NCBI RefSeq assembly: GCF_041429785.1
Contig: NZ_CP163423.1
Coordinates: 496,001-560,000 of the forward strand
DNA: 64,000 nucleotides
DNA from: Fretibacter rubidus
GTDB taxonomy: Bacteria > Pseudomonadota > Alphaproteobacteria > Caulobacterales > Maricaulaceae
Direction: 5' to 3'
Both the position numbers and the translations under genes were made by a program. Each line of letters begins with the position of its first letter. The first letter of the stretch is position 1. Under the pieces are notes generated by a model. The model was not told where the DNA came from, searched no databases, and was given only the letters and a program-made list of their open reading frames with translations. Positions 1-64,000 of the stretch are shown here, in pieces.

Positions 1-88
1 GTTATTGGCTCGGGGTCTCAAATGCCTTGATGACGAAACAGGCACTGCCAAATTTACCGCGATATTTACGCAAACAGGAGGGCGTTTC

Positions 89-640
89 ATGCTGATTAAA
101 GCCAGTATAGGCATAGTGATGACCCTGGCTGTCGTGGGAACGGCGCTACAAATTACGCTGCCGCCCCGTCCAAAAATTTTATATAATCCGAGCTCAAGTG
201 CTGAGATTGGCTGGTACCAAGTTACTCAAAACGCTTTCCCCGAAAGGCATGATCTTATCGCAGCTTATGCGCCTGAGTGGGCGCGCAAGCTTGCGGATGA
301 GCGGGCTTATCTGCCTTATGACTACCCCCTCATAAAATCGGTTCTGGCCATCGAGGGGGATGAGGTTTGTTATCATATCGACAGGGTGAGTGTCCCAAAC
401 GGTGCCGATATCCCGCTACTGGCGCGGGACCGTTTGGGACGCGAAATGCCTAGAAAGTTTGTAGGGTGCTATATCCTTAGCGCGGGGGAATTCTGGATCG
501 CGTCCCCAGATGTGCAGACCGGATTTGATAGCCGCTATTTTGGTCCGATTGACCAAACTATGCTGGTTGGGGGCGTTGAATATCTCGGAAATGGCAGGTT
601 CCCAAAATATAGAAAAACAGGGGATTTTAGGGGTGATTAG
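89..640 (+). CDS. traF: TraF-like S26 family signal peptidase (conjugal transfer)
   Basis: This is a 183-residue protein starting at the ATG at 89, which is preceded by AGGAGGG; the frame is open further upstream but without a better start. It has one N-terminal membrane segment (about residues 5-22). The serine of the S26 family falls in the SSSAEIGWY segment (35-43), and the general-base lysine in PLIKS (K83) is followed by the typical IEGDEV. The C-terminal FDSRYFGPI and LVGG match TraF. TraF-type proteases mature the conjugative prepilin (TrbC, encoded at 18997), which in RP4 becomes cyclic. It lies directly upstream of the relaxase gene, as in related ICEs. Confidence is high for the family and moderate for the substrate. 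Confidence 0.85.
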   Translation: MLIKASIGIVMTLAVVGTALQITLPPRPKILYNPSSSAEIGWYQVTQNAFPERHDLIAAYAPEWARKLADERAYLPYDYPLIKSVLAIEGDEVCYHIDRVSVPNGADIPLLARDRLGREMPRKFVGCYILSAGEFWIASPDVQTGFDSRYFGPIDQTMLVGGVEYLGNGRFPKYRKTGDFRGD

Positions 641-666
641 GGGGTTTTGGGAAATGCAAGATAAAA

Positions 667-691
667 GGCTTGGCCCGTTTCGGGCTAAGCC
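667..691 (+). terminator. Hairpin after traF
   Basis: Arms at 667-677 and 681-691 pair at 10 of 11 positions around a TTT loop. A T-run (CTGTTTTTC) follows only about 15 bases later, so it is either a weak terminator or an mRNA-stability hairpin between traF and the relaxase gene. Confidence 0.4.
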
Positions 692-828
692 ATTGTCTGC
701 ACATCTGTTTTTCTGGCCCGCCCCTTTTATGGACTGGGCCAAGGAAATGGCGGGATCGCCGCTGTTATCGCAGGAAACTGCCGGGCCAAATGGAGAATTA
801 GCGCATTTAAGGCTGTTGGAGCCGCAAT

Positions 829-2739
829 ATGGCCGATGAAAATCCGTTCACAGTAAAACTTGGGCGTATCATGTCGCCTGGAGGAACAGGACGTTTTGTC
901 AGCTTTGCAGGACGCGTCAGGCGCGCTGCGCAAAAGTCAGGACGGCAACGGTCAGGAAAAACGCGCTCAAATGTTGTTGCAAAGCAGAGTTTTTCTCGCC
1001 GTGTTATTGTAAAATTTTCGCTAGCGAAGATGCAGGGCAATGGCGGGAAAATATTTAAAGCGCATTTAGATTATGTGGCCCGCGAGAGCGCCGCGCAGGA
1101 AAATGAAAAGGGCGGTTTATATACTGCGATTGAGCCGGAAGCGGACACAGATAGCTTTGCTGAGCGCTGCAAAGATGACCGACACTATTTCAAAATAATC
1201 ATATCGTCTGAAGACGGTAAAGACATAGCCGATCTGACGCGGTTCACGCGCGACCTAATGATTGAAGTCCAGCGCGATATGGAAACGAAACTGGAATGGG
1301 TGGCGGCAGATCATTACGATACGGGGCGACCACATAGTCATATCATTCTGCGCGGCGTGCGCGATGACGGAAAAGACCTAATTATCCCGCGCGAATATAT
1401 CTCTTACGGCATGCGTGATCGGGCTGAGCATTTGGCGACGCTGGAACTTGGGCCCGTGACGCAAATCGATGTCGCCAAAAAGCTTGCGGTAATGACGCGG
1501 CAAGAACGGTTCACGACGATTGACAAGGACCTGCTTTATGAAGCGTCAGAGAATGTCGTCAACTTGTCGGAAATTAAACAGGACGGCAGTGATTGGTCAC
1601 AGCGTTTTAAAATATGGCGCGTCAAACATCTCGCGCGTATGGGCCTTGCTGAAAAAGTGGGGCGCGGAAAATGGAAGCTCGACGAAAAGCTTGAACGCAC
1701 TTTGCGGCGCATGGGAGATCGCGGCGACATCCTCAAAGCGCGTCATAAAGCCATGACAATAAATGGCGTGGAAAGAGCGTCCCGCAGAGAGCCAATCTAT
1801 GATCCGCTCGCGGGTGACGCAAAGCCAATGACAGGAAGAGTTCTGAAAGTTGGAATATTTGATGATGTGAATGACCGAAGTTTTATTGTGCTCGATACTT
1901 TGGAGGGAGAAGCCATATTTATTGAAACCGGCAAAGAGGCCAATGTCAGAGATATTCAGGAGGACATGATTGTGACCATACGTCCCCAGGCATTTCAGCC
2001 GAAATCATCCGATTACACAATTGATGAAATCGCTGCTAAGCGTGGCGGCATTTACAGCCCATCCGCGCATGAAGCCGCCGACCCCAAAGCGAGCGAAGCT
2101 TATATACAGGCACACATCAGGCGGCTCGAAGCAATGAGACGTTCTGGTCATGCCGAACGAAACAAAGATGGTACTTGGCAAGTGCCGCCGGATTATTTGA
2201 AACGGGCGCGAGTATTTGAACGAAAGAATAGTGCTGGCAAGCCCGTGCAAATTGAACTGAACTCGCGATTAACTCTAAGAAAAGCTACCGAGGTCATAGG
2301 CCGAACTTGGCTGGATGAAGAATTAGTATCCGCAAACAGTGCCGCATCACGAGAGGGGTTTGGCAATGATGTCGAGAAGGCGAAAATAAATCGTATGGCA
2401 TTTCTGAAAGGCCAGCAGCTATTGGGAAAGTCAGGAGACGTCACCAAAGAGACTTTATCCGAGCTGGAGTCCTTGGATTTAAAAGCAGCAGGGGCAGCAT
2501 TGAGTAAGGAGTTGGATAAGCCCTATGTTGAAGCGCCAACAAAAGGGTCTTTATCGGGGACTTTCAGAAAAACAGTCGAGCGTCCTAGCGGCAAATATGC
2601 AGTGATAGAAAAATCAAAGGAATTTACATTGGTGCCGTGGCGAGAGGCATTGGATCGAAATTTAGGTCGGACTCTTAAGGGAACTATTGGGCGGCAGACG
2701 ATTTCGTGGACGATTTCAAAAGGAAGAGATATCTCCTGA
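829..2739 (+). CDS. Relaxase, DUF3363 / VirD2-like family
   Basis: A 636-residue relaxase expected to nick the ICE origin of transfer and stay covalently attached to the 5' end during conjugation. A candidate nucleophilic tyrosine is in HLDYVARE (Y82). The metal-binding histidine cluster is in DHYDTGRPHSHIILRG (H162, H169, H171), preceded by FKIIISSEDG, the usual second motif. The long C-terminal part is DUF3363-like and ends with a LVPWREALDRNLGR segment also found in the second relaxase of this window (37772-40048). A GGAG-type ribosome site lies at 817-820. It follows traF closely and is convergent with the LysR gene at 2847. Its first 55 residues are basic and poorly conserved in appearance. 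Confidence 0.9.
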   Translation: MADENPFTVKLGRIMSPGGTGRFVSFAGRVRRAAQKSGRQRSGKTRSNVVAKQSFSRRVIVKFSLAKMQGNGGKIFKAHLDYVARESAAQENEKGGLYTAIEPEADTDSFAERCKDDRHYFKIIISSEDGKDIADLTRFTRDLMIEVQRDMETKLEWVAADHYDTGRPHSHIILRGVRDDGKDLIIPREYISYGMRDRAEHLATLELGPVTQIDVAKKLAVMTRQERFTTIDKDLLYEASENVVNLSEIKQDGSDWSQRFKIWRVKHLARMGLAEKVGRGKWKLDEKLERTLRRMGDRGDILKARHKAMTINGVERASRREPIYDPLAGDAKPMTGRVLKVGIFDDVNDRSFIVLDTLEGEAIFIETGKEANVRDIQEDMIVTIRPQAFQPKSSDYTIDEIAAKRGGIYSPSAHEAADPKASEAYIQAHIRRLEAMRRSGHAERNKDGTWQVPPDYLKRARVFERKNSAGKPVQIELNSRLTLRKATEVIGRTWLDEELVSANSAASREGFGNDVEKAKINRMAFLKGQQLLGKSGDVTKETLSELESLDLKAAGAALSKELDKPYVEAPTKGSLSGTFRKTVERPSGKYAVIEKSKEFTLVPWREALDRNLGRTLKGTIGRQTISWTISKGRDIS

Positions 2740-2846
2740 GTGATACCGTTCGGCATCATCTCTTCAAAAAGTACAGCAATCTCGGATCTTATTGGTATGC
2801 GTACTGTGGGGGCAGAGCGGACATTAAAATCTACAGGGATAAAAGA

Positions 2847-3710
2847 TTAGCGAGCCAATTCTTGTACCAACAAACTGACCTCTGAGCGCGAGGGTTGATG
2901 CCGGAAGCGTAACGCATAAACTTGTCGCGCTATTTCCATATCCTCAATGGGTAGAGATATCAGACCTGATTCTTGAGGGATAGATGTATCGGGTAAGATA
3001 ACAGCGCCAGACCCATTGCGCGCTAGATCTAATAGCCAATCGACACGATTGGACCGGTAAGCTGCATAGAGCTCGTGACCTCTTTCTGAGCAGGTTGCGT
3101 GGAGAGTATCCCGCATTTCGCAATTAGGGCGGTCGAGCATATTTGTTTGGGCCAATATGCCGAGGTTTACGGCCTTCTCTTGACTCAATGCATGGTCTGA
3201 ACTCACAACAACGCTATACCCTTCCTGATAGAGAGGGTCGATCCGATATAAATCCGGGCTGACATCAATTGCCGTAACCGCAATATCATAATCGCCATGC
3301 CTCAATTTTTCCAAAAGGACGTCATGACTGTCAACTATTAGCTCCACCTCGGCTTCAGGTATTTGACGGCGAAATTTTTCAAGAGCTTCGGCTATTTTGT
3401 TTTGGCCAATGGTTTCACCAATCCCGATGCTAATTGGAACACGTTCCAATCGGTTGTGCCGAGTTGCTTCGGCTTTAATTTCATGTGTCTCGCGCTGCAC
3501 CTTTTCCAATCTTGGCCTAACAAGCTTTCCAAGAGGCGTAAGACTACATCCGGCGCGGTCACGCAAAAATAGCGGGCCTCCCAACTCATCCTCAAGCTTC
3601 TTAATTGCGGTTGTTAGAGACGGCTGCGAAACGTTCGAGGCCTTGGCTGCGTGCGTGAAGTTACGGTGCTCGCAAACAGCTAGAAAATAACGGATTTGGT
3701 TCATTTCCAT
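2847..3710 (-). CDS. LysR family transcriptional regulator
   Basis: A 287-residue protein with the N-terminal winged helix-turn-helix typical of LysR regulators (MEMNQIRYFLAVCEHRNF, then ASNVSQPSLTTAIKKLE) and a periplasmic-binding-protein-like effector domain from about residue 90. It is divergent from the secreted ABM-like gene at 3901, with a 190-base gap holding AT-rich half-sites near 3770-3830. By the usual logic of LysR regulators it probably controls that gene and perhaps the RND operon that follows. The effector is unknown. Confidence 0.85.
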   Translation of the reverse strand: MEMNQIRYFLAVCEHRNFTHAAKASNVSQPSLTTAIKKLEDELGGPLFLRDRAGCSLTPLGKLVRPRLEKVQRETHEIKAEATRHNRLERVPISIGIGETIGQNKIAEALEKFRRQIPEAEVELIVDSHDVLLEKLRHGDYDIAVTAIDVSPDLYRIDPLYQEGYSVVVSSDHALSQEKAVNLGILAQTNMLDRPNCEMRDTLHATCSERGHELYAAYRSNRVDWLLDLARNGSGAVILPDTSIPQESGLISLPIEDMEIARQVYALRFRHQPSRSEVSLLVQELAR

Positions 3711-3900
3711 TGAGCATTCCTATCAAACTAAAGCCTTACGAGGTTCCATCACCAAAGTAGCATAGGCAATAACTATCGTAAAATAGATTATCGGAATTGG
3801 AATAGTCGCGATCAAACGACGATTGTCTGGTCATGGAAAGCGAATGCATAGCCGCACAAGTCAACCATAAACATATCAAAACTCTAATTTGGAGAGACTT

Positions 3901-4623
3901 ATGAAAACCACATTAATGACATTACTAGGAGCCCTTACAATGGCCACAACAACTGCCTGCGCACACCAAGCCCAATCTGAAAATCAAACTGCGAGCTATA
4001 TCGAAATGAATGCCGCTGAGGGTCAAACGGATGCATTTGCTCAATTCCTGACGGGTGCTGCCCCGATGGTCAAAGAGACGGAGCCTGGAACCAAATTATG
4101 GTTCGCCCTGCAAGGCCCTAACAATAAACTCGCTATATTCGACATTTTTGCGGATGAAGCAGCACGCGGCGCACATTTCTCTGGCGTTGTCGCTGGCGCG
4201 CTGAATGAGAACGCCGATACATTAGTTGACGGCGGATGGGATGCAGGCGTTGTTGCCAACATCAACAATTCTACGGTTCTTTCTGAGAAAGCGCCTGTAG
4301 ATATCTATACCGCCACTACAGCAACATATATCAAGCTCAAAGCTGCGTCAGGCAAAGGCGATAAACTGGCCGAGTTGTTGACCGCTGCGGGATCAATTGT
4401 GACTGAAACAGAGCCCAAAACTTTGTACTGGGCTGCACTACGCATTGATCAGGATAATTTCGCTATCTACGACATCTTTGCTGACGATTCTGGCCGTGCA
4501 GATCACTTTGCTGGAAAAGTAGCAGGAATGTTGAAAGAAGCATCTCCGGTTTTAGTAGAGGGCGGGTGGAATGATGGCGTCGTTGCCAATGTCAATAATT
4601 TTGACATCCTAGCCATCAAGTAA
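3901..4623 (+). CDS. Secreted protein with two tandem ABM-like domains
   Basis: A 240-residue protein. The ATG at 3901 is preferred over the upstream in-frame TTG because GGAGAG stands 5 bases before it. Residues 1-20 form a signal peptide ending near TTAC/ACA; the cysteine could be a weak lipobox but the -3 residue is Thr. The mature part is an internal duplication: residues about 30-125 and 140-240 share the pattern YIxxxAxxGxxDxxAxxLTxAxxxVxETEPxTxxWxAL, then FAIxDIFAD, HFxGxVAGxL, VxGGWxxGVVANxNN. This resembles the dimeric alpha-beta barrel of antibiotic-biosynthesis (quinol) monooxygenases, with two domains making a pseudo-dimer. Export of such a fold is unusual. Substrate unknown. Confidence 0.6.
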   Translation: MKTTLMTLLGALTMATTTACAHQAQSENQTASYIEMNAAEGQTDAFAQFLTGAAPMVKETEPGTKLWFALQGPNNKLAIFDIFADEAARGAHFSGVVAGALNENADTLVDGGWDAGVVANINNSTVLSEKAPVDIYTATTATYIKLKAASGKGDKLAELLTAAGSIVTETEPKTLYWAALRIDQDNFAIYDIFADDSGRADHFAGKVAGMLKEASPVLVEGGWNDGVVANVNNFDILAIK

Positions 4624-4689
4624 GGCACAGACAAAAACATACTGCGCTTGCTTTCGCTCGTAGCTTTGCTGCGGGCGATCTTTAGTTTG

Positions 4690-4735
4690 TACTTTAGTTG
4701 CTGTTAGGTCCGCAATGAGGATAAACTTGAGTTTT
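4690..4735 (+). repeat. Degenerate copy of the dispersed intergenic repeat (part 2)
   Basis: Contains GGTCCGCAATGAGGAT, which matches the second part of the better copy at 15219-15332 (GGTCTGCAATGAGGAT). The rest of the 185-base gap between 4624 and 4808 shows no other feature. Confidence 0.4.
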
Positions 4736-4808
4736 CTTTTGCGTGACTATCACAAAAGTAGTTGCTAACTTGCGTTAAGTTTTTGAATTTGACGTTGAAG
4801 GGTGATAT

Positions 4809-5879
4809 ATGAAGTGTGTTTTTTATGGGTCGTTGCTGCTCACCTTTACATTATTTCTTGCGAGTTGCGGAAAGCCTGTCACCGAAGAAGCAAAGGCACC
4901 TAAAATACGTCCCGCAAAGCTCCATACAGTTTCTAGTGGCACTTCAAATCGTGTTCTTAATTTTCCGGCTGTTGTCGAAGCCAAGCAATCCTCTGAACTT
5001 ACCTTTCAGCTTGGCGGACAAATCACATCACTACGAGTGTTAGAAGCTCAGCCTGTCAAAACAGGTCAAATCATTGCGACAGTCGAAGAGCGAGATTATC
5101 AAAATACGTTAACGCAAGCTCAGGTCCAGTTTCAAAATGCTGAGAATGAATATCAACGCGCCAATCGTCTTTTTAAACAAGATGCGATTTCCAGGAGTGT
5201 GCTTGAATCGCGCCAGGCTTCGCGAGACGTTGCTAAGGCAGCTCTAGACACAGCACAAAAATCAAGGGGTGATACCATATTGCGAGCGCCATTTGATGGT
5301 GCGGTTTCTAGGGTTTATGTAGAGCGCTTTCAAAATATTCAGGCGAAAGAACCTATTGCGTTGATACAAAGTAATAGTGTCCAAGCCGTAGTGAGCGTTC
5401 CTGCTGACCTCGTAGCTCTGTCAAAACAGTTTACATCAAGAAACTCTTATGTCGTTTTAGATTCTGCGCCTTTGAAGAAAATCCCTGCGGAGTTTACCGA
5501 AGCTTCAGGTCTTGCAGACTCCGCGACGCAAACTTTCCAAGCCTCCTTTAGCTTTGAACCACCGGAAGAATTACTTGTCCTACCTGGAATGACAGCGACC
5601 ATGTTTATGGACTTTGATTTTGAGAATGTCGGCGACGTTTTACCAACCGGCATTTCAGTTCCATTGTCGTCAATATTATCTGAAAACGCTCAACAATATG
5701 TTTGGAAAGTTGATCCCAATACGATGGTTGTCTCAAAGCAAAACGTTACGGCGGGTCGCGGTATGGACGGTGACCTCGTAACAGTTACTGAAGGTCTATA
5801 TAATGGCGATGTGATTGTGGCTTCGGGCGGGTCTTATTTAAGCTCCGGTATGACCGTGAGTGCGTGGGAACGGAAATAA
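4809..5879 (+). CDS. RND efflux periplasmic adaptor (membrane fusion lipoprotein)
   Basis: A 356-residue protein with a lipoprotein signal (LASC, cysteine at about residue 21). Lipoyl/barrel-sandwich and alpha-hairpin segments are visible: QLGGQITSLRV before the hairpin at about residues 100-155, then TILRAPFDGAVSRVYV after it. The C-terminal beta-barrel and membrane-proximal domains follow. It links the inner-membrane RND pump to the outer-membrane channel. It is the first gene of a tight operon (6-base gap to the RND permease at 5886), with GAAGG at 4797-4801 before the ATG. Confidence 0.9.
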   Translation: MKCVFYGSLLLTFTLFLASCGKPVTEEAKAPKIRPAKLHTVSSGTSNRVLNFPAVVEAKQSSELTFQLGGQITSLRVLEAQPVKTGQIIATVEERDYQNTLTQAQVQFQNAENEYQRANRLFKQDAISRSVLESRQASRDVAKAALDTAQKSRGDTILRAPFDGAVSRVYVERFQNIQAKEPIALIQSNSVQAVVSVPADLVALSKQFTSRNSYVVLDSAPLKKIPAEFTEASGLADSATQTFQASFSFEPPEELLVLPGMTATMFMDFDFENVGDVLPTGISVPLSSILSENAQQYVWKVDPNTMVVSKQNVTAGRGMDGDLVTVTEGLYNGDVIVASGGSYLSSGMTVSAWERK

Positions 5880-5885
5880 ACCGTT

Positions 5886-8800
5886 ATGAACCTCGCTGAG
5901 CTTTCCATTAAGAACCCCCTTATCTGCTGCATCGTAATTTTGCTCTGCTTATTTGGCGGATATTCGGCATATGAAACAATGCCAAGGTTTGAAGACCCTG
6001 AGTTTACAATACGGGTTGCTAAAGTTTTTACGCAATATCCTGGGGCTAGTCCTGAGGAGGTACTTAATGAGGTCACAGAACCCCTTGAGACAGCAATCCA
6101 ATCACTGCCTGATGTAAAACTCGTCAATAGTACATCCTCCGCAGGCCTGTCTGATATTAGCGTCGAAATTAAATTTAGTGCGTCGCCGTCCAAAGGTGAC
6201 TTACAGGTTGTTTGGACGAAATTGCGAAATAAGATTAATGACGCGCAAAGCAGTATTGCACCGGGAGCTGGCCCCTCAGTCGTCGCTGATGACTTTGGGG
6301 ATGTTTACGGGATCTATTACCTTCTCACGGGAGAAGGTTTTACGATGCCGGAGCTATTGGATTACGCAAAAACTCTTCGCAAAGAGCTTTTGCTTGTGCC
6401 TGGCGTAGGTAAAGTTGCGCTTAACGGTGAACAAAATGAAGCCATTTACGTTGAAATATCACGCGAGCAATCAGCCAGTTTGGGTGTCTCAGTCAATAAT
6501 ATATACAATGCGCTTAGTCTTCAAAATGCCGTAACTGATGCAGGTGACCTACGGGTTGGATCTAATAGAATTAATATTCATCCCAGCGGAGAAATCACGA
6601 CAATAGAGGCCATCGAAAACCTTGTTGTCGGCGGCAGCAATGGAAGTGTGCTGACCTTAAGGGATGTCGCCGATGTCAAACGGGGGTTTATCCAGCCACC
6701 ATCGAAAATCATTCGCTATGATGGCCAGCAAGCGATTGGCATCGGAATTGCCAATGTGTCTGGATATAATGTTGTAAAGCTTGGAGAGGCGCTTGACGCA
6801 AGATTGACCGAGATAGAGACATTGCGTCCGCTAGGTATTGAATTGCACGAGTACTATCATCAGGGCAAAGTCGTCGACATGGCTATACAAGACTTTGTCG
6901 TGAATGTTTTCATGTCTCTTGCAATTGTCTTTGTAACGCTCCTGATTTTTATGGGCTTTCGATCCGGCGTCATAATGGGGCTGACGGTTTTCATTACGAT
7001 GGCCGCAACTCTATTGTTCATGTGGGTTGGCGGCATACCCATGCACCGCATTTCACTCGGGGCCCTAATCATATCACTGGGAATGCTGGTTGATAATGGC
7101 GTTGTCGTCACGGACGGCATTCTTGTCGGTATAAAGGAGGGACGTAAAAAGCTTGATGTCGCTAAGGAAGTTGCGCGCAAAAATATGAAGCCGCTCCTTG
7201 GCGGTACGCTAGTAGGTATAATTGCTTTCGCCCCGATAGGTTTCGCGCCGGGTGATACAGCAGAGTTTACCAATTCACTTTTTTGGGTTGTGATGATTGC
7301 GCTTTCATTATCTTGGCTCTTTGCGTTCACAATTACACCACTATTCTGCTATTGGCTATTTCCTGAACCTAAAGGGACAACAGGTAGTGCCGCAAAAAAG
7401 AAAAGCCTTTTCATGCGGCTTTATGAGGGCATCATTCGGGCTGTCTTGAAGAATAAGGCAATCGCGATTGCAGCCGTTCTTATCGCCTTCGGCACATCAA
7501 TCTGGGGTTTTCAATTTGTCAAAAGCGGGTTTTTCCCAGCCTCAGTCACGCCCCAAGTTGTTGTGAACTTTGAACTCACCCAAGGCACAGACATACGTGT
7601 AACGGAAGAAGAGCTCATTCGTCTTGAAAAATATATTCAGGGGCTTGAAGGCGTTGAGAATGTTCAAACAATCATTGGCGGTGGCACGTTGAGATATATG
7701 CTAACCTATGACGGTGGCTCGGATAATAGTGCGTCAGGCCAGATATTAGTTAAGACGGCAGACTACCGTTTAAATGATGACCTGATTGAAGATATTCAGT
7801 CCCATATCGATCAAGAATTTCCTGATGCCTTAGGGAAGGCTTGGAAATTCATTATGGGCCCAGGCGGTGGATCAAAAATTGAGGCGACATTCAAAGGGCC
7901 GGATGTCTCAGTTCTCAAAAGCCTTGCAGCCCAAGCTAAACAAGTGATGCAAGATGATGGTGAAGCCGTATTGATTAAAGATACTTGGGGCGAGCAAGTG
8001 CCTTATCTTGAACCGGTTTATTCTAAGACGAAAGGTGAGCGGCTGGGTATTCGTAGAAAAGATTTAGCCGATGCTTTGGCAACTAACTTTTCAGGCCGCC
8101 GCCTTGGCGTTTTCAGAGAGGGTGAATATCTTATTCCAATTATATCTCGCGCCCCGGAAGAAGAGCGCTCGGATATATTTGATACATTCGGCATTCAAAT
8201 TTTAAGCCCAACAACCGGCGAAACAGTTCCGCTTGCGCAAGTTTTAGAAACGGGCGGTATAAAGTGGCGAGACGGGCGATTGTTACGAGAAAACCGTGTA
8301 TTAACGATTACAGCACAAGGCGACCCTGCGCCAAACGTATTGACGGACGACCTGTTCCAACGCGTTAAACCTAAGATCGAAGCGATCGCTTTGCCTAACG
8401 GTTACAGCATGGAATGGGATGGAGAGTTTGGCGGCTCAGCAGAGGCTCAATCCAGCCTTGCGTCAACAATTCCGCTAGGCCTTTTGGCGATGATACTCGT
8501 GGTCGTTTTCTTATTTAACTCCATCCGTCAACCGATCATTGTTTGGTCCGTTGTGCCGCTTATGATGATTGGCGTGACATTGGGGTTGGTGCTGACCTCA
8601 ACGCCTTTAGAGTTTATGGGAATCTTGGGTTTATTGTCTTTATCAGGACTTGTGATTCAAAACTCATTGGTCCTTGTTGACAATACTGATGACCTAATTG
8701 CGCAGGGTATGCCAAGGTTCGATGCACTGGTTGAGTCTGCATCATCACGTTTTAGGCCTGTCGTCATGGGAGCCTTCACCACCGTTTTAGGCATAGCGCC

Positions 8801-8942
8801 GTTATTCTTCGACGCTTTCTTCCGGTCCATGACGGTCGTACTTGCCTTTGGTCTGTCCTTCGCCACGATTATCACACTTCTTGTCACACCGGCTTTATAT
8901 GCCATGTGGTTTAGAATTCGGAAAGATGAGGTGGCGGCATGA
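5886..8942 (+). CDS. RND efflux transporter permease
   Basis: A 1018-residue inner-membrane proton-driven exporter of the AcrB superfamily, with the usual two repeats of a membrane helix, a large periplasmic loop and five or six further helices. TM4 carries LGMLVDNGVVVTDG, so the AcrB Asp pair is Asp-Asn here. TM10 reads SGLVIQNSLVLVD, where many relatives and AcrB have a lysine instead of the glutamine. The protein overlaps the outer-membrane factor gene by 4 bases. Substrate cannot be read from sequence; drug/hydrophobe export is more likely than metal export because the Cus/Czc methionine motifs are not seen. Confidence 0.93.
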   Translation: MNLAELSIKNPLICCIVILLCLFGGYSAYETMPRFEDPEFTIRVAKVFTQYPGASPEEVLNEVTEPLETAIQSLPDVKLVNSTSSAGLSDISVEIKFSASPSKGDLQVVWTKLRNKINDAQSSIAPGAGPSVVADDFGDVYGIYYLLTGEGFTMPELLDYAKTLRKELLLVPGVGKVALNGEQNEAIYVEISREQSASLGVSVNNIYNALSLQNAVTDAGDLRVGSNRINIHPSGEITTIEAIENLVVGGSNGSVLTLRDVADVKRGFIQPPSKIIRYDGQQAIGIGIANVSGYNVVKLGEALDARLTEIETLRPLGIELHEYYHQGKVVDMAIQDFVVNVFMSLAIVFVTLLIFMGFRSGVIMGLTVFITMAATLLFMWVGGIPMHRISLGALIISLGMLVDNGVVVTDGILVGIKEGRKKLDVAKEVARKNMKPLLGGTLVGIIAFAPIGFAPGDTAEFTNSLFWVVMIALSLSWLFAFTITPLFCYWLFPEPKGTTGSAAKKKSLFMRLYEGIIRAVLKNKAIAIAAVLIAFGTSIWGFQFVKSGFFPASVTPQVVVNFELTQGTDIRVTEEELIRLEKYIQGLEGVENVQTIIGGGTLRYMLTYDGGSDNSASGQILVKTADYRLNDDLIEDIQSHIDQEFPDALGKAWKFIMGPGGGSKIEATFKGPDVSVLKSLAAQAKQVMQDDGEAVLIKDTWGEQVPYLEPVYSKTKGERLGIRRKDLADALATNFSGRRLGVFREGEYLIPIISRAPEEERSDIFDTFGIQILSPTTGETVPLAQVLETGGIKWRDGRLLRENRVLTITAQGDPAPNVLTDDLFQRVKPKIEAIALPNGYSMEWDGEFGGSAEAQSSLASTIPLGLLAMILVVVFLFNSIRQPIIVWSVVPLMMIGVTLGLVLTSTPLEFMGILGLLSLSGLVIQNSLVLVDNTDDLIAQGMPRFDALVESASSRFRPVVMGAFTTVLGIAPLFFDAFFRSMTVVLAFGLSFATIITLLVTPALYAMWFRIRKDEVAA

Positions 8943-10342
8943 AACATCTTCTAGGTTCAGTTCTGTTATCTGCTTTTCTTCTGTCGGGGTGTGAAACCCT
9001 CTCTTCATTGAAACCTGTTGGCAGTTCTCAAACAGATATTTCATCGGGATTACAATCAAAAATCTCCGAAGTTCCCCAAACATGGCAAGCCTCCCAAGCC
9101 CGTCTTGGTGACGTGCAGATCGGTTGGATTGACAGGTTGAACGACCCCATCTTGTCTGGCCTTGTTAGGGAAGCGATTTTAAACAACCGAGACCTCCAAG
9201 CGGCGGCGGCCAATGTCGAAAGAGCCTATGCATTGGCGCGGCAAGCGGGCGTACCTCTTAAGCCAACCATAGGGGCTTCAGGAGGAGGCGACCGCACGCT
9301 TTTTCTAACCGGTCCCATTCCTGATACATCAGCTATGAACTGGGGCGTGTCAGCTAGTTGGGAGCCGGATATTTGGGGCCGGTTAAAAGCGACGCAGAAA
9401 AGTGCCTATGCGTCGGCGGAATCAGCAGATGCAGATTACATTTATGCCCAACACTCAATAGCCGCAGCAGTAGCGCAGACCTATTTAGCGGCGATTGAAG
9501 CATTATTGCAGATAGACGTATCTAAAAAAAGTTTAGCGACGCTTTCAGAAACCGACCGCATTGTTGACGTTCAATATGCAGAAGGTTTAGCCATGGCCCA
9601 AGATGTGGCTTTGTCAGAGTCCGATCTGGCAGGTCGCCGAGCAGATGTTGCCGTTGCAGAAGGACGATATCGCGCGTCATTGAGAGCCTTAGAGTTATTG
9701 GTGGGACGTTACCCTGCGGCTGATATTGAGACATCGAAAGCCCTACCTACGGTACCGGCTTTGCCAAACGCAGATACGCCTTTGTCGCTTATCGAAAGGC
9801 GTCCTGATATTGTTTCTGATGGATTGGCGGTCGCCGCAAGTTTTTACAATTTAGATCAAACGAAAGCGAACCGACTGCCCACGCTAAGTTTGTCTGCAAG
9901 CACAGGCTCCACCTCTGACCAGCTCAAAGACTTGCTGAATCCTGATCAGATATTCATCAATCTCGCCAGCAGTCTAACTTACCTTATTTTTGACAATGGA
10001 TTTAATAAGGCTTTGGTTGAAGAGGCTACAGCACAACAACGCGCTGCGCTTTCAGCTTATGCGGGGACTATTTTGAAAAGCTTAGAAGAGGTCGAAACCA
10101 GCCTTGATCAGTTGACGGTTCTAGAACTTCAAGTCAATGCATTGCGGTTGTCGGCCAGTGAAGCCAATCGTGCGTTACGGATCGCCAATATACGTTATAA
10201 TGAAGGCGAGGCAGATCTTTTAGATACATTGAATATCGAAGCGCGTGTTGTCTCCGCAGAAAGCGCTCTGGTCAGTGCGGAGCGCGCTGTTTTAAACGAA
10301 TGGATCACGCTAAACCTTGCCCTTGGCGGAAGCTGGGAGTAA
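8939..10342 (+). CDS. Outer-membrane efflux channel, NodT family lipoprotein
   Basis: A 467-residue TolC-like protein starting in an ATGA overlap with the RND gene. The lipobox is LLSGC (cysteine about residue 18). Two repeated helical domains are recognised by AWWxPxG-like elements: WIDRLNDPILSGLVREAI near residue 60, SASWEPDIWGRLKA near 140, and SLIERRPDIV near 280, the family hallmark. It completes the tripartite pump with the adaptor and permease. Confidence 0.92.
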   Translation: MKHLLGSVLLSAFLLSGCETLSSLKPVGSSQTDISSGLQSKISEVPQTWQASQARLGDVQIGWIDRLNDPILSGLVREAILNNRDLQAAAANVERAYALARQAGVPLKPTIGASGGGDRTLFLTGPIPDTSAMNWGVSASWEPDIWGRLKATQKSAYASAESADADYIYAQHSIAAAVAQTYLAAIEALLQIDVSKKSLATLSETDRIVDVQYAEGLAMAQDVALSESDLAGRRADVAVAEGRYRASLRALELLVGRYPAADIETSKALPTVPALPNADTPLSLIERRPDIVSDGLAVAASFYNLDQTKANRLPTLSLSASTGSTSDQLKDLLNPDQIFINLASSLTYLIFDNGFNKALVEEATAQQRAALSAYAGTILKSLEEVETSLDQLTVLELQVNALRLSASEANRALRIANIRYNEGEADLLDTLNIEARVVSAESALVSAERAVLNEWITLNLALGGSWE

Positions 10343-10348
10343 TCTTAA

Positions 10349-10777
10349 ATGCTAGTTCAAATTTTATTAGGTCTTGCAGTTATTGTTCTCTCTGTCGTGG
10401 TTCAAGTTATTTTCATTGAGCTTACCGCTGGCGTCTTAAAACGAAAATTTGCATCATCCACTCCAACAAAGGTCCACTTTTCCAAATTTGTTCTAACCCT
10501 ATCAGCTGTTACCTTGTGGCTACTTATTGGACTCCTTGTGGTTGTTACGCTTTGGTCGGTGGTGTTTGTTCTCGTGAGTGTGTTTCCAACGTCTGAAGAA
10601 AGTTTCTATTTTTCGCTCGTGGCGTTTACAACACTTGGTTTCGGTGACGTCATAGTCCCTATTGAATGGAGAATTTTAGCCGGGTTCATTGCAACAAACG
10701 GATTTTTATTATTTGGTCTCAACACGGCTGTTCTTCTCGAAGTTATGTTAAGGTTGCGATCAGAAAACGGGCGGTAG
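10349..10777 (+). CDS. Small two-helix cation channel (K+ channel-like pore)
   Basis: A 142-residue membrane protein with hydrophobic segments at about residues 1-25, 45-75 and 105-130. A pore loop, FTTLGFGD (about residues 93-100), closely resembles the TVGYGD potassium selectivity filter of Ion_trans_2 channels. There is no cytosolic regulatory domain. It starts 6 bases after the efflux channel gene, so it is probably cotranscribed with the RND pump. Whether it affects pump energetics is speculation. Selectivity is inferred only from the filter. Confidence 0.75.
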   Translation: MLVQILLGLAVIVLSVVVQVIFIELTAGVLKRKFASSTPTKVHFSKFVLTLSAVTLWLLIGLLVVVTLWSVVFVLVSVFPTSEESFYFSLVAFTTLGFGDVIVPIEWRILAGFIATNGFLLFGLNTAVLLEVMLRLRSENGR

Positions 10778-10786
10778 CTAATGTCT

Positions 10787-10900
10787 GCTTAGAGGATCTT
10801 CGTGACTTCAGCTCGGGGGGCATTGCGGACCTCAGCAAGTCCGAAATCTCAAACATTACCAGCGGCTGTTATGAAGCGATTTTAAGACACTCCGGAATTT
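10787..10900. repeat. Dispersed intergenic repeat, composite copy
   Basis: Holds CATTGCGGACCTCAGC (also at 56964-56981 with one change) followed by AAACATTACCAGCGGC, GAAGCGATTTTAAG and CACTCCGG, which align with copies at 15219-15332 and 61079-61168. It fills most of the 190-base gap between the channel gene and the convergent DksA-like gene. Confidence 0.55.
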
Positions 10901-10967
10901 CCGGTTTCGAGAATTTTCGGCTGTCTGTTTTAAATCAACACTCCATTGCGGGCATACGCCCACCAGT

Positions 10968-11234
10968 CTACCGAAGTTGACTATCCTTGCTTCCCCGCCG
11001 ATTGAAACCGGCTGCGGCGCGGTTACCGTCCCGCTCTGATTGGCAGAGGACACAGGTTTTGACACCGGGAACTGCAAGCCGTCGACGTTCAGGGATTTCG
11101 TCCCCGCACTCAACGCAAAAATTTGCACTCACGCCAGTTGGCATTTGGCCGCGCGCATGCTGTACCGCGTCAGACACAGTATCATCAATCTGATCTTGTA
11201 GCGCCCCGTCGCGTGTCCATCCACCTGCCATCAT
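10968..11234 (-). CDS. DksA/TraR family zinc-finger protein
   Basis: An 88-residue protein with a C-terminal four-cysteine zinc finger, CVECGDEIPERRR followed by CVLCQSE, characteristic of short TraR-like members of the DksA family. These bind the RNA polymerase secondary channel and are often carried by plasmids, phages and ICEs. The N-terminal half is a short helix containing QDQIDDTVSDA, near the position of the acidic tip in DksA. It is encoded on the opposite strand to the RND operon. A role in the ICE is inferred from its location. Confidence 0.85.
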   Translation of the reverse strand: MMAGGWTRDGALQDQIDDTVSDAVQHARGQMPTGVSANFCVECGDEIPERRRLAVPGVKTCVLCQSERDGNRAAAGFNRRGSKDSQLR

Positions 11235-11328
11235 TCTACCTCAGTCATAATTTAATCAAATTTGGATATGGGATTTCCAGCTGGAAATTCAAGCTCCGTC
11301 GTCTGTTCCCAAACACACCTTTCATGAA

Positions 11329-12066
11329 CTAGATTAAAATTTGCGCCGCCATGAAAAGGACTACTGCTGCGACAAATGCCTTGAATGATGATGGATGTTC
11401 ACGCGAAAATTCCTCTTCCAGCACAACGAGTACGATGCCGCCGGCAACAAATCCTAATAGAAGCGTTACTAATACCGGGGAGACCACCGTTGTAGCCCCG
11501 ACTATCCACCCCGCCAGAATAGCAGCGGTCAAGGCCCATCGTCCTATACGCTGATAGGCCCCTTTGTGAATTTCCATCATGCGGTAGTCCACGACAAGAA
11601 AGTGAACCGCCATAGTCAAAACAAAAACGACAATGGACATAGGGTTGTCCATTTGAACAATGAGATATCCGATGATGGCCTTGTAGAACGCATACGAACC
11701 GAGATGAATCCAGACCCTAAGGCCTAAGGTGTCGGGTTCACTCTGAGACTCAAGCCCGTCAACGGGCTTCTCTACCATACGCTCCATGGCGTAAAAAACG
11801 ACTAATCCAAAAAGTAATGGTAGAAACGGACTTTCTTTTAAGACGCTTGCGGTACGGCCAAGTGATTCCGGTAAAGCCGCTGTACCTTTAACGATCTTCG
11901 GTAAAAGACCTAAAAAGACATAGCTGATGGAAATTCCGTCCGCGAAGGATAGCCAGTATTTTTGCGGCAACTGCCGTCGCCACCGCATCATATCGGCCAG
12001 CACATGGACAAGGCTGAGGAACACAACTGAGGCCAATGACAGGCCTAAAAAGGGAATGTCATTCAT
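11329..12066 (-). CDS. Eight-helix membrane protein, ZIP-like
   Basis: A 245-residue integral membrane protein with about eight predicted helices (roughly 4-24, 36-60, 78-95, 113-133, 137-155, 169-188, 192-213, 222-245). FADGISISYVFLGLLP in helix 2 loosely resembles ZIP metal transporters, which also have eight helices, but the conserved ZIP HxxPEG-type motifs are not clear. It is the last gene of a minus-strand run with fghA and frmA (30-base gap to fghA). Function unknown. Confidence 0.6.
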   Translation of the reverse strand: MNDIPFLGLSLASVVFLSLVHVLADMMRWRRQLPQKYWLSFADGISISYVFLGLLPKIVKGTAALPESLGRTASVLKESPFLPLLFGLVVFYAMERMVEKPVDGLESQSEPDTLGLRVWIHLGSYAFYKAIIGYLIVQMDNPMSIVVFVLTMAVHFLVVDYRMMEIHKGAYQRIGRWALTAAILAGWIVGATTVVSPVLVTLLLGFVAGGIVLVVLEEEFSREHPSSFKAFVAAVVLFMAAQILI

Positions 12067-12096
12067 AATAAATCCGTCCTTCGGGTTCGGTTTCTA

Positions 12097-12948
12097 TTAG
12101 CTCAAATGACTTGCGTGAAACCGCAAATGACTTTCGACAAAGCTGGAGATGAAATAATAGCTGTGATCAAAGCCTTCCCACCGGTTCAGCGTTAAAGGGT
12201 ATTCACTTGCCTTTGCGGCCGCTTCCAAAGCTTCCGGTTTTAACTGCTGTTCTAGAAACTCATCGGCCAGTCCCTGATCCACAAGAGCAGGCGTAAATTT
12301 TTCGGCCATACGCATCAGCAGGCTCGCATCATAATCCGCCCATACGGTTTTATCTTTGCCAAGATATGCAGAAAAAGCCTTTTGACCCCAAGGGCAGTTC
12401 ACCGGATTACTGATTGGGCTGAACGCGGAGACGGAATTGAACCTGCCAGGATTACGCAAGGCAAGAACCAGCGCGCCGTGACCTCCCATCGAGTGCCCAA
12501 ATATAGACCGCTTATCAGTGACCGGGAACGTCGCTTCAATGAGCGCGGGAAGTTCGTCCATCACATAGTCATACATCCGGTAATGCTTGCTCCAAGGACT
12601 TTGAACCGCATTGACATAAAATCCAGCGCCCTTACCCAAGTCGCAGCTTTCATCATCCGCGACATCATCGCCGCGCGGGCTGGTGTCCGGGGCCACGATC
12701 GCCACCCCTAGCTCTGCAGCTACGCGCTGCGCGCCAGCTTTCTGCATAAAGTTCTCATCGGTACAGGTTAGACCCGACAGCCAGTATAAGACGGGCACTT
12801 TTGCGCCGCTTGCAGTTTGGGGCGGCAGAAAGATTGCAAACCGCATATCGCAGTTAAGCGTCTTTGAGCTGTGGCCATAATGTTTTGTCCAGCCGCCAAA
12901 GCTTTTGTAGGCGTGTGTGTTTGCAAGGGAAGTATTTGTGAGTGGCAT
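12097..12948 (-). CDS. fghA: S-formylglutathione hydrolase
   Basis: A 283-residue esterase-D family alpha/beta hydrolase that splits S-formylglutathione into formate and glutathione in the cytoplasm. The nucleophile is in GHSMGGHGAL (S153), the oxyanion region is LYWLSGLTCTDENF, and the catalytic histidine lies in EGFDHSYYF near the C-terminus. The length matches the family. It lies 76 bases downstream of frmA on the same strand and carries out the next step of the same pathway. Confidence 0.95.
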   Translation of the reverse strand: MPLTNTSLANTHAYKSFGGWTKHYGHSSKTLNCDMRFAIFLPPQTASGAKVPVLYWLSGLTCTDENFMQKAGAQRVAAELGVAIVAPDTSPRGDDVADDESCDLGKGAGFYVNAVQSPWSKHYRMYDYVMDELPALIEATFPVTDKRSIFGHSMGGHGALVLALRNPGRFNSVSAFSPISNPVNCPWGQKAFSAYLGKDKTVWADYDASLLMRMAEKFTPALVDQGLADEFLEQQLKPEALEAAAKASEYPLTLNRWEGFDHSYYFISSFVESHLRFHASHLS

Positions 12949-13024
12949 TTTTCATCATCCGAAAAAGGTGTGGTCGCACTCTGCGTGAGAGCGGCCAACA
13001 GGTCTGTTAAAAGTAAGTTTTCCA

Positions 13025-14264
<1,240 letters not shown>

Positions 14265-14292
14265 TATGGTAACAATAAGGGTGGAGCCGCAA

Positions 14293-15162
14293 ATGTTTAA
14301 CTGGGAGGGCGTTTCTGAATTTGTCGCCGTGGCGGAGGCGGAGAGCTTTACGGGCGCAGGAAAACGGCTAGGCATTTCGACGGCGCAAGTCAGCCGCCAG
14401 ATTAGCGCGCTTGAATCCCGGCTGGCGGTTAAACTTTTTTATCGCACCACACGAAAAGTCACCATCACCGATTCCGGGCAGATTTATTATACGCATTGCA
14501 GGCAAGTCCTGGACGGGCTGGACGAGGCAGAGCGGGCTGTTACCAACCTTCATCAAACCCCAAGAGGCCGGTTAAGTCTGACGGCGCCTGTGACATATGG
14601 AGAGAGCAGAGTTGTTCCTTTGGTCAATGACTTTGTCGCGCTCTATCCCGATCTCAAAGTCGAAATAACTCTAACCAACCAAATGCTTGACCTCGTCGCT
14701 GAAAATTATGATCTGGCAATACGTTTGGGCGAGCTCAGTGACAGCACGATGATGGCGAGACAACTGTCCTCAAGAACTCACTATGTCTGCGCCTCGCCCG
14801 GCTATCTCTCGGCTCACGGCGAACCACACACCTTGCCTGAACTGGAACAGCATAATTGCCTACAAGGCACATTAGACTATTGGCGATTTCAGGAGTCGGG
14901 CAAACCGCAGCACATACGCGTAAGCGGAAATATCCGCTGCAATAGCGGCTGGTCACTTGTGGATGCAGCGTTGAAAGGCATTGGGATTGTCCAATTACCT
15001 GACTACTATGTTCGCTCCGAATTAGAGACAGGAGCGCTGCTACCCTTATTGGAACGTTTCCGCGCGCCAGACGACGGCATTTGGGCGATCTACCCCCATA
15101 ACCGTCAGCTCTCCTCTAAAGTGCGCCTCCTGATCGACCACCTCCGCCAAGGGTTCAGTTAG
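14293..15162 (+). CDS. LysR family regulator of the formaldehyde genes (probable)
   Basis: A 289-residue LysR protein. The ATG at 14293 is preferred over the one at 14266 because GGTGGAG lies 6 bases upstream and the protein then starts like other members (MFNWEGVSEFVAVAEAESF). The helix-turn-helix is KRLGISTAQVSRQISALE. The effector domain belongs to the group with TAPVTYGESRVVPLVNDF. It is divergent from frmA-fghA, so it probably controls formaldehyde detoxification. The effector is unknown. Confidence 0.85.
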   Translation: MFNWEGVSEFVAVAEAESFTGAGKRLGISTAQVSRQISALESRLAVKLFYRTTRKVTITDSGQIYYTHCRQVLDGLDEAERAVTNLHQTPRGRLSLTAPVTYGESRVVPLVNDFVALYPDLKVEITLTNQMLDLVAENYDLAIRLGELSDSTMMARQLSSRTHYVCASPGYLSAHGEPHTLPELEQHNCLQGTLDYWRFQESGKPQHIRVSGNIRCNSGWSLVDAALKGIGIVQLPDYYVRSELETGALLPLLERFRAPDDGIWAIYPHNRQLSSKVRLLIDHLRQGFS

Positions 15163-15218
15163 CCGTTTATGTTTATGGCCCATTGCAATAACCAAAGTGA
15201 CCTTTGATGTAAATGTCC

Positions 15219-15332
15219 TGATTTGGGCGAATACTGCCTTATTGCTAAACATTACCAGCGGCCGTTTTTGGGCGACTTAAGCCACTGAGCTAAGGTCTGC
15301 AATGAGGATGTTTGCGACTTTAGTTCTGGGGA
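15219..15332 (+). repeat. Dispersed intergenic repeat, best full copy
   Basis: About 114 bases with two recognisable parts. Part 1 contains GGCGAATACTGCC, AAACATTACCAGCGGCCG and GGCGACTTAAGCCACT. Part 2 contains GGTCTGCAATGAGGAT and GCGACTTTAG. Other copies or fragments in the window: 4690, 10787, 28326 (minus), 29276 (minus), 32400 (minus), 56945 (minus), 61079. It occupies the LysR-traG gap, of which the remainder (15333-15452) shows nothing clear. Confidence 0.65.
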
Positions 15333-15452
15333 TAATTTTCCAATTCAAAATTTGACATAAAAAGATCGACTTCACCCAACCCTGCCTAAACCTTCCCGAC
15401 CCTGCTTATTCCTGAAACTAACACACTGGACGAAGTTTAAAAGTTTCGTGCA

Positions 15453-15484
15453 GCCTAAGACCGTCAGAAATGAAGGACTTAGGC
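15453..15484 (+). promoter_or_regulatory. Hairpin covering the traG ribosome binding site
   Basis: Arms GCCTAAGACC (15453-15462) and GGACTTAGGC (15475-15484) pair at 9 of 10 positions around a 12-base loop. The second arm contains the end of the GAAGGA ribosome site and stops 1 base before the ATG at 15486. It could restrain translation of the transfer operon. Confidence 0.4.
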
Positions 15485-15485
15485 C

Positions 15486-17510
15486 ATGTCGCCACAGAGC
15501 ATATTAATAGGACAAATCATCGTTGTATTTACGACGATTATCATGACGACTTGGTATGCAACTCAGTGGGTCGCCTTTCAATTTGATTATGACGCCTATT
15601 TGGGCAAAGGCCTTTTCGGATTAGGTCAACACACAGTTTACGCACCTTGGAGCTTGTTTCCTTGGTGGTATCAATTTGACGCTTACGCACCGGAAGTTTT
15701 CAACCGAGGCGGCCAAATTGCAGCGGGCGGTGGCTTTGTTGGCACAGTGTTCGCAGTTATCGGATCTGTATGGCGCGGCCGAGCTACTAAGTCGCTCAAC
15801 ACTTTTGGATCATCGCGCTGGGCGACACATAAGCAAATCAAATCCATAGGCTTGAACGATGCGAAGGGTGTTTTTCTTGGCTCAATGAAGGGCGACTATA
15901 TTCGTCACGATGGCCCCGAACATGTCATGGCCATTGCGCCGACGCGGTCCGGTAAAGGTGTTGGGTTAGTTGTTCCTACCTTGCTGTCATGGACCGATAG
16001 CGCCATCATTCACGACATAAAAGGTGAGAACTGGGAGTTAACTTCGGGCTGGAGGTCAACATTCTCTCACGTCCTATTATTCGATCCTACAAATCCACTG
16101 AGTGCCAAATACAATCCCTTGCTTGAAGTTCGTAAAGGCACCAACGAAATTCGGGACGTCCAGAATATTGCAGACATCCTTGTTGATCCGGAAGGAATGC
16201 TGGAGCGCCGCAATCACTGGGAAAAAACGGCTCACAGCCTACTCGTCGGTGCCATCCTCCACATACTCTACGCAGAGCGCGAAAAGACGCTGGCTCGCGT
16301 AGCCTCATTCCTCTCTGACCCAAAGCGCTCGTTTGAAGCGACGCTACGGGACATGATGAAAACTAATCACCTCGGCGAAAGCGGTAAGGCGCATGTCCAT
16401 CCGGTTGTAGCTCAAGCAGCGCGTGAACTCTTAAATAAATCTGAAAACGAGCGCTCAGGAGTCCTTTCAACTGCGATGAGCTTTCTAGGGCTTTATCGGG
16501 ATACCACCATCGCCGAGGTGACCTCAAAATGCGATTGGAGAATTGCAGACTTAATGCGAGCCGAAAAACCAGTATCGCTTTATCTAGTCGTACCGCCATC
16601 TGATATCTCCCGCACAAAGCCACTGGTCCGGTTGATATTGAATCAAATTGGGCGCCGCCTGACTGAAAAGCTTGTTACTCGGGATGAGGGGCAATCACAG
16701 CGTCAGCTTTTGCTTATGCTAGATGAATTTCCTGCCCTCGGACGTTTGGACTTCTTTGAAACCTCTCTGGCATTTATGGCCGGGTATGGTTTGCGGTCAT
16801 TCTTGATTGCACAATCGTTGAACCAGATCGAAAAGGCATACGGGCCGAATAATTCCATCTTGGATAATTGCCACGTTCGCATCGCTTTTGCGACGAATGA
16901 CGAGCGCACAGCTAAGCGCCTCTCTGACGCAATAGGCTCCACGACTGAAATGCGGTCCATGCGTAATTATGCGGGACATCGCTTAGCTCCTTGGTTGTCT
17001 CACGTCATGGTTTCGCGCCAAGAGACCGCGCGTCAGCTTATTACGCCGGGTGAAATCATGCAGCTACCCCCAGACGATGAGCTGGTATTGCTCTCCGGTT
17101 TCCCGCCAATCAGAGCCAAGAAGCTAAAGTATTACCTAGACAAAAATTTCACAGGCCGTGTTCATAACCCGCCGACGCTTTCCCCTCGCGGAGGCGATTA
17201 CCCAAGTCCATCGCCTTGCGACTGGGGAGCCCAAACACGGCCTGTGGATGACCGTCTCTATTCGTCTCATGGCGCGAGTGGTGACGATATCCCAGCGGAA
17301 AACCCTGGAAAGGGTATCGAGCCCAAATTGCCTGAAAAAGAGGTGAAGAAAGAACGAACTCTAGAGGACGAGCTCTTGAACGAACTAGATGATGAACAAG
17401 AGCTCGCGATTACAAACAAGCTGGGAGAGTTTGAGCGTCATACCACGCAACTCGCACGGGCACATGACATCTCAAGAACCACAGAACCGGAAATAGGAAT
17501 GGGAGTCTAA
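15486..17510 (+). CDS. traG: Type IV coupling protein TraG/VirD4
   Basis: A 674-residue hexameric ATPase that brings the relaxase-DNA complex to the conjugation channel. It has two N-terminal membrane segments (about 7-30 and 80-97), Walker A in APTRSGKG (151-158), Walker B in LLLMLDEFPALGRL (about 408-420), and the SFLIAQSLNQIEKAYG segment common to VirD4/TraG. The C-terminal 100 residues are acidic and low-complexity. First gene of the transfer operon, one base before the copG-like gene. Confidence 0.95.
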   Translation: MSPQSILIGQIIVVFTTIIMTTWYATQWVAFQFDYDAYLGKGLFGLGQHTVYAPWSLFPWWYQFDAYAPEVFNRGGQIAAGGGFVGTVFAVIGSVWRGRATKSLNTFGSSRWATHKQIKSIGLNDAKGVFLGSMKGDYIRHDGPEHVMAIAPTRSGKGVGLVVPTLLSWTDSAIIHDIKGENWELTSGWRSTFSHVLLFDPTNPLSAKYNPLLEVRKGTNEIRDVQNIADILVDPEGMLERRNHWEKTAHSLLVGAILHILYAEREKTLARVASFLSDPKRSFEATLRDMMKTNHLGESGKAHVHPVVAQAARELLNKSENERSGVLSTAMSFLGLYRDTTIAEVTSKCDWRIADLMRAEKPVSLYLVVPPSDISRTKPLVRLILNQIGRRLTEKLVTRDEGQSQRQLLLMLDEFPALGRLDFFETSLAFMAGYGLRSFLIAQSLNQIEKAYGPNNSILDNCHVRIAFATNDERTAKRLSDAIGSTTEMRSMRNYAGHRLAPWLSHVMVSRQETARQLITPGEIMQLPPDDELVLLSGFPPIRAKKLKYYLDKNFTGRVHNPPTLSPRGGDYPSPSPCDWGAQTRPVDDRLYSSHGASGDDIPAENPGKGIEPKLPEKEVKKERTLEDELLNELDDEQELAITNKLGEFERHTTQLARAHDISRTTEPEIGMGV

Positions 17511-17511
17511 G

Positions 17512-18009
17512 ATGGAAAAATTAACACACCGAGTTAGAGGCCGCATCACCGAGGATAATTGGAGGGCACTTAAGTCTGCGGCAAGCCGTAAGGGGAAATC
17601 CCGTGATCGCCTCATCAATGCTGCTCTCTCATGCTATTTCAGTTTTGAACGCGACGACATGAGAGATGCCCGGATTATTTTGCGGCTTGATATTCTAACA
17701 CGGCATTTACATCGGGTGCATCGCGACACGCATGTTCTTACAGAAATGCAGGCTTTACTAAGCCATTATTTTTTCACTTTCGCGCCGCAATACGGCGACA
17801 AAGATCAAGAGGTTCGGGCTGCTCAGGGCGTGAGCTTATTAAACGAATATATTGATGAGCTTGGAGAGCGCATGAAGGGCGGCCCCAAGTCTATCAAAAA
17901 AATTCTCGATAAAACGATTACCGTTCCCGAAGAAGAGTTTTTCACGTCGGAAGAACTAGAAAACTTTGCAGCGTTGTCGCCCAAAGACATTGGAGACAAC
18001 TTTGGTTAA
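17512..18009 (+). CDS. CopG-like ribbon-helix-helix protein of the trb operon
   Basis: A 165-residue protein. Residues 1-45 (VRGRITEDNWRALKSAASR, SRDRLINAALSCYF) suit a ribbon-helix-helix DNA-binding fold. Members annotated as CopG family regulators sit between traG and trbB in many Trb-type ICEs. The rest is helical and of unknown role. It overlaps trbB by 8 bases. It may autoregulate the operon or act as an accessory relaxosome protein. Confidence 0.7.
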   Translation: MEKLTHRVRGRITEDNWRALKSAASRKGKSRDRLINAALSCYFSFERDDMRDARIILRLDILTRHLHRVHRDTHVLTEMQALLSHYFFTFAPQYGDKDQEVRAAQGVSLLNEYIDELGERMKGGPKSIKKILDKTITVPEEEFFTSEELENFAALSPKDIGDNFG

Positions 18010-19012
18010 ACTATCCACAGATGTCACTAACGCGCGCACGTTAGAAATGCTTCGCACGGCGATGGGGCCGGTGATTGCAGAGGCGCTGGATGATCCGGCT
18101 GTCATAGAAATTATGGTCAACCCTGATGGACGGCTCTGGCTGGATAAATTGGGGCAAGGACGCTTTGATACAAACAGCCGATTAGAGCCAGACGAAGCCG
18201 AGCGCGTTGTGCGCCTTGTCGCAAGTCACATCCACCAAGACGTGACAGCCTTTTCGCCAATCGTCAGCGCAGAACTGCCCGGCAATGGAGAACGATTTGA
18301 AGGCGTCATTCCGCCTGTCGTCACAGCGCCATGCTTTTCTATTCGCAAAGGCGCAGTGTCTATCTTCTCTTTAGGTGATTATGTGGACGCGCAAACGATG
18401 ACGGCGGTGCAAGCGGAAGCGCTGCGTTACGCCGTATCATCGCGCCAAAATATATTGATTGTTGGCGGGACATCATCAGGCAAAACAACACTCGCAAATG
18501 CGCTGCTGGCCGAAGTATCTGGCACAGGCGACCGCGTGCTAATTTTAGAAGATACCCGCGAGCTGCAATGCAAAGCGGAAGACACAGTGGCGCTGCGCAC
18601 GCATGGCCAAAATGTGAAGCTCTCCGATCTCGTCCGATCAACACTGCGCCTCCGCCCTGACCGTATAATCGTTGGTGAGGTGCGCGGCCCCGAAGCGCTG
18701 GATATGCTCAAAGCCTGGAATACGGGTCACCCCGGCGGCATCGCGACCGTACATGCCAATTCAGCAAAAGCGGGTTTGTCCCGTATTGAACAACTCATCC
18801 TTGAGGGGGCGCGGACCGTTCCGCGCGCGCTCATCGCCGAAGCAATCGACGTGATTGTCTTCATATCTGGACGAGGTTCCAAAAGACGTATCGAAACAAT
18901 TGCGCGTCTCGTGGAGGTCAGCGGCCAGAGCTACACGCTCGAACCGCTAACGGCCCCGTCATTCATCCCCAAACTCACATATCACGGAGAAAACCCATGC
19001 TTAAACCACTAG
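18002..19012 (+). CDS. trbB: TrbB, VirB11-like secretion ATPase
   Basis: A 336-residue cytoplasmic hexameric ATPase powering pilus assembly and transfer. The start at TTG 18002 is chosen because GGAG (17992-17995) is well spaced and the product starts like other TrbB proteins (KLSTDVTNARTLEM). Walker A is GGTSSGKTT (155-163); the Asp box and Walker B follow in LILEDTRELQ and RIIVGEVRG, and the His box is in GIATVHANS. The next gene, trbC, starts inside its end. Confidence 0.93.
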   Translation: MVKLSTDVTNARTLEMLRTAMGPVIAEALDDPAVIEIMVNPDGRLWLDKLGQGRFDTNSRLEPDEAERVVRLVASHIHQDVTAFSPIVSAELPGNGERFEGVIPPVVTAPCFSIRKGAVSIFSLGDYVDAQTMTAVQAEALRYAVSSRQNILIVGGTSSGKTTLANALLAEVSGTGDRVLILEDTRELQCKAEDTVALRTHGQNVKLSDLVRSTLRLRPDRIIVGEVRGPEALDMLKAWNTGHPGGIATVHANSAKAGLSRIEQLILEGARTVPRALIAEAIDVIVFISGRGSKRRIETIARLVEVSGQSYTLEPLTAPSFIPKLTYHGENPCLNH

Positions 19013-19335
19013 CCCATGACCTTAATTCACGGTTCTTACTCGGAGCGATTATAATTGCTTCGGTGATGATATTGCTGCCGCAGACTGCACATGCGGCAGG
19101 TTCGGCTATGCCATGGGAAGCCCCGCTCACCAAAATCCTGCAATCTATTGAAGGTCCGGTGGCTAAGATATTTGGCACAGTCGTGATCATTATGACGGGC
19201 CTCGGACTTGCCTTTGGCGACACAGGCGGCGGCGTGCGTAAACTCATCCAGATCGTTTTCGGACTGTCTATCGCCTTCACTGCGACCAGCTTCTTCCTCT
19301 CATTCTTCAAGTTCTCAGGCGGAGCAGTAATCTAA
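18997..19335 (+). CDS. trbC: TrbC, VirB2-like conjugative prepilin
   Basis: A 112-residue protein with a signal peptide (cleavage near AHAAG, about residue 32) and two hydrophobic helices in the mature part, as in VirB2/TrbC pilins. GGAGA precedes the ATG. It overlaps trbB by 16 bases and trbD by one. Processing is presumably by the TraF protease at 89-640. Confidence 0.88.
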   Translation: MLKPLAHDLNSRFLLGAIIIASVMILLPQTAHAAGSAMPWEAPLTKILQSIEGPVAKIFGTVVIIMTGLGLAFGDTGGGVRKLIQIVFGLSIAFTATSFFLSFFKFSGGAVI

Positions 19336-19589
19336 TGGTTGAGGGATACGCCATACCCTTACGCCGCTCGCTGACCGAGCCCATTTTGCTCGGCGGTGCG
19401 CCGCGAACGGCGGCCATCCTGAACGGTACACTTGCCGCAGCCTTTGGGCTTGGATTGCAGCTCTGGTTCCTTGGCATTCTCTACTGGGTCGTCTCTCACA
19501 CGCTTTGCGTCTTTCTCGCCACTCGTGATCCAAAGTTCATGGACGTGCTGGTGCGCCACATCAAACATAAGAGTTATTTGTCATGTTAA
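19335..19589 (+). CDS. trbD: TrbD, VirB3-like inner-membrane protein
   Basis: An 84-residue protein with a central hydrophobic hairpin and the pattern IPLRRSLTEPILLGGAPR typical of VirB3/TrbD. It lies between trbC and trbE with overlaps of 1 and 7 bases, implying translational coupling. VirB3 proteins work with the VirB4 ATPase in pilin handling. Confidence 0.9.
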   Translation: MVEGYAIPLRRSLTEPILLGGAPRTAAILNGTLAAAFGLGLQLWFLGILYWVVSHTLCVFLATRDPKFMDVLVRHIKHKSYLSC

Positions 19590-22063
19590 ATCTGACTGAA
19601 TATCGAAACCGTCCAAATTGCCTTGCAGACTACTTGCCTTGGACAGCGTTAATCGCGCCCGGAGTTGTCCTTAATAAGGACGGCAGTTTTCAGCGCACAG
19701 CGGAGTTTCGTGGGCCTGATTTGGAAAGCTCGACGGAAGAAGAACTGGTTGCGACCTGCGCGCGGATCAATAACTCTCTGCGCCGCTTTGGCTCGGGCTG
19801 GGCGCTCTATTTTGAAGCGGCGCGTATTCCTGCGAGAGGCTATCCGCAGTCAACTTTCACAGACCCCGCCGCATGGATTGTGGAGCAAGAACGGCGCGGC
19901 GAATTTGAACAAGAGACAGATGAACGGGAACTATTTGAGAGCGTTTATTATATGACGTTTCAGTTTATGCCGCCCGCTGACCGCTCATCCAAAGTGGAGG
20001 GCCTACTGATTGAAACGCCCAAAGATGAAGTTGGCTTATCTTCGCATGACCATCTGCACAGTTTTATCAATGAGACGGAGCGCTGCCTTGATTTGCTGGC
20101 AACACAATTCCCCTTGGCCGCGTGGCTCGATGATGACGCCACGCTCACCTATTTGCACTCGACGGTTTCACCCAAACGCCACGCCGTAAAGACGCCTGAC
20201 ATTCCGGCCTATATTGACGCAGTTATCGGCGGCGCTGATTTAGTGGGGGGACTCGTGCCGCGCCTTGGCGAACATTCTATCCATATTTTATCTATTCGGG
20301 GGTTTCCGAGTGAGACAATGCCAGGATTGCTAGACGAGCTCAATACGCTTGGTTTTTCATATCGCTGGATGACCCGCTATTTGCCTCTCGGAAAAGCCGA
20401 GGCGACCAAGACAATCACCAAGCTGCGCCGCCAGTGGTTTGCGAAACGCAAATCCGTTGTCGCGCTTCTCAAAGAAGCCCTGATGAACGAGCAGTCTGTA
20501 TTAGTTGATAGTGATGCGGATAACAAAGCGGCTGATGCCGACGCGGCATTGCAAGACCTTGGCGGTGATTATGTTGGCTACGGTTATTTGACGACTTCGA
20601 TTTGTGTTCTGCACCCTGACGCAGCCATAGCCGAGGCCCGTCTTCACGCCATAGAGCGCATTATCAATGGACGCGGTTTTGTCACTATCCACGAGACGGT
20701 GAACGCGGTTGATGCGTGGCTTGGGTCACACCCCGGCAATGCTTACGCCAATATTAGAACGCCCTTGGTCTCAACGCTGAACCTCGCGCATCTTATGCCG
20801 CTCTCTGCGGTCTGGGCAGGGCCGGAAGGTAATACACATTTTAGCGGCGGTAGTGTCGTAGCTCCGCCATTACTTTACGCAACAACTGAAGGCCACACGC
20901 CGTTTCGGCTTGTAACGCACCAAGGTGATGTCGGGCATACGCTTGTCGTAGGGCCAACGGGCGCAGGTAAGTCCGTCTTGCTCAATCTGCTATCCTTACA
21001 GTTCAAACGCTATCCAAACGCGCAAGTTTTCACCTTCGACAAGGGCGCATCGTCCCGGGCAACCATTGATGCTCTGGGCGGAGATTTTTACGCACTAGGC
21101 GCAAAGGACACGGGGCTGTCGTTTCAGCCGCTACGTAATATTTTTGATGAAAACGAAATCGCTTGGGCCTTGGAATGGGTCACAGGGCTGCTCGCAGGCG
21201 AAGGCATTGAGATTACGCCCGATACCAAAGAAGCCGTCTGGTCAGCTTTGGAAAGCCTTGCTAGCGCTCCATCCAATCAACGCACGCTCACCGGATTATC
21301 AGCCTTGCTGCAAGACGGAGAGCTGCGCCAAGCCCTCAAGCCTTTCACATTAGACGGAGCTTACGGCCATATTTTGGACGGCGATAGCGATCAGATTTCA
21401 AACAACAAAACACAGGCTTTTGAGATGGAAGAGCTCATGCACAGCAAGGGTCTCGTTGCGCCGGTTCTGACCTATCTCTTTCACCGCCTCGAAGCCCGCT
21501 TTGATGGTTCGCCGACATTCCTGATTTTGGACGAAGCCTGGGTGTTCTTAGACGATCCCATGTTTGCAGGGCGCATCCGTGAATGGCTGAAAGTCCTGCG
21601 TAAGAAAAACGTGTCCGTCATTTTTGCCACACAATCCCTCGCAGACATAGCCGATAGTCCCATTGCGTCGGCTATTATTGAAAGCTGCCTCTCGCGCATC
21701 TTCTTACCCAATAACCGAGCCATGGAGCCTCAGCAGAAAGTCGCTTATGAGCGCTTCGGGCTAAACAATCGCCAGATCGGGATAATCGCCTCGGCTACGC
21801 CTAAGCGCGATTATTATTTTCAGAGTCACGGCGGGAACCGCCTGTTCGACTTACAGCTTGGCCCCGTTGCGCTCGCCTTTTGCGGAGCGGGATCAGAGCA
21901 AGACCATTGTGACTTGGATCATGTGCTGGATTCCAACGGCCCAGATAATTTTGCCGCTAATTGGCTGCGCTTTAAAGGCCTGGAGTGGGCCGCTGTTTTG
22001 ATGAGCGCTGAATTTAACCTAAATGATGAGGAGTATGTCCCATGGCTCGACGTCGCGGAATAA
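19583..22063 (+). CDS. trbE: TrbE, VirB4-like transfer ATPase
   Basis: An 826-residue ATPase, full-length for the family. The N-terminal VirB4 domain begins LTEYRNRPNCLADYLPW. Walker A is GPTGAGKS (about residues 456-463) and Walker B is FLILDEAWVFLDD (about 645-657), followed by SVIFATQSLADIADS. It energises pilus biogenesis and substrate transfer at the inner membrane. Confidence 0.95.
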   Translation: MLNLTEYRNRPNCLADYLPWTALIAPGVVLNKDGSFQRTAEFRGPDLESSTEEELVATCARINNSLRRFGSGWALYFEAARIPARGYPQSTFTDPAAWIVEQERRGEFEQETDERELFESVYYMTFQFMPPADRSSKVEGLLIETPKDEVGLSSHDHLHSFINETERCLDLLATQFPLAAWLDDDATLTYLHSTVSPKRHAVKTPDIPAYIDAVIGGADLVGGLVPRLGEHSIHILSIRGFPSETMPGLLDELNTLGFSYRWMTRYLPLGKAEATKTITKLRRQWFAKRKSVVALLKEALMNEQSVLVDSDADNKAADADAALQDLGGDYVGYGYLTTSICVLHPDAAIAEARLHAIERIINGRGFVTIHETVNAVDAWLGSHPGNAYANIRTPLVSTLNLAHLMPLSAVWAGPEGNTHFSGGSVVAPPLLYATTEGHTPFRLVTHQGDVGHTLVVGPTGAGKSVLLNLLSLQFKRYPNAQVFTFDKGASSRATIDALGGDFYALGAKDTGLSFQPLRNIFDENEIAWALEWVTGLLAGEGIEITPDTKEAVWSALESLASAPSNQRTLTGLSALLQDGELRQALKPFTLDGAYGHILDGDSDQISNNKTQAFEMEELMHSKGLVAPVLTYLFHRLEARFDGSPTFLILDEAWVFLDDPMFAGRIREWLKVLRKKNVSVIFATQSLADIADSPIASAIIESCLSRIFLPNNRAMEPQQKVAYERFGLNNRQIGIIASATPKRDYYFQSHGGNRLFDLQLGPVALAFCGAGSEQDHCDLDHVLDSNGPDNFAANWLRFKGLEWAAVLMSAEFNLNDEEYVPWLDVAE

Positions 22064-22770
22064 TCACACTGGCTATCGTTTTGGCAATGGGGCTTTCTCA
22101 TGTGCCTGTCAGTCACGCACAATTTGGCGGGGTGGTCTATGATCCAGCCAATTTTAAGCAAAACTTTTTAACGGCGGTTCGCAGCTATACGGCGCTTCTG
22201 CGTCAAGCACAGCAACTCCGAAATGAAGCGCAAATGCTCATCAATGACGCTAAGCAATTGAGCCGCTTGGACTTCAGCGCCCAATCGCGTTTGCTCGCCA
22301 TATTAGACGAGATTACATGGCTCAATCAGCAGGCTGAAAACGTGGCCTATGAAGTGAACCGCACGCGCCAGATTGTGCGCGAGACTTACCCTGAAACTTA
22401 TGAAGATTTTACCGAGGACGAAATGGTCGTGCGCGCCGAAGAGCAGTGGCAGATGTCGCGCCGCGCTTACAATGATACGATGATCATGCAGTCCAAAATG
22501 GTCGAAAGCATTACAAGCGATAAGGTACTGCTTGGTCAATTAATGACGAAAAGCCAGTCATCCGTTGGCGAATTGCAAGCCACACAATCGACGAACCAGC
22601 TCCTCGCTTTGCTCATCAAGCAAATCATGCAGATGCAGCAAATGCAGGTGTCTCAAGGCCGCGCCGATGCTGTGGAGCAAGCCCGCCGCCTCGCCATTGA
22701 AAAAGAGAGTAAGCAAAAACGTCAGCACTTTGTCGGCTCTAGATCTGCCTATGCAGGGAGTGGCAAGTAA
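22042..22770 (+). CDS. trbJ: TrbJ, VirB5-like minor pilus component
   Basis: A 242-residue secreted protein with a signal peptide ending at SHAQF (about residue 22) and a long helical mature part rich in Gln, typical of TrbJ/VirB5 pilus-tip proteins. GAGGAG precedes the ATG inside the trbE end. The gene joins trbL directly; the small lipoprotein gene trbK (entry exclusion in RP4) found here in many relatives is absent. Confidence 0.88.
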   Translation: MARRRGIITLAIVLAMGLSHVPVSHAQFGGVVYDPANFKQNFLTAVRSYTALLRQAQQLRNEAQMLINDAKQLSRLDFSAQSRLLAILDEITWLNQQAENVAYEVNRTRQIVRETYPETYEDFTEDEMVVRAEEQWQMSRRAYNDTMIMQSKMVESITSDKVLLGQLMTKSQSSVGELQATQSTNQLLALLIKQIMQMQQMQVSQGRADAVEQARRLAIEKESKQKRQHFVGSRSAYAGSGK

Positions 22771-24089
22771 TGGACGACCTTGGAATCATAGACCAATTTG
22801 TCAAAACCTTCTCAGACTATATCGAGAGCGGCTTTGGACTAATCGATGCAGATGTGCATTTTCTGACCGCGTTTATTATCGGCATCGATATAACGCTGGC
22901 AGGGCTTTATTGGGCTATGGGGTCTGATAGCTCTGTCATCGGTAAATTTCTGAAAAAGGTGCTCTATGTCGGAGTCTTTGCGCTGATCATCAATAATTTT
23001 TCAAGCCTTGCGACCATCATCTTTGATAGTTTCGGGCAGCTTGGGCTTAATGCGACAAACTCCACCATGACGGCGAAAGACCTTCTGCGTCCGGGGTTCA
23101 TTGCCAATACAGGATATGAAGCTGCGCATCCACTCCTGAACGAGGTTGGCGAGCTGTTAGGGCCTGTGAAATTCTTCACAAATTTTGTGACTATATGCGT
23201 TTTAATGATCGCTTGGGTCATAACACTCTTTGCGTTCTTCTTCCTCGCGATCCAGCTCTTTGTGACCATCATCGAATTTAAACTGACTACGCTTGCGGGC
23301 TTTATCCTCATTCCATTTGCGCTTTGGAATAAGACCTCGTTTCTCGCTGAGAAGGTACTTGGTAACGTCGTATCATCCGGCATCAAGCTTATGGTTCTCG
23401 CAATCATCGTCGGTATTAGTTCAACCATATTCAGCGAGATTACGTCTGCCTTTACTCCCGGCGAAGTCGAACTGAAAGACGCAGCCTCTGTCATTCTTGG
23501 TTCGCTCGCAATTCTTGCACTCGGGCTATTTGGGCCGGGCATCGCTACGGGGCTTGTCTCGGGCGCACCGCAGCTCGGCGCAGGTGCAGCTGTCGGCACA
23601 ATGGCGGCTGTTGGCGCAGGCGCATTGGCAGGCGGGGCCATGGCGAGTGCTGGCGCTAAAGGTGCCGCAGGGGCAGCTTCTGGTGCGGTTAAGGCGGGGT
23701 CTTCGCTTGCGGGTGGGTCAAAGATGGCATTTTCACTCGGTAACATGGCTTATGGCGGCGGCGTGAAGGGCGCAGCGGGCGGAATTGGCGCGGTTGCAGA
23801 AGCAGGTGTTCGTAGCGTTGCAGGAAAAGGGAAAGACCTTTTGAAAGGTGCAGGCGCTAGTGTCTCCGCTGCATACGACAGGGGCGCGCGTGGAGGTTTC
23901 GCGGCGCTCTCTAAAGGTATGAAGCCCCTGAAAGACAAAGCCCCAGGCAAAGAAAAAACAAGTCCTGATTGGGCAAAGAAAGTTCAACGCCGTCAGCAAA
24001 CGCGTTCCTTAGGGCGGTCCGCGCAACAAGCGCTTAGCGCGGGCGGTGGCGGTTCGGCAAATGGCCCTCGATTAAATCCAGATGGATAA
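22770..24089 (+). CDS. trbL: TrbL, VirB6-like polytopic channel protein
   Basis: A 439-residue inner-membrane protein with six or so helices between residues 30 and 260, the TrbL segment FKLTTLAGFILIPFALWN, and a long Gly/Ala-rich then basic C-terminal tail from about residue 265. The tail is usual for TrbL and may be periplasmic or cytoplasmic. It overlaps trbJ by one base. Confidence 0.92.
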   Translation: MDDLGIIDQFVKTFSDYIESGFGLIDADVHFLTAFIIGIDITLAGLYWAMGSDSSVIGKFLKKVLYVGVFALIINNFSSLATIIFDSFGQLGLNATNSTMTAKDLLRPGFIANTGYEAAHPLLNEVGELLGPVKFFTNFVTICVLMIAWVITLFAFFFLAIQLFVTIIEFKLTTLAGFILIPFALWNKTSFLAEKVLGNVVSSGIKLMVLAIIVGISSTIFSEITSAFTPGEVELKDAASVILGSLAILALGLFGPGIATGLVSGAPQLGAGAAVGTMAAVGAGALAGGAMASAGAKGAAGAASGAVKAGSSLAGGSKMAFSLGNMAYGGGVKGAAGGIGAVAEAGVRSVAGKGKDLLKGAGASVSAAYDRGARGGFAALSKGMKPLKDKAPGKEKTSPDWAKKVQRRQQTRSLGRSAQQALSAGGGGSANGPRLNPDG

Positions 24090-24112
24090 TTCAGGCGGAT
24101 AGGAGAAAGAAT

Positions 24113-24823
24113 ATGTGGAAACGCAGCCAATCAAAATATGGAACGACCCCAATCCCTGAAACGCCATATCAGAAAGCAAAACAGGTCGTGGATAACCGTT
24201 TAGGTTCCGCGCTCGTGCGCGGTAAAAATTGGCGGTTAGCTTTCTTTGGTCAAACTGTGCTTAGCGCAATATTGGCAGGTGGGTTTATCTGGCAAGGCGC
24301 ACAAGCGACGGTCACGCCATATGTGATTGAAGTGGACAGCACAGGCGGCGTCAAAGCCGTTGGCCCTGTGGCAGATCGCTTTATCCCAAGCGACGCCCAA
24401 ATCGCTAATCAGCTTGCAAAATTTATCAATAACGTGCGCTCTGTTTCGATTGATCCTGTTATACTGCGTGAGAATTGGCTGGAGGCTTATAACTATGCCA
24501 CCGATCAAGCGTCCATCACGCTGAACGCTTACGCGCGAGATAATGACCCGTTTAGCGAGGTCGGACAGCGTAGCGTCACAGTCGATGTCAAAAGCGTTGT
24601 GCGCTCGTCAGCAGATAGCTTTGAAATCCGCTGGCGAGAGACATCTTATCGCGGCGGCGCGCAAGTCAGCGCGCAAACATTTACGGCCAGCCTTTCCGTT
24701 GTGTTGCAGCCGCCCACGGATGCTGAGACGCTGCACCGCAATCCGCTCGGTCTCTACGTCCACGGCCTGAACTGGTCAAAAGACTTATCCTCACAACATG
24801 CCTCAGAAGGAGATACCCAATGA
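24113..24823 (+). CDS. trbF: TrbF, VirB8-like assembly factor
   Basis: A 236-residue bitopic protein. One membrane helix lies at about residues 40-62, followed by a periplasmic NTF2-like domain with YVIEVDSTGGVKAVGP and WRETSYRGG. TAGGAGA precedes the ATG. It overlaps trbG by 4 bases. Confidence 0.92.
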   Translation: MWKRSQSKYGTTPIPETPYQKAKQVVDNRLGSALVRGKNWRLAFFGQTVLSAILAGGFIWQGAQATVTPYVIEVDSTGGVKAVGPVADRFIPSDAQIANQLAKFINNVRSVSIDPVILRENWLEAYNYATDQASITLNAYARDNDPFSEVGQRSVTVDVKSVVRSSADSFEIRWRETSYRGGAQVSAQTFTASLSVVLQPPTDAETLHRNPLGLYVHGLNWSKDLSSQHASEGDTQ

Positions 24824-25845
24824 AAACTTCACACCTACTCACGACCATTAGCCTTATCGTTTTTTCATCAGGGCTAACGGGTTGCGCAAGCTTGCAAGGC
24901 GCTTTGGCTAAATTCAAATCGGGCGAAGTCACAACATCCGCAGATATGTCAAAGGCAGTCTATTTAGAACCGGCAATTGAAGCAGTTGAGGAGCAGGTTG
25001 CGACGGAGCCATATGTTCAAAATCTCATCATGCCCGGTCAGATGAAAGCCAACCCCGTTAATGTTGAGTTTTACAATCCGCCAAGCCGAACAGGGTTTCA
25101 GGCGGTAAGCTATGCAAACCGCTCTGCCGTAGTTGAGCCTAACTCCGACAATTATCTGAATGCTATTCAGCTTTATCCTTATACACCGGGTTCGCTCTAT
25201 CAGGTTTATACGTCGCCCTCGCAAGTGACGGACATCGCCCTTGAAAAAGGCGAAGCCCTGACATCGGTCTCCGCCGGCGATACGGAACGCTGGACAGTTG
25301 GGGATACGGTGTCAGGGTCTGGCGCAAATGAGCAGGTGCATATCCTAGTCAAACCCATGGCCCCGCAGCTTTCAACAAATGCCGTCATCACAACAACGAA
25401 GCGGACTTACTATCTGGACCTGAAATCTTTCGCAGATACCTATATGGCCGCCGTGTCGTGGCGATACCCGCATGATGCTATTCGGCAGATTAAAAGCCGT
25501 ATTTTGGACGAGCCGCGCTTAACGCAAGCCAGCTTTACCAAAGCCAATCTTGAGTTTGACTCGGATGAGCTGCGGTTTGATTATTCTATTAAAGGCGATA
25601 CCCCCAATTGGCGGCCTAAGCGTGTCTTTGATGATGGGCAGAAAATCTATATTGAGTTTCCTGAAGGTTTAGCCGTGTCGGAAGCGCCGCCGCTGTTTAT
25701 CACGGACGGCGATGATAATATTGGCAAGCTCGTCAATTACCGCGTCAAAGGCGAGTATTATATCGTTGACCGACTGTTTGATTTTGCCGAGCTGCGCTTG
25801 GGCGAGAAAGATCAAACCATTGTCCGCATTGAGCGTGAGTCATGA
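24820..25845 (+). CDS. trbG: TrbG, VirB9-like outer-membrane-complex lipoprotein
   Basis: A 341-residue lipoprotein (GLTGC lipobox, cysteine near residue 22). The VirB9/CagX C-terminal domain shows NWRPKRVFDDGQKIYIEFP and the ending EYYIVDRLFDFAELRLG. With TrbI it builds the channel core spanning the periplasm. Confidence 0.93.
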   Translation: MKTSHLLTTISLIVFSSGLTGCASLQGALAKFKSGEVTTSADMSKAVYLEPAIEAVEEQVATEPYVQNLIMPGQMKANPVNVEFYNPPSRTGFQAVSYANRSAVVEPNSDNYLNAIQLYPYTPGSLYQVYTSPSQVTDIALEKGEALTSVSAGDTERWTVGDTVSGSGANEQVHILVKPMAPQLSTNAVITTTKRTYYLDLKSFADTYMAAVSWRYPHDAIRQIKSRILDEPRLTQASFTKANLEFDSDELRFDYSIKGDTPNWRPKRVFDDGQKIYIEFPEGLAVSEAPPLFITDGDDNIGKLVNYRVKGEYYIVDRLFDFAELRLGEKDQTIVRIERES

Positions 25846-27074
25846 ACAGCGCGGCGCCAGATCTGACTATACGCGCACGTCCGCGCGCGGTGCGCCGTTT
25901 TAGCCGCAAAGCACTGATGGGCGGCGGGCTTGTCTTAGGCGTTATCATGTTCGGGGCTTTGGCTTTTGCGCTGCAATCTCCTAATTATGACGATGAGCGG
26001 GCAGATGAGCTTTATAATGTCACGCATAAGCCGATGGCCGATGGCTTGGAGCTTTTGCCAAAGTCCTATGCCGAGCTAAAGCCGAAACTTGGCCCGCCAT
26101 TGCCTGGGGACTTAGGCGCGGCCTATCTGGACAGAGTGGGTGCGGTTGAAGAAATCGAACCGATTGCCACACGGGCAGAGCCAACGAGTTTGGGCGGCTA
26201 TCGACCCGCACCCGTTCAGCCGCGATATGAACGGGCTACAGACTACGCTGCGCCGCCAACAGTAGAAAAACCAAATCTGTTTTTTGAATTATCAAATCGC
26301 AGCTCTGATACGCTCCCTGTGCAGACCGCAGATCTTGGACTGGATTACTTACCGCAGATGCCGAGCTATCCCGATGTCAGCGCGCCGCCATCTGCTTTTG
26401 ATTTGTCGCCTGTGGCTACAGACCAAAATCGGCAGGAAGCTAAACAGGCTTTCATGGAGCGTGACACTGACGGTATTTATAACTCGCACGGTTTAGTCTC
26501 ACCGCGCTCACCTTATCAGGTTATGGCGGGCAACATTATTCCAGCCTCATTGGTGACAGGCCTTAACTCTGATCTGCCGGGGCAGGTTATCGGACAAGTG
26601 ACTGAGAATGTATTTGATACAGTGACGGGGCAACATCTGCTTATTCCGCAGGGGTCTCGCTTAATGGGGCGCTATGATAGTGTCATCGCTTTTGGGCAGA
26701 GCCGTGCTCTGGTCGTTTGGACACGGCTGATACTGCCCAACGGTGATAGCATACAGCTTGATAATCTGCCGGGGTCCGACAGCCAGGGCTTTGCAGGTCT
26801 CAAAGACAAAGTGGATCGTCACACTTGGCAGTTCATCAAGGGCGCAGCTTTGTCATCGCTTCTGTCCGTTGGTTCAGAGCTTGCCAGCGACGACACAGAC
26901 CGACTGACGCGCGCGTTACAAAACGCCGGACAGGACACAGCCAATATAGCCGGGCAGCGGATCATTGACCGCAACCTCAATGTTCAACCGACCCTGCGCG
27001 TGCGCCAAGGATGGCGGTTCAACGTCATCGTCTCGCGCGACCTTATCCTCAAACCTTATGGAGCCAACCGATGA
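25842..27074 (+). CDS. trbI: TrbI, VirB10-like channel protein
   Basis: A 410-residue protein with an N-terminal membrane helix (about 27-48), a proline-rich periplasmic linker to about residue 200, and the VirB10 beta-barrel domain (YQVMAGNIIPASLVTGLNSD, TGQHLLIPQGSRLMGRYD). It spans both membranes in VirB10 systems. ATGA-type overlaps join it to trbG and to the DUF2274 gene. A trbH gene is not present between trbG and trbI. Confidence 0.93.
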   Translation: MNSAAPDLTIRARPRAVRRFSRKALMGGGLVLGVIMFGALAFALQSPNYDDERADELYNVTHKPMADGLELLPKSYAELKPKLGPPLPGDLGAAYLDRVGAVEEIEPIATRAEPTSLGGYRPAPVQPRYERATDYAAPPTVEKPNLFFELSNRSSDTLPVQTADLGLDYLPQMPSYPDVSAPPSAFDLSPVATDQNRQEAKQAFMERDTDGIYNSHGLVSPRSPYQVMAGNIIPASLVTGLNSDLPGQVIGQVTENVFDTVTGQHLLIPQGSRLMGRYDSVIAFGQSRALVVWTRLILPNGDSIQLDNLPGSDSQGFAGLKDKVDRHTWQFIKGAALSSLLSVGSELASDDTDRLTRALQNAGQDTANIAGQRIIDRNLNVQPTLRVRQGWRFNVIVSRDLILKPYGANR

Positions 27075-27295
27075 GCCAACCCAAAATTAAACTTGATAAA
27101 CTTCCTGATACGAAGCCTGTCAAACACACGATAACGGTGATGCCTGAACTAGAAGCCGATCTGAAGGCTTATGCTAAAGTCTATGAGAAGGCTTACGGCG
27201 AGAAGCAGGACATTACCGCCCTTATTCCGTCAATGCTTGCAGGATTTCTTGCCAGTGATGCCGGTTTCAAGAAGGCCAAGCGCGAGCTGGTCTAG
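27071..27295 (+). CDS. DUF2274 protein of the trb operon
   Basis: A 74-residue protein starting at ATG 27071 in an ATGA overlap with trbI. The pattern KLPDTKPVKHTITVMPELEA, then LIPSMLAGFLASDAGF, identifies DUF2274, a short ribbon-helix-helix-like family almost always directly after trbI in ICEs. Its role is unknown; regulation or exclusion has been suggested only by position. Confidence 0.85.
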   Translation: MSQPKIKLDKLPDTKPVKHTITVMPELEADLKAYAKVYEKAYGEKQDITALIPSMLAGFLASDAGFKKAKRELV

Positions 27296-27324
27296 ACCCC
27301 AAGAAGCCAGAGAAAGGAATTATT

Positions 27325-27645
27325 ATGGCAACCATTGGAACATTCAGCCCTACAAAAGCCGGAGGCTATGAGGGCACAATCGCGACGTTAATGACAAGCC
27401 GCAAAGTTAGGTTTGTCCCGAATGATAAAAAGAAGACTGAGGCCTCTCCGGATTTCTTTGTGAAGTCAGGCCGCTGTGACATTGGCGTGGCTTGGAACGA
27501 AACGTCTGAGCCGCAAGATGATAGCGAACCCATGGACTATATCAGTGTAAAACTTGACGGCCCGGAAATGAATAAGCCCATCAATGCGGCATTATTTGAC
27601 CGCGAGGATGGTGCTGACTTGGTTTGGTCTCGTCCGAAGTCTTAA
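27325..27645 (+). CDS. DUF736 protein
   Basis: A 106-residue protein (MATIGTFSPTKAGGYEGTIATL; WSRPKS end) of the DUF736 family, a small single-domain protein common on plasmids and ICEs near Trb genes. AGAAAGGA precedes the ATG. It is the last plus-strand gene before the convergent HigA gene. Biochemical function unknown; an OB-like fold is possible. Confidence 0.85.
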   Translation: MATIGTFSPTKAGGYEGTIATLMTSRKVRFVPNDKKKTEASPDFFVKSGRCDIGVAWNETSEPQDDSEPMDYISVKLDGPEMNKPINAALFDREDGADLVWSRPKS

Positions 27646-27650
27646 TAGCC

Positions 27651-27932
27651 CTATACGAAACGCAATTCTGCGCGTTTCCCTAAGGCACGCGCCAGTTTCT
27701 CAATAGTGGCTGGCGTGGGCCATTGTCCGCTTTCGAGCCTTGAAACTTGGGCTTGCGTCATACCGGCTTTCTTGGCGAGTTCCGCTTGAGTAAGACCGGC
27801 CTCGGCCCGCGCTTTAATCATAGCGCTGGCCACAGCATATTCCGGAGTCAGCTCATCATAGGCCGCTTTGTTTTTGGGATCCGCCAAAAACTCTGATTTC
27901 ATATTTTTGAAAGCGTGGGTTTGTGTGCTCAT
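27651..27932 (-). CDS. higA: HigA-like XRE antitoxin
   Basis: A 93-residue protein with a central Cro/C1-type helix-turn-helix (AGLTQAELAKKAGMTQAQVSRLESG, cut here to its key pattern: TQAELAKK then TQAQVSRLE). It is encoded downstream of, and overlapping by 4 bases, the toxin gene; this toxin-first order is typical of higBA. It neutralises HigB and represses the shared promoter with it (family knowledge). Confidence 0.85.
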   Translation of the reverse strand: MSTQTHAFKNMKSEFLADPKNKAAYDELTPEYAVASAMIKARAEAGLTQAELAKKAGMTQAQVSRLESGQWPTPATIEKLARALGKRAELRFV

Positions 27933-28255
27933 GGTTCAAATCCTTTCATGCGGTTTTTAGCTTTATCCAGCTCCTTCTTTGGAGTCTTCTGGGACTTCTT
28001 CACGAAGGCTGAACAAACGATGATCCGTTTGCCAACAACCGTGAAGTAAATGGCCCGTGCTATTCCGCTTTTTCCTTTCATTCTCATTTCCCACAAGCCG
28101 CCTTCAAGATGGCGTACATGCGGCATCCCCACCTGTTGCGGGCCGTGTTCAGTAAGCATGTCACCAATTTGAAAGAACCTCGCTTGTAAGTCGCGAGGCA
28201 GTGATTTTACTTCGCGCCTCGCAGCGGGTAGGGCTTCGATTGTCCACTTACTCAT
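27929..28255 (-). CDS. higB: HigB-like toxin (Gp49/RelE superfamily)
   Basis: A 108-residue protein with the phage-derived Gp49-like signature GGLWEMRMKGKSGIARAIYF followed by FVKKSQKTPKKELDKA. Members are ribosome-dependent mRNA interferases. The gene starts just after a perfect palindrome overlapping a good promoter (28256-28294). As ICE cargo it probably stabilises the element. Confidence 0.88.
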   Translation of the reverse strand: MSKWTIEALPAARREVKSLPRDLQARFFQIGDMLTEHGPQQVGMPHVRHLEGGLWEMRMKGKSGIARAIYFTVVGKRIIVCSAFVKKSQKTPKKELDKAKNRMKGFEP

Positions 28256-28294
28256 ATATCACTGATGATATAATACGTAATTCCATAATGTCAA
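28256..28294 (-). promoter_or_regulatory. higBA promoter and operator
   Basis: Read on the minus strand, a consensus -35 TTGACA (28289-28294) is followed after 16 bases by TATATC (28267-28272). The perfect palindrome ATATCA-CTGA-TGATAT (28256-28271) overlaps the -10 and ends next to the start codon. This is the arrangement expected for autorepression by a HigA dimer. Confidence 0.6.
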
Positions 28295-28325
28295 GATTTA
28301 TCGTATTATTGGTGGGCGTTGAGCA

Positions 28326-28385
28326 TGGAGCGACCGGCTTAAATCGCACCCAAAAACAGCCGCTGGCATTGTCTGCGATTTGCTG
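28326..28385 (-). repeat. Dispersed intergenic repeat, minus-strand copy
   Basis: On the minus strand it reads GCCAGCGGCTGTTTTTGGG then GCGATTTAAGCCGGTCGCT, matching part 1 of the copy at 15219-15332. It lies between the higBA promoter and the PD-(D/E)XK-like gene. Confidence 0.6.
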
Positions 28386-28528
28386 TGAGTTTCGATTCAT
28401 TTCGGGCGCTTTTAAAAAGGAAGTCGATCCTCAAACTGGACGTTAGTTTTGAATTGCTTTTTCAGGCCTGTTATTTCGTGCAAATCTCACGTACTACAAT
28501 TGATATGCAACTAGAGAACTCAGGAAAA

Positions 28529-29194
28529 ATGTCTGAACTAGAGGATGATAAAATAGCTATCTCAATTTGCGCATCTTCAATTTTAGCTTTTGAAGAATAT
28601 GACGCGATGACAGAGGGTGGGTATTGGTTAGGGAGCACTCCAGAATATTGGTATACGACTAATATTGCTCAGTCTTTAAACCAGACCATGAAAAATAGAT
28701 TTGTTGTGCTGGAAAATTCAGTCACGGAAATTCATGAATATGCACAAAGAGGAAAAGCCAGGTTAGCGACTAGCGAATTAAGGGCTGCGGGACGAGCCGA
28801 TATTTCTCTCTGGACAAAAAATTGGAAACCAAGAGCTATTATAGAAGTTAAAAAAGGCTGGCATTGGGATGAAACTCGTTTTGCCCCAGATATCCAACGG
28901 TTATTAGAGTCATTGCGCGACCTTGGGCGAAAATCCGGCGTTGGCACTCTAAATCATGCTTACTTTGTATTGTTGACTGATACTTCGAAGAAAACAAAAA
29001 AATTAGGGTTCTCTCATTTTGAAAATCTTGAACAAACAATTGCAACAAGGATTAAAGAAAAAGCTACAAAATTTAAGGGTGAATATCTCGTACACTCTCA
29101 TAGGCAGTACGGACGTTTTATCTGGAATGGTAAAAAAAGAAAGAAGGGTTCTTGCTTCGCCGCAATTGTATATAGACTAACTATCAAAGTTTGA
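28529..29194 (+). CDS. PD-(D/E)XK nuclease-like hypothetical protein
   Basis: A 221-residue protein if started at ATG 28529, preceded by CAGGAAAA; ATG 28505 in the same frame is possible and the frame is open back to 28385. Residues about 88-110 hold GRADISLWTKNWKPRAIIEVKKGW, shortened to its key pattern: G-x-A-D, then I-I-E-V-K-K after a beta hairpin. This suits the D-(E/Q)xK core of PD-(D/E)XK nucleases. The DNA is clearly more AT-rich than the trb operon. No partner gene or methylase is adjacent. It may be a solitary restriction-like or defence nuclease. Identity uncertain. Confidence 0.5.
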   Translation: MSELEDDKIAISICASSILAFEEYDAMTEGGYWLGSTPEYWYTTNIAQSLNQTMKNRFVVLENSVTEIHEYAQRGKARLATSELRAAGRADISLWTKNWKPRAIIEVKKGWHWDETRFAPDIQRLLESLRDLGRKSGVGTLNHAYFVLLTDTSKKTKKLGFSHFENLEQTIATRIKEKATKFKGEYLVHSHRQYGRFIWNGKKRKKGSCFAAIVYRLTIKV

Positions 29195-29275
29195 TTTTTT
29201 ACGTACTTTTTAAATAATTGGAGTGTTGCTCAAGTAGAGCACGCATCAAAAAAATTAATGCCTGCTTCACTGCCT

Positions 29276-29316
29276 AAGCTAAAGTCGCGATAATCCTCAT
29301 AGCGGAACTTAGCTTC
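29276..29316 (-). repeat. Dispersed intergenic repeat fragment (part 2)
   Basis: On the minus strand it reads GCTAAGTTCCGCTATGAGGAT followed by TATCGCGACTTTAGC, aligning with part 2 of 15219-15332. The pattern is abbreviated to its matching blocks TATGAGGAT and GCGACTTTAGC. The rest of the 29195-29432 gap shows nothing else. Confidence 0.5.
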
Positions 29317-29432
29317 CTTAAGAAATCGAACGCTTTTGAGTTGAGCGACATCTGATAATGCCAAGGAAAGTTGGACGAGAAACAATACAAAAGCACGAGG
29401 ATGACTATCATCATATAGGCAAAGCCATCATA

Positions 29433-29993
29433 TTATTTACAAGGAAAATGTGTATACGCGTCTTCCTTCTTTGGATTGAAGATAACACGGCAGGTCTCAT
29501 TATAGGTGGACCGGTAAATAATATCTAATTCTAGCTCTCGAAATTGTTGGTACTCGTCGTCGCTTAAATCGCTTATGATCTTGAATATGTGCACCTCACT
29601 ACCCGGACTGAGCACTGCCCCTTTCGGAAGGGTCGTTCGTAGAATTCTATTCCGCGATGCGTCGTCTCTTGGCCATCCTATTTTATCTAATACGATCTGT
29701 AAGTATTCTCTCTGGGGCGTTCCATCATCCTTGTATGTCTCGCGCAGAATCGGAACATCATCAAGGGTGAAATTCATACTTTCTATAAAAGCTGGCCCAA
29801 GTCCCGCATTATCAACGCGCAAACTCCGAAACGTCAAATCATTTGATCCCTTTAATGATACATCCAAATGAGGTCTCAATGCCAACCGATTATGTTCTCT
29901 CGTCTCCAGTATTTGCCATCCTGTGAAGCCAGCAGCAATAAAAGCAATAGTTATTGCAAAAACATCAAGGGTGACGCGTTTCGTTTTATCCAT
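29433..29993 (-). CDS. Membrane-anchored hypothetical protein
   Basis: A 186-residue protein with one N-terminal membrane helix (about 9-27) and a soluble part beginning LRPHLDVSLKG and including LRVDNAGLGPAFIESMNF, a pattern seen in uncharacterised beta-sandwich proteins with a single anchor. It is divergent from the lipoprotein gene at 30090. I do not recognise a specific function. The AT-rich composition matches its neighbours. Confidence 0.6.
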   Translation of the reverse strand: MDKTKRVTLDVFAITIAFIAAGFTGWQILETREHNRLALRPHLDVSLKGSNDLTFRSLRVDNAGLGPAFIESMNFTLDDVPILRETYKDDGTPQREYLQIVLDKIGWPRDDASRNRILRTTLPKGAVLSPGSEVHIFKIISDLSDDEYQQFRELELDIIYRSTYNETCRVIFNPKKEDAYTHFPCK

Positions 29994-30089
29994 ATTGTTT
30001 TCCTAGTATGCTCACTCAGTTTGGATTTTTGTTTTGATATACGCAACGTTAAATTTATGGTAGCCAATTATGAAAAACGGAGGCGCGCA

Positions 30090-31274
30090 ATGTTTAAAAA
30101 ATTCATGAACTTATTTCTAATTCTTGTTATTCTCGCGCTCAGTGGATGTGCGTCGATTGTTGACTTCAGCGAAGGACGCCCATTGAAGGATAAAAGTCTA
30201 CCTACAGTTCAAGTTTTTTATGACAGACAAGGCGATATATACACTTTCGAAAGTCTAGCAGAAGGCGCAGAGTTAATCGATAACTCAGATAATTCACTGA
30301 TATGTGCTCATGATAATTTGCTCTGCGGAAAATCTGAATTTGCGCTTGAGAACAATAAGCCACTGCAAGATAGCTATGACGACTGGCGGCAATCACAAAC
30401 AGCTGAAATCAAAAAGACAGTCCAACGTATTATCGCTAAACTTGAAAATACCAAGAACAAAAAAATCGTAATGCTTATACACGGATTTAGAGTTGACGAT
30501 GCTCGAACTGACTATAATCAGGTAAAAGCTCTCATTATGAATAATCGGAACGATGAAGCGTCCCCTCTATTTATCGAGGTTCATTGGGATGGACGAAAAA
30601 GCCCGACACTACCTTTGAGCGCGCTCCGAGTTTGGCCCCCGGCCCAGTGGTCTGCGCCAATAGTAGGCTTTCGTATTCGTCCCCTAATCAACGAACTAAG
30701 CACCGAACTGCAAGCCGCTGGTCAAACTGCCGAACTGCTTGTTATCACTCATAGCACCGGAGCAGTTGTGGCAGGGTCACTCTTTGGTAACCCCGAAGCA
30801 GCACTGCCTTGTTTAAATAGCATCAAAGACGCTAAAATATGTGGGCCAAATTATGCAGAATTTAAGGAAGCCGCGACCTCCTTAAATTCTGCTGATCAAG
30901 TGCCGCAGTGGAATAAATTGAGCGTAGTCATGCTAGCCCCGGCAACGACATCCACGACCTTCGTTGTACCAAACCAATCAAAGTTAGGGTTTCAAGGCCC
31001 AAGTAATGCAAACCTGTTTTTCTCGCATAGCAAGGATGATAATGCGCTTCAAAAATTTTTAAAGGTGCCACAACTTTTGGGATATTCAGGATTAGGAGCT
31101 GTTCGAAAAGATTTAGAAGATATTGAACATGGTCTGGGCGAGTTTGTTCCCAAACGCGCGAATGTAACTGTCATGGAAATGTCAGATGACTTGGGCTCCG
31201 CACATGATTGGGGCGAGTATATGCTTAGCCGGGAGTTCTATAAGGCTCTGCAATTACTTTGGGGCGATACATAA
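30090..31274 (+). CDS. Alpha/beta hydrolase-like lipoprotein
   Basis: A 394-residue protein. ATG 30090 with GGAGG 8 bases upstream is preferred although the frame is open back to 29868. The signal ends in a lipobox, LALSGC (cysteine about residue 20). The hydrolase elements are VMLIHGFRVDD (oxyanion region), the nucleophile in ITHSTGA, a possible acid in SHSKDDNAL, and a histidine in SAHDWGEY near the C-terminus. The fold resembles DUF900-type hydrolases. An envelope esterase or lipase is a fair guess; the substrate is unknown. Confidence 0.6.
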   Translation: MFKKFMNLFLILVILALSGCASIVDFSEGRPLKDKSLPTVQVFYDRQGDIYTFESLAEGAELIDNSDNSLICAHDNLLCGKSEFALENNKPLQDSYDDWRQSQTAEIKKTVQRIIAKLENTKNKKIVMLIHGFRVDDARTDYNQVKALIMNNRNDEASPLFIEVHWDGRKSPTLPLSALRVWPPAQWSAPIVGFRIRPLINELSTELQAAGQTAELLVITHSTGAVVAGSLFGNPEAALPCLNSIKDAKICGPNYAEFKEAATSLNSADQVPQWNKLSVVMLAPATTSTTFVVPNQSKLGFQGPSNANLFFSHSKDDNALQKFLKVPQLLGYSGLGAVRKDLEDIEHGLGEFVPKRANVTVMEMSDDLGSAHDWGEYMLSREFYKALQLLWGDT

Positions 31275-31467
31275 ACTCAAAAGACCTGTCACTCTCCATA
31301 TCAGATGGCAGCCTAGGGGATATTGTCACCTGTTGAATTTGAGATGATAACAAAATGAAGTAGCAAGGTGTCTACAAAGCTAGGGGCGTATTACCTCTAA
31401 TTTAGCGCTAGTATATTACAGGACGGTTACTATAGTGGTTTATCAGTTAATTACATAGGGGCCAAAT

Positions 31468-32148
31468 ATGTATTCACTTTCAAAATTCATGGGAGTAAGT
31501 TTTGCTTGCTTAGCACTGCTTCTAGCGGGGTGTGCAACACCGCCAAAACAAAAAGACCTTACTGTAAAGAATGTATTTGGTGTTCAAAACAAACCAACAT
31601 TTACAGATAAACAAGATGGAACTAAATCAATCAGTTTCGGTAACGAATTCAGCTACGATACGTTTGTTTTTAATGCCGCTTCTTTGAAGGAGCAAGATCA
31701 GATTGTCCTAGGAAGCTTAATACTCTCTGCCTCGGACGCCATGTGCTATGAATACCTCAACAAACTAACACAAACTGAGGGAACTGTTAAAACCATCTTG
31801 GGGACAACCGCTCTCGCGCTGTCAGGTGCAGCCAGTATAACGACACCTGTGGATAGCGCCAACATACTGGCAGCACTCTCATCGCTCGCGCAAGGTACGG
31901 AAGATGAATTATCAGGTACTGTTTTAGGCGGTATAAGCGGCTACACTCTTGTAGAAGCTGTGAAAAAAGGCCGCAAGCAAACTCGCAATGAGTTGATGGC
32001 TATTTGGACAGGCGGGTCAGATGCAGATGCCTCTATTAAGCAAGAGATAAGATACGGCCAATTTATGTCTAGAGTCCGAAACTATCATGATGATTGCGGA
32101 ATAGCTTACGGAAATAAGGTTATTCAGACCGCTATCGCCGAGCCATAG
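31468..32148 (+). CDS. Hypothetical lipoprotein
   Basis: A 226-residue protein with a clear lipoprotein signal (LLLAGC, cysteine about residue 22). The mature part has a small-residue-rich stretch, TTALALSGAASITTPVDSA, at about residues 113-131, which may be a membrane-active or helical hairpin region. It follows the hydrolase lipoprotein by 193 bases on the same strand. No family recognised. Confidence 0.55.
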   Translation: MYSLSKFMGVSFACLALLLAGCATPPKQKDLTVKNVFGVQNKPTFTDKQDGTKSISFGNEFSYDTFVFNAASLKEQDQIVLGSLILSASDAMCYEYLNKLTQTEGTVKTILGTTALALSGAASITTPVDSANILAALSSLAQGTEDELSGTVLGGISGYTLVEAVKKGRKQTRNELMAIWTGGSDADASIKQEIRYGQFMSRVRNYHDDCGIAYGNKVIQTAIAEP

Positions 32149-32399
32149 CAGATATTTGTAGAGATCACTGTCCGTCGTCATACAAGGCGGCACAGATTTC
32201 GGCATAGGGCAAGAGAGACCTCACTCACCCCGTTGAGTGATATTAGTCTTAGCCACAGACACGTCAGGCAGAAATGTCTCGGCTACAACAGACCGTTTGA
32301 GATTGGCTCGAAGATGAATTCTTCGGAATTGTGTTACATAAACGACCGTTTGCCGGACACAAACCTAACCCTATGTCTTTGCCCCACGAGCAGCCCAAA

Positions 32400-32463
32400 C
32401 TGAGCGGATTAAAGTCGCCTCAATTTAAGCCGCTGTTAAGCTTTATCGATACGGCAGTATTCG
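32400..32463 (-). repeat. Dispersed intergenic repeat, minus-strand copy
   Basis: On the minus strand it reads CGAATACTGCCGTAT, then AACAGCGGCTTAAATTGAGG and CGACTTTAATCCGCTCA, matching part 1 of 15219-15332. It lies in the long gene-free stretch 32149-33164, whose other content is the integration junction described below. Confidence 0.55.
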
Positions 32464-32707
32464 TTTCATGACGACCGCTTGGAAAATTTTCCCCGTGATC
32501 CAATCCAGTCACCACATATCCTCTATGGTCATCCAATCGAAATCGAGCATCATCTGCCATGGGAAAAGTTTACTGCTCGTATTTACAATTTTTTACTTCG
32601 CTTTTGAAACCGGGTTCAGAGCGACCGCTAAGATAGGGAACTTACGAATTCTTACGAAGCTTTAACGCTGCTGAAATGCACCCCAGTACTGCATAAATCA
32701 CCCTCAA

Positions 32708-32727
32708 TTGGTCCCTATTTGGTCCCT
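32708..32727 (+). other. Paired direct repeats, candidate arm sites of the ICE integrase
   Basis: TTGGTCCCT occurs at 32708-32716 and 32719-32727, an 11-base period, about 65 bases left of the 20-bp core. The position and spacing are like arm-type integrase sites, and they differ in sequence from the GTGAGGCA arms on the other side of the core. They are therefore assigned tentatively to the larger element. Confidence 0.35.
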
Positions 32728-32789
32728 TGAGTTTTTTGCACGAAATTGACGATTACCGAAAATCGTCTAACTTGTTGTTTTTATTGATA

Positions 32790-32809
32790 AAAATGGTGCC
32801 CCCACACGG
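32790..32809. repeat. Attachment-site core, left copy
   Basis: AAAATGGTGCCCCCACACGG is identical to 43031-43050, where it is the 3' end of tRNA-Thr. It marks the left boundary of the mobilizable element and probably the right boundary of the ICE. Confidence 0.85.
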
Positions 32810-32867
32810 GGTGCCCATAGTCCTTAATTTCTAATTATTACAATGATTTAGCTCTTTGCGCAAGTCG

Positions 32868-32906
32868 TTTGTGAGGCAAAAAGTGCGTTAATTTGTGAGG
32901 CAGAAA
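32868..32906 (+). other. Candidate integrase arm sites, left end
   Basis: TTTGTGAGGCAAAAA (32868-32882) and TTTGTGAGGCAGAAA (32892-32906) are direct repeats 24 bases apart, about 60 bases inside the left core. Related copies in the same orientation lie just inside the right end at 42923-42947. Confidence 0.55.
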
Positions 32907-33164
32907 TTAATACTATTCATTCTTGCTTGATCAAAGTTTTCAGCGTTGAAAAAGATTTCAGAATCTTCCTACGATGAAACCAAATTTTTGTGGCGCACAG
33001 CGTTCTAATGCATCAGCGATAATGTGGGAAGTAACATAACCTTATGAGCAAAAGTTTGTGGCTTTTCAGAAGCATAAAAATACTCTACTTAGAATAGACT
33101 TGATGATCTATTGCTGAGTTGCTTCATATTTTATCTTAGATGCCTAAGTGGCAGAAGGAATTAA

Positions 33165-35042
33165 TTGTTACTTGTCAGAACAGCAGACCTGAAAAAAATC
33201 AGTTCGTTGCGCCTAAGAAACCTCACTAGAACAGCTTTATTTTCAACTAAAACTGAACAGCTCAAGAAAGTTCTTAGATCTATTTCTAAGGAGGCTACTG
33301 CCCAACAAGCTTTTGATGTTTACTCAACATTTTTAGATGCTGGCGCAGAAGATGCCTTTATACCCACAGCCTTTCCTAAAACACCAGCAGAGATACGAGG
33401 TAACGTGGCTGGTGCACCGGGGGAGTTAGCGGTTGAGATAGCAATTCAATTAAGTAGGATCGTCAAGCATCGCGAACAACTCAATGAATACGTAATCGCA
33501 ATGTCCCGACTGTCTAATGATGTTTCGGAATCAAACTGGAACAGCGTAATTAAACAAGTGAAAAACCTAATAGACTCCCATGGTGTATCCCTAGCTCTGT
33601 TTTCTAAATGTCGAAGTTTAATGGCTTTAAAGGGCAGTGAACCGATAAGAAAGGAACTGGATTCGTTAATTGATGACTGGTCGAAGCCAAGCCCTACGGT
33701 AATTTTGGCGTCTATCATTGATCTAGTGGATCGCGATGACGGCATGATCTCTACTAGAAGGCGTTTCATGTCTTACATTGATGAAGGTTTTCTTAAGTCA
33801 AGAAATTCACAAGCTTTGTTGCGGTACATCAATGAGGGTTGCCCTACATCCCCAGAAGAATGCGCAACAACTCTTCGAGGGCTTGGCATTTACAGCCTTG
33901 TGGACGTATTTTTCTTCCTCGTACAAATTCCAGACGAGTATATTTCCTTACCCGAAAACCTCAATAACTTAGTCAGTGATTTGCGCATGTTTTGGGTAGA
34001 TGCTTACAATGATGTGAAAATTGATAAGCTAGGGTCAGAGTTCATGGTAGAGGAAAGCATAAAAGACTTTCACTTTCTCAGACATCTTCACCATTGGTCT
34101 GATGTTCCTAGCGTTTGGCAGTATAGAACAAAACTTGAAACGTCTCTAGGGCATCGGTTTAGTTCACGAATTTCATTAAAAATGGCTGGGTCTTCTTTTT
34201 TCAAAAGAGGTTCCAGTGCGACCCCACCAAACTTACCGACGCAACGTGAAGACTTAGGTGAAGACGTAATCACATTTAGTGATCAATCTTATTGGCGGAA
34301 TACAATTGTGCTGGTGGAAAATTGGACTGATGATATTCTTCCAGCAAAAAACTCTAGGATGAGCTTCGTCGACGCATTGGAAATAACAGTCAATGTAGCG
34401 GAATTAACTACACCGGAAGAAATTGAAGCGCTTGGAGATGGATTGCCCTCTGTGAGCAAGCACTTTGATAACTATGTAATCAAAACCTTACTGGACGATG
34501 CATTGGATACAGATCAATCTGGGTTTGAAGTTAGGATGGCTGCAGAGGATTTAATTCTTGAGGAGTATGATGGGGACATTATTTCTTTTGTAGAAAACAC
34601 ACATGTCCAATATCCGCGCATCGCAGAGCATTTCGTTGAGAAGTCTTCGGAATTGTTTCTATCTCAATTATTTGAGCTTCTTGAGACGCCGAATGAAGTC
34701 GCTGAGGCTAAAGCGCAATTGCTGGAGTGGCAACATGCTATTGACCCCGAAGCTAATAGCTTAATTCCTTCTCTTGTTAAAAGTATCAGGTTCAGTTCAA
34801 AACTGCAGCGGCTTAAAAATGAAGTGGCGGATCGCCGACTTTTCGTAGACCCTGACCGATATTCACTTTATTTGAGAGAAAGTGTTTTGCCAATGCTGCA
34901 AAGATCAAGCGATGGTGCTATGCTGGTTATTCAACAAGCAGAAGTTAACAAGCTCAAAAACCCAGTTAAAGTAATTGAAAACCCTAGTCTTAGATTTGCA
35001 AATTTATTGGATAGTGCTTTTTCCGAATTTTATACGAATTGA
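33165..35042 (+). CDS. dtcA: Detocs DtcA-like sensor, N-terminal part (ends at in-frame TGA)
   Basis: 625 residues from TTG 33165, preceded by GAAGGA at suitable spacing; there is no ATG nearby. The sequence is helical with no membrane helix and no recognised motif, consistent with a repeat-type sensor region. It ends at TGA 35040-35042, but the same frame stays open through 36077, where the histidine-kinase-like ATPase domain is encoded. The two parts thus look like one 971-codon sensor kinase interrupted by one stop. Identification as Detocs DtcA rests mainly on the receiver and effector genes downstream. Base composition is AT-rich relative to neighbours. Confidence 0.65.
   Translation: MLLVRTADLKKISSLRLRNLTRTALFSTKTEQLKKVLRSISKEATAQQAFDVYSTFLDAGAEDAFIPTAFPKTPAEIRGNVAGAPGELAVEIAIQLSRIVKHREQLNEYVIAMSRLSNDVSESNWNSVIKQVKNLIDSHGVSLALFSKCRSLMALKGSEPIRKELDSLIDDWSKPSPTVILASIIDLVDRDDGMISTRRRFMSYIDEGFLKSRNSQALLRYINEGCPTSPEECATTLRGLGIYSLVDVFFFLVQIPDEYISLPENLNNLVSDLRMFWVDAYNDVKIDKLGSEFMVEESIKDFHFLRHLHHWSDVPSVWQYRTKLETSLGHRFSSRISLKMAGSSFFKRGSSATPPNLPTQREDLGEDVITFSDQSYWRNTIVLVENWTDDILPAKNSRMSFVDALEITVNVAELTTPEEIEALGDGLPSVSKHFDNYVIKTLLDDALDTDQSGFEVRMAAEDLILEEYDGDIISFVENTHVQYPRIAEHFVEKSSELFLSQLFELLETPNEVAEAKAQLLEWQHAIDPEANSLIPSLVKSIRFSSKLQRLKNEVADRRLFVDPDRYSLYLRESVLPMLQRSSDGAMLVIQQAEVNKLKNPVKVIENPSLRFANLLDSAFSEFYTN
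35040..35042 (+). other. In-frame TGA separating sensor and kinase halves
   Basis: The codons around it read ACG AAT TGA CAT TTC GGC, and no other stop lies in this frame from 33165 to 36077. TGA followed by C is the context most prone to readthrough in bacteria. It is either a nonsense mutation, a readthrough site or a sequencing error. Confidence 0.8.
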
Positions 35043-35090
35043 CATTTCGGCCTAGACTCTTACATCGGCAGACGGATTAGACATGGCACT

Positions 35091-36077
35091 TTGTCGCTAA
35101 CAATCGAAAGCCCGATCGTGGCAAGGGTCAACAAGTTCATTGAGGAATATAAAGATACAGATTCTAAAGTGATCTCATACCTCAATGAGTGGCTAGATAG
35201 TTACCGCACGATAGTATCCGATTTGGTCAATGAATTTTTACATGTAAAGTCTACGACTAAACCCGATGGAATCTTCAACCCCTCTCTTCTTGGACGAGAG
35301 GTAACTCTATGGTTTCTTACTATGAAATCAATTCATGAGCATGTTGAGACTGGCGTAAGAGATACAAGCTTGGTCCCAGTCATAATAAATTGGTTCTGGC
35401 GGGTCGCAGAAACTGACATTGCATCTGCAACGAAGCTATTGAGTAGCTTAAAGCAAAAAAGTGTAATGCAGAATACAGTGTGGTGCTCTGATCATCTAAA
35501 GCCTGAATTCGAAAAACTCATCACTGCAATTAACAGTGAAATTGATGCTAAATTTGCAGTCGTCGCGGGTTGGCTGAAGAAGCCGCCGTCTTCTACCATA
35601 GAAGCCGATATTGATGATGTTTTTGATGTGGTTGTTGACGATATCAAAGACCTATTTCCAGATTACCGTCCAGAAATTGAAAGAAATACGACTGACCCAC
35701 TTCAACTTATTGGTTTCGGATTTACGTATATTTATGACATCCTTTTTGCTCTAATTGGGAATGCTGCTAAGCATGGTAAAAGGAATGGCAGACTTGTTTT
35801 CAGAGTAGAAAAAACGGCCGACAATACGAAATCAGCTAGTTGGAAGATAACAATTGAGTTTGACCTAATTTCAGAATCTGATATGTGTAAAATCAAGACC
35901 GCGTTTGATGAAGCTAAAGCGGCAGGATTAGATAATCCTCATCAAGTAGAAGGCGGTACCGGTATTCCAAAGGTTCTAGCTGAACTCTCAGAAAATTTTG
36001 AAAACGGAGATTTAGATATATTAACCACGCCTACATCCTGCGCGGCAACAGTTAGCTTTGAGCTTCCTCTTGTCTAG
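35091..36077 (+). CDS. dtcA: Detocs DtcA-like histidine kinase part
   Basis: 328 residues if translated from TTG 35091, which has no visible ribosome site; more likely the second half of the gene beginning at 33165. The C-terminal 130 residues form a GHKL ATPase domain: N-box LIGNAAKHG (N224, H228) and glycine-rich EGGTGIPKV (287-295), with a final beta strand AATVSFELP. A standard H-box is not obvious; candidate phosphorylated histidines are H51 and H82/H84. Its end overlaps the receiver gene. It would phosphorylate the two receiver proteins that follow. Confidence 0.65.
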   Translation: MSLTIESPIVARVNKFIEEYKDTDSKVISYLNEWLDSYRTIVSDLVNEFLHVKSTTKPDGIFNPSLLGREVTLWFLTMKSIHEHVETGVRDTSLVPVIINWFWRVAETDIASATKLLSSLKQKSVMQNTVWCSDHLKPEFEKLITAINSEIDAKFAVVAGWLKKPPSSTIEADIDDVFDVVVDDIKDLFPDYRPEIERNTTDPLQLIGFGFTYIYDILFALIGNAAKHGKRNGRLVFRVEKTADNTKSASWKITIEFDLISESDMCKIKTAFDEAKAAGLDNPHQVEGGTGIPKVLAELSENFENGDLDILTTPTSCAATVSFELPLV

Positions 36078-36525
36078 TCGGCATGTTCTACTGATTGAGG
36101 ATGACGCCAAGAAAGCGCAAGATATTAAGGCGCTTCTAAGTCAGCTTCTACCAAGCGCAATTCTCACCGAGGCCTCTACTATACAGGAGGCAAAGAAGCG
36201 TCTGAGAAGGCAGTTATTCGATCTGGCAATTGTAGACATGGCACTTGCTGGGAGGCCTTCTCTTCAAGGAAAGGGAAACCCTACACAGTTCCCTAATGGC
36301 GGTTTAGAAATTTTACGGACTATCGCAGCACGTAATTTAGAAACTAAAGCTATAGTTATAACACAATTCCCTACGGTTGACCTTGAAAAGGAGACTGTTG
36401 ATCTGAAGAACCTAAAACAAAAAATGGAAATTCTTCTTGGCGAGCGTTTTCTTTCATCAATATTGTATCAGCCCGCAGATAAAATTTGGGAAGAACAATT
36501 TAAAAAATCGTTGGACTGCTTATGA
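36058..36525 (+). CDS. dtcB: Detocs DtcB-like stand-alone receiver
   Basis: 155 residues from TTG 36058 (TTG 36070 is also possible); both starts lie inside the kinase gene. It is a CheY-like receiver: acidic pocket IEDD (14-16), phosphoacceptor in LAIVDMAL (D60) and threonine in VITQF (T102). An insert sits after the acceptor (residues 64-82), and no output domain follows. In Detocs the stand-alone receiver is described as a phosphate sink that prevents accidental activation of the effector. It overlaps the effector gene by ATGA. Confidence 0.8.
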   Translation: MSFLLSSRHVLLIEDDAKKAQDIKALLSQLLPSAILTEASTIQEAKKRLRRQLFDLAIVDMALAGRPSLQGKGNPTQFPNGGLEILRTIAARNLETKAIVITQFPTVDLEKETVDLKNLKQKMEILLGERFLSSILYQPADKIWEEQFKKSLDCL

Positions 36526-37682
36526 AAATTCTATTGATAGAGGATGAAACTGAGAAGGTTAACTTGGTAAAAGAAATTGCTCTCAAAGCGCTTCCTCACC
36601 AAACGCCAGTTTTCGAGGTGGCAGCGACCTATACCGAAGGTAGGAGGGCAATTCGTGGCGGAGCTTATGACTTTATCGTCATGGACTTCTTACTACCTTC
36701 CAGTAATAGCGATGGCGAAAAAATTGATCATGGAGACAATCTTGCGCGAGCAATTCGTTCTTCTGAATACAATCAGCGAACCCCCGTGGTTGCTGTTACT
36801 CAGTACGAACAAGTCGATAATGAACGAAAGAGATTATTCTTAGAGCAAAACATTCACATCGTTTGGAACCAAGATGTCCAACTTGATTGGAAAAATGCAA
36901 TTGCAACGTTTTTTAAACTTAGCGACACCCGTTTACGATCTGATTTTATTCTAATCACTGCCTTGGAAAAAGAAGGGATGGCTTTTCAAGAGGTCGATGG
37001 AGTTTCAATAGGCACACGTCGCAAGGTTAGAGGACTCAATTGTCGAGAAGTGACAGTTGGAGAGAGATCTGGTCATCTAATTATTCAGCCAGACATGGGG
37101 CCAATATGTGCGGCAACTATTACGTCACGATGTTTGATGGAGTTTGATAGTCCTCTTTATCTTATGTCAGGGATATGTGGTGGTGTGACTGGTAACGCTA
37201 ATATCGGAGACGTTGTACTCGCAGATCGAGCTATCGATTACCAAGCTGGCAAACGTCAACCAGGCGGACACTTTGATCCTGATGGAAAGACGATTTCCGT
37301 TCTTCCAAGTGTCTTGGAGGCGTTCAACGACTACAGAAATGAAAAAGCAGACGAAGACTTGAGAGGTATCGCGCTACTGCATGAGAATTTTAGGAATGGC
37401 GAGACGCTTGTAGGGGCAGTTGCTACAGGTTCAGCTGTGGTGAATGATGCAGATGTTGTTAAAAAAGATATCACACCACAAGCTCGTGATGCACTTGGAA
37501 TTGATATGGAAATATATGGTGTATATTACGCCATATATTCATCTGGCTGGAATAGTAACTTTGCAGCAGTCAAGACCGTTGTTGATCTAGCAGACGGGTT
37601 CAAAAATGATACTTTCCAAACTCAAGCATGTTACATTAGTGCAGTCATTTCATGCGATATAATTAGGCGACTTTTGACATGA
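36522..37682 (+). CDS. dtcC: Detocs DtcC-like effector: receiver plus nucleoside phosphorylase domain
   Basis: 386 residues. Residues 1-130 are a receiver (IEDE at 7-9 region, acceptor D55 in FIVMDFLLP, T92 in VAVTQYE). Residues 140-386 match the PNP/MTAN fold: ILITALEKEGMAF, MSGICGGV (214-221), GDVVLADRAIDY, GAVATGSAVV, the purine-site DMEIYGVYYA (D327, E329) and TVVDLADG. In Detocs this effector, once phosphorylated, cleaves adenine nucleotides to abort phage infection. The start ATG is coupled to the receiver gene by a 4-base overlap. It is convergent with the relaxase gene. Confidence 0.88.
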   Translation: MKILLIEDETEKVNLVKEIALKALPHQTPVFEVAATYTEGRRAIRGGAYDFIVMDFLLPSSNSDGEKIDHGDNLARAIRSSEYNQRTPVVAVTQYEQVDNERKRLFLEQNIHIVWNQDVQLDWKNAIATFFKLSDTRLRSDFILITALEKEGMAFQEVDGVSIGTRRKVRGLNCREVTVGERSGHLIIQPDMGPICAATITSRCLMEFDSPLYLMSGICGGVTGNANIGDVVLADRAIDYQAGKRQPGGHFDPDGKTISVLPSVLEAFNDYRNEKADEDLRGIALLHENFRNGETLVGAVATGSAVVNDADVVKKDITPQARDALGIDMEIYGVYYAIYSSGWNSNFAAVKTVVDLADGFKNDTFQTQACYISAVISCDIIRRLLT

Positions 37683-37771
37683 GTTAATTTGGCCGTAAAT
37701 CTGAAATGGATAATTTCTGCTAACTGCTATTTTTATATTAGAAATGACAGAACTTAGAATTCTACGAAAAA

Positions 37772-40048
37772 TCACCTTCCAATCCCCCGACTTCGCCCTG
37801 CATCCCAATCAATCCCGCCACCGCTTAGCACTCGACCTTTGATGCGCTTGCCCCACTTCTGGGCGTGAGTGCTTTCCCAAGGCACGAGGTAGAACGCCCG
37901 CTGCGTCTCAATCATCGCGTGGGGGCCGTGGGTAAGTTCATATTTCTGAGCAACCGTGCCTTCGATCAATCGTCCTGCCTGTGCCGCAACGTGTGTCTTA
38001 CCTGTCATACCTTCTAGCTTCTGGGTCGCGGTGTTGAACCCCTCCGCTTCTAAGGCTTTCAAATAGCCGCGCTTGTAGGTGACGTAGCGGCTCGCGCCTT
38101 CTTGGCTTCGTTCTGCATAGCCCTGCCTAATCAGCCATTCACGGCGCTGCTGGAAGGCGGTGTCTATTTCTCGCCTAAAAGCGCTCATCTTTGTGCTTAT
38201 GCCTGCCATATCGCCTCGTCCCCAACTCACCTGCGAGCGGTCAAGCCACGTCGCACCGGGACTCGCGAGCTGTGCGTCTAAGTCTTGAACCGATAGAAGC
38301 TTTACGCCTGACGCGCGGCCTTGCTTCATGTCGAGCGCGATGGCACGTTTTTCAAAGTCCTCTGGCACGCGCCATTCATAGGGGTCGCCGTCTTTGTCTT
38401 TGCTAACCACTTCAACCACGCCTGCCTTTGCAAGCGCCGCCAGCCGTAGCCGATGTGCTCGTATGTGGGCCGCGCCCCTGCTGCCGCTGCCGTCCGTCCA
38501 ATCCTCTGGGCCGCTCGTGGTAATAGCGTAATATCCGACCAGCCCATTGTGTGGCTTGCCGTGATAATCTTTACCCGTCGCAATGGCTTGGATGTTACGG
38601 TCTACAGTTCGTAAGTTAGGCGGCGAGACTTCGATAATAGAGCCGACCTTAGCGGCTTCGCCCGCTCTTGTGTCCATGCCCGTCTCAACCGTGCTGACAT
38701 AACCGTCAGTGCCGTCGATAATGAACCGCACTTTGCCTCCGCCTTTTTGGTTTGCATCCATGCCCTCATCATAGCCATGAGTTTTTGCGATTACGCGGCC
38801 AATGACGCGGTGGGTTGAAAGGCTCCCATCGTAGCTTTGGCGGCCATCATGCAGGCGAACAGGTCTTTTGATTTTGGCCCGCTTCATCGCCGCGTGGATA
38901 TCTTTGTTGAGTTGCTCGCGCTGCTCTATCTGTCCGAGGGTCTTGAGTGCATCCTTTTCGATATGCCAGCGGCCTGACTCAATTTGCGTTGCTAGGCCCA
39001 TAGACTTCAATTGTCTCATACGCCCAATCAAGATATGTCTGTTCATAGATGAGTTAGCGGGAAACGTGGCTGCGGCTGACCCTGCGCGTAGGTCGATTGT
39101 GTTGGTGAGTTTGTCCATACCGTCCGCGATATGTCTGTCTGCTGTCGTGACGCGCATAGCGCTCATCTCACGCTTCATCTCCTGCTGGATTGCAAGCTCA
39201 GACTTCCACCCTAGCTCGCGGGTCAGTTCTTCCTCCAGCCGTCCGCGTATGCCGCGCGAGATATACTCGCCAGCAATGTTCAATCCTTTGCCGTCATGGG
39301 TCACGCCCCGCGCAATGATGTGCGTGTGCGGGTGGGCCGTGTCGAAGTGGTCAACCGCGACCCAATCCAGCCGCGTGCCTAAGTCCTCTTCCATCTGCGC
39401 CATGAGTGCTCGCGTTGTGTCTTTCAGGTTCGGTGTCCCGTCGCCATTCACGCGAGCCAACTCTGCCCCGTCTTCGGGCGAGATCATAATCCTAAACTGA
39501 TGCGGGTCGCCGCGTCCGTCAAAGCTTTCTTGCGAGCGAGCCACAAAATCTCGTCCATCAATCTCGACGCCTTCGTCTGGGCCGTAGAGCTGGCCGCGCG
39601 TTGGGGTCAACTCCGCCGAGCCGTCCAACCCCTCGGCTCGCTCAACACCTGCGCCCTCACGCTGGAGGTAAGCCAAGTGGCCTCGCGATACGGATGACTT
39701 GGCATTGCGCAGCTTCACCACACGGACTTTCACAATCGCGCGGCGGGCGCGGTAGCGGTCTCCCGTCGCCTTGTGAACGCGCCAGCCTTGCTTCGGCCCT
39801 ATGCCGCGCTCCAACGCCGCTCGGCCTCTACCTCGCGCGTTGAAGCGCCCCGTGCGCGGTTTGGACGGGATGGTTAGCGTTCGCCGCCCAGAGACGGCCT
39901 TGCCTCTCACGAGCGCAATGCGGGCCTCTTGGAAAAACCCCTTATAGTTTGCGGGGATATTGACCTCAGCGCCTCGGCTGCTGGACTTACGGGCTTTGGC
40001 TCTTAAGCGAAAATCATCTTCATCGGACATACGCCCATAATCGGGCAA
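37772..40048 (-). CDS. Relaxase of the mobilizable element, DUF3363 family
   Basis: A 758-residue relaxase homologous to the ICE relaxase at 829-2739. A candidate nucleophile tyrosine is in GHLAYLQREG (Y127), the second motif is FRIMISPEDG, and the histidine cluster is in DHFDTAHPHTHIIARG (H234, H241, H243). The C-terminal DUF3363 region ends with FYLVPWESTHAQKWGKRIKG, parallel to the ICE protein. The first 110 residues are very basic. No coupling protein or mating-pair genes are present in this element. The likely origin of transfer lies just upstream of its start (40139-40395). Confidence 0.92.
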   Translation of the reverse strand: MPDYGRMSDEDDFRLRAKARKSSSRGAEVNIPANYKGFFQEARIALVRGKAVSGRRTLTIPSKPRTGRFNARGRGRAALERGIGPKQGWRVHKATGDRYRARRAIVKVRVVKLRNAKSSVSRGHLAYLQREGAGVERAEGLDGSAELTPTRGQLYGPDEGVEIDGRDFVARSQESFDGRGDPHQFRIMISPEDGAELARVNGDGTPNLKDTTRALMAQMEEDLGTRLDWVAVDHFDTAHPHTHIIARGVTHDGKGLNIAGEYISRGIRGRLEEELTRELGWKSELAIQQEMKREMSAMRVTTADRHIADGMDKLTNTIDLRAGSAAATFPANSSMNRHILIGRMRQLKSMGLATQIESGRWHIEKDALKTLGQIEQREQLNKDIHAAMKRAKIKRPVRLHDGRQSYDGSLSTHRVIGRVIAKTHGYDEGMDANQKGGGKVRFIIDGTDGYVSTVETGMDTRAGEAAKVGSIIEVSPPNLRTVDRNIQAIATGKDYHGKPHNGLVGYYAITTSGPEDWTDGSGSRGAAHIRAHRLRLAALAKAGVVEVVSKDKDGDPYEWRVPEDFEKRAIALDMKQGRASGVKLLSVQDLDAQLASPGATWLDRSQVSWGRGDMAGISTKMSAFRREIDTAFQQRREWLIRQGYAERSQEGASRYVTYKRGYLKALEAEGFNTATQKLEGMTGKTHVAAQAGRLIEGTVAQKYELTHGPHAMIETQRAFYLVPWESTHAQKWGKRIKGRVLSGGGIDWDAGRSRGIGR

Positions 40049-40138
40049 AACAGAGGCGTTTGTCTCGAAGGAAGCCGATTAGAAATTGCAGGTAAAAGAG
40101 AGTTTCTAGGAGTTTGCGGGATAGGGGCATTTTGGAGG

Positions 40139-40395
40139 CGCTGCACATGAGTTACCGAAAAAGTAACACCCCAACTCGCGTAGCAAAAACAGAGCTTTAG
40201 CGTCGAAGTGCCCCCAAAAGGGCGGTTCGCTTTATCTTGCTAAAGCTCTTTTCTTTCCTAACCTCTCCTCAAGCTCCAATCCTATCTAATTAAATACGCT
40301 CTCTCAAAACAGAACCGTCCGACGCGCCTGCTGGAGCCGCCCACACGAGCGGAGGCAGGGGCGGTGGACTCGCCGCGAAGCGGGGAAGTAGTAAC
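40139..40395. other. Candidate origin of transfer / structured region upstream of relaxase
   Basis: The region holds several inverted repeats: GTTAC/GTAAC (40151-40155, 40163-40167), a perfect 11-base pair AGAGCTTTAGC/GCTAAAGCTCT (40191-40201, 40239-40249) enclosing a smaller GCCC/GGGC hairpin, and a conspicuously GC-rich stretch at 40318-40388. A structured non-coding region next to a relaxase start is where oriT usually lies. No nick site can be assigned from sequence alone; the 11-base pair with T-rich flank could also be a terminator. Confidence 0.35.
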
Positions 40396-40531
40396 AGGTT
40401 TAAGCTGGACGAGCTGGTTGATTTCTGTATTCTGATGATGTGCTTACCGTTTGGGATAAGCCACGGAGTTTTTATGTCCACATTTGTGGGAAATAACTAG
40501 AGTCGAATTATCGGCTTTCTGAATTATCCAA

Positions 40532-40550
40532 CAGGCTACATTGTAGCCTG
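40532..40550. promoter_or_regulatory. Perfect 19-base palindrome upstream of the acetyltransferase
   Basis: CAGGCTACA-T-TGTAGCCTG, about 100 bases before the acetyltransferase start. It could be an operator or a short hairpin; nothing else supports a function. Confidence 0.35.
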
Positions 40551-40648
40551 ACCATTAATGTTGGCTTGTTCACTTCTCAACTATTTTCAAATCTGAAATG
40601 GCGAGCCAGCCACGGCACGTAAGGCTGTGGAACATGAAAGATTAAACA

Positions 40649-41107
40649 ATGAATATTAGACCTACAAAGACCCAAGACATTCCTGCTCTTCAAATTGTTC
40701 TTGAAGGCACGGAACTCTTTCCGCCTGAAATGCTGGAAGGTATGTTTGAAGCCTCTCAAGCAACCGATCCACAAGAGTTGTTCTTCACTTATGAAGATAA
40801 CGGCACTGCGATAGCCTTTTGCTATGCTGCGCCCGAAGAACTCACGAACGGAACTTGGAACATGTTGGCGATTGCAGTGCTGCCGTCCCGACAAGGTGAT
40901 GGAGTGGGCGCTGCGCTCGCTGCTCACCTTGAGGCTGCGTTGAAGTCAGAGGGGCATCGTATCTTGATTGCTGATACGTCTGGCACTGAAGAGTTTGCCC
41001 AAACTCGGAATTTTTATAAAAAAAATGGCTATTCCGAAGAGTCTCGAATTCGAGATTTTTGGGATTCTGGTGACGATAAAGTGACATTCCGAAAGGCTTT
41101 ACAGTAA
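40649..41107 (+). CDS. GNAT family N-acetyltransferase
   Basis: A 152-residue protein with the GNAT fold: N-terminal MNIRPTKTQDIPAL, then MLAIAVLPSRQGDGVGAALA (acetyl-CoA-binding motif A, abbreviated pattern VLPSRQGDGVG at about 74-84), and a C-terminal FYKKNGYSEESRI motif. Substrate unknown. It is cargo of the mobilizable element, divergent from the relaxase and followed by a hairpin at 41118-41142. Confidence 0.88.
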   Translation: MNIRPTKTQDIPALQIVLEGTELFPPEMLEGMFEASQATDPQELFFTYEDNGTAIAFCYAAPEELTNGTWNMLAIAVLPSRQGDGVGAALAAHLEAALKSEGHRILIADTSGTEEFAQTRNFYKKNGYSEESRIRDFWDSGDDKVTFRKALQ

Positions 41108-41117
41108 CTAGGAAACA

Positions 41118-41142
41118 GGTGTTCAGCCTATGGCTGAGCACC
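41118..41142 (+). terminator. Hairpin after the acetyltransferase gene
   Basis: GGTGTTCAGCC and GGCTGAGCACC pair over 11 bases (one G-T) around a TAT loop, followed by AATTCTTTTG. Probably a Rho-independent terminator of moderate strength. Confidence 0.55.
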
Positions 41143-41297
41143 ACAATTCTTTTGTAAAAAATTTGCTGTATCAGCTTATGGCTTGTTAGTTTCGCCAGTG
41201 GTTGTGCGCGCAATTATTTCCCATCTTGACCCGCGATACACAAATTATCCAACTCTTTTCTTCGTAAAAATCGCGGTGATTGCGCTATAATCTCTGC

Positions 41298-41513
41298 GTG
41301 GATAAAGCCCAAAACATATCGAAAAATGACCTAACGGAAGCTCCTTCGCGTGCTGATATAAAGCGCGGTATGACTATCGCAGCGCAACTTGTTCAGCGAT
41401 ACGGAGCTAAATACTGGCCCGTTTTAGAGCGTCTAAAGCAAGAGTATGACGCGCTAGATGACCGTGAGGCGTTGCTGGCCTCGCTCCTTTTTGACGCGGA
41501 CAAAGCCGCGTAA
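41298..41513 (+). CDS. Small hypothetical protein next to the integrase
   Basis: 71 residues from GTG 41298; the frame is open to TTG 41280. The product (DLTEAPSRADIKRGMTIAA, LVQRYGAKYWPVLERLKQ) is a short helical basic protein with no recognised domain. A consensus TATAAT at 41286-41291 stands 6 bases before the GTG, so the transcript may be leaderless. Genes of this size beside integrases are sometimes excisionases or regulators, but no helix-turn-helix is evident here. It is convergent with the integrase gene. Confidence 0.55.
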   Translation: MDKAQNISKNDLTEAPSRADIKRGMTIAAQLVQRYGAKYWPVLERLKQEYDALDDREALLASLLFDADKAA

Positions 41514-41523
41514 ACCGATAAAT

Positions 41524-42900
41524 TCAGCCCTTAAACGGATAGCTTTGCAATAGCGTGTCACTGACGGGGTGAGTTATCTTCAATAGCTCGTCTCGGCGGT
41601 AAGCAAGCGACCCTCCATCCCCATATTCAGGGCGCGGGTTACGGTGTCCCATCAAAGTGCAACGCAAGCCAAAGTCTAATCCAGCCTCCAACATTCTGTT
41701 TTCAAAGCTGTGCCGAAAGCTATAGATACGGTGCTGCTTTGTCGGGAATAGCCCTCTGGCTTTGAATGCTTTTGTCAGTGATGCACTTAGCAAATAACTC
41801 CTATCCCTGTAATGCGGAAAGCCATTCGGAGCCTGCCGCATGGCCTCCAGCGCAACGCCGACGAGCGGAATATCACGAACTGATGCGCCTGATTTCAGCT
41901 CTCTGTCTTTCGTTGGACGGATGCGAATATGCGGAACCTCCGCGTCCAGCCGTATGTTTTCTGGTCTGATATTTGCCAACTCGCTTGGTCTGCATCCTGT
42001 CTCTATCAAGGCCATGCAAAGCAACGCGCCTTGCCTATTGAGGCCATAAAAAACATCTGGCGCAAGTATGCGTGACCTAACCCAATCGTCCTTAAAAGGC
42101 ATGACCTTTTTTAGAATTTTGTCTTTGAAGCGCATATTGCGGAACGGGTTTTCGCGCTCTTCTTCGCCTATGTGTTCAAAATATCGGCGGTAGAGTTTCC
42201 GCAAACTACCCAAGTCTTTGTTGCCGCTGCTGCCGCTCATGGGCTTGGAACCGTCCTTCGGGTGGATGCGCTCATGCCAGAATTTACGCACGGCGTGAGC
42301 GTGTTCGCGGGTAATGTCCCGCATATCTATATCGCCATTTATGGAAACAAAGTTCGCCACGGCGCGGCGTTTGATTTTGGAAAAGTTGTTCACTTGCTCT
42401 GGTGATTTACTGGCGAGTTCGTCAGCGACGATCTCAGATAGGTAAAGCTCCATTGCTTCGCTGATGGTCGCAGAAGGCGTCTTGGCTATGCCTAGTAAAG
42501 CGTCTGCGTCTTGCTCTTCCTTGGGGTGCGAAGCCTCCTTTAACGGCCCTAAGGCTTGTAGGCGGTGTAATAAATCCGTGACAGTATCGCGGGAAATCAA
42601 GCTGTCCATTGGCTCATAGTTGAACCCCAGCGAGCGGGCGTATTGGCTCACGTCTCGGTAGCTAGTCTCTCTTGGCGTCGAGCGGAAACGGCTCGGCGCG
42701 ACCTCGCTCCAGCGTTGTTCGTCCGCATCGGCGCATATGTCTCTCCGCTGGCGGGCGACCTTGCGGCTATCTGTATCGAGGGAACGGTATATCAATGTGC
42801 GGTCATCTATATGGCTTACCGCCTTGGGCACACGCCGGACGTAATGCCATATATCGCCACGTAAACGTAGGTATTGGTCGGGCCGTCTAATCGCTTTCAT
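41524..42900 (-). CDS. int: Tyrosine recombinase / integrase
   Basis: A 458-residue site-specific recombinase. The N-terminal arm-binding region resembles the DUF6538 type (YLRLRGDIWHYVRRVPKAV). Catalytic residues of the tyrosine-recombinase fold are visible: Arg in ETGCRPSELA, the HxxR-like box in RIYSFRHSFENR, MGHRN, and a C-terminal tyrosine candidate in RPEYGDGGSLAYRRDE. The gene lies 130 bases from the tRNA-Thr 3' end and reads away from it, typical of an element integrated into a tRNA. It should recombine the 20-bp cores at 32790 and 43031. Confidence 0.93.
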   Translation of the reverse strand: MKAIRRPDQYLRLRGDIWHYVRRVPKAVSHIDDRTLIYRSLDTDSRKVARQRRDICADADEQRWSEVAPSRFRSTPRETSYRDVSQYARSLGFNYEPMDSLISRDTVTDLLHRLQALGPLKEASHPKEEQDADALLGIAKTPSATISEAMELYLSEIVADELASKSPEQVNNFSKIKRRAVANFVSINGDIDMRDITREHAHAVRKFWHERIHPKDGSKPMSGSSGNKDLGSLRKLYRRYFEHIGEEERENPFRNMRFKDKILKKVMPFKDDWVRSRILAPDVFYGLNRQGALLCMALIETGCRPSELANIRPENIRLDAEVPHIRIRPTKDRELKSGASVRDIPLVGVALEAMRQAPNGFPHYRDRSYLLSASLTKAFKARGLFPTKQHRIYSFRHSFENRMLEAGLDFGLRCTLMGHRNPRPEYGDGGSLAYRRDELLKITHPVSDTLLQSYPFKG

Positions 42901-42922
42901 CCTGCCATCTCCTGTGCAGCCT

Positions 42923-42947
42923 TTTGTAAGGCAAGAAGTGAGGCAAA
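42923..42947 (+). other. Candidate integrase arm sites, right end
   Basis: TTTGTAAGGCAAGAA (42923-42937) and GTGAGGCAAA (42938-42947) repeat, in the same orientation, the motif found at 32868-32906 inside the left end. They lie between the integrase start and the tRNA core. Confidence 0.5.
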
Positions 42948-43030
42948 TCGCGCGAGTTACCGTATGGAAAGTACAGGAAAGAGAGATTTCCCGAGACTTT
43001 TCAGAGGCTTACGCAACTTGCTATGATAGG

Positions 43031-43050
43031 AAAATGGTGCCCCCACACGG
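43031..43050. repeat. Attachment-site core, right copy
   Basis: AAAATGGTGCCCCCACACGG, identical to 32790-32809. From 43035 onward it is part of tRNA-Thr, whose 3' end is thus preserved after integration. Confidence 0.88.
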
Positions 43051-43110
43051 ACTCGAACCGCGGACCCCCTGATTACAAATCAGGTGCTCTACCAGCTGAG
43101 CTATAGGGGC
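43035..43110 (-). tRNA. tRNA-Thr (anticodon UGU)
   Basis: A 76-base cloverleaf read on the minus strand from 43110: acceptor GCCCCTA pairs with the 3' TGGGGGC before an encoded CCA. The D arm contains AGCTCAGCTGGTAGAGC. The anticodon stem CCTGA/TCAGG closes loop TTTGTAA with anticodon TGT. The T arm contains GGTTCGAGTCC. It is the integration target of the element to its left. Confidence 0.97.
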
Positions 43111-43359
43111 ACTCTTATTGCTGATTAGCGAGCGGGGTTTAGCGTTGTGGCGGCTGTGTTGCAAGCGCAAAAGTTCATAAAACTGCATTATTTTATCAGG
43201 CTGCTGGTCGGTCGTTTTTCCTGTTCTAGTGGCCCTATTTCGTGGTTGTGGGGCAGGGCGGGGCGTTAATCGTTTCGACTGCCGCCTGCGGCCTTGGGTG
43301 ATTACCCTCTTGCGCGGCGCGCGGTTCGCGTTAGAACACGCACAAGATTTGGAGCTTTT

Positions 43360-45075
43360 ATGTCGCGCATTTTGATTACGTCCGCCTTGCCCTATATTAA
43401 CGGGGTTAAGCACCTTGGCAATTTGGCAGGATCGATGTTGCCGGCCGATGTTTATGCGCGCGCCATGCGACTGCTCGGCCATGAGGTTTTGTACATTTGC
43501 GCGACAGACGAACACGGCACACCAGCCGAGCTTGCGGCGCAGGCGGCAGAGATGGATGTCGCGGATTATTGTGCCGCCATGCATGAGGCCCAAGCCAAAG
43601 CAGGGACTGATTTCGCGCTGTCCTATGATTATTTCGGTCGCAGCTCTAGTCAGAATAATCACCTATTGACCCAACATTTTGCCCATGCGTTGGAGACAAG
43701 GGGATTGATAGAAGAGCGCGTGTCCAAGCAGGTTTATTCCAATGCGGATGGCCGTTTTTTGCCTGACCGTTACGTCGAAGGCACATGCCCCAATTGCGGT
43801 TTTGAGGCCGCGCGCGGCGACCAATGTGATAGCTGCGGAAAGCTGCTCGACCCCATTGATTTGATTAATCCATATTCTTCTGTATCGGGTAGCCATGATG
43901 TTGAGGTGCGAGAAACCAATCACCTGTATCTGAAGCAATCCGCGCTGTCGGATGACTTGCGCAAATGGGTCAATGCTGCGACTGGCTGGCCGCCTTTGGC
44001 GACATCGATTGCGCTTAAATGGCTGGATGAGGGGCTGCGTGACCGCGCGATTACGCGCGATTTGTCCTGGGGTATTCCGGTGACAAACCCTGACGGTACG
44101 GTGCGCAAAGGGTTTGAAGGCAAAGTGTTTTACGTTTGGTTTGATGCACCCATTGCCTATATCGCCTCGACCCAAGATTGGGCAGAGCAGACGGGTGGGG
44201 ATTGGGAGAGTTGGTGGAAAACGGATAAAAATGATGACGTCCAATATGTCCAATTCATGGGTAAAGATAATGTCGCCTTTCATACGCTGTCTTTTCCTAC
44301 CACGATTATGGGCAGTGGTGAGCCGTGGAAACTCGTCGATCAATTAAAGGCGTTTAATTGGGTGACGTGGTACGGTGGTAAATTTTCGACATCATCCAAT
44401 CGCGGTGTATTTATGGATCAGGCGATATCAATCGCGCCGTCTGATTATTGGCGTTGGCACTTGATTGCCAATGCCCCCGAAGGCAATGACGCCGCGTTCA
44501 CATGGGAAGAATTTCAGGCTAGCATTAATTCTGATTTGGCCAATGTGTTGGGTAACTTCGTCAACCGCATTACAAAATATACGGTCGGAAAATTTGACGG
44601 TGTTGTGCCGGGCGGCGGTGCGTGGACAGAGGCAGAAGACTGGATTGTCGCTGAGCTTGAGACACGCCTGGCAAATTTGATAGCCTTTTATGAGGCCCGC
44701 GAATTCCGCAAAGCCATGGCCGAGACTCGCGCGATTTGGGCGGCTGGCAATGAATATCTCACCAAAGCTGCGCCGTGGACGCATTTTAAGACCGATGTTG
44801 ACCAAGCCGCCATTGGCACCCGTATTGGGCTTAACCTTGTCGCTCTGTTTGGGATTATTGCCCAACCGATTATTCCGGAAACGGCGGATAAAATACTCGC
44901 GGCCGTTAATGTGCCCAGTGACAGAAGAAGCTGGAATTTTGGTGATGTGAAATCCCTTCTCAATGCTTTGCCTCTGGGTCATGCGGTCAACGCGCCGGAT
45001 GTGTTATTTGCCAAGATTGAAGATGACGACGTAGCCACATGGACAGAGCAATTTGGCGGGGATAGCGAAGCCTAG
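43360..45075 (+). CDS. metG: Methionyl-tRNA synthetase
   Basis: 571 residues from ATG 43360, preceded by GGAG; the frame upstream to 43294 is not needed. It is a class I synthetase charging tRNA-Met. The HIGH-like motif is in [13 protein letters not shown], a four-cysteine zinc knuckle is [17 protein letters not shown] (about 145-161), and the KMSKS equivalent is KFSTS followed by NRGVF. There is no C-terminal EMAP-like domain. Chromosomal housekeeping gene just outside the mobile region. Confidence 0.95.
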
Positions 45076-45341
45076 CTTAGAGTGTCATTGAGCCATGTGT
45101 CATTGCCCGCGCGCATCATGTGCGAGCGTTAATTAATTCAAAAAACATCTGGAATTAAGGCGGACGTTGGGGCGTAGCTTTCGCCGTATCTTGCCTTTGC
45201 GTATTCGCGTCGTCATTATAGTGCTGTTGGTGTTTTGGCCGAGGTGCAGGACGATTTGGGGTTTGAATTAATTCGTTAGGATGCAGTTCAATAGGCGGAA
45301 AGACGGGCCGTGCGGGCGTTTCCCTGATGCTGCTTCGGTCT

Positions 45342-45845
45342 CTATTTATGGGGCTTTGTCTCTGATTGGGGGGGTATTGCGGCCAAACGAAATTGGCCTG
45401 TACGGTCGGTTTTAAATCTTTTCTGAACCTCCTTGCGCCCATCTCGGCTTTGGTGTTTCTGCGGCGGAAGGCTCGTAATCAGCGGTGATTTCGGTTGACG
45501 TATCGGGGGACATGTCGCCGCGCGAAAGCGAAGCCGCCACCGATTAAGCGCGTGAATACCGCCAAGATCTGTAAAGACACGACCCCGCCAAATGGGATCT
45601 TGCAACATCGCACTTTTTAATGCCGCACGGTGCACGGTCAGAATGAGACGTCCTAATGCACAAATGATGATTACAATTTGCGTCATTTTGGACAAGGATA
45701 AGTCCTCATTCAATACTCTGTCAGTAAAGCTTTCCATCTGCGCATTAAGCTTTGGAATAAGCGAGGCATAGTAGCAGGGCGTATTGGCAGCTTGTGACAT
45801 GGGCGCATGATAAGCCAGGTGTCGGGGAGGGAGAGCGAACAGCAC
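45342..45845 (-). CDS. Hypothetical protein, possibly frameshifted
   Basis: An open frame of 167 residues; ATG 45800 (MSQAANTPCYYASLIPKLNA) is a more natural start. Residues to about 105 look protein-like, but after GIHALNRW (near 45530) the frame becomes Pro/Arg-rich while the adjacent minus-strand frame reads a more natural acidic tail containing SRGDMSPDTSTEITADYEP, ending about 45424. This suggests a frameshift near 45530. A third proline-rich open frame continues at 45155-45442. The gap from metG to here otherwise shows nothing. Confidence 0.35.
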   Translation of the reverse strand: MLFALPPRHLAYHAPMSQAANTPCYYASLIPKLNAQMESFTDRVLNEDLSLSKMTQIVIIICALGRLILTVHRAALKSAMLQDPIWRGRVFTDLGGIHALNRWRLRFRAATCPPIRQPKSPLITSLPPQKHQSRDGRKEVQKRFKTDRTGQFRLAAIPPQSETKPHK

Positions 45846-46005
45846 GTTTAAGTCTCAAGCCTCTCTATTTTGACGTCCGATTTTCTCTGCGCTGTTCAGT
45901 AACGGGCGTGCGCGCAGATGTTGCGGGGTCGCGCTTGAATGCCTTGAAACTGTCTTACATCGGAACAGATTTTAGCACTGGGCGTTGTTTTGAAAAGGAG
46001 ATTTT

Positions 46006-46404
46006 ATGACAGATATCAAATTACCCCAGAACACATTTATTTTGCTGGCAACAGGTGAGGAAGCAAAAACCTTTTTCTACGCCAATGACAAATTGACATT
46101 GGACGCGCATTGGACGCAGGGCAATATGGCGGATGAAGGCCCGTCGGGCAAACGACCGCCAGAAGAGAGTCCGCAGGAGTCCATGGAGGCAACATTTTCA
46201 AAACAACTCGCTGAGACGCTATATTCTATGGCACATAGTGGAAAATTTGAAACCTTAGCCATCATTGCAGACCCGGAAACACTGGGTGAAATGCGGCCTT
46301 TGCTGCATCAAGAAGTGACGGATAAAATCGTTTTAGAATTGAATAAAACACTGATCAATTCACCCACGGAAGATATTGAGAAGACATTAGCCAAGGCGGC
46401 TTAA
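46006..46404 (+). CDS. Host-attachment family protein
   Basis: A 132-residue protein of the Host_attach (COG5622-like) family, shown by the pattern ILLATGEEAKTFF near the start and LAIIADPETLGEMRPLLHQEV in the middle. Members are related to the Rossmann-like eRF1 domain-2 fold and are named after an Agrobacterium attachment gene, although their biochemical role is unclear. AAAAGGAG precedes the ATG. The last 16 bases including the stop are tandemly repeated immediately downstream (46389-46404 and 46410-46425). Confidence 0.8.
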   Translation: MTDIKLPQNTFILLATGEEAKTFFYANDKLTLDAHWTQGNMADEGPSGKRPPEESPQESMEATFSKQLAETLYSMAHSGKFETLAIIADPETLGEMRPLLHQEVTDKIVLELNKTLINSPTEDIEKTLAKAA

Positions 46405-46468
46405 TCTCGAGCCAAGGCGGCTTAACCTAGGGTTGGGCTAAAGCTCTCTCTCTGCGCGGTGTGACGGG

Positions 46469-46494
46469 AAATCGCCCCACTGGGGCGATTTTCA
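46469..46494 (+). terminator. Rho-independent terminator between convergent genes
   Basis: AAATCGCCCC and GGGGCGATTT form a perfect 10-base stem around ACT, followed by TTCAT. It lies between the host-attachment gene and the convergent ychF gene. Confidence 0.8.
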
Positions 46495-46496
46495 TA

Positions 46497-47597
46497 TTAA
46501 ACGTTAAATTTAAACAGCATGATGTCGCCGTCTTTGACCTTATAGTCTTTGCCTTCTTGGCGCACTTTGCCCGCGTCTTTGGCGCCTGCTTCGCCGCCAT
46601 GCGCAACGTAATCATCATAGGCTGTGGTTTCCGCTTTGATGAAGCCGCGTTCAAAATCGCCGTGGATGACGCCTGCGCATTTGGGGGCCGTCCAGCCGTC
46701 TCGAAACGTCCAAGCGCGGGCTTCTTTTGGGCCAACGGTGAAATAGGTTTGCAGACCCAGCAAGCGGTAACCCGCTTGGATGAGGCGGTCCAGACCCGGC
46801 TCTTTAAGGTCAAGGGCTTCCATATATTCTGTGCGTTCTTCCGCGTCCTCTAAAAGCGCTAGCTCAGATTCGATTTTGGCGGAAATAACGACCGCCTGCG
46901 CGCCCTCAGCTTCTGCATGGGCAAAGACTTTGGCTGAATAATCATTGCCAGTCGCGGCGCTATCTTCATCCACATTGGCAACATAAAGCACCGGTTTCGC
47001 GGTAAGCAGTTGCAGCATTTTCCACGCTTTCAAATCGTCATCGTCAATTTTGGCCATACGGGCAGGTTTGCCGTCCTCTAAAAGCGGGATAGCCAAATCA
47101 ATCAGGCGCAGGGTCTGCACGGCGTCTTTGTCGTTTTGTTTAACTTTTTTCTCCAGCGTCACGCGGCGCTTAGATAGGCTCTCCAGATCGGCGAGCATAA
47201 GTTCTGTCTCGACGGTCTCGTAATCGGCCATGGGATCGATTTTGTTTTCCACATGGGTCACGTCATCATCTTCAAAACACCGCAGCACATAAAGAATGGC
47301 ATCTGTTTCGCGGATATTAGCGAGGAATTGATTGCCCAGCCCTTCACCTTTGGATGCGCCGCGCACAAGGCCGGCGATGTCAACAAAGTTCATACGGGCG
47401 GGGATACGTTGGGCGCTGCCGCCAATCTCTGCAATAGTATTTAGCCGTGGTTCGGGCACGGCGACATCGCCGACATTCGGCTCAATCGTGCAAAAAGGAT
47501 AGTTCGCCGCTTGCGCATTGGCGGTTTGCGTTAGCGCATTAAACAGCGTTGATTTACCAACATTGGGCAAGCCCACAATTCCGCATTTAAAACCCAT
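46497..47597 (-). CDS. ychF: Redox-regulated ATPase/GTPase YchF
   Basis: A 366-residue Obg-family P-loop protein: G1 GLPNVGKST near residue 8, switch region DIAGLVRGASKGEGLGNQFL, NVDE for the G4 variant typical of the ATP-preferring YchF/Ola1 group, and a C-terminal TGS domain (LGLQTYFTVGPKEARAW). Ribosome-associated, involved in stress response and translation. Followed upstream by pth after 33 bases; ychF-pth-rplY linkage is common in alphaproteobacteria. Confidence 0.97.
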   Translation of the reverse strand: MGFKCGIVGLPNVGKSTLFNALTQTANAQAANYPFCTIEPNVGDVAVPEPRLNTIAEIGGSAQRIPARMNFVDIAGLVRGASKGEGLGNQFLANIRETDAILYVLRCFEDDDVTHVENKIDPMADYETVETELMLADLESLSKRRVTLEKKVKQNDKDAVQTLRLIDLAIPLLEDGKPARMAKIDDDDLKAWKMLQLLTAKPVLYVANVDEDSAATGNDYSAKVFAHAEAEGAQAVVISAKIESELALLEDAEERTEYMEALDLKEPGLDRLIQAGYRLLGLQTYFTVGPKEARAWTFRDGWTAPKCAGVIHGDFERGFIKAETTAYDDYVAHGGEAGAKDAGKVRQEGKDYKVKDGDIMLFKFNV

Positions 47598-47630
47598 GAT
47601 AGGCTCCGTCTTTAATTAAGGGCCCAATGA

Positions 47631-48203
47631 TTAGGGCGCTGGGGCCAGCAGGCTGACCCGTGTTTGAAATTTGTCCATCTCAGTCGCGGCCAAGTGATCA
47701 CTGGCGCGCGCCAGAGCATCGTTTAAATCCTCGACCCAGGGCTGCTCAGTTTTGCTAAAATTTGATAGCACATAACTATGCACGCGGTCTTTGTGCCCCG
47801 GGTGGCCGATACCCATACGGATACGGTAAAAATCCTCGCCCATATGTTGACGAATGGACCGCAGGCCATTGTGACCCGCAATGCCGCCGCCGCATTTGAC
47901 ACGCAGTTTACCGGGGGCAAGGTCAAGCTCGTCATGAAAGACAATAATCTTATCCAGCGGGACTTTGTAAAAAGCGCTCGCAGATTGCACGGCTTGACCG
48001 CTCTCGTTCATAAAGGTGGACGGTTTCATTAGCAGGATTTTCGTCCCGCCAATGGTGCCAATACGGCAGAGCGCTTTATGCTGGGATTTCTCTGGCCCAA
48101 AACCATGGGTATCGCCAATGGCGTCAATAGCCATAAAGCCAATGTTGTGGCGATGGCCGCTATATTTTTCGCCCGGATTTCCAAGGCCGACCCAGATTTG
48201 CAT
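47631..48203 (-). CDS. pth: Peptidyl-tRNA hydrolase
   Basis: 190 residues from ATG 48203, preceded by GGAGG; an open frame reaches 48305 but the start MQIWVGLGNPGEKY is the conserved one. Catalytic H20-type histidine is in GHRHNIGF, with the substrate Asn in HNIG and FMNESG, and the Asp in VFHDELDL. It recycles peptidyl-tRNA that drops off ribosomes. Same-strand cluster with rplY (117-base gap) and ychF. Confidence 0.96.
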   Translation of the reverse strand: MQIWVGLGNPGEKYSGHRHNIGFMAIDAIGDTHGFGPEKSQHKALCRIGTIGGTKILLMKPSTFMNESGQAVQSASAFYKVPLDKIIVFHDELDLAPGKLRVKCGGGIAGHNGLRSIRQHMGEDFYRIRMGIGHPGHKDRVHSYVLSNFSKTEQPWVEDLNDALARASDHLAATEMDKFQTRVSLLAPAP

Positions 48204-48319
48204 GATGTCCGCCTCCTGTTTCGTTTTGGCTGATGTTGAATTAGCTGGTATTAAAAAAGATAGGGCGCCCCGACCGAAATGGAAGAGACGCCCTAAAAAA
48301 GACATGTAAGCGGGTCCGA

Positions 48320-48973
48320 CTATTCGTCGTCGGATGTTTGCTCTGTTGCGGGGACGTCAGCCGCCTCTGGCGCTTCTGTTTCGTCCTCATCCGTGGTTTC
48401 AATCGCCGCGCGTGACGCAATCACTGTCGCGATCGTAAAGTCACGGTCCGTGATGGACGGCTTCACACCTTTTGGCAGTTTCACGTCAGAAATTTTCAAG
48501 CTATCGCCAATCTCGGCTTTAGAAACGTCAACGTCGATGCTGTCAGGAATATCGCCAGCCGGACATTTCACTTCAACCGCATAACGCACAACGTTAAGCG
48601 TGCCGCCTTCTTTCAGGCCTGGGCTTTCTTCTTCGCCGATGAAGTTCACTGTGACTTCGACTTCGATGATTGATTTCGCTGTCACGCGGTAAAAATCCAA
48701 ATGCACAGGCATGTCAGACACAGGGTGGAACTGAATGTCCTTTGTTAGGACTTTCTGTTTTTTGCCTTCGTGGGACAGTTCGATCATATTGCCGATGAAG
48801 TTGCCAGAGTTAATCGCACGGATCACTTCGTTAAACTTAGCAGCGATTGCAACAGGTTGCTCGTCACCACCGTAAATTACGCCAGGAACTTGGTTTTGGC
48901 GGCGAGCTTCGCGGGCGGCGCCTGTGCCTGTGTTGTCACGTACGGTGACGTCTAATACGACTGAATCAGACAT
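48320..48973 (-). CDS. rplY: 50S ribosomal protein L25 (Ctc/TL5 form)
   Basis: A 217-residue, two-domain form of L25. The N-terminal 5S-rRNA-binding domain begins with VTVRDNTGTGAAREARR and contains PGVIYGG. The C-terminal beta-rich TL5 domain contains VAASRAAIETT-type and KCPAGDIPDSIDVDVS elements, then an acidic tail. The shorter E. coli form lacks the second domain. A hairpin at 49031-49053 lies in its leader. Confidence 0.95.
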   Translation of the reverse strand: MSDSVVLDVTVRDNTGTGAAREARRQNQVPGVIYGGDEQPVAIAAKFNEVIRAINSGNFIGNMIELSHEGKKQKVLTKDIQFHPVSDMPVHLDFYRVTAKSIIEVEVTVNFIGEEESPGLKEGGTLNVVRYAVEVKCPAGDIPDSIDVDVSKAEIGDSLKISDVKLPKGVKPSITDRDFTIATVIASRAAIETTDEDETEAPEAADVPATEQTSDDE

Positions 48974-49030
48974 TGTCTTGCCTCTTATCTATGGGGGCGA
49001 GGGGATGCCTGGCCCGTTACACTCCAATAA

Positions 49031-49053
49031 AAAGCGCCGCCCGAACGGCGGCC
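49031..49053 (-). promoter_or_regulatory. Terminator-like hairpin in the rplY leader
   Basis: Read on the minus strand, GCCGCC and GGCGGC pair around GTTCG and are followed by GCTTTTTATT, about 55 bases before the rplY start. No minus-strand gene lies upstream to be terminated, so an attenuator for rplY is possible. The remaining part of 49054-49270 shows only AT-rich sequence. Confidence 0.4.
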
Positions 49054-49270
49054 ATGTGTTTTTATCAGAAAAAATACAATTTCGCCGTGGCAGATAAACC
49101 AGCCCCCATGAAAACGCAAGCAAAGAATCTGTCTTAAAAGCGCCCAATTTCACATGAATAGCGCATTCATGGCGGGTTTAGGCATATCATGCTAAGGATT
49201 ACCGCAATGTCACTGTTATATCATGCGCTTTGTGATATATTATAACAATAATTATAGGTCTGGAGGCTTT

Positions 49271-50674
49271 ATGCGTCACTTTACATTATCGATTTTGCTC
49301 CTCAGCACGAGCCTCTCTTTAGGCGAGGTCGCACAGGCAGATGAGCTCTCGCTGACGATATATAATAATTCCCGCGCGCTCGTGTCTGATTCGCGTGACA
49401 TTACCTTCCGCTCAGGCCAGCAGACAATTGAGCTGCCCGGTGTGTCGTCGATGATACAACCCGAAACGGCAACTTTTGTGGCAAGCGGGCTGTCAATTAA
49501 TGAGCAAAATTTTGATTTTGACCTGCTATCACCTGAAAAACTGATGGAAAAAGCAGTGGGCTCATTCGTCGAGATTATCCGGACCAACCCCGGCACAGGT
49601 CGCGAAACGCGTGAACGCGCCAAAGTCTTATCGGTAAATAACGGTGTTGTTATCCAAGTCGGGCAGAAGATTGAGGTCCTGCGCGACGATGATATTCCAA
49701 CCCGTGTTGTCTTTGACAGCGTGCCGACAAATCTGCGCGCCAACCCGACGCTCTCTGTGAATGTAAACTCGCAACAAAGCGGCACGCGCGATGCCAATCT
49801 GACTTACCTGACGGGTGGGCTCGACTGGCGTGCTGATTATGTCGCGGTATTTGACGAGGACGTAGGCAAGATGGATTTGCAAGGCTGGGCGACACTAACC
49901 AATAACACAAAGACCACATTTGAGGATGCCGATGTCGCCGTCATCGCAGGCACGGTTGACCAAGCGGGTCAATATGGCCGGAATAATTTCAATCCTCGTA
50001 ATTTTAATCCCCGAGGCGGTAATATGCGCGGCGCAGGGACGCAACAAAGCGGGCAAGAACGCGTGGGCGATAACTACCTCTACCCACTCCCGGGCAAGAT
50101 TACAGTCAAAAGCAATCAAACCAAACAAGTCGGCATTGTCGATGCCCAAGGCGTCGACGCCAAAAAAGTCTATGAATACAGAGCTTACGGCTTTAACAAT
50201 ATGAACGATCCGCAATCGGCTGATGTACGGATTGCCTTTTCCAATGCGCGCGAGACTGGCCTTGGCACGGCACTGCCGGCGGGGATTTTCCGTGTCTATA
50301 CCAAAGATAACTCAGGTCGCAGCCAGTTCATTGGAGAGGACGCCATTGGCCACATTCCGGGTGGGTCATCTATGGCGCTTAAAATCGGCGATGCCTTTGA
50401 TGTGAAAGTCAAAAGCCAAGTCGCAAGCAACCGCGAGACGGGCCGTAAAACGCGCGAAATTGAAATGGTCTACACTGTTACCAACGCGACAGATAAAGAC
50501 ACGACCGTCTTCATTCGCCAAAATATCGGCAGCAGCTATCAAGAGACGACAATATTATCGGAAAACGTCGAAAGCACGCGCGAGGATGCCTATACCGCGC
50601 TCTGGCCCGTAAAAGTCAGCGCCGAAGGCGAAAGTACTTTGCGCTTTAAAGTGCGTCAAAAGTCACGCTGGTAG
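49271..50674 (+). CDS. DUF4139/MuiA-like secreted protein
   Basis: 467 residues from ATG 49271 (GGAGG 5 bases upstream; the frame is open to 49223). The signal peptide ends near AQADE (about residue 24). The pattern LTIYNNSRALVSDSRDI, VASGL, then LTYLTGGLDWRADYVAVFDED matches the DUF4139 family, which includes mucoidy-inhibitor-A-like proteins of mostly beta structure. An Asn/Gly/Arg-rich insertion occurs around residues 238-262. The role is unknown; probably a periplasmic or cell-surface protein. The next gene is a longer paralogue. Confidence 0.8.
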   Translation: MRHFTLSILLLSTSLSLGEVAQADELSLTIYNNSRALVSDSRDITFRSGQQTIELPGVSSMIQPETATFVASGLSINEQNFDFDLLSPEKLMEKAVGSFVEIIRTNPGTGRETRERAKVLSVNNGVVIQVGQKIEVLRDDDIPTRVVFDSVPTNLRANPTLSVNVNSQQSGTRDANLTYLTGGLDWRADYVAVFDEDVGKMDLQGWATLTNNTKTTFEDADVAVIAGTVDQAGQYGRNNFNPRNFNPRGGNMRGAGTQQSGQERVGDNYLYPLPGKITVKSNQTKQVGIVDAQGVDAKKVYEYRAYGFNNMNDPQSADVRIAFSNARETGLGTALPAGIFRVYTKDNSGRSQFIGEDAIGHIPGGSSMALKIGDAFDVKVKSQVASNRETGRKTREIEMVYTVTNATDKDTTVFIRQNIGSSYQETTILSENVESTREDAYTALWPVKVSAEGESTLRFKVRQKSRW

Positions 50675-50685
50675 GCCGCGCATTG

Positions 50686-52671
50686 ATGCGCTTTATCGCG
50701 ACATTCATATTCGGCTGGCTCGCCTTTATGTTGAGCGCTTCCGCCTCCGCGCAAGTTCCTGGCGGAGTGTATAAAGTCGTTTCGCCCTCTGCTGATGCGA
50801 CGGCTGTTACCATCTACCCTGACAATCTGGCGCTGATTACTGAGGTCCGTACCATTGACGTACCAAAAGGGCGCTCTGTCGTGGCCTTTGAAGGCGTATC
50901 AGATTTAATCATCCCGCAGTCTATGATCTTGCGCGAATTTAGCGGCTTCACGCTGGAACGCAATTTTGATTATGACCTGATTTCCAAAGCGTCTTTGTTT
51001 GAAAATGCGGTGGGTGATGTCATCACACTGACCCGTATCGACAAAGCCTCTGGCGCGCTGCGCGATACACAGGCGCGCATAACTTCTGCACGCCCCAATG
51101 GCGGCGTTGTCATTGATGTAAACGGTCAGACCGAAGTTTTAATGTGCTCTGGCCTAGGTGAACGTACCCAATTTGAAGGCCTGCCAAGCGGCCTTAACCC
51201 CGCCCCTGTCATGAGCATTGAAGTCAACGCCGAAGCGGCAGGACGGCAAGAGGTGGTGATTAGTTACCTGACATCGGGTCTTGGCTGGCGCGCAGATTAC
51301 CGTTTGGATTTAAACGCGGCGAGCGATAAGGCCGCGATGTTGGGCTGGCTGACCCTAACGAACGGCACGGCGAAGAATTATAGCGGTGTGTCGTTATCCA
51401 TCATTGCAGGTGATTTAAACCGCCGTCCAGAAACCCGCGCCGTATCGCCGCCCAAGCCTGTGCAGCGCGCGCAATGTTACCCGCAGGGCAGCACAAAACG
51501 CGGTATTGCTGAACGTGTTCGGCAAGCGATAGCCAAAAGTAATTATGGCGAACCGCAAATGTTGATGCGCGCTATGGCAGCCCCCGAGGCCGAGATGATG
51601 ATGGCCGATTCCGTGGTCGTAACAGGCTCGCGAAAAATGGCCGTGCAGGAAAATGTCGGCGATTATAAGCTTTACCGCATTCCAGCTGCGGTCGATGTTG
51701 CCCCCTATCAGACCAAACAAATCGCCTTTGTCGACAAAGCGGCGGTCGATATTAAGCCCTATTTTCTCGCTGAGATTAGCGGCACACAAAGCATAACGAG
51801 CCCGACGCCTCTGCAAACTTTTTATGAGGTTGATAATAGCCGAGACGGTGAATTGGGCGTGGCTCTACCCAAGGGGACTATGCGGTTTTTCAGTAAAACG
51901 GAAAATGGCCGCGTGGTTTATCTGGGTGAGGACCGCATTGATAATCTGGCGGTCGATGAACCCGTACGGCTGAAGCTTGGCACAAGCTTTTCAGTTCAAA
52001 TGCAAAGCGAGTTTGATGATCGGGGCGAAGACTTTTCGCCTGCGCATGGTACCTTCACAATTTCTAACGCTTTTGCTGCGCCGATTACGGCCAAAGTCGT
52101 CTTGAAAGATGTGCGCTTACGCGGCGGAGTCATCAGTAGTGAAAACCGTCCTCGTGACATGGACGAAATTGAGCCAACATGGGTGTTCACTATACCGGGC
52201 GAGACGCGCGAAAGCTTAAGCTTCGGCATTGGCACGGACATTATTTACCGACTTGATCTAGACCCGCTGAGCGGGTTGGAAATGGGCCGCATTAATACAG
52301 GCGATGATTTTGTGGTCGAGAGCGACGCCGTGATTAAAGGCACCCAAACCCCAATAGATGCCGTTGGTCTTTACCTTGCCCCTGTTGAGGACAACCAAAT
52401 TAGCGTCGCGACAACGGTTTCAAATCTACGCGAAGAAACGGTTGAAGGTGAAACATATCTGCTCGCGCGGGTCACTCATGCGATGAAGAACAATGCGTCG
52501 GAGGCCCGCATATTACGGGTCGAGCCGCGCTATGAAGATTTGGATGAAGACGATGTCAGTTTTTCAGATGCAACTCTGAATCCCGTGCGCGATCAAAATC
52601 GCTGGACTATCACGCTTGCGGCAGGACAGGATAAAGTCCTGTCCTACACTGTGCGGATTTATCAGTATTAA
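50686..52671 (+). CDS. DUF4139 secreted protein, longer paralogue
   Basis: 661 residues from ATG 50686, with a signal peptide ending ASAQVP (about residue 24). It repeats the plan of the upstream gene: VTIYPDNLALITEVRTIDVP, then VISYLTSGLGWRADYRLDLN, and a long C-terminal beta-rich part. The 12-base gap and shared family point to tandem duplication and cotranscription. Residues around 280-310 include MLMRAMAAPEAEMMMADSVV, a stretch recalling linkers in related proteins. Function unknown. Confidence 0.8.
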   Translation: MRFIATFIFGWLAFMLSASASAQVPGGVYKVVSPSADATAVTIYPDNLALITEVRTIDVPKGRSVVAFEGVSDLIIPQSMILREFSGFTLERNFDYDLISKASLFENAVGDVITLTRIDKASGALRDTQARITSARPNGGVVIDVNGQTEVLMCSGLGERTQFEGLPSGLNPAPVMSIEVNAEAAGRQEVVISYLTSGLGWRADYRLDLNAASDKAAMLGWLTLTNGTAKNYSGVSLSIIAGDLNRRPETRAVSPPKPVQRAQCYPQGSTKRGIAERVRQAIAKSNYGEPQMLMRAMAAPEAEMMMADSVVVTGSRKMAVQENVGDYKLYRIPAAVDVAPYQTKQIAFVDKAAVDIKPYFLAEISGTQSITSPTPLQTFYEVDNSRDGELGVALPKGTMRFFSKTENGRVVYLGEDRIDNLAVDEPVRLKLGTSFSVQMQSEFDDRGEDFSPAHGTFTISNAFAAPITAKVVLKDVRLRGGVISSENRPRDMDEIEPTWVFTIPGETRESLSFGIGTDIIYRLDLDPLSGLEMGRINTGDDFVVESDAVIKGTQTPIDAVGLYLAPVEDNQISVATTVSNLREETVEGETYLLARVTHAMKNNASEARILRVEPRYEDLDEDDVSFSDATLNPVRDQNRWTITLAAGQDKVLSYTVRIYQY

Positions 52672-53613
52672 TTAGCCGAACAGCTTTGACACCGACTCGT
52701 CATTCGCGATACGACGGATGGCTTCACCCAGCAGTGTCGCGACAGAGACTTCGCGGATTTTATCGCATTTTTGAACTTTTTCAGGTTGTCCTATGGTGTC
52801 GCAGATAACGACTTCGGTCAGGACGGATTTGCTGATGCGCTCGACTGCGGGATCTGACAACACGCCGTGGGTGATATAGGCGGAGACTGAGTTTGCACCG
52901 TGATCTTTGAGCGCCGCTGCCGCGTTGCATAATGTCCCGCCGCTATCGATAATATCATCGAGCAAGATACAGCTGCGTCCCGCCACGTCGCCAATGATAT
53001 TCATCACTTCGGCTTCGCCCGCTTTGGGGCGGCGTTTATCAACAATAGCGATATCGGCGTTAAATTGTTTGGCAAGGCTGCGTGTGCGCACCACACCGCC
53101 TGTATCGGGGGAGACAAAAAGCAATTTATCGCGATCTTTTTTAGAAAAACGGTCACGAATATCAGTCTCAAATACGGGTTGCCCGAATAGGTTGTCTGTG
53201 GGGATGTCAAAGAACCCCTGTATCTGTCCTGCATGTAGATCCATGGTTAGGACGCGGTCCGCGCCCGCTTTGGCAATCAAGTTAGCGACAAGTTTGGCCG
53301 TAATCGGTGTGCGGCCGCCAACTTTGCGGTCTTGGCGCGCATAGCCGAAATAAGGAATAACGGCCGTAATACGAGAGGCCGAAGCCCGCATAAGCGCGTC
53401 GATAAGGATGAGCAGTTCTAGCAAATGGTCATTGGCGGGCGCAGATGTGGGTTGGATGACAAAAATATCTTCGCCGCGGACATTCTCATTAATGCGGACG
53501 AAGATTTCTTGGTCGCGAAACCGCTCAATATCGACAGAGGTTAGGGGGATGTCGAGCACATCGGCAATGGCGCGCGATAGGGGCTCGTTTGATGTTCCGC
53601 TAATAATCTTCAC
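52672..53613 (-). CDS. prs: Ribose-phosphate pyrophosphokinase
   Basis: 313 residues, the usual length. It makes PRPP from ribose 5-phosphate and ATP for nucleotide, His and Trp synthesis. The flexible loop and ATP region are seen in [17 protein letters not shown], metal/ribose site in [12 protein letters not shown], and the PRPP-binding loop in [12 protein letters not shown]. Stop codon lies one base from the convergent DUF4139 gene end. Confidence 0.97.
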
Positions 53614-53691
53614 AGCTTCACCTCTGTTATAATTTTGTCACGTGATAGGCGGCTGATGCGGTCATGTAAATCGGCAAGCGCTGATTCTTTT

Positions 53692-54471
53692 TCATTCGTG
53701 CAGCATTATCGCAGAAATATTGCGGCCATAGTCGCTTATCCCGTTATGGGTGTTGTAGCGGTAGGAGAAATATTGCTCTGGAAGGGCGTAGGTGCAGTCC
53801 ATAGACCAGCCGATTCGCTCGACCCCCGCGTTTGATAACCGAGTGGTGAGATAGCCCAAAAGGCTAAAGTAATAACTTTCCGATCCGTCATCGCGCGTCG
53901 GGCCGGGGTCAAAATAACGGCTATTGTCACTGTCGTCTTTTATAAAAGCGTCGCGAAAATCTGGCCCGACTTGGTAATGGTCGATATGGATGCACGGGCC
54001 GATGACGGCGTGGATGTCTTTGCGGGTTGCGCCCACGCTTTCCATGGCGTCAATCACAGCGTCCGTGACCCCAGACAGCGCTCCGCGCCACCCCGCATGG
54101 GCAGAACCAATCACGCCCGCTTTCGTATCGGCGAATAATACAGGCGCGCAATCCGCAGACAGCGCCGATATGCCAAGGCCCGGCGTCTTGGTCACAAGAC
54201 CGTCCGCTTTTGGCTGTTCGCGTGTTGGGCTATCGATGATTAAGACGTCGCGGCTATGGATTTGTGACAGGCTTTGTAATTGCGGCTCTGATGTGCCCAG
54301 CGCGCGGGCAACGCGGCGGCGGTTCTCGGTCACATTATCTGGATTATCACCAGAGCCGCGCCCCGTATTCAGGCTGCTGTATTGACCTTTGGAGACACCG
54401 CCAACACGCCCGAAAAACCCGTGAGCGATACGCGGATGGTCAAGCGCTTCATGCGTCTTAAACGGCGTCAT
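53692..54471 (-). CDS. pgeF: Purine nucleoside phosphorylase YfiH / laccase-domain protein
   Basis: A 259-residue protein of the Cu-oxidase_4 (YfiH) family: SADCAPVLFAD and GSAHAGWRGAL supply the conserved Cys and His zinc ligands, with GPCIHIDHYQVG following. Members act as zinc-dependent purine nucleoside phosphorylases, and one has a role in peptidoglycan editing. It overlaps the methyltransferase gene by 4 bases and so belongs to the lgt-midA-pgeF run. Confidence 0.92.
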   Translation of the reverse strand: MTPFKTHEALDHPRIAHGFFGRVGGVSKGQYSSLNTGRGSGDNPDNVTENRRRVARALGTSEPQLQSLSQIHSRDVLIIDSPTREQPKADGLVTKTPGLGISALSADCAPVLFADTKAGVIGSAHAGWRGALSGVTDAVIDAMESVGATRKDIHAVIGPCIHIDHYQVGPDFRDAFIKDDSDNSRYFDPGPTRDDGSESYYFSLLGYLTTRLSNAGVERIGWSMDCTYALPEQYFSYRYNTHNGISDYGRNISAIMLHE

Positions 54472-55571
54472 GATTTAAATCCCAGCGCAGCGGGCAGGCC
54501 AGGCGATGACAAACAGACCGCTTTGAAAAGCTCGCCCATTTCGTCGCTGTCCATCAACCGGTGCAATTGACGAATGATTTTGGGCTTGGCGTCTGGCTTG
54601 CCTTTGATCAGGGCCACCGCACGCATTTCAATGCCAAGCTTTGAGAGGAACTCGCGTTGGGGCACGGCTTTGGATGCGTCTAGCCCTGCCGCAGTGGCCG
54701 CCTCTGAAAGAGCCGCGAAATCCACGCGCGCGGTAAGGTCGGTATTGCCCGGATCAGAAAAGACACCCACTTTTTCGTGGCGTTTAAGGGCTTGTAATGT
54801 ATCACCAAATTCTGTGACCTCTGGCCCGTAATCTATGAACAGCGCGCGACCGGGATAATCTAACAGCCGCGCGGCGATTTGGTCAACGATTTGGCGCGCA
54901 GCGATGCAGACCTCTAATAGGTCGTCTTTGCGCGCGTCTGACTGCGCGGCGGGCAGGGCGTCTTGCACAACGTCTGAAATGGCCACGGGCGATTTCACAA
55001 AACGTAATGCGCCGCCGTCCACGCTGACCATACGTTCCACCCATCCCCCGCGCCCCGCAAAGGGGTCGTCTTGGATAAATTGGCGTATAGGCAAGCAGTC
55101 TAAAAACTCGTTCCCGATGATCAAGCTCGGCCCTTCTGGCACTTTGGATATATCAGACGCCCAAGACACAGGCACGCCCGTCGCGGCCAGCGTTTGTCCT
55201 TGCACAGCCTCTAAGGCTGCGCTGGCCTCCACCAGTGTGACAGAGAGCGCGCGTTCAAAGGCTTTGTCGAGTGCCGCCGTGCGGAGTATATCAGCCATCA
55301 TAATCCCGCGCCCTGGGCCAAGCTCTATGAGTTGCACAGACGGCGGGCGGCCCATATCAATCCAGCTTTGGATACACCAAAGCCCAATAACCTCGCCGAA
55401 CATCTGGCTAATTTCGGGCGCTGTAATGAAGTCCCCGTCACTGCCGAGTGGATCGCGTGTGGGATAATATCCGTCGACAGGGTCAAGCAGGCATAGCGTC
55501 ATATATTCCGCGACTGACATCGGGCCTTCGGACTTAATGCGCTTTATTAGACGGTCTTTTAAGGCACTCAT
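54468..55571 (-). CDS. SAM-dependent methyltransferase, MidA/NDUFAF7 family
   Basis: 367 residues from ATG 55571 (MSALKDRLIKRIKSEGPMS); the longer frame to 55655 overlaps lgt and is not needed. SAM-binding motif is IELGPGRGIMMADIL, and the family N-terminus SVAEYMTLCLLDPVDGYY is clear. The mitochondrial homologue methylates an arginine of complex I subunit NDUFS2; the bacterial substrate is not certain. It begins one base after the lgt stop. Confidence 0.9.
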   Translation of the reverse strand: MSALKDRLIKRIKSEGPMSVAEYMTLCLLDPVDGYYPTRDPLGSDGDFITAPEISQMFGEVIGLWCIQSWIDMGRPPSVQLIELGPGRGIMMADILRTAALDKAFERALSVTLVEASAALEAVQGQTLAATGVPVSWASDISKVPEGPSLIIGNEFLDCLPIRQFIQDDPFAGRGGWVERMVSVDGGALRFVKSPVAISDVVQDALPAAQSDARKDDLLEVCIAARQIVDQIAARLLDYPGRALFIDYGPEVTEFGDTLQALKRHEKVGVFSDPGNTDLTARVDFAALSEAATAAGLDASKAVPQREFLSKLGIEMRAVALIKGKPDAKPKIIRQLHRLMDSDEMGELFKAVCLSSPGLPAALGFKS

Positions 55572-55572
55572 C

Positions 55573-56460
55573 TTAGGCTTGCTCTGCCTCGTCGCCCATA
55601 CGTTTTGGCGCGACAGGTGGGCGGCGTGATGCCCAGACAATAATGGCAAGACCAATGATGACCATAGGCAAGGAGTAGCTCATGCCGCGCGTCAGCGGGC
55701 CGAACTGCTGAATATTATCAGGTTCGCGGAAAAACTCGACGAATATCCGAAACACGCCGTAGCCTGCAAAAAATATTCCTGCGGCAATGCCAGGCTTCGT
55801 GAGCACTTTAAATTTATGCGTGGCGATACGGATAATAAACCACAGTGCGATGCCTTCTAGCGCCGCCTCGTAAAGCTGGCTTGGGTGGCGGGGGAGGGAC
55901 AGTTGGTCGGTGTGAAAAATAAACGCCCAGGCCACATCTGTTGGACGCCCGTAAAGCTCTTGGTTCACGAAATTACCAAACAGCCGCACGGCAAAAATTC
56001 CCAACGGCGCACCAATGGCCGCCATATCAGCAAGCCGCCACAGCTCGACCTTACGAGAGCGCGCTAGCCACCAGACGGCGACACAAACCCCTAAAAAACC
56101 GCCGTGAAAGGCCATGCCGCCTTCCCATATTTTAAATAAAAACAGTGGGTTTTCCAAAAACCGTTCGGGCGTATAAAGCAGCACAGACCCAATACGCCCA
56201 CCAACAATAATCCCAAGCAGTAGAAAGAACATCATGTCTTCCAGCAGCTTTTTATTGGGGATCAGGGCACTGCCGCGCGTGATGCCTGCGGGAATCCAAA
56301 GTTCTTTTTTTGAACAGACGTTCTTGGCGTAGAGATAGGCTGCAAATAGCCCCGCGATATAGGATAGGCCGTACCATTTGACGCTAAAGTTTCCGATGGA
56401 AAACACATTGGGGCTAATCCAATCGGGGAACGGAATGGCGTGAATGAGTGTAATAATCAT
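55573..56460 (-). CDS. lgt: Prolipoprotein diacylglyceryl transferase
   Basis: 295 residues from ATG 56460 (MIITLIHAIPFPDWISP). A polytopic inner-membrane enzyme that adds diacylglycerol to the lipobox cysteine of prolipoproteins, including the many lipoproteins in this window. Signature motifs GGRIGSVLLY, HGGFLGV and RLFGNFVNQELYGRPTD are present, with several membrane helices. First gene of the lgt-midA-pgeF group, divergent from the UbiK-like gene. Confidence 0.96.
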   Translation of the reverse strand: MIITLIHAIPFPDWISPNVFSIGNFSVKWYGLSYIAGLFAAYLYAKNVCSKKELWIPAGITRGSALIPNKKLLEDMMFFLLLGIIVGGRIGSVLLYTPERFLENPLFLFKIWEGGMAFHGGFLGVCVAVWWLARSRKVELWRLADMAAIGAPLGIFAVRLFGNFVNQELYGRPTDVAWAFIFHTDQLSLPRHPSQLYEAALEGIALWFIIRIATHKFKVLTKPGIAAGIFFAGYGVFRIFVEFFREPDNIQQFGPLTRGMSYSLPMVIIGLAIIVWASRRPPVAPKRMGDEAEQA

Positions 56461-56574
56461 GGCGCGACTTTTTATGACAGTGATAGCTCTGGAAATTGTG
56501 CTACACTGCACTTAGATATATTACCAGAATAAATGGGCCCACGTGCCTTTGAACCGAACCAAAAGCGAGCCATC

Positions 56575-56931
56575 ATGCAAAGCAAAGCCAAACCCCTTGA
56601 TGATTTATCAAATCTGATGACCAATGCCATGGGCGCCGTCAAAGGCGTCGGCGACGAGGTCAAAGCCATGGGCCGCGCCCGCGCCGAAAGTCTCATCGCC
56701 GATATGGACCTTGTGGGCCGCGAAGAGTTTGAAGTGTTCAAAGCCCTGCTTGCGAAACAGGCCACAGAGATTGAAGCGTTAAAAGCAGACATCGCGTTAT
56801 TGAAAAAACCTGCGCGCAAAACAGTCGCTAAAAAGCCAGTCACCAAAAAGCCAAAACCCTCCACAATTCCCGCCGCCGCCAAAGCAGCCGCAAAGAAAGC
56901 TCAAGGGAAGAAGACGGCAAAAAAAGCTTAG
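56575..56931 (+). CDS. UbiK/BMFP-like accessory protein with basic tail
   Basis: 118 residues from ATG 56575 (MQSKAKPLDDLSNLMTNAMG). The N-terminal amphipathic helix and the coiled-coil containing LVGREEFEVFKALLAKQATEIEALKADI, abbreviated to VGREEFEVF, match the UbiK/BMFP family that forms trimers and supports ubiquinone synthesis or membrane fusion. The Lys/Ala-rich C-terminal 40 residues are typical of alphaproteobacterial members. It is divergent from lgt. Confidence 0.85.
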   Translation: MQSKAKPLDDLSNLMTNAMGAVKGVGDEVKAMGRARAESLIADMDLVGREEFEVFKALLAKQATEIEALKADIALLKKPARKTVAKKPVTKKPKPSTIPAAAKAAAKKAQGKKTAKKA

Positions 56932-56944
56932 ACCTAGCAATTAT

Positions 56945-56990
56945 GCTTTAGGTCGAGTTTCGGGGCATTGCGGACTTCAGCGTAGCAACT
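56945..56990 (-). repeat. Dispersed intergenic repeat fragment at one edge of the giant gene
   Basis: Contains CATTGCGGACTTCAGC, matching 10820-10835 with one change; on the minus strand it aligns with part 2 of 15219-15332. It lies immediately before the stop of the giant gene. Confidence 0.5.
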
Positions 56991-56991
56991 A

Positions 56992-59900
56992 TTATACTCT
57001 CCATTTTTCGGCATTGAGCCGGGCATTGATAGCAATGGTGCTTACACTATAATAAAAGGGACGTTTATCAAACGGGTTAAGATTAAAGTTTCCGCTCGGG
57101 AGATATTTCTTAATAGCTTTTCTAAAATCGTCATTGTCATCAGGATGTAAGGTGCTGCCAAATGCGGAAGCCCATGCCATTGCTACTCTATGGGTTGTAT
57201 CTGAGAAAGTAGCACGAGCTATATTGTCCATGATCTCTTGGCGTAAACTTATATCAATGCCTTTCTCTCGCAAGGCACACATAAAAGACGAGGCTACGGC
57301 AGCGTGCGTCTTTATATCTGCGCTTGGCCCACCCAGTTGGTCAATTAATAATTTGACCTCGTAAGAGAGTTTTCCGTCGCATGTTTGCTCCACCGCATCA
57401 ACAAGCATAGCGCTATTAACAGGAAGAAAATCGTGTTTGCGTTCTGCAAGACCGATTGTTGCGTTTAGGTATTGTTCGTTAGTGAGTTTTTGGGACTCTA
57501 ATGCGAATTGAATGCTTGCTGAAAGCCATAGCCCGTCATCGACACCAAGTTGCTTAGCAAGTTGCCTTAATGAGTTATCATCAGACAATAATGGCACGCC
57601 GTGCTTTTTTGCTAATTCTATAGGTGCTAGAGTTAGTGGCACCTGTTTTAGAATGATTTCTTCTATGTCTGTCTTATCGTCCCCATAAATGACAGGCTCG
57701 ATTTCGCAGAGGTTCCTTAAATCAGAAATCGCCGTTTCCAACCATTCAATTTGGTTTTTGTGAAATGTTTTGTCTTTTTCATCACGATAGACGTCTCCTT
57801 CAACAGCAGTAAGAGAGAAGCTATCCCCCTTGGACACTTTGACTAAATCAAGATGCGCTAATAGCTGTTCAAGTTCGTTTTCGGAAAGCCTTATTGGGCC
57901 TAGTGTCTCCGCGAGCGGTTTTAATATCGAGAGTTCCAGTGCCGTCACAGCTGTAAATAAGTCTATAACGATTCCATTTTTGACGTTTTTAGCCACATTT
58001 GCGGCTTCTTCCTGAACCTCTTTAGTGCCCTGATTGGTTGGGATTTCATACCCACGTTGACGGATAGCATTAGCCAGTTTCAAACCGCACAAACCATCTT
58101 CACCTCCCATCAATGCAAGAGGCAGGTTTTTCTCGATCACTACTCGGCATATATCATCTTGGTGTTCCCCGTCTTTGCGAACCATATCGAGAATTGGCTC
58201 AACATTTTCACCATCAGTTACAATCCGATTTATAATTGCAGCGTCCCCAAAACGATCAGGGTGTTCGTTAGATAGGTATTGAGCTGCGCGAATATATTCG
58301 GGCCAGACATCTTCGATGATCCACTCAACATTGTCACCCATTTTAGATGCTGTAGAGAACGTATCGCCTATTCTTTTTCCTAAGGCGGCCTCTAGTCGTA
58401 AATCACCTTTATGGAGAACCACGCCCCAAGGCCGATGGTCATTGCCTTCAATAATGCCCTCAACAACTTCGTTCGTTCCTGATCGTCTAATTTTTACGTA
58501 CTGGCCTTTTTCAACGATACGGCTTGGTGGGCCTTCTAAATTAGTTGAAAATACAAAACCTATATAACTTCCTGACACTGTTGGAGAGGCTTGTCCTTTA
58601 GGGTCAATTACAGACCTGAATGCCATCTGTATTGCTTGTTCAAGTTTCTCATGTCGTTTTAAAATACTTGCATATTGCATGGAGTCTAAAGGGCTATAGG
58701 GAAGACCTTCAACACCTTCGGTGTTAAGCAACTCTTCGATTTTTGCCTCGTCGTTTAACCTCATTGCACATCGGTAAATAGCGAGCCAATAACGCAGATG
58801 TGGATGATGATTAAAAAGCTCTTCAAAGTGCTTTTTGGCTATTAAAAAATTCCTTTGGTTGAATGCAGCAATCGCTACCAGTTCTTTGTATTCAGCCAGC
58901 TCCAGTAATGTCTCATCAAGTTTGCTGAATATTTCGATAGATCTCTGACGCATTGGCGTTTCAGTAGCAGCGACTGAAAGAAGAAGTTCTAATTCTTCAG
59001 ACGGACGAGAGTAGTCTATTCGCTCCCAAAGAAGCTCTATAATTGTGTTGTCATCGTTTAAAATTTTAGCTTGGTGAACAACGCTCACAATGTCTTCAGG
59101 CTCTGCGTCATCACCTAAACAATTTTTCGCTGATGCGAGACAGGATAATGCTTGTTCGATACCTAAGTACTTGCGCGCAAGTTGGGAACGAATAGTCCAC
59201 TCGCGACAGGCAACAGAACTTTCTTTGATTAGTTTTTCGACAGCCTTGCTACGGTCTTTTTCTTCCAAACTCTCTATTTGGGCCAGTGATTTTAGTCCAA
59301 GCAAAAGACCATGATCACGGTCTTTATCACCTAATCTCGCATCACATAAGGCTTCTACCGTGTTCCAATCGTTGATATCTAATGCATGTTGTAGTCTCAT
59401 TTTCTGTGCATCGGCAGTCTGTGGAAGCTCCTCAACTACATCGTTGAGTTCGTCCGCCCGTCCGGATTTTACAAGGTTGATTGCGTACTCAAGCGCTAGG
59501 CTTGCATCTTGGATTTTTTCTCTGGCAATAAGACCGATTTTAATGGCTTGCTCAGATTTACCAGCAACACGAAGCGCCTGCATATAATTTACTGGTAGTG
59601 CGGGCTCATGAGATTGTTGGTAATTCCCTTTGGATTGTGTTTCGTCCCATAAAGAAGCATATACATCCAAGGCTTCTGTGAGTTGGTTGTGATTTTCTGG
59701 TGTTAAAGGATCTAAACCCGCCAAGGCAGCCTCATCTTCAAAGACGCTCTCAAGTAATGTATCAGCATAAAACTGACGAATATAGTAATCATCAGGATGG
59801 TCTTTAAGCGCTTTTAGGGTCGCTTTTCTCAGAGATTTTTTAGTGTCTGTTCGTCTAGTTATTTCTAGACGGGCCAACCAAACATGTGCGTTCCTGCGAG

Positions 59901-60912
59901 CGGCGTCTGGAACAATAGATAAGTCTTTAAGAAAATGCAGTGATCTCGCTATTAATGACGAGTTACTAGCGTCTTCTTTTAATGCTGTTTCAGTCAATTC
60001 GCGGAGTTCATTGAGCTTGTTTTGAAAGCCAAGTGCCAATGCATAATTTGAAATAGTAGCTGCGCGATGCGGCATATACTCATAAGCCTCAGCATATTTC
60101 TCAAATGCTAGCTCGCGCTCGTCAAGGATAAAGTGGCAATTCCCAAGACCTCCAATTATTCTCGCGTAGTCAATCGGTTCCTTTGGCTTTTCAGTTTCTA
60201 AGAGATCACAAAGTTCGGTGAAACACTCTACTGGCTCAAACGGTATTCTTTCAGATATTTCTGTTATCAATGTGGTAAGCGGAGTTTCCTTATCGTTTTC
60301 ATCGATAGTTTTAATTTCTATTATCGCCAGTTTGGAACGTGATGGTGATAAACCCGCTTTAGCTATCGCAGATAATTTTTTTAACCCATCGGGGTCATTG
60401 ACTTGCATATGTTCGATTAATGCAATGACGGCCGCCGATTGAACATCGAGTGCTCTAAACACCTCTGGCTTTGTTCGAGCCATATCGGTCAAGCTGTCCC
60501 AATCCCAGATTTGAATTAGAGGCGCTTTGTCACCGAGCTCTAAATTTAACGTCTTTTGAAGTTCATCTGCTGCATCCTGCAACGCCGTTTTCTTTACTGC
60601 TGTTGTTGCATAGATGAATCTTTGGAACTCAAACTTTGCAAGTGCCGCCCTAACATGTGTCTCAACATCGTCAGGGTTTTCCTCTTTACCCGGCTCTCGG
60701 CACTTACCCTGTATTACCGTTAATTTCGTTGTTTCATCATTTGGTCTGCCGCGAACATCTATACCATGTTGAGTGGAACCTTTGCGGCCATAGCGTTCAA
60801 ATGTAGTGCTTTTGAAAATATGATTGGCGATATCAACCAGAGCGATCTCAAAGTCTTGATCGTTGACTGGCGGCTGTATGTGTTTGGCGGAAATCGCTGA
60901 ACTTGAAATCAT
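56992..60912 (-). CDS. Giant nuclease-TPR-GreAB-C-PIN protein (candidate defence protein)
   Basis: A 1306-residue protein. Residues about 15-160 look like an Mrr-type restriction endonuclease domain, with FERYGRKGSTQHGIDVRGR (D52) and VIQGKC (Q68, K70). Residues about 230-770 are helical repeats of TPR character. Residues about 800-880 include VVEGIIEGNDHRPWGVVL and ALGKRIGDTFSTAS, resembling the C-terminal domain of GreA/GreB. Residues about 980-1125 resemble a PIN nuclease (VIDLFTAVTALELS, then VPLLSDDNSLRQLA). The TPR-GreAB-C-PIN order has been predicted to be a bacterial conflict system. No partner gene is adjacent; it is a single-gene insertion between housekeeping genes, flanked by repeats. 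Confidence 0.75.
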   Translation of the reverse strand: MISSSAISAKHIQPPVNDQDFEIALVDIANHIFKSTTFERYGRKGSTQHGIDVRGRPNDETTKLTVIQGKCREPGKEENPDDVETHVRAALAKFEFQRFIYATTAVKKTALQDAADELQKTLNLELGDKAPLIQIWDWDSLTDMARTKPEVFRALDVQSAAVIALIEHMQVNDPDGLKKLSAIAKAGLSPSRSKLAIIEIKTIDENDKETPLTTLITEISERIPFEPVECFTELCDLLETEKPKEPIDYARIIGGLGNCHFILDERELAFEKYAEAYEYMPHRAATISNYALALGFQNKLNELRELTETALKEDASNSSLIARSLHFLKDLSIVPDAARRNAHVWLARLEITRRTDTKKSLRKATLKALKDHPDDYYIRQFYADTLLESVFEDEAALAGLDPLTPENHNQLTEALDVYASLWDETQSKGNYQQSHEPALPVNYMQALRVAGKSEQAIKIGLIAREKIQDASLALEYAINLVKSGRADELNDVVEELPQTADAQKMRLQHALDINDWNTVEALCDARLGDKDRDHGLLLGLKSLAQIESLEEKDRSKAVEKLIKESSVACREWTIRSQLARKYLGIEQALSCLASAKNCLGDDAEPEDIVSVVHQAKILNDDNTIIELLWERIDYSRPSEELELLLSVAATETPMRQRSIEIFSKLDETLLELAEYKELVAIAAFNQRNFLIAKKHFEELFNHHPHLRYWLAIYRCAMRLNDEAKIEELLNTEGVEGLPYSPLDSMQYASILKRHEKLEQAIQMAFRSVIDPKGQASPTVSGSYIGFVFSTNLEGPPSRIVEKGQYVKIRRSGTNEVVEGIIEGNDHRPWGVVLHKGDLRLEAALGKRIGDTFSTASKMGDNVEWIIEDVWPEYIRAAQYLSNEHPDRFGDAAIINRIVTDGENVEPILDMVRKDGEHQDDICRVVIEKNLPLALMGGEDGLCGLKLANAIRQRGYEIPTNQGTKEVQEEAANVAKNVKNGIVIDLFTAVTALELSILKPLAETLGPIRLSENELEQLLAHLDLVKVSKGDSFSLTAVEGDVYRDEKDKTFHKNQIEWLETAISDLRNLCEIEPVIYGDDKTDIEEIILKQVPLTLAPIELAKKHGVPLLSDDNSLRQLAKQLGVDDGLWLSASIQFALESQKLTNEQYLNATIGLAERKHDFLPVNSAMLVDAVEQTCDGKLSYEVKLLIDQLGGPSADIKTHAAVASSFMCALREKGIDISLRQEIMDNIARATFSDTTHRVAMAWASAFGSTLHPDDNDDFRKAIKKYLPSGNFNLNPFDKRPFYYSVSTIAINARLNAEKWRV

Positions 60913-61078
60913 AGGTGATAATTGGTTATTCGCCCTTGGATTGTAAAGGGAATAAGCAGGAGCATTGGTTAATTACCCCAGATTAAATATATGCTATCAA
61001 GTAAATTAAGCTATCCCTTTATCCGCCAAAGATTATCACGCTTCTTGAAACATGTCGACTTGGGTTAGGAGTGCCCGG

Positions 61079-61168
61079 TTTTGGGCGATTGCTGCCGTAT
61101 AAGCAAACATTACCAGCGGCCGCTTTAGGCGACTTAAGCCACTCTTCTAATGTCCCCTTTGAGGATTT
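61079..61168 (+). repeat. Dispersed intergenic repeat, near-full copy
   Basis: TTGGGCGATTGCTGCCGTAT, AAACATTACCAGCGGCCG and GGCGACTTAAGCCACT match the copy at 15219-15332 closely. It lies upstream of the giant gene start, with the terminator of the LysM gene next. The stretch 60913-61078 shows nothing recognisable. Confidence 0.65.
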
Positions 61169-61187
61169 ACCTACCCGCCACCCCAAA

Positions 61188-61222
61188 ACAAAACACCCCG
61201 ACCATGGCCGGGGTGTTTTTAT
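61188..61222 (-). terminator. Rho-independent terminator of the LysM gene
   Basis: AACACCCCG and CGGGGTGTT form a 9-base stem with an inner CCATGG, with T-runs on both sides (TTTTGTTTT on the minus strand, TTTTT on the plus strand). It is 27 bases past the LysM gene stop and could act in both directions. Confidence 0.8.
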
Positions 61223-61248
61223 AGTATAAATTTATTGAGCGGCCTGTC

Positions 61249-61704
61249 TTAGACGCTTTCTGCGTTATCCGCTGGGATGCGTAGTACTTGACCGACATAA
61301 ATTTTATCGGGATGTTTTAGCATGGGGCGGTTGGCCTCGAAAATCTCTTTGTAGCGCGAGCCTTTGTTATAGTAGCGTTTTGAGATCGCCCAAAGCGTAT
61401 CGCCGGAAACAACGGTGTGAAATTCAGAGGCAGGGGCATCATCTGACGCCTCAATTCCGTCTTCAACCTCGCCGACGCCTTCGACATTGCCGACTGCCAA
61501 GATGATTTTTTCTTTCATTTCTTGGGTGACGCCTTTGCCTTTGACCGACACTTTGCCGTTGTCATCGACATGGATGTCAATTTCGTCTTTGGCGAGGCCT
61601 AAATCTTTGACCTCTTTTTTGAGCGCGTCTTCGGCGTCTTTGCCTTTGAAGATTTTACCAAGGCCGCGGCCTGCCATTTTTACAAAAGGAATCATTCCAA
61701 ACAT
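61249..61704 (-). CDS. BON and LysM domain protein (Kbp/YgaU-like)
   Basis: 151 residues. Residues about 25-90 form a BON domain (VSVKGKGVTQEMKEKIILAV, VEGVGEVEDGI). Residues about 95-148 form a LysM module (HTVVSGDTLWAISKRYY, PDKIYVGQVLRIP). The arrangement matches E. coli Kbp (YgaU), a cytoplasmic potassium-binding protein; no signal peptide is seen. A peptidoglycan-binding role is the alternative. Confidence 0.9.
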   Translation of the reverse strand: MFGMIPFVKMAGRGLGKIFKGKDAEDALKKEVKDLGLAKDEIDIHVDDNGKVSVKGKGVTQEMKEKIILAVGNVEGVGEVEDGIEASDDAPASEFHTVVSGDTLWAISKRYYNKGSRYKEIFEANRPMLKHPDKIYVGQVLRIPADNAESV

Positions 61705-61748
61705 CTGTGTTCTCCAGTTTCTGGTGTTATTGATACAGGCCTAGCGCG

Positions 61749-62117
61749 CTAGACCTCTTGCCATAATTCTATCTTGATACCTTCGGGGTCGATAAACCAG
61801 CCAAAAATACCGTATTCTGTATTTTCTACCGCTCCAATGATTTTGGCACCCCCTTTACGGGCTTTTTCTATCAAGCTGGCCACATCATTGACGCGCAAAT
61901 TTATCATAAACTCCGCCGTGCTGGGCGCAAGGTAAGTCGAATCGGCGGGGAAGGGGCTCATCATTGTTCGTGACTGACCGTCCGATGCCCATTCAAAATT
62001 ACCCCAATCCGTAGGGTCTGCGCCCATATGGTCGCGCCACCAGTCTAAATAGGCTTTTGGGTCTTTAACCTTATAAAAGACCCCTCCCAGTCCAAGAATT
62101 TTTGCGTCTTTGTTCAT
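61749..62117 (-). CDS. VOC (glyoxalase-like) family protein
   Basis: 122 residues from ATG 62117 (MNKDAKILGLGGVFYKV), preceded by AAGGGGACACC; the long upstream open frame lacks a better start. The two beta-alpha-beta-beta-beta modules of the vicinal oxygen chelate fold are seen, ending with GWFIDPEGIKIELWQ, which carries the usual metal-ligand Glu. Substrate unknown. Confidence 0.85.
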   Translation of the reverse strand: MNKDAKILGLGGVFYKVKDPKAYLDWWRDHMGADPTDWGNFEWASDGQSRTMMSPFPADSTYLAPSTAEFMINLRVNDVASLIEKARKGGAKIIGAVENTEYGIFGWFIDPEGIKIELWQEV

Positions 62118-62268
62118 GGTGTCCCCTTTATAAGGAAAGCTTAGTCTGTATTTTGTCATAATTCCACCCCATCGCGTCTTTGCATTCTGGCCAAGACAGG
62201 GTATAGCGGCCAAAATTATGGTGATGTGGTCTGCTATCCAGTCTACATCCGATTTTAACGAGGTTACT

Positions 62269-62400
62269 ATGTTATCCGTCATCCAAGCTGGTATCAGCAT
62301 CTTTGGTTTGTTTCATATGGATCCCGCTTTGTTTGCGTTTCTTTTGGTGACTATCACCTTTGGGGCTTTGAACATTTTGGAATTTAAACGCTTTGACTAA
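62269..62400 (+). CDS. Small membrane protein
   Basis: 43 residues from ATG 62269 with GAGG at 62259-62262. It has a short amphipathic start, one hydrophobic helix (about residues 18-34: PALFAFLLVTITFGALN) and the end LEFKRFD. It lies 43 bases before the antiporter gene and could be cotranscribed. No family recognised. Confidence 0.5.
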   Translation: MLSVIQAGISIFGLFHMDPALFAFLLVTITFGALNILEFKRFD

Positions 62401-62443
62401 TTCGCATCTTGCGAATGTAGTTTAAGCTTCAAGGACGACTGGC

Positions 62444-63418
62444 ATGGGCCTATTGCCTAGTTTTGCGCTGTTGATTGTCGGCATTATTGTGCTGATTGTT
62501 GCGGGTGATTTGCTCGTTCGCGGGGCGGCTGCGCTTGCGCGTCATTGGGGCATACCGGCCCTTATCGTGGGCCTCACGATTGTTGCCTTTGGTACATCTG
62601 CGCCCGAACTTGTTGTCTCTATTCAAGCGGTCATGGTCGGTGCTGGCGAGTTGGCCTCTGGTAATGTTGTTGGCTCTAATATTGCTAATGTGTTGTTGGC
62701 GCTGGGACTTCCTGCGATATTAATGGCTGTGCCCACGAATATGCCGGGTGTTGGGCGTAATGCACTTATTGCAATGTTTGCAACACTGCTATTTATTTTG
62801 CTCGCGTGGCTTGGTAATCCGCTGACCGTCTGGCAGGGCGCTATCTTGTTTGGCGGTATTGTGATTTATCTTGTTTATATGGCCCGTTTGGCCAAACAGG
62901 GTGCAGAAGATCCTATCTTGGCCGAAATGACCGAAATTGACGAAGGCGAGCTTGGGCTGCCGACAAATGTTCTCTACTCAGGGATTTTTGTGGTTATTGG
63001 CCTGATCGGTTTGGCATTTGGTGGTCACCTGATTGTTGAAAATGCCGTGAATATTGCTGGAACGCTGGGCGTGAGTGAGACGATTATCGGTCTGACAATT
63101 GTCGCTATTGGCACGTCGCTCCCCGAAGTGGCGACGGTTATTGTCGCGGCTTATCGGGGTCATTCCGAAGTCGCCATCGGCAATGTGCTGGGCTCCAATA
63201 TTTTCAATCTATTTGCCGTGATGGGGGCCGCATCGCTAGCGGGGCCTGTGGCGATTAACCCGACGCTGTTTGTCTTTGACTTCTGGGTCATGCTTGCGAC
63301 GATGGTTGTGCTGCTTGTCTTTGTGATGCGCCGTATACCGATTGGGCGCTTGGCTGGTATTGCCTTTATGGTGGCCTATGCTCTGTATCTTGCGGCGCTA
63401 GTTGCGGGCGCAATGTAG
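62444..63418 (+). CDS. Calcium/sodium antiporter of the CaCA family
   Basis: 324 residues with about ten membrane helices and two inverted alpha repeats: VAFGTSAPELVVSI with VVGSNIANVLLALG, and VAIGTSLPEVATVI with VLGSNIFNLFAVMG. These G(T/S)S(A/L)PE and GSN motifs form the ion sites in YrbG/NCX exchangers. The acidic loop between halves (about 160-175) is typical. Exports Ca2+ or exchanges it for Na+ or H+. Confidence 0.93.
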   Translation: MGLLPSFALLIVGIIVLIVAGDLLVRGAAALARHWGIPALIVGLTIVAFGTSAPELVVSIQAVMVGAGELASGNVVGSNIANVLLALGLPAILMAVPTNMPGVGRNALIAMFATLLFILLAWLGNPLTVWQGAILFGGIVIYLVYMARLAKQGAEDPILAEMTEIDEGELGLPTNVLYSGIFVVIGLIGLAFGGHLIVENAVNIAGTLGVSETIIGLTIVAIGTSLPEVATVIVAAYRGHSEVAIGNVLGSNIFNLFAVMGAASLAGPVAINPTLFVFDFWVMLATMVVLLVFVMRRIPIGRLAGIAFMVAYALYLAALVAGAM

Positions 63419-63423
63419 CGCTC

Positions 63424-63816
63424 ATGACGTCCAGGTCCACATCTGCGCCGTTGTTTGAAATTGAAAAAGATTTCCAATTTGAAGCTGCCCATTATTTCGG
63501 TCACTCCGATGCCAATGATTTATTCAAACAAGTCCACGGTCATAGCTTTCGCGGGACAGTGACCATCATTGGCGACCCCCAAGATGACAAAGGCTGGATT
63601 CGCGACCTTTGGAAAATTGAACAAATTGTCAAAGAAGCCGTGGCCCCGCTGGACCATGCGCTGCTCAACGACGTCGAAGGTCTATCCGCGCCAGCGCTAG
63701 AGCAAATCGCGCAGTGGATTTTTGACCGTCTTGCGCCGCGTTTGCCTGGCCTGTCATGTGTTGAGGTGGGACGCCCGAGTTGCGGTGAGCGCGCGCGTTA
63801 CCGGGCCGCTTCATGA
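63424..63816 (+). CDS. 6-pyruvoyl-tetrahydropterin synthase / QueD family
   Basis: 130 residues. Zinc ligands are in FEAAHYF and HGHSFRG, and the catalytic region is LDHALLND. The enzyme acts on dihydroneopterin triphosphate, either for queuosine (QueD) or for a tetrahydropterin. The catalytic Cys expected between the histidines is replaced by the sequence SDANDLFKQ, which has no cysteine, so the exact reaction is uncertain. It overlaps by 4 bases a pteridine-reductase-like gene, which favours pterin metabolism. Confidence 0.85.
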   Translation: MTSRSTSAPLFEIEKDFQFEAAHYFGHSDANDLFKQVHGHSFRGTVTIIGDPQDDKGWIRDLWKIEQIVKEAVAPLDHALLNDVEGLSAPALEQIAQWIFDRLAPRLPGLSCVEVGRPSCGERARYRAAS

Positions 63817-64000
63817 GCGTTCACGCCGTTTTAATTACGGGCGCAGGGGCACGCGTCGGCAAAACCTTAGCCAGAGGCCTCGCGAGTGATGGTCATGCGG
63901 TGGCCGTGCATTATAACCGCTCCAGCGACGGCGCAGAGGCCTTGGTGCAAGAGATTAAAGACGCGGGCGGGCAGGCGGCAGTCGTACAAGCCAATTTATT
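63813..64000 (+). CDS. SDR family oxidoreductase, pteridine-reductase-like (partial)
   Basis: The first 62 codons are inside the window. They start at ATG 63813 in an ATGA overlap with the upstream gene and run off the end. VLITGAGARVGKTLARGLA is a Rossmann glycine motif in the form GAGARVG, and HYNRSS marks the NADPH-binding arginine seen in pteridine reductases/FolM. The upstream pterin synthase gene supports that function. Confidence 0.75.
   Translation, partial: MSVHAVLITGAGARVGKTLARGLASDGHAVAVHYNRSSDGAEALVQEIKDAGGQAAVVQANL

Follow-up and report, generated by a model that had tools for sequence, protein, structure and literature searches.

Gene and domain architecture

What does a 1306-aa protein encoded among the housekeeping genes of Fretibacter rubidus do, and which of its two nuclease-like domains does the work? 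The gene is an intact frame, 60912..56992 on the minus strand, with an ATG start and 1306 codons without an internal stop (ORF analysis; coordinates are those of the window, the whole 64,000-nt stretch that was analysed). The plus strand across 56992..60912 has stop codons throughout. An earlier note on this DNA had read four domains from the sequence, an Mrr-like nuclease, TPR repeats, a GreA/B-C domain and a PIN domain, and each of them is backed by profiles, homologues or predicted structure. The features of the gene are as follows.

56992..60912 (-): REase-TPR-GreA/B-C-PIN gene, 1306 aa (homologues of equal length and domain order)
60918..60947 (-): weak promoter-like match 5' of the start codon (sequence match; not evidence of function)
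60448..60879 (-): Mrr-type PD-(D/E)xK nuclease (REase), aa 12-155 (Mrr_cat profile, invariant motif, model topology)
60757-60759 and 60703-60711 (-): codons of D52 and of Q68-x-K70, which with E22 are the predicted catalytic REase residues (alignment)
58543..60300 (-): TPR-type helical repeats, about aa 205-790 (model helices, TPR profile matches in relatives)
58300..58533 (-): GreA/GreB C-terminal (FKBP-like) domain, aa 794-871 (model, family profile, PF01272 in relatives)
57478..57996 (-): PIN domain, aa 973-1145, Pfam 982-1120 (PF20698, VapC4 match, site comparison)
56995..57477 (-): C-terminal helical region, aa 1146-1306 (model; weak conservation)

The single-sequence Pfam scan returned PF20698 plus sub-threshold TPR and Mrr_cat_2 matches only, an NCBIfam scan gave no useful match, and the full protein had zero matches among the PADLOC families. 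The domain search proposed in the earlier note did find the PIN-TPR-GreABC family: PF20698 matches aa 982-1120 with E=1.2e-16, scoring 61.6 bits where the cut-off is 27.8. With this match above the cut-off and the same core order, the suggested link to a proposed TPR-GreAB-C-PIN conflict system holds, and the protein almost certainly belongs to that family. Kaur, Iyer, Burroughs and Aravind (eLife 2021; PMC8195603) described its members as a constant TPR-GreA/B-C-PIN core with a variable N-terminal effector of 13 interchangeable kinds (REase, HNH, PNPase, TIR, SIR2, trypsin and others), encoded by mostly stand-alone genes. They predicted that the system targets RNA polymerase transcribing viral DNA, that its PIN domain cleaves the transcript and that the effector at the N-terminus serves as a second line; anti-invader activity and action at RNA polymerase are both predictions in that paper (PMC8195603).

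The N-terminal nuclease

The catalytic D...(D/E/Q)-x-K motif is present in the F. rubidus REase, in which E22, D52 and Q68-x-K70 are all kept, D52 and Q68-x-K70 lying exactly where they had been placed before. The motif across the family alignment (A1) is G-R-x-G-x-x-Q-x-G-x-D...Q-C-K, with G42, G45, Q48, G50, D52 and Q68 invariant. Taken in isolation, the domain matches Mrr_cat with E=0.0015, which does not reach the curated cut-off; the profile is matched by 11 of 13 isolated REase domains, this one included. Its predicted structure alternates helices and strands in an alpha-beta arrangement compatible with the PD-(D/E)xK fold (pLDDT mostly 80-96; mean 80 for the N-terminal model). The structure search with the N-terminal model is uninformative on the REase fold, because TPR matches filled the result list, and a REase profile run against PDB sequences gave nothing meaningful. 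In the PADLOC comparison the REase showed similarity to nucleases of known defence proteins: one family member matched Avs2 (5.3e-7) and two matched LmuA (5.8e-5).

Outside the family, a phage search gave one weak match, limited to aa 11-148, which is the REase. Matches on two viral contigs (L037 and L038) are likewise confined to the REase part of proteins shorter than 1000 aa, the same REase type there being fused to other proteins of about 975 aa. A genome of the same genus (G001) encodes a stand-alone 197-aa Mrr-type REase without TPR, GreA/B-C or PIN (L033, 1955-2545). It is the nearest relative of the F. rubidus REase (40% identity, tree support 100/100) and is located elsewhere than the insertion place of the F. 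rubidus gene.

Since Mrr_cat similarity and an intact catalytic motif are what a restriction enzyme would offer, the protein might act in a type IV-like manner, the Mrr-type domain directly recognising and cutting modified or foreign DNA and the remainder serving as scaffold. We consider this improbable. Pfam matches up to E=10 include neither Mrr_N nor another separate DNA-recognition domain, and the same core carries non-DNA effectors in place of the REase (PMC8195603); because the family makes such swaps, a triggered effector fits better than a restriction enzyme.

TPR scaffold and GreA/B-C domain

Repeat helices were modelled for aa 205-330 and 691-790, where they align with TPR structures, and the middle of the scaffold (aa 331-690) is assigned from the alignment only. 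TPR_2 is matched by 7 of 10 family members. The GreA/B-C domain of the F. rubidus protein gave no match in the single-sequence Pfam scan, and its assignment comes from relatives and from the model: PF01272 is matched by 4 of the 10 members (best 1e-5), the family profile matches E. coli GreB at 4e-6, and modelled aa 794-871 superimpose on GreA/Gfh1 C-domains with Z 8.1-8.9 over 72-77 residues. The same profile also picks GreA-sized proteins in many genomes, at model positions of about 806-873. In the F. rubidus protein, the loop that corresponds to the GreB region aligned with 'DSP' has G-D-L, and its variation across the family is too great for a conclusion on RNA polymerase contacts. Beyond the PIN domain, the final 34 or so residues are of low confidence in the model.

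PIN domain and its altered active site

The modelled PIN region superimposes on the VapC4 PIN domain with Z 9.4 (134 residues, rmsd 3.2). In the structure-prediction check that the earlier note had proposed for its four domains, the PIN, GreA/B-C and TPR folds were matched, and the N-terminal search gave only TPR matches. PPR matches of the C-terminal profile were discarded as chance because they are short, repeated and clustered around the first PIN acid. Three acids of the PIN site are present, D984, E1015 and D1112, of which E1015 aligns with the second acid. The third metal-site acid, an aspartate or glutamate in nearly all relatives, is replaced by alanine (A1096; codon GCA, 57625-57627). 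The F. rubidus protein therefore does not have the full set of metal-site acids of an active PIN ribonuclease, a set that is complete in most relatives. PIN enzymes without one acid can retain some activity, and the nearby E1099 might stand in for the third acid. The sister protein in genome G898 (L061) has serine at the same position. Given the alanine at a position that is acidic almost throughout the family, the two nuclease outputs attributed to the protein in the earlier note are doubtful for the F. rubidus copy.

The altered site bears directly on the scenario published by Kaur et al., in which GreA/B-C would dock on RNA polymerase, PIN would cut the nascent or backtracked transcript and the REase would be a fall-back suicide effector. 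That scenario has precedent (PMC8195603), the PIN fold and D984, E1015 and D1112 are kept, and most relatives have the full acids, so that an RNase-led output is conceivable; with A1096 in F. rubidus and serine in its G898 sister, we regard it as unlikely for this copy.

Relatives and distribution

Full-length homologues are about 1288-1459 aa long and keep one domain order, REase, TPR, GreA/B-C and PIN, throughout the alignment. The family is sparsely distributed. It exceeds the Pfam cut-off in 10 of 398 genomes of the Pseudomonadota sample (about 2.5%, F. rubidus included), full-length homologues occur in 2 of 385 genomes of the class sample, and the full-length protein was found in 3 of 249 genomes of the F. 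rubidus order. A single-protein search of the genome contigs with the F. rubidus protein returned no relative. Weak A1 matches in the order search nearly all look like TPR proteins or, at model positions of about 806-873, GreA/GreB-sized proteins, and were rejected as family members. Homologues are also found on Alphaproteobacteria plasmids, mostly conjugative or mobilizable.

The REase is present in 18 of the 22 intact PIN-family matches, the other four (L023, L107, L110 and L111) having another N-terminus; this count is not biased toward the REase because it is limited to matches found with the PIN model. Given this frequency and the listing of the REase among the 13 effectors in PMC8195603, the earlier view of the N-terminal nuclease as an added domain is wrong, and the claim of novelty fails with it, the core with a REase effector having been described there already.

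The F. rubidus protein and L061 of G898, both without the third PIN acid, form a clade (support 100/99) in the tree built from 27 full-length proteins. A separate clade of four proteins (L019, L021, L073 and L112; support 100/100) has the REase substitutions E22Q and K70R and an intact PIN. An example of a REase with E22Q/K70R is WP_140523105.1, and the Sinorhizobium LMB1 plasmid protein WP_127581798.1 is a relative with complete PIN acids. It is possible, if rather doubtful, that lineages of the family time and again give up one nuclease site and keep the other, the degenerate domain acting as a non-cutting RNA or DNA sensor that gates the other nuclease. A stricter rule, that the two nucleases never degenerate together, was rejected: the counts among the 27 (two PIN, four REase, none with both) are too few for significance and come from two clades only.

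The closest full-length relative of the F. rubidus protein is only 23% identical to it. Its branch is long (2.86 changes per column) and its letter make-up unusual; owing to the long branch, its placement needs caution and the protein could be under relaxed selection. Together with the altered PIN site, and with the same-genus genome G001 keeping only its 197-aa REase, these features would also suit a gene in decay that no longer has a function. Against such decay stand the 1306-codon frame without a stop, the intact REase motif and modelled parts that fold with good confidence, and we hold it to be a poor explanation.

Plasmid homologues adjoin annotated ATP-dependent endonuclease/UvrD pairs, which we take to be Gabija-like, as well as Shedu and SIR2 genes; ThiF/Mov34, SLATT with a nucleotidyltransferase, and RES/Xre toxin-antitoxin genes also lie nearby (all counted as raw occurrences). 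On Ancylobacter and Bosea plasmids, an Abi_2-like gene of 239 aa lies 9 bases upstream of the homologue (L067 6269-6985, L069 6269-6985); a partner gene may therefore exist in some lineages.

Genomic context and acquisition

The gene lies between a ubiK-like gene and a LysM gene. The flanking features are as follows.

56533..56931 (+): flanking chromosomal gene, product presumably UbiK/BMFP-like (aligned with the G009 empty site)
61249..61704 (-): flanking chromosomal gene, product presumably a LysM-domain protein (sequence)
61190..61219 (strand not assigned): terminator-like hairpin of the LysM gene, 15-nt arms, 93% complementary, at the upstream insertion edge (inverted repeat I2)

A genome of the same family (G009) keeps the order lgt, ubiK region, LysM, VOC and exchanger and is missing the family gene, and thus presents an empty site; the lgt-to-LysM distance is about 0.8 kb there versus 4.8 kb in F. 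rubidus. The G+C content of the gene is 0.425-0.430 (43%), compared with about 0.50-0.58 on the ubiK/lgt side, and 0.365 at third codon positions. The gene was acquired horizontally as a single gene. Compared with the empty site it is a single-gene insertion, which confirms the earlier description of a gene without a partner in a housekeeping neighbourhood.

Elsewhere in the window, a 10.2-kb integrated element (32790-43050) has identical direct repeats of 20 nt, one at 32790-32809 and the other at 43031-43050, where it coincides with the 3' end of a tRNA-Thr gene (43035-43110). The element carries a tyrosine-recombinase-like integrase (41524-42900, minus strand), a relaxase with DUF3363 (37772-40048, minus strand) and a four-gene set (33165-37682) that has the appearance of a cassette for signalling or defence: two proteins without a Pfam match, the second HATPase-like by eye, a receiver protein and a fusion of a receiver with a PNP_UDP_1 phosphorylase (E 1.9e-16 for the latter). 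Just outside the element, at about 22770-27074, are conjugation-type genes, which in our reading resemble TrbL, TrbF, TrbG and TrbI.

Proposed mode of action

From the domains, their order, the acquisition and the active sites, we infer a role in defence, with the F. rubidus protein probably acting mainly through its DNase as a member of a predicted defence family. The TPR superhelix would keep the protein inactive and sense a cue of infection or of a foreign element, and the GreA/B-C domain would place it at the secondary-channel region of RNA polymerase, action at the polymerase being as much a prediction here as it is in PMC8195603. Activation would free the N-terminal REase to cut DNA, either the invader's or that of the entire cell, the latter being abortive. 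The PIN domain of this copy probably binds RNA; since one of four acids is missing, it probably cleaves poorly or not at all, which would make the DNase the main output. As a whole, the sequence of TPR sensing, polymerase docking and DNase release is a tentative proposal, somewhat less probable than its opposite; family membership with a REase effector and the proposed mechanism, taken in combination, stand at about an even chance. Should the prediction hold, one gene would provide a complete defence that works at transcription. Naturally occurring variants in which a single nuclease site is changed give a direct route to asking which nuclease works and whether RNA polymerase docking matters.

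Comparison with known systems

With Avs2/AVAST and Lamassu LmuA the likeness is limited to the N-terminal Mrr-type nuclease part. The Pfam scan to E=10 found no NTPase family in the F. rubidus protein and hence no STAND NTPase, a feature of Avs; GreA/B-C and PIN take its place. The GreA/B-C domain has the fold of the GreA/GreB/Gfh1 C-terminal domain and profile similarity to GreB, but it comes without the Gre N-terminal coiled coil and is fused between TPR and PIN. VapC-type toxins share the PIN fold, and D984 and D1112 are kept, whereas the F. rubidus PIN is without the third acid and without an antitoxin partner gene.

The closest counterpart is the TPR-GreA/B-C-PIN system (PF20698), for which our literature search found no experimental study, many subscription papers being outside its reach. 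The F. rubidus protein shares with that system the core, its order, the stand-alone gene and a listed effector, the REase, but it is very divergent and has alanine at the third PIN acid. Judged from the aligned sites, what is new here is an intact REase motif combined with an altered PIN site in one lineage, and the reverse pattern in another clade.
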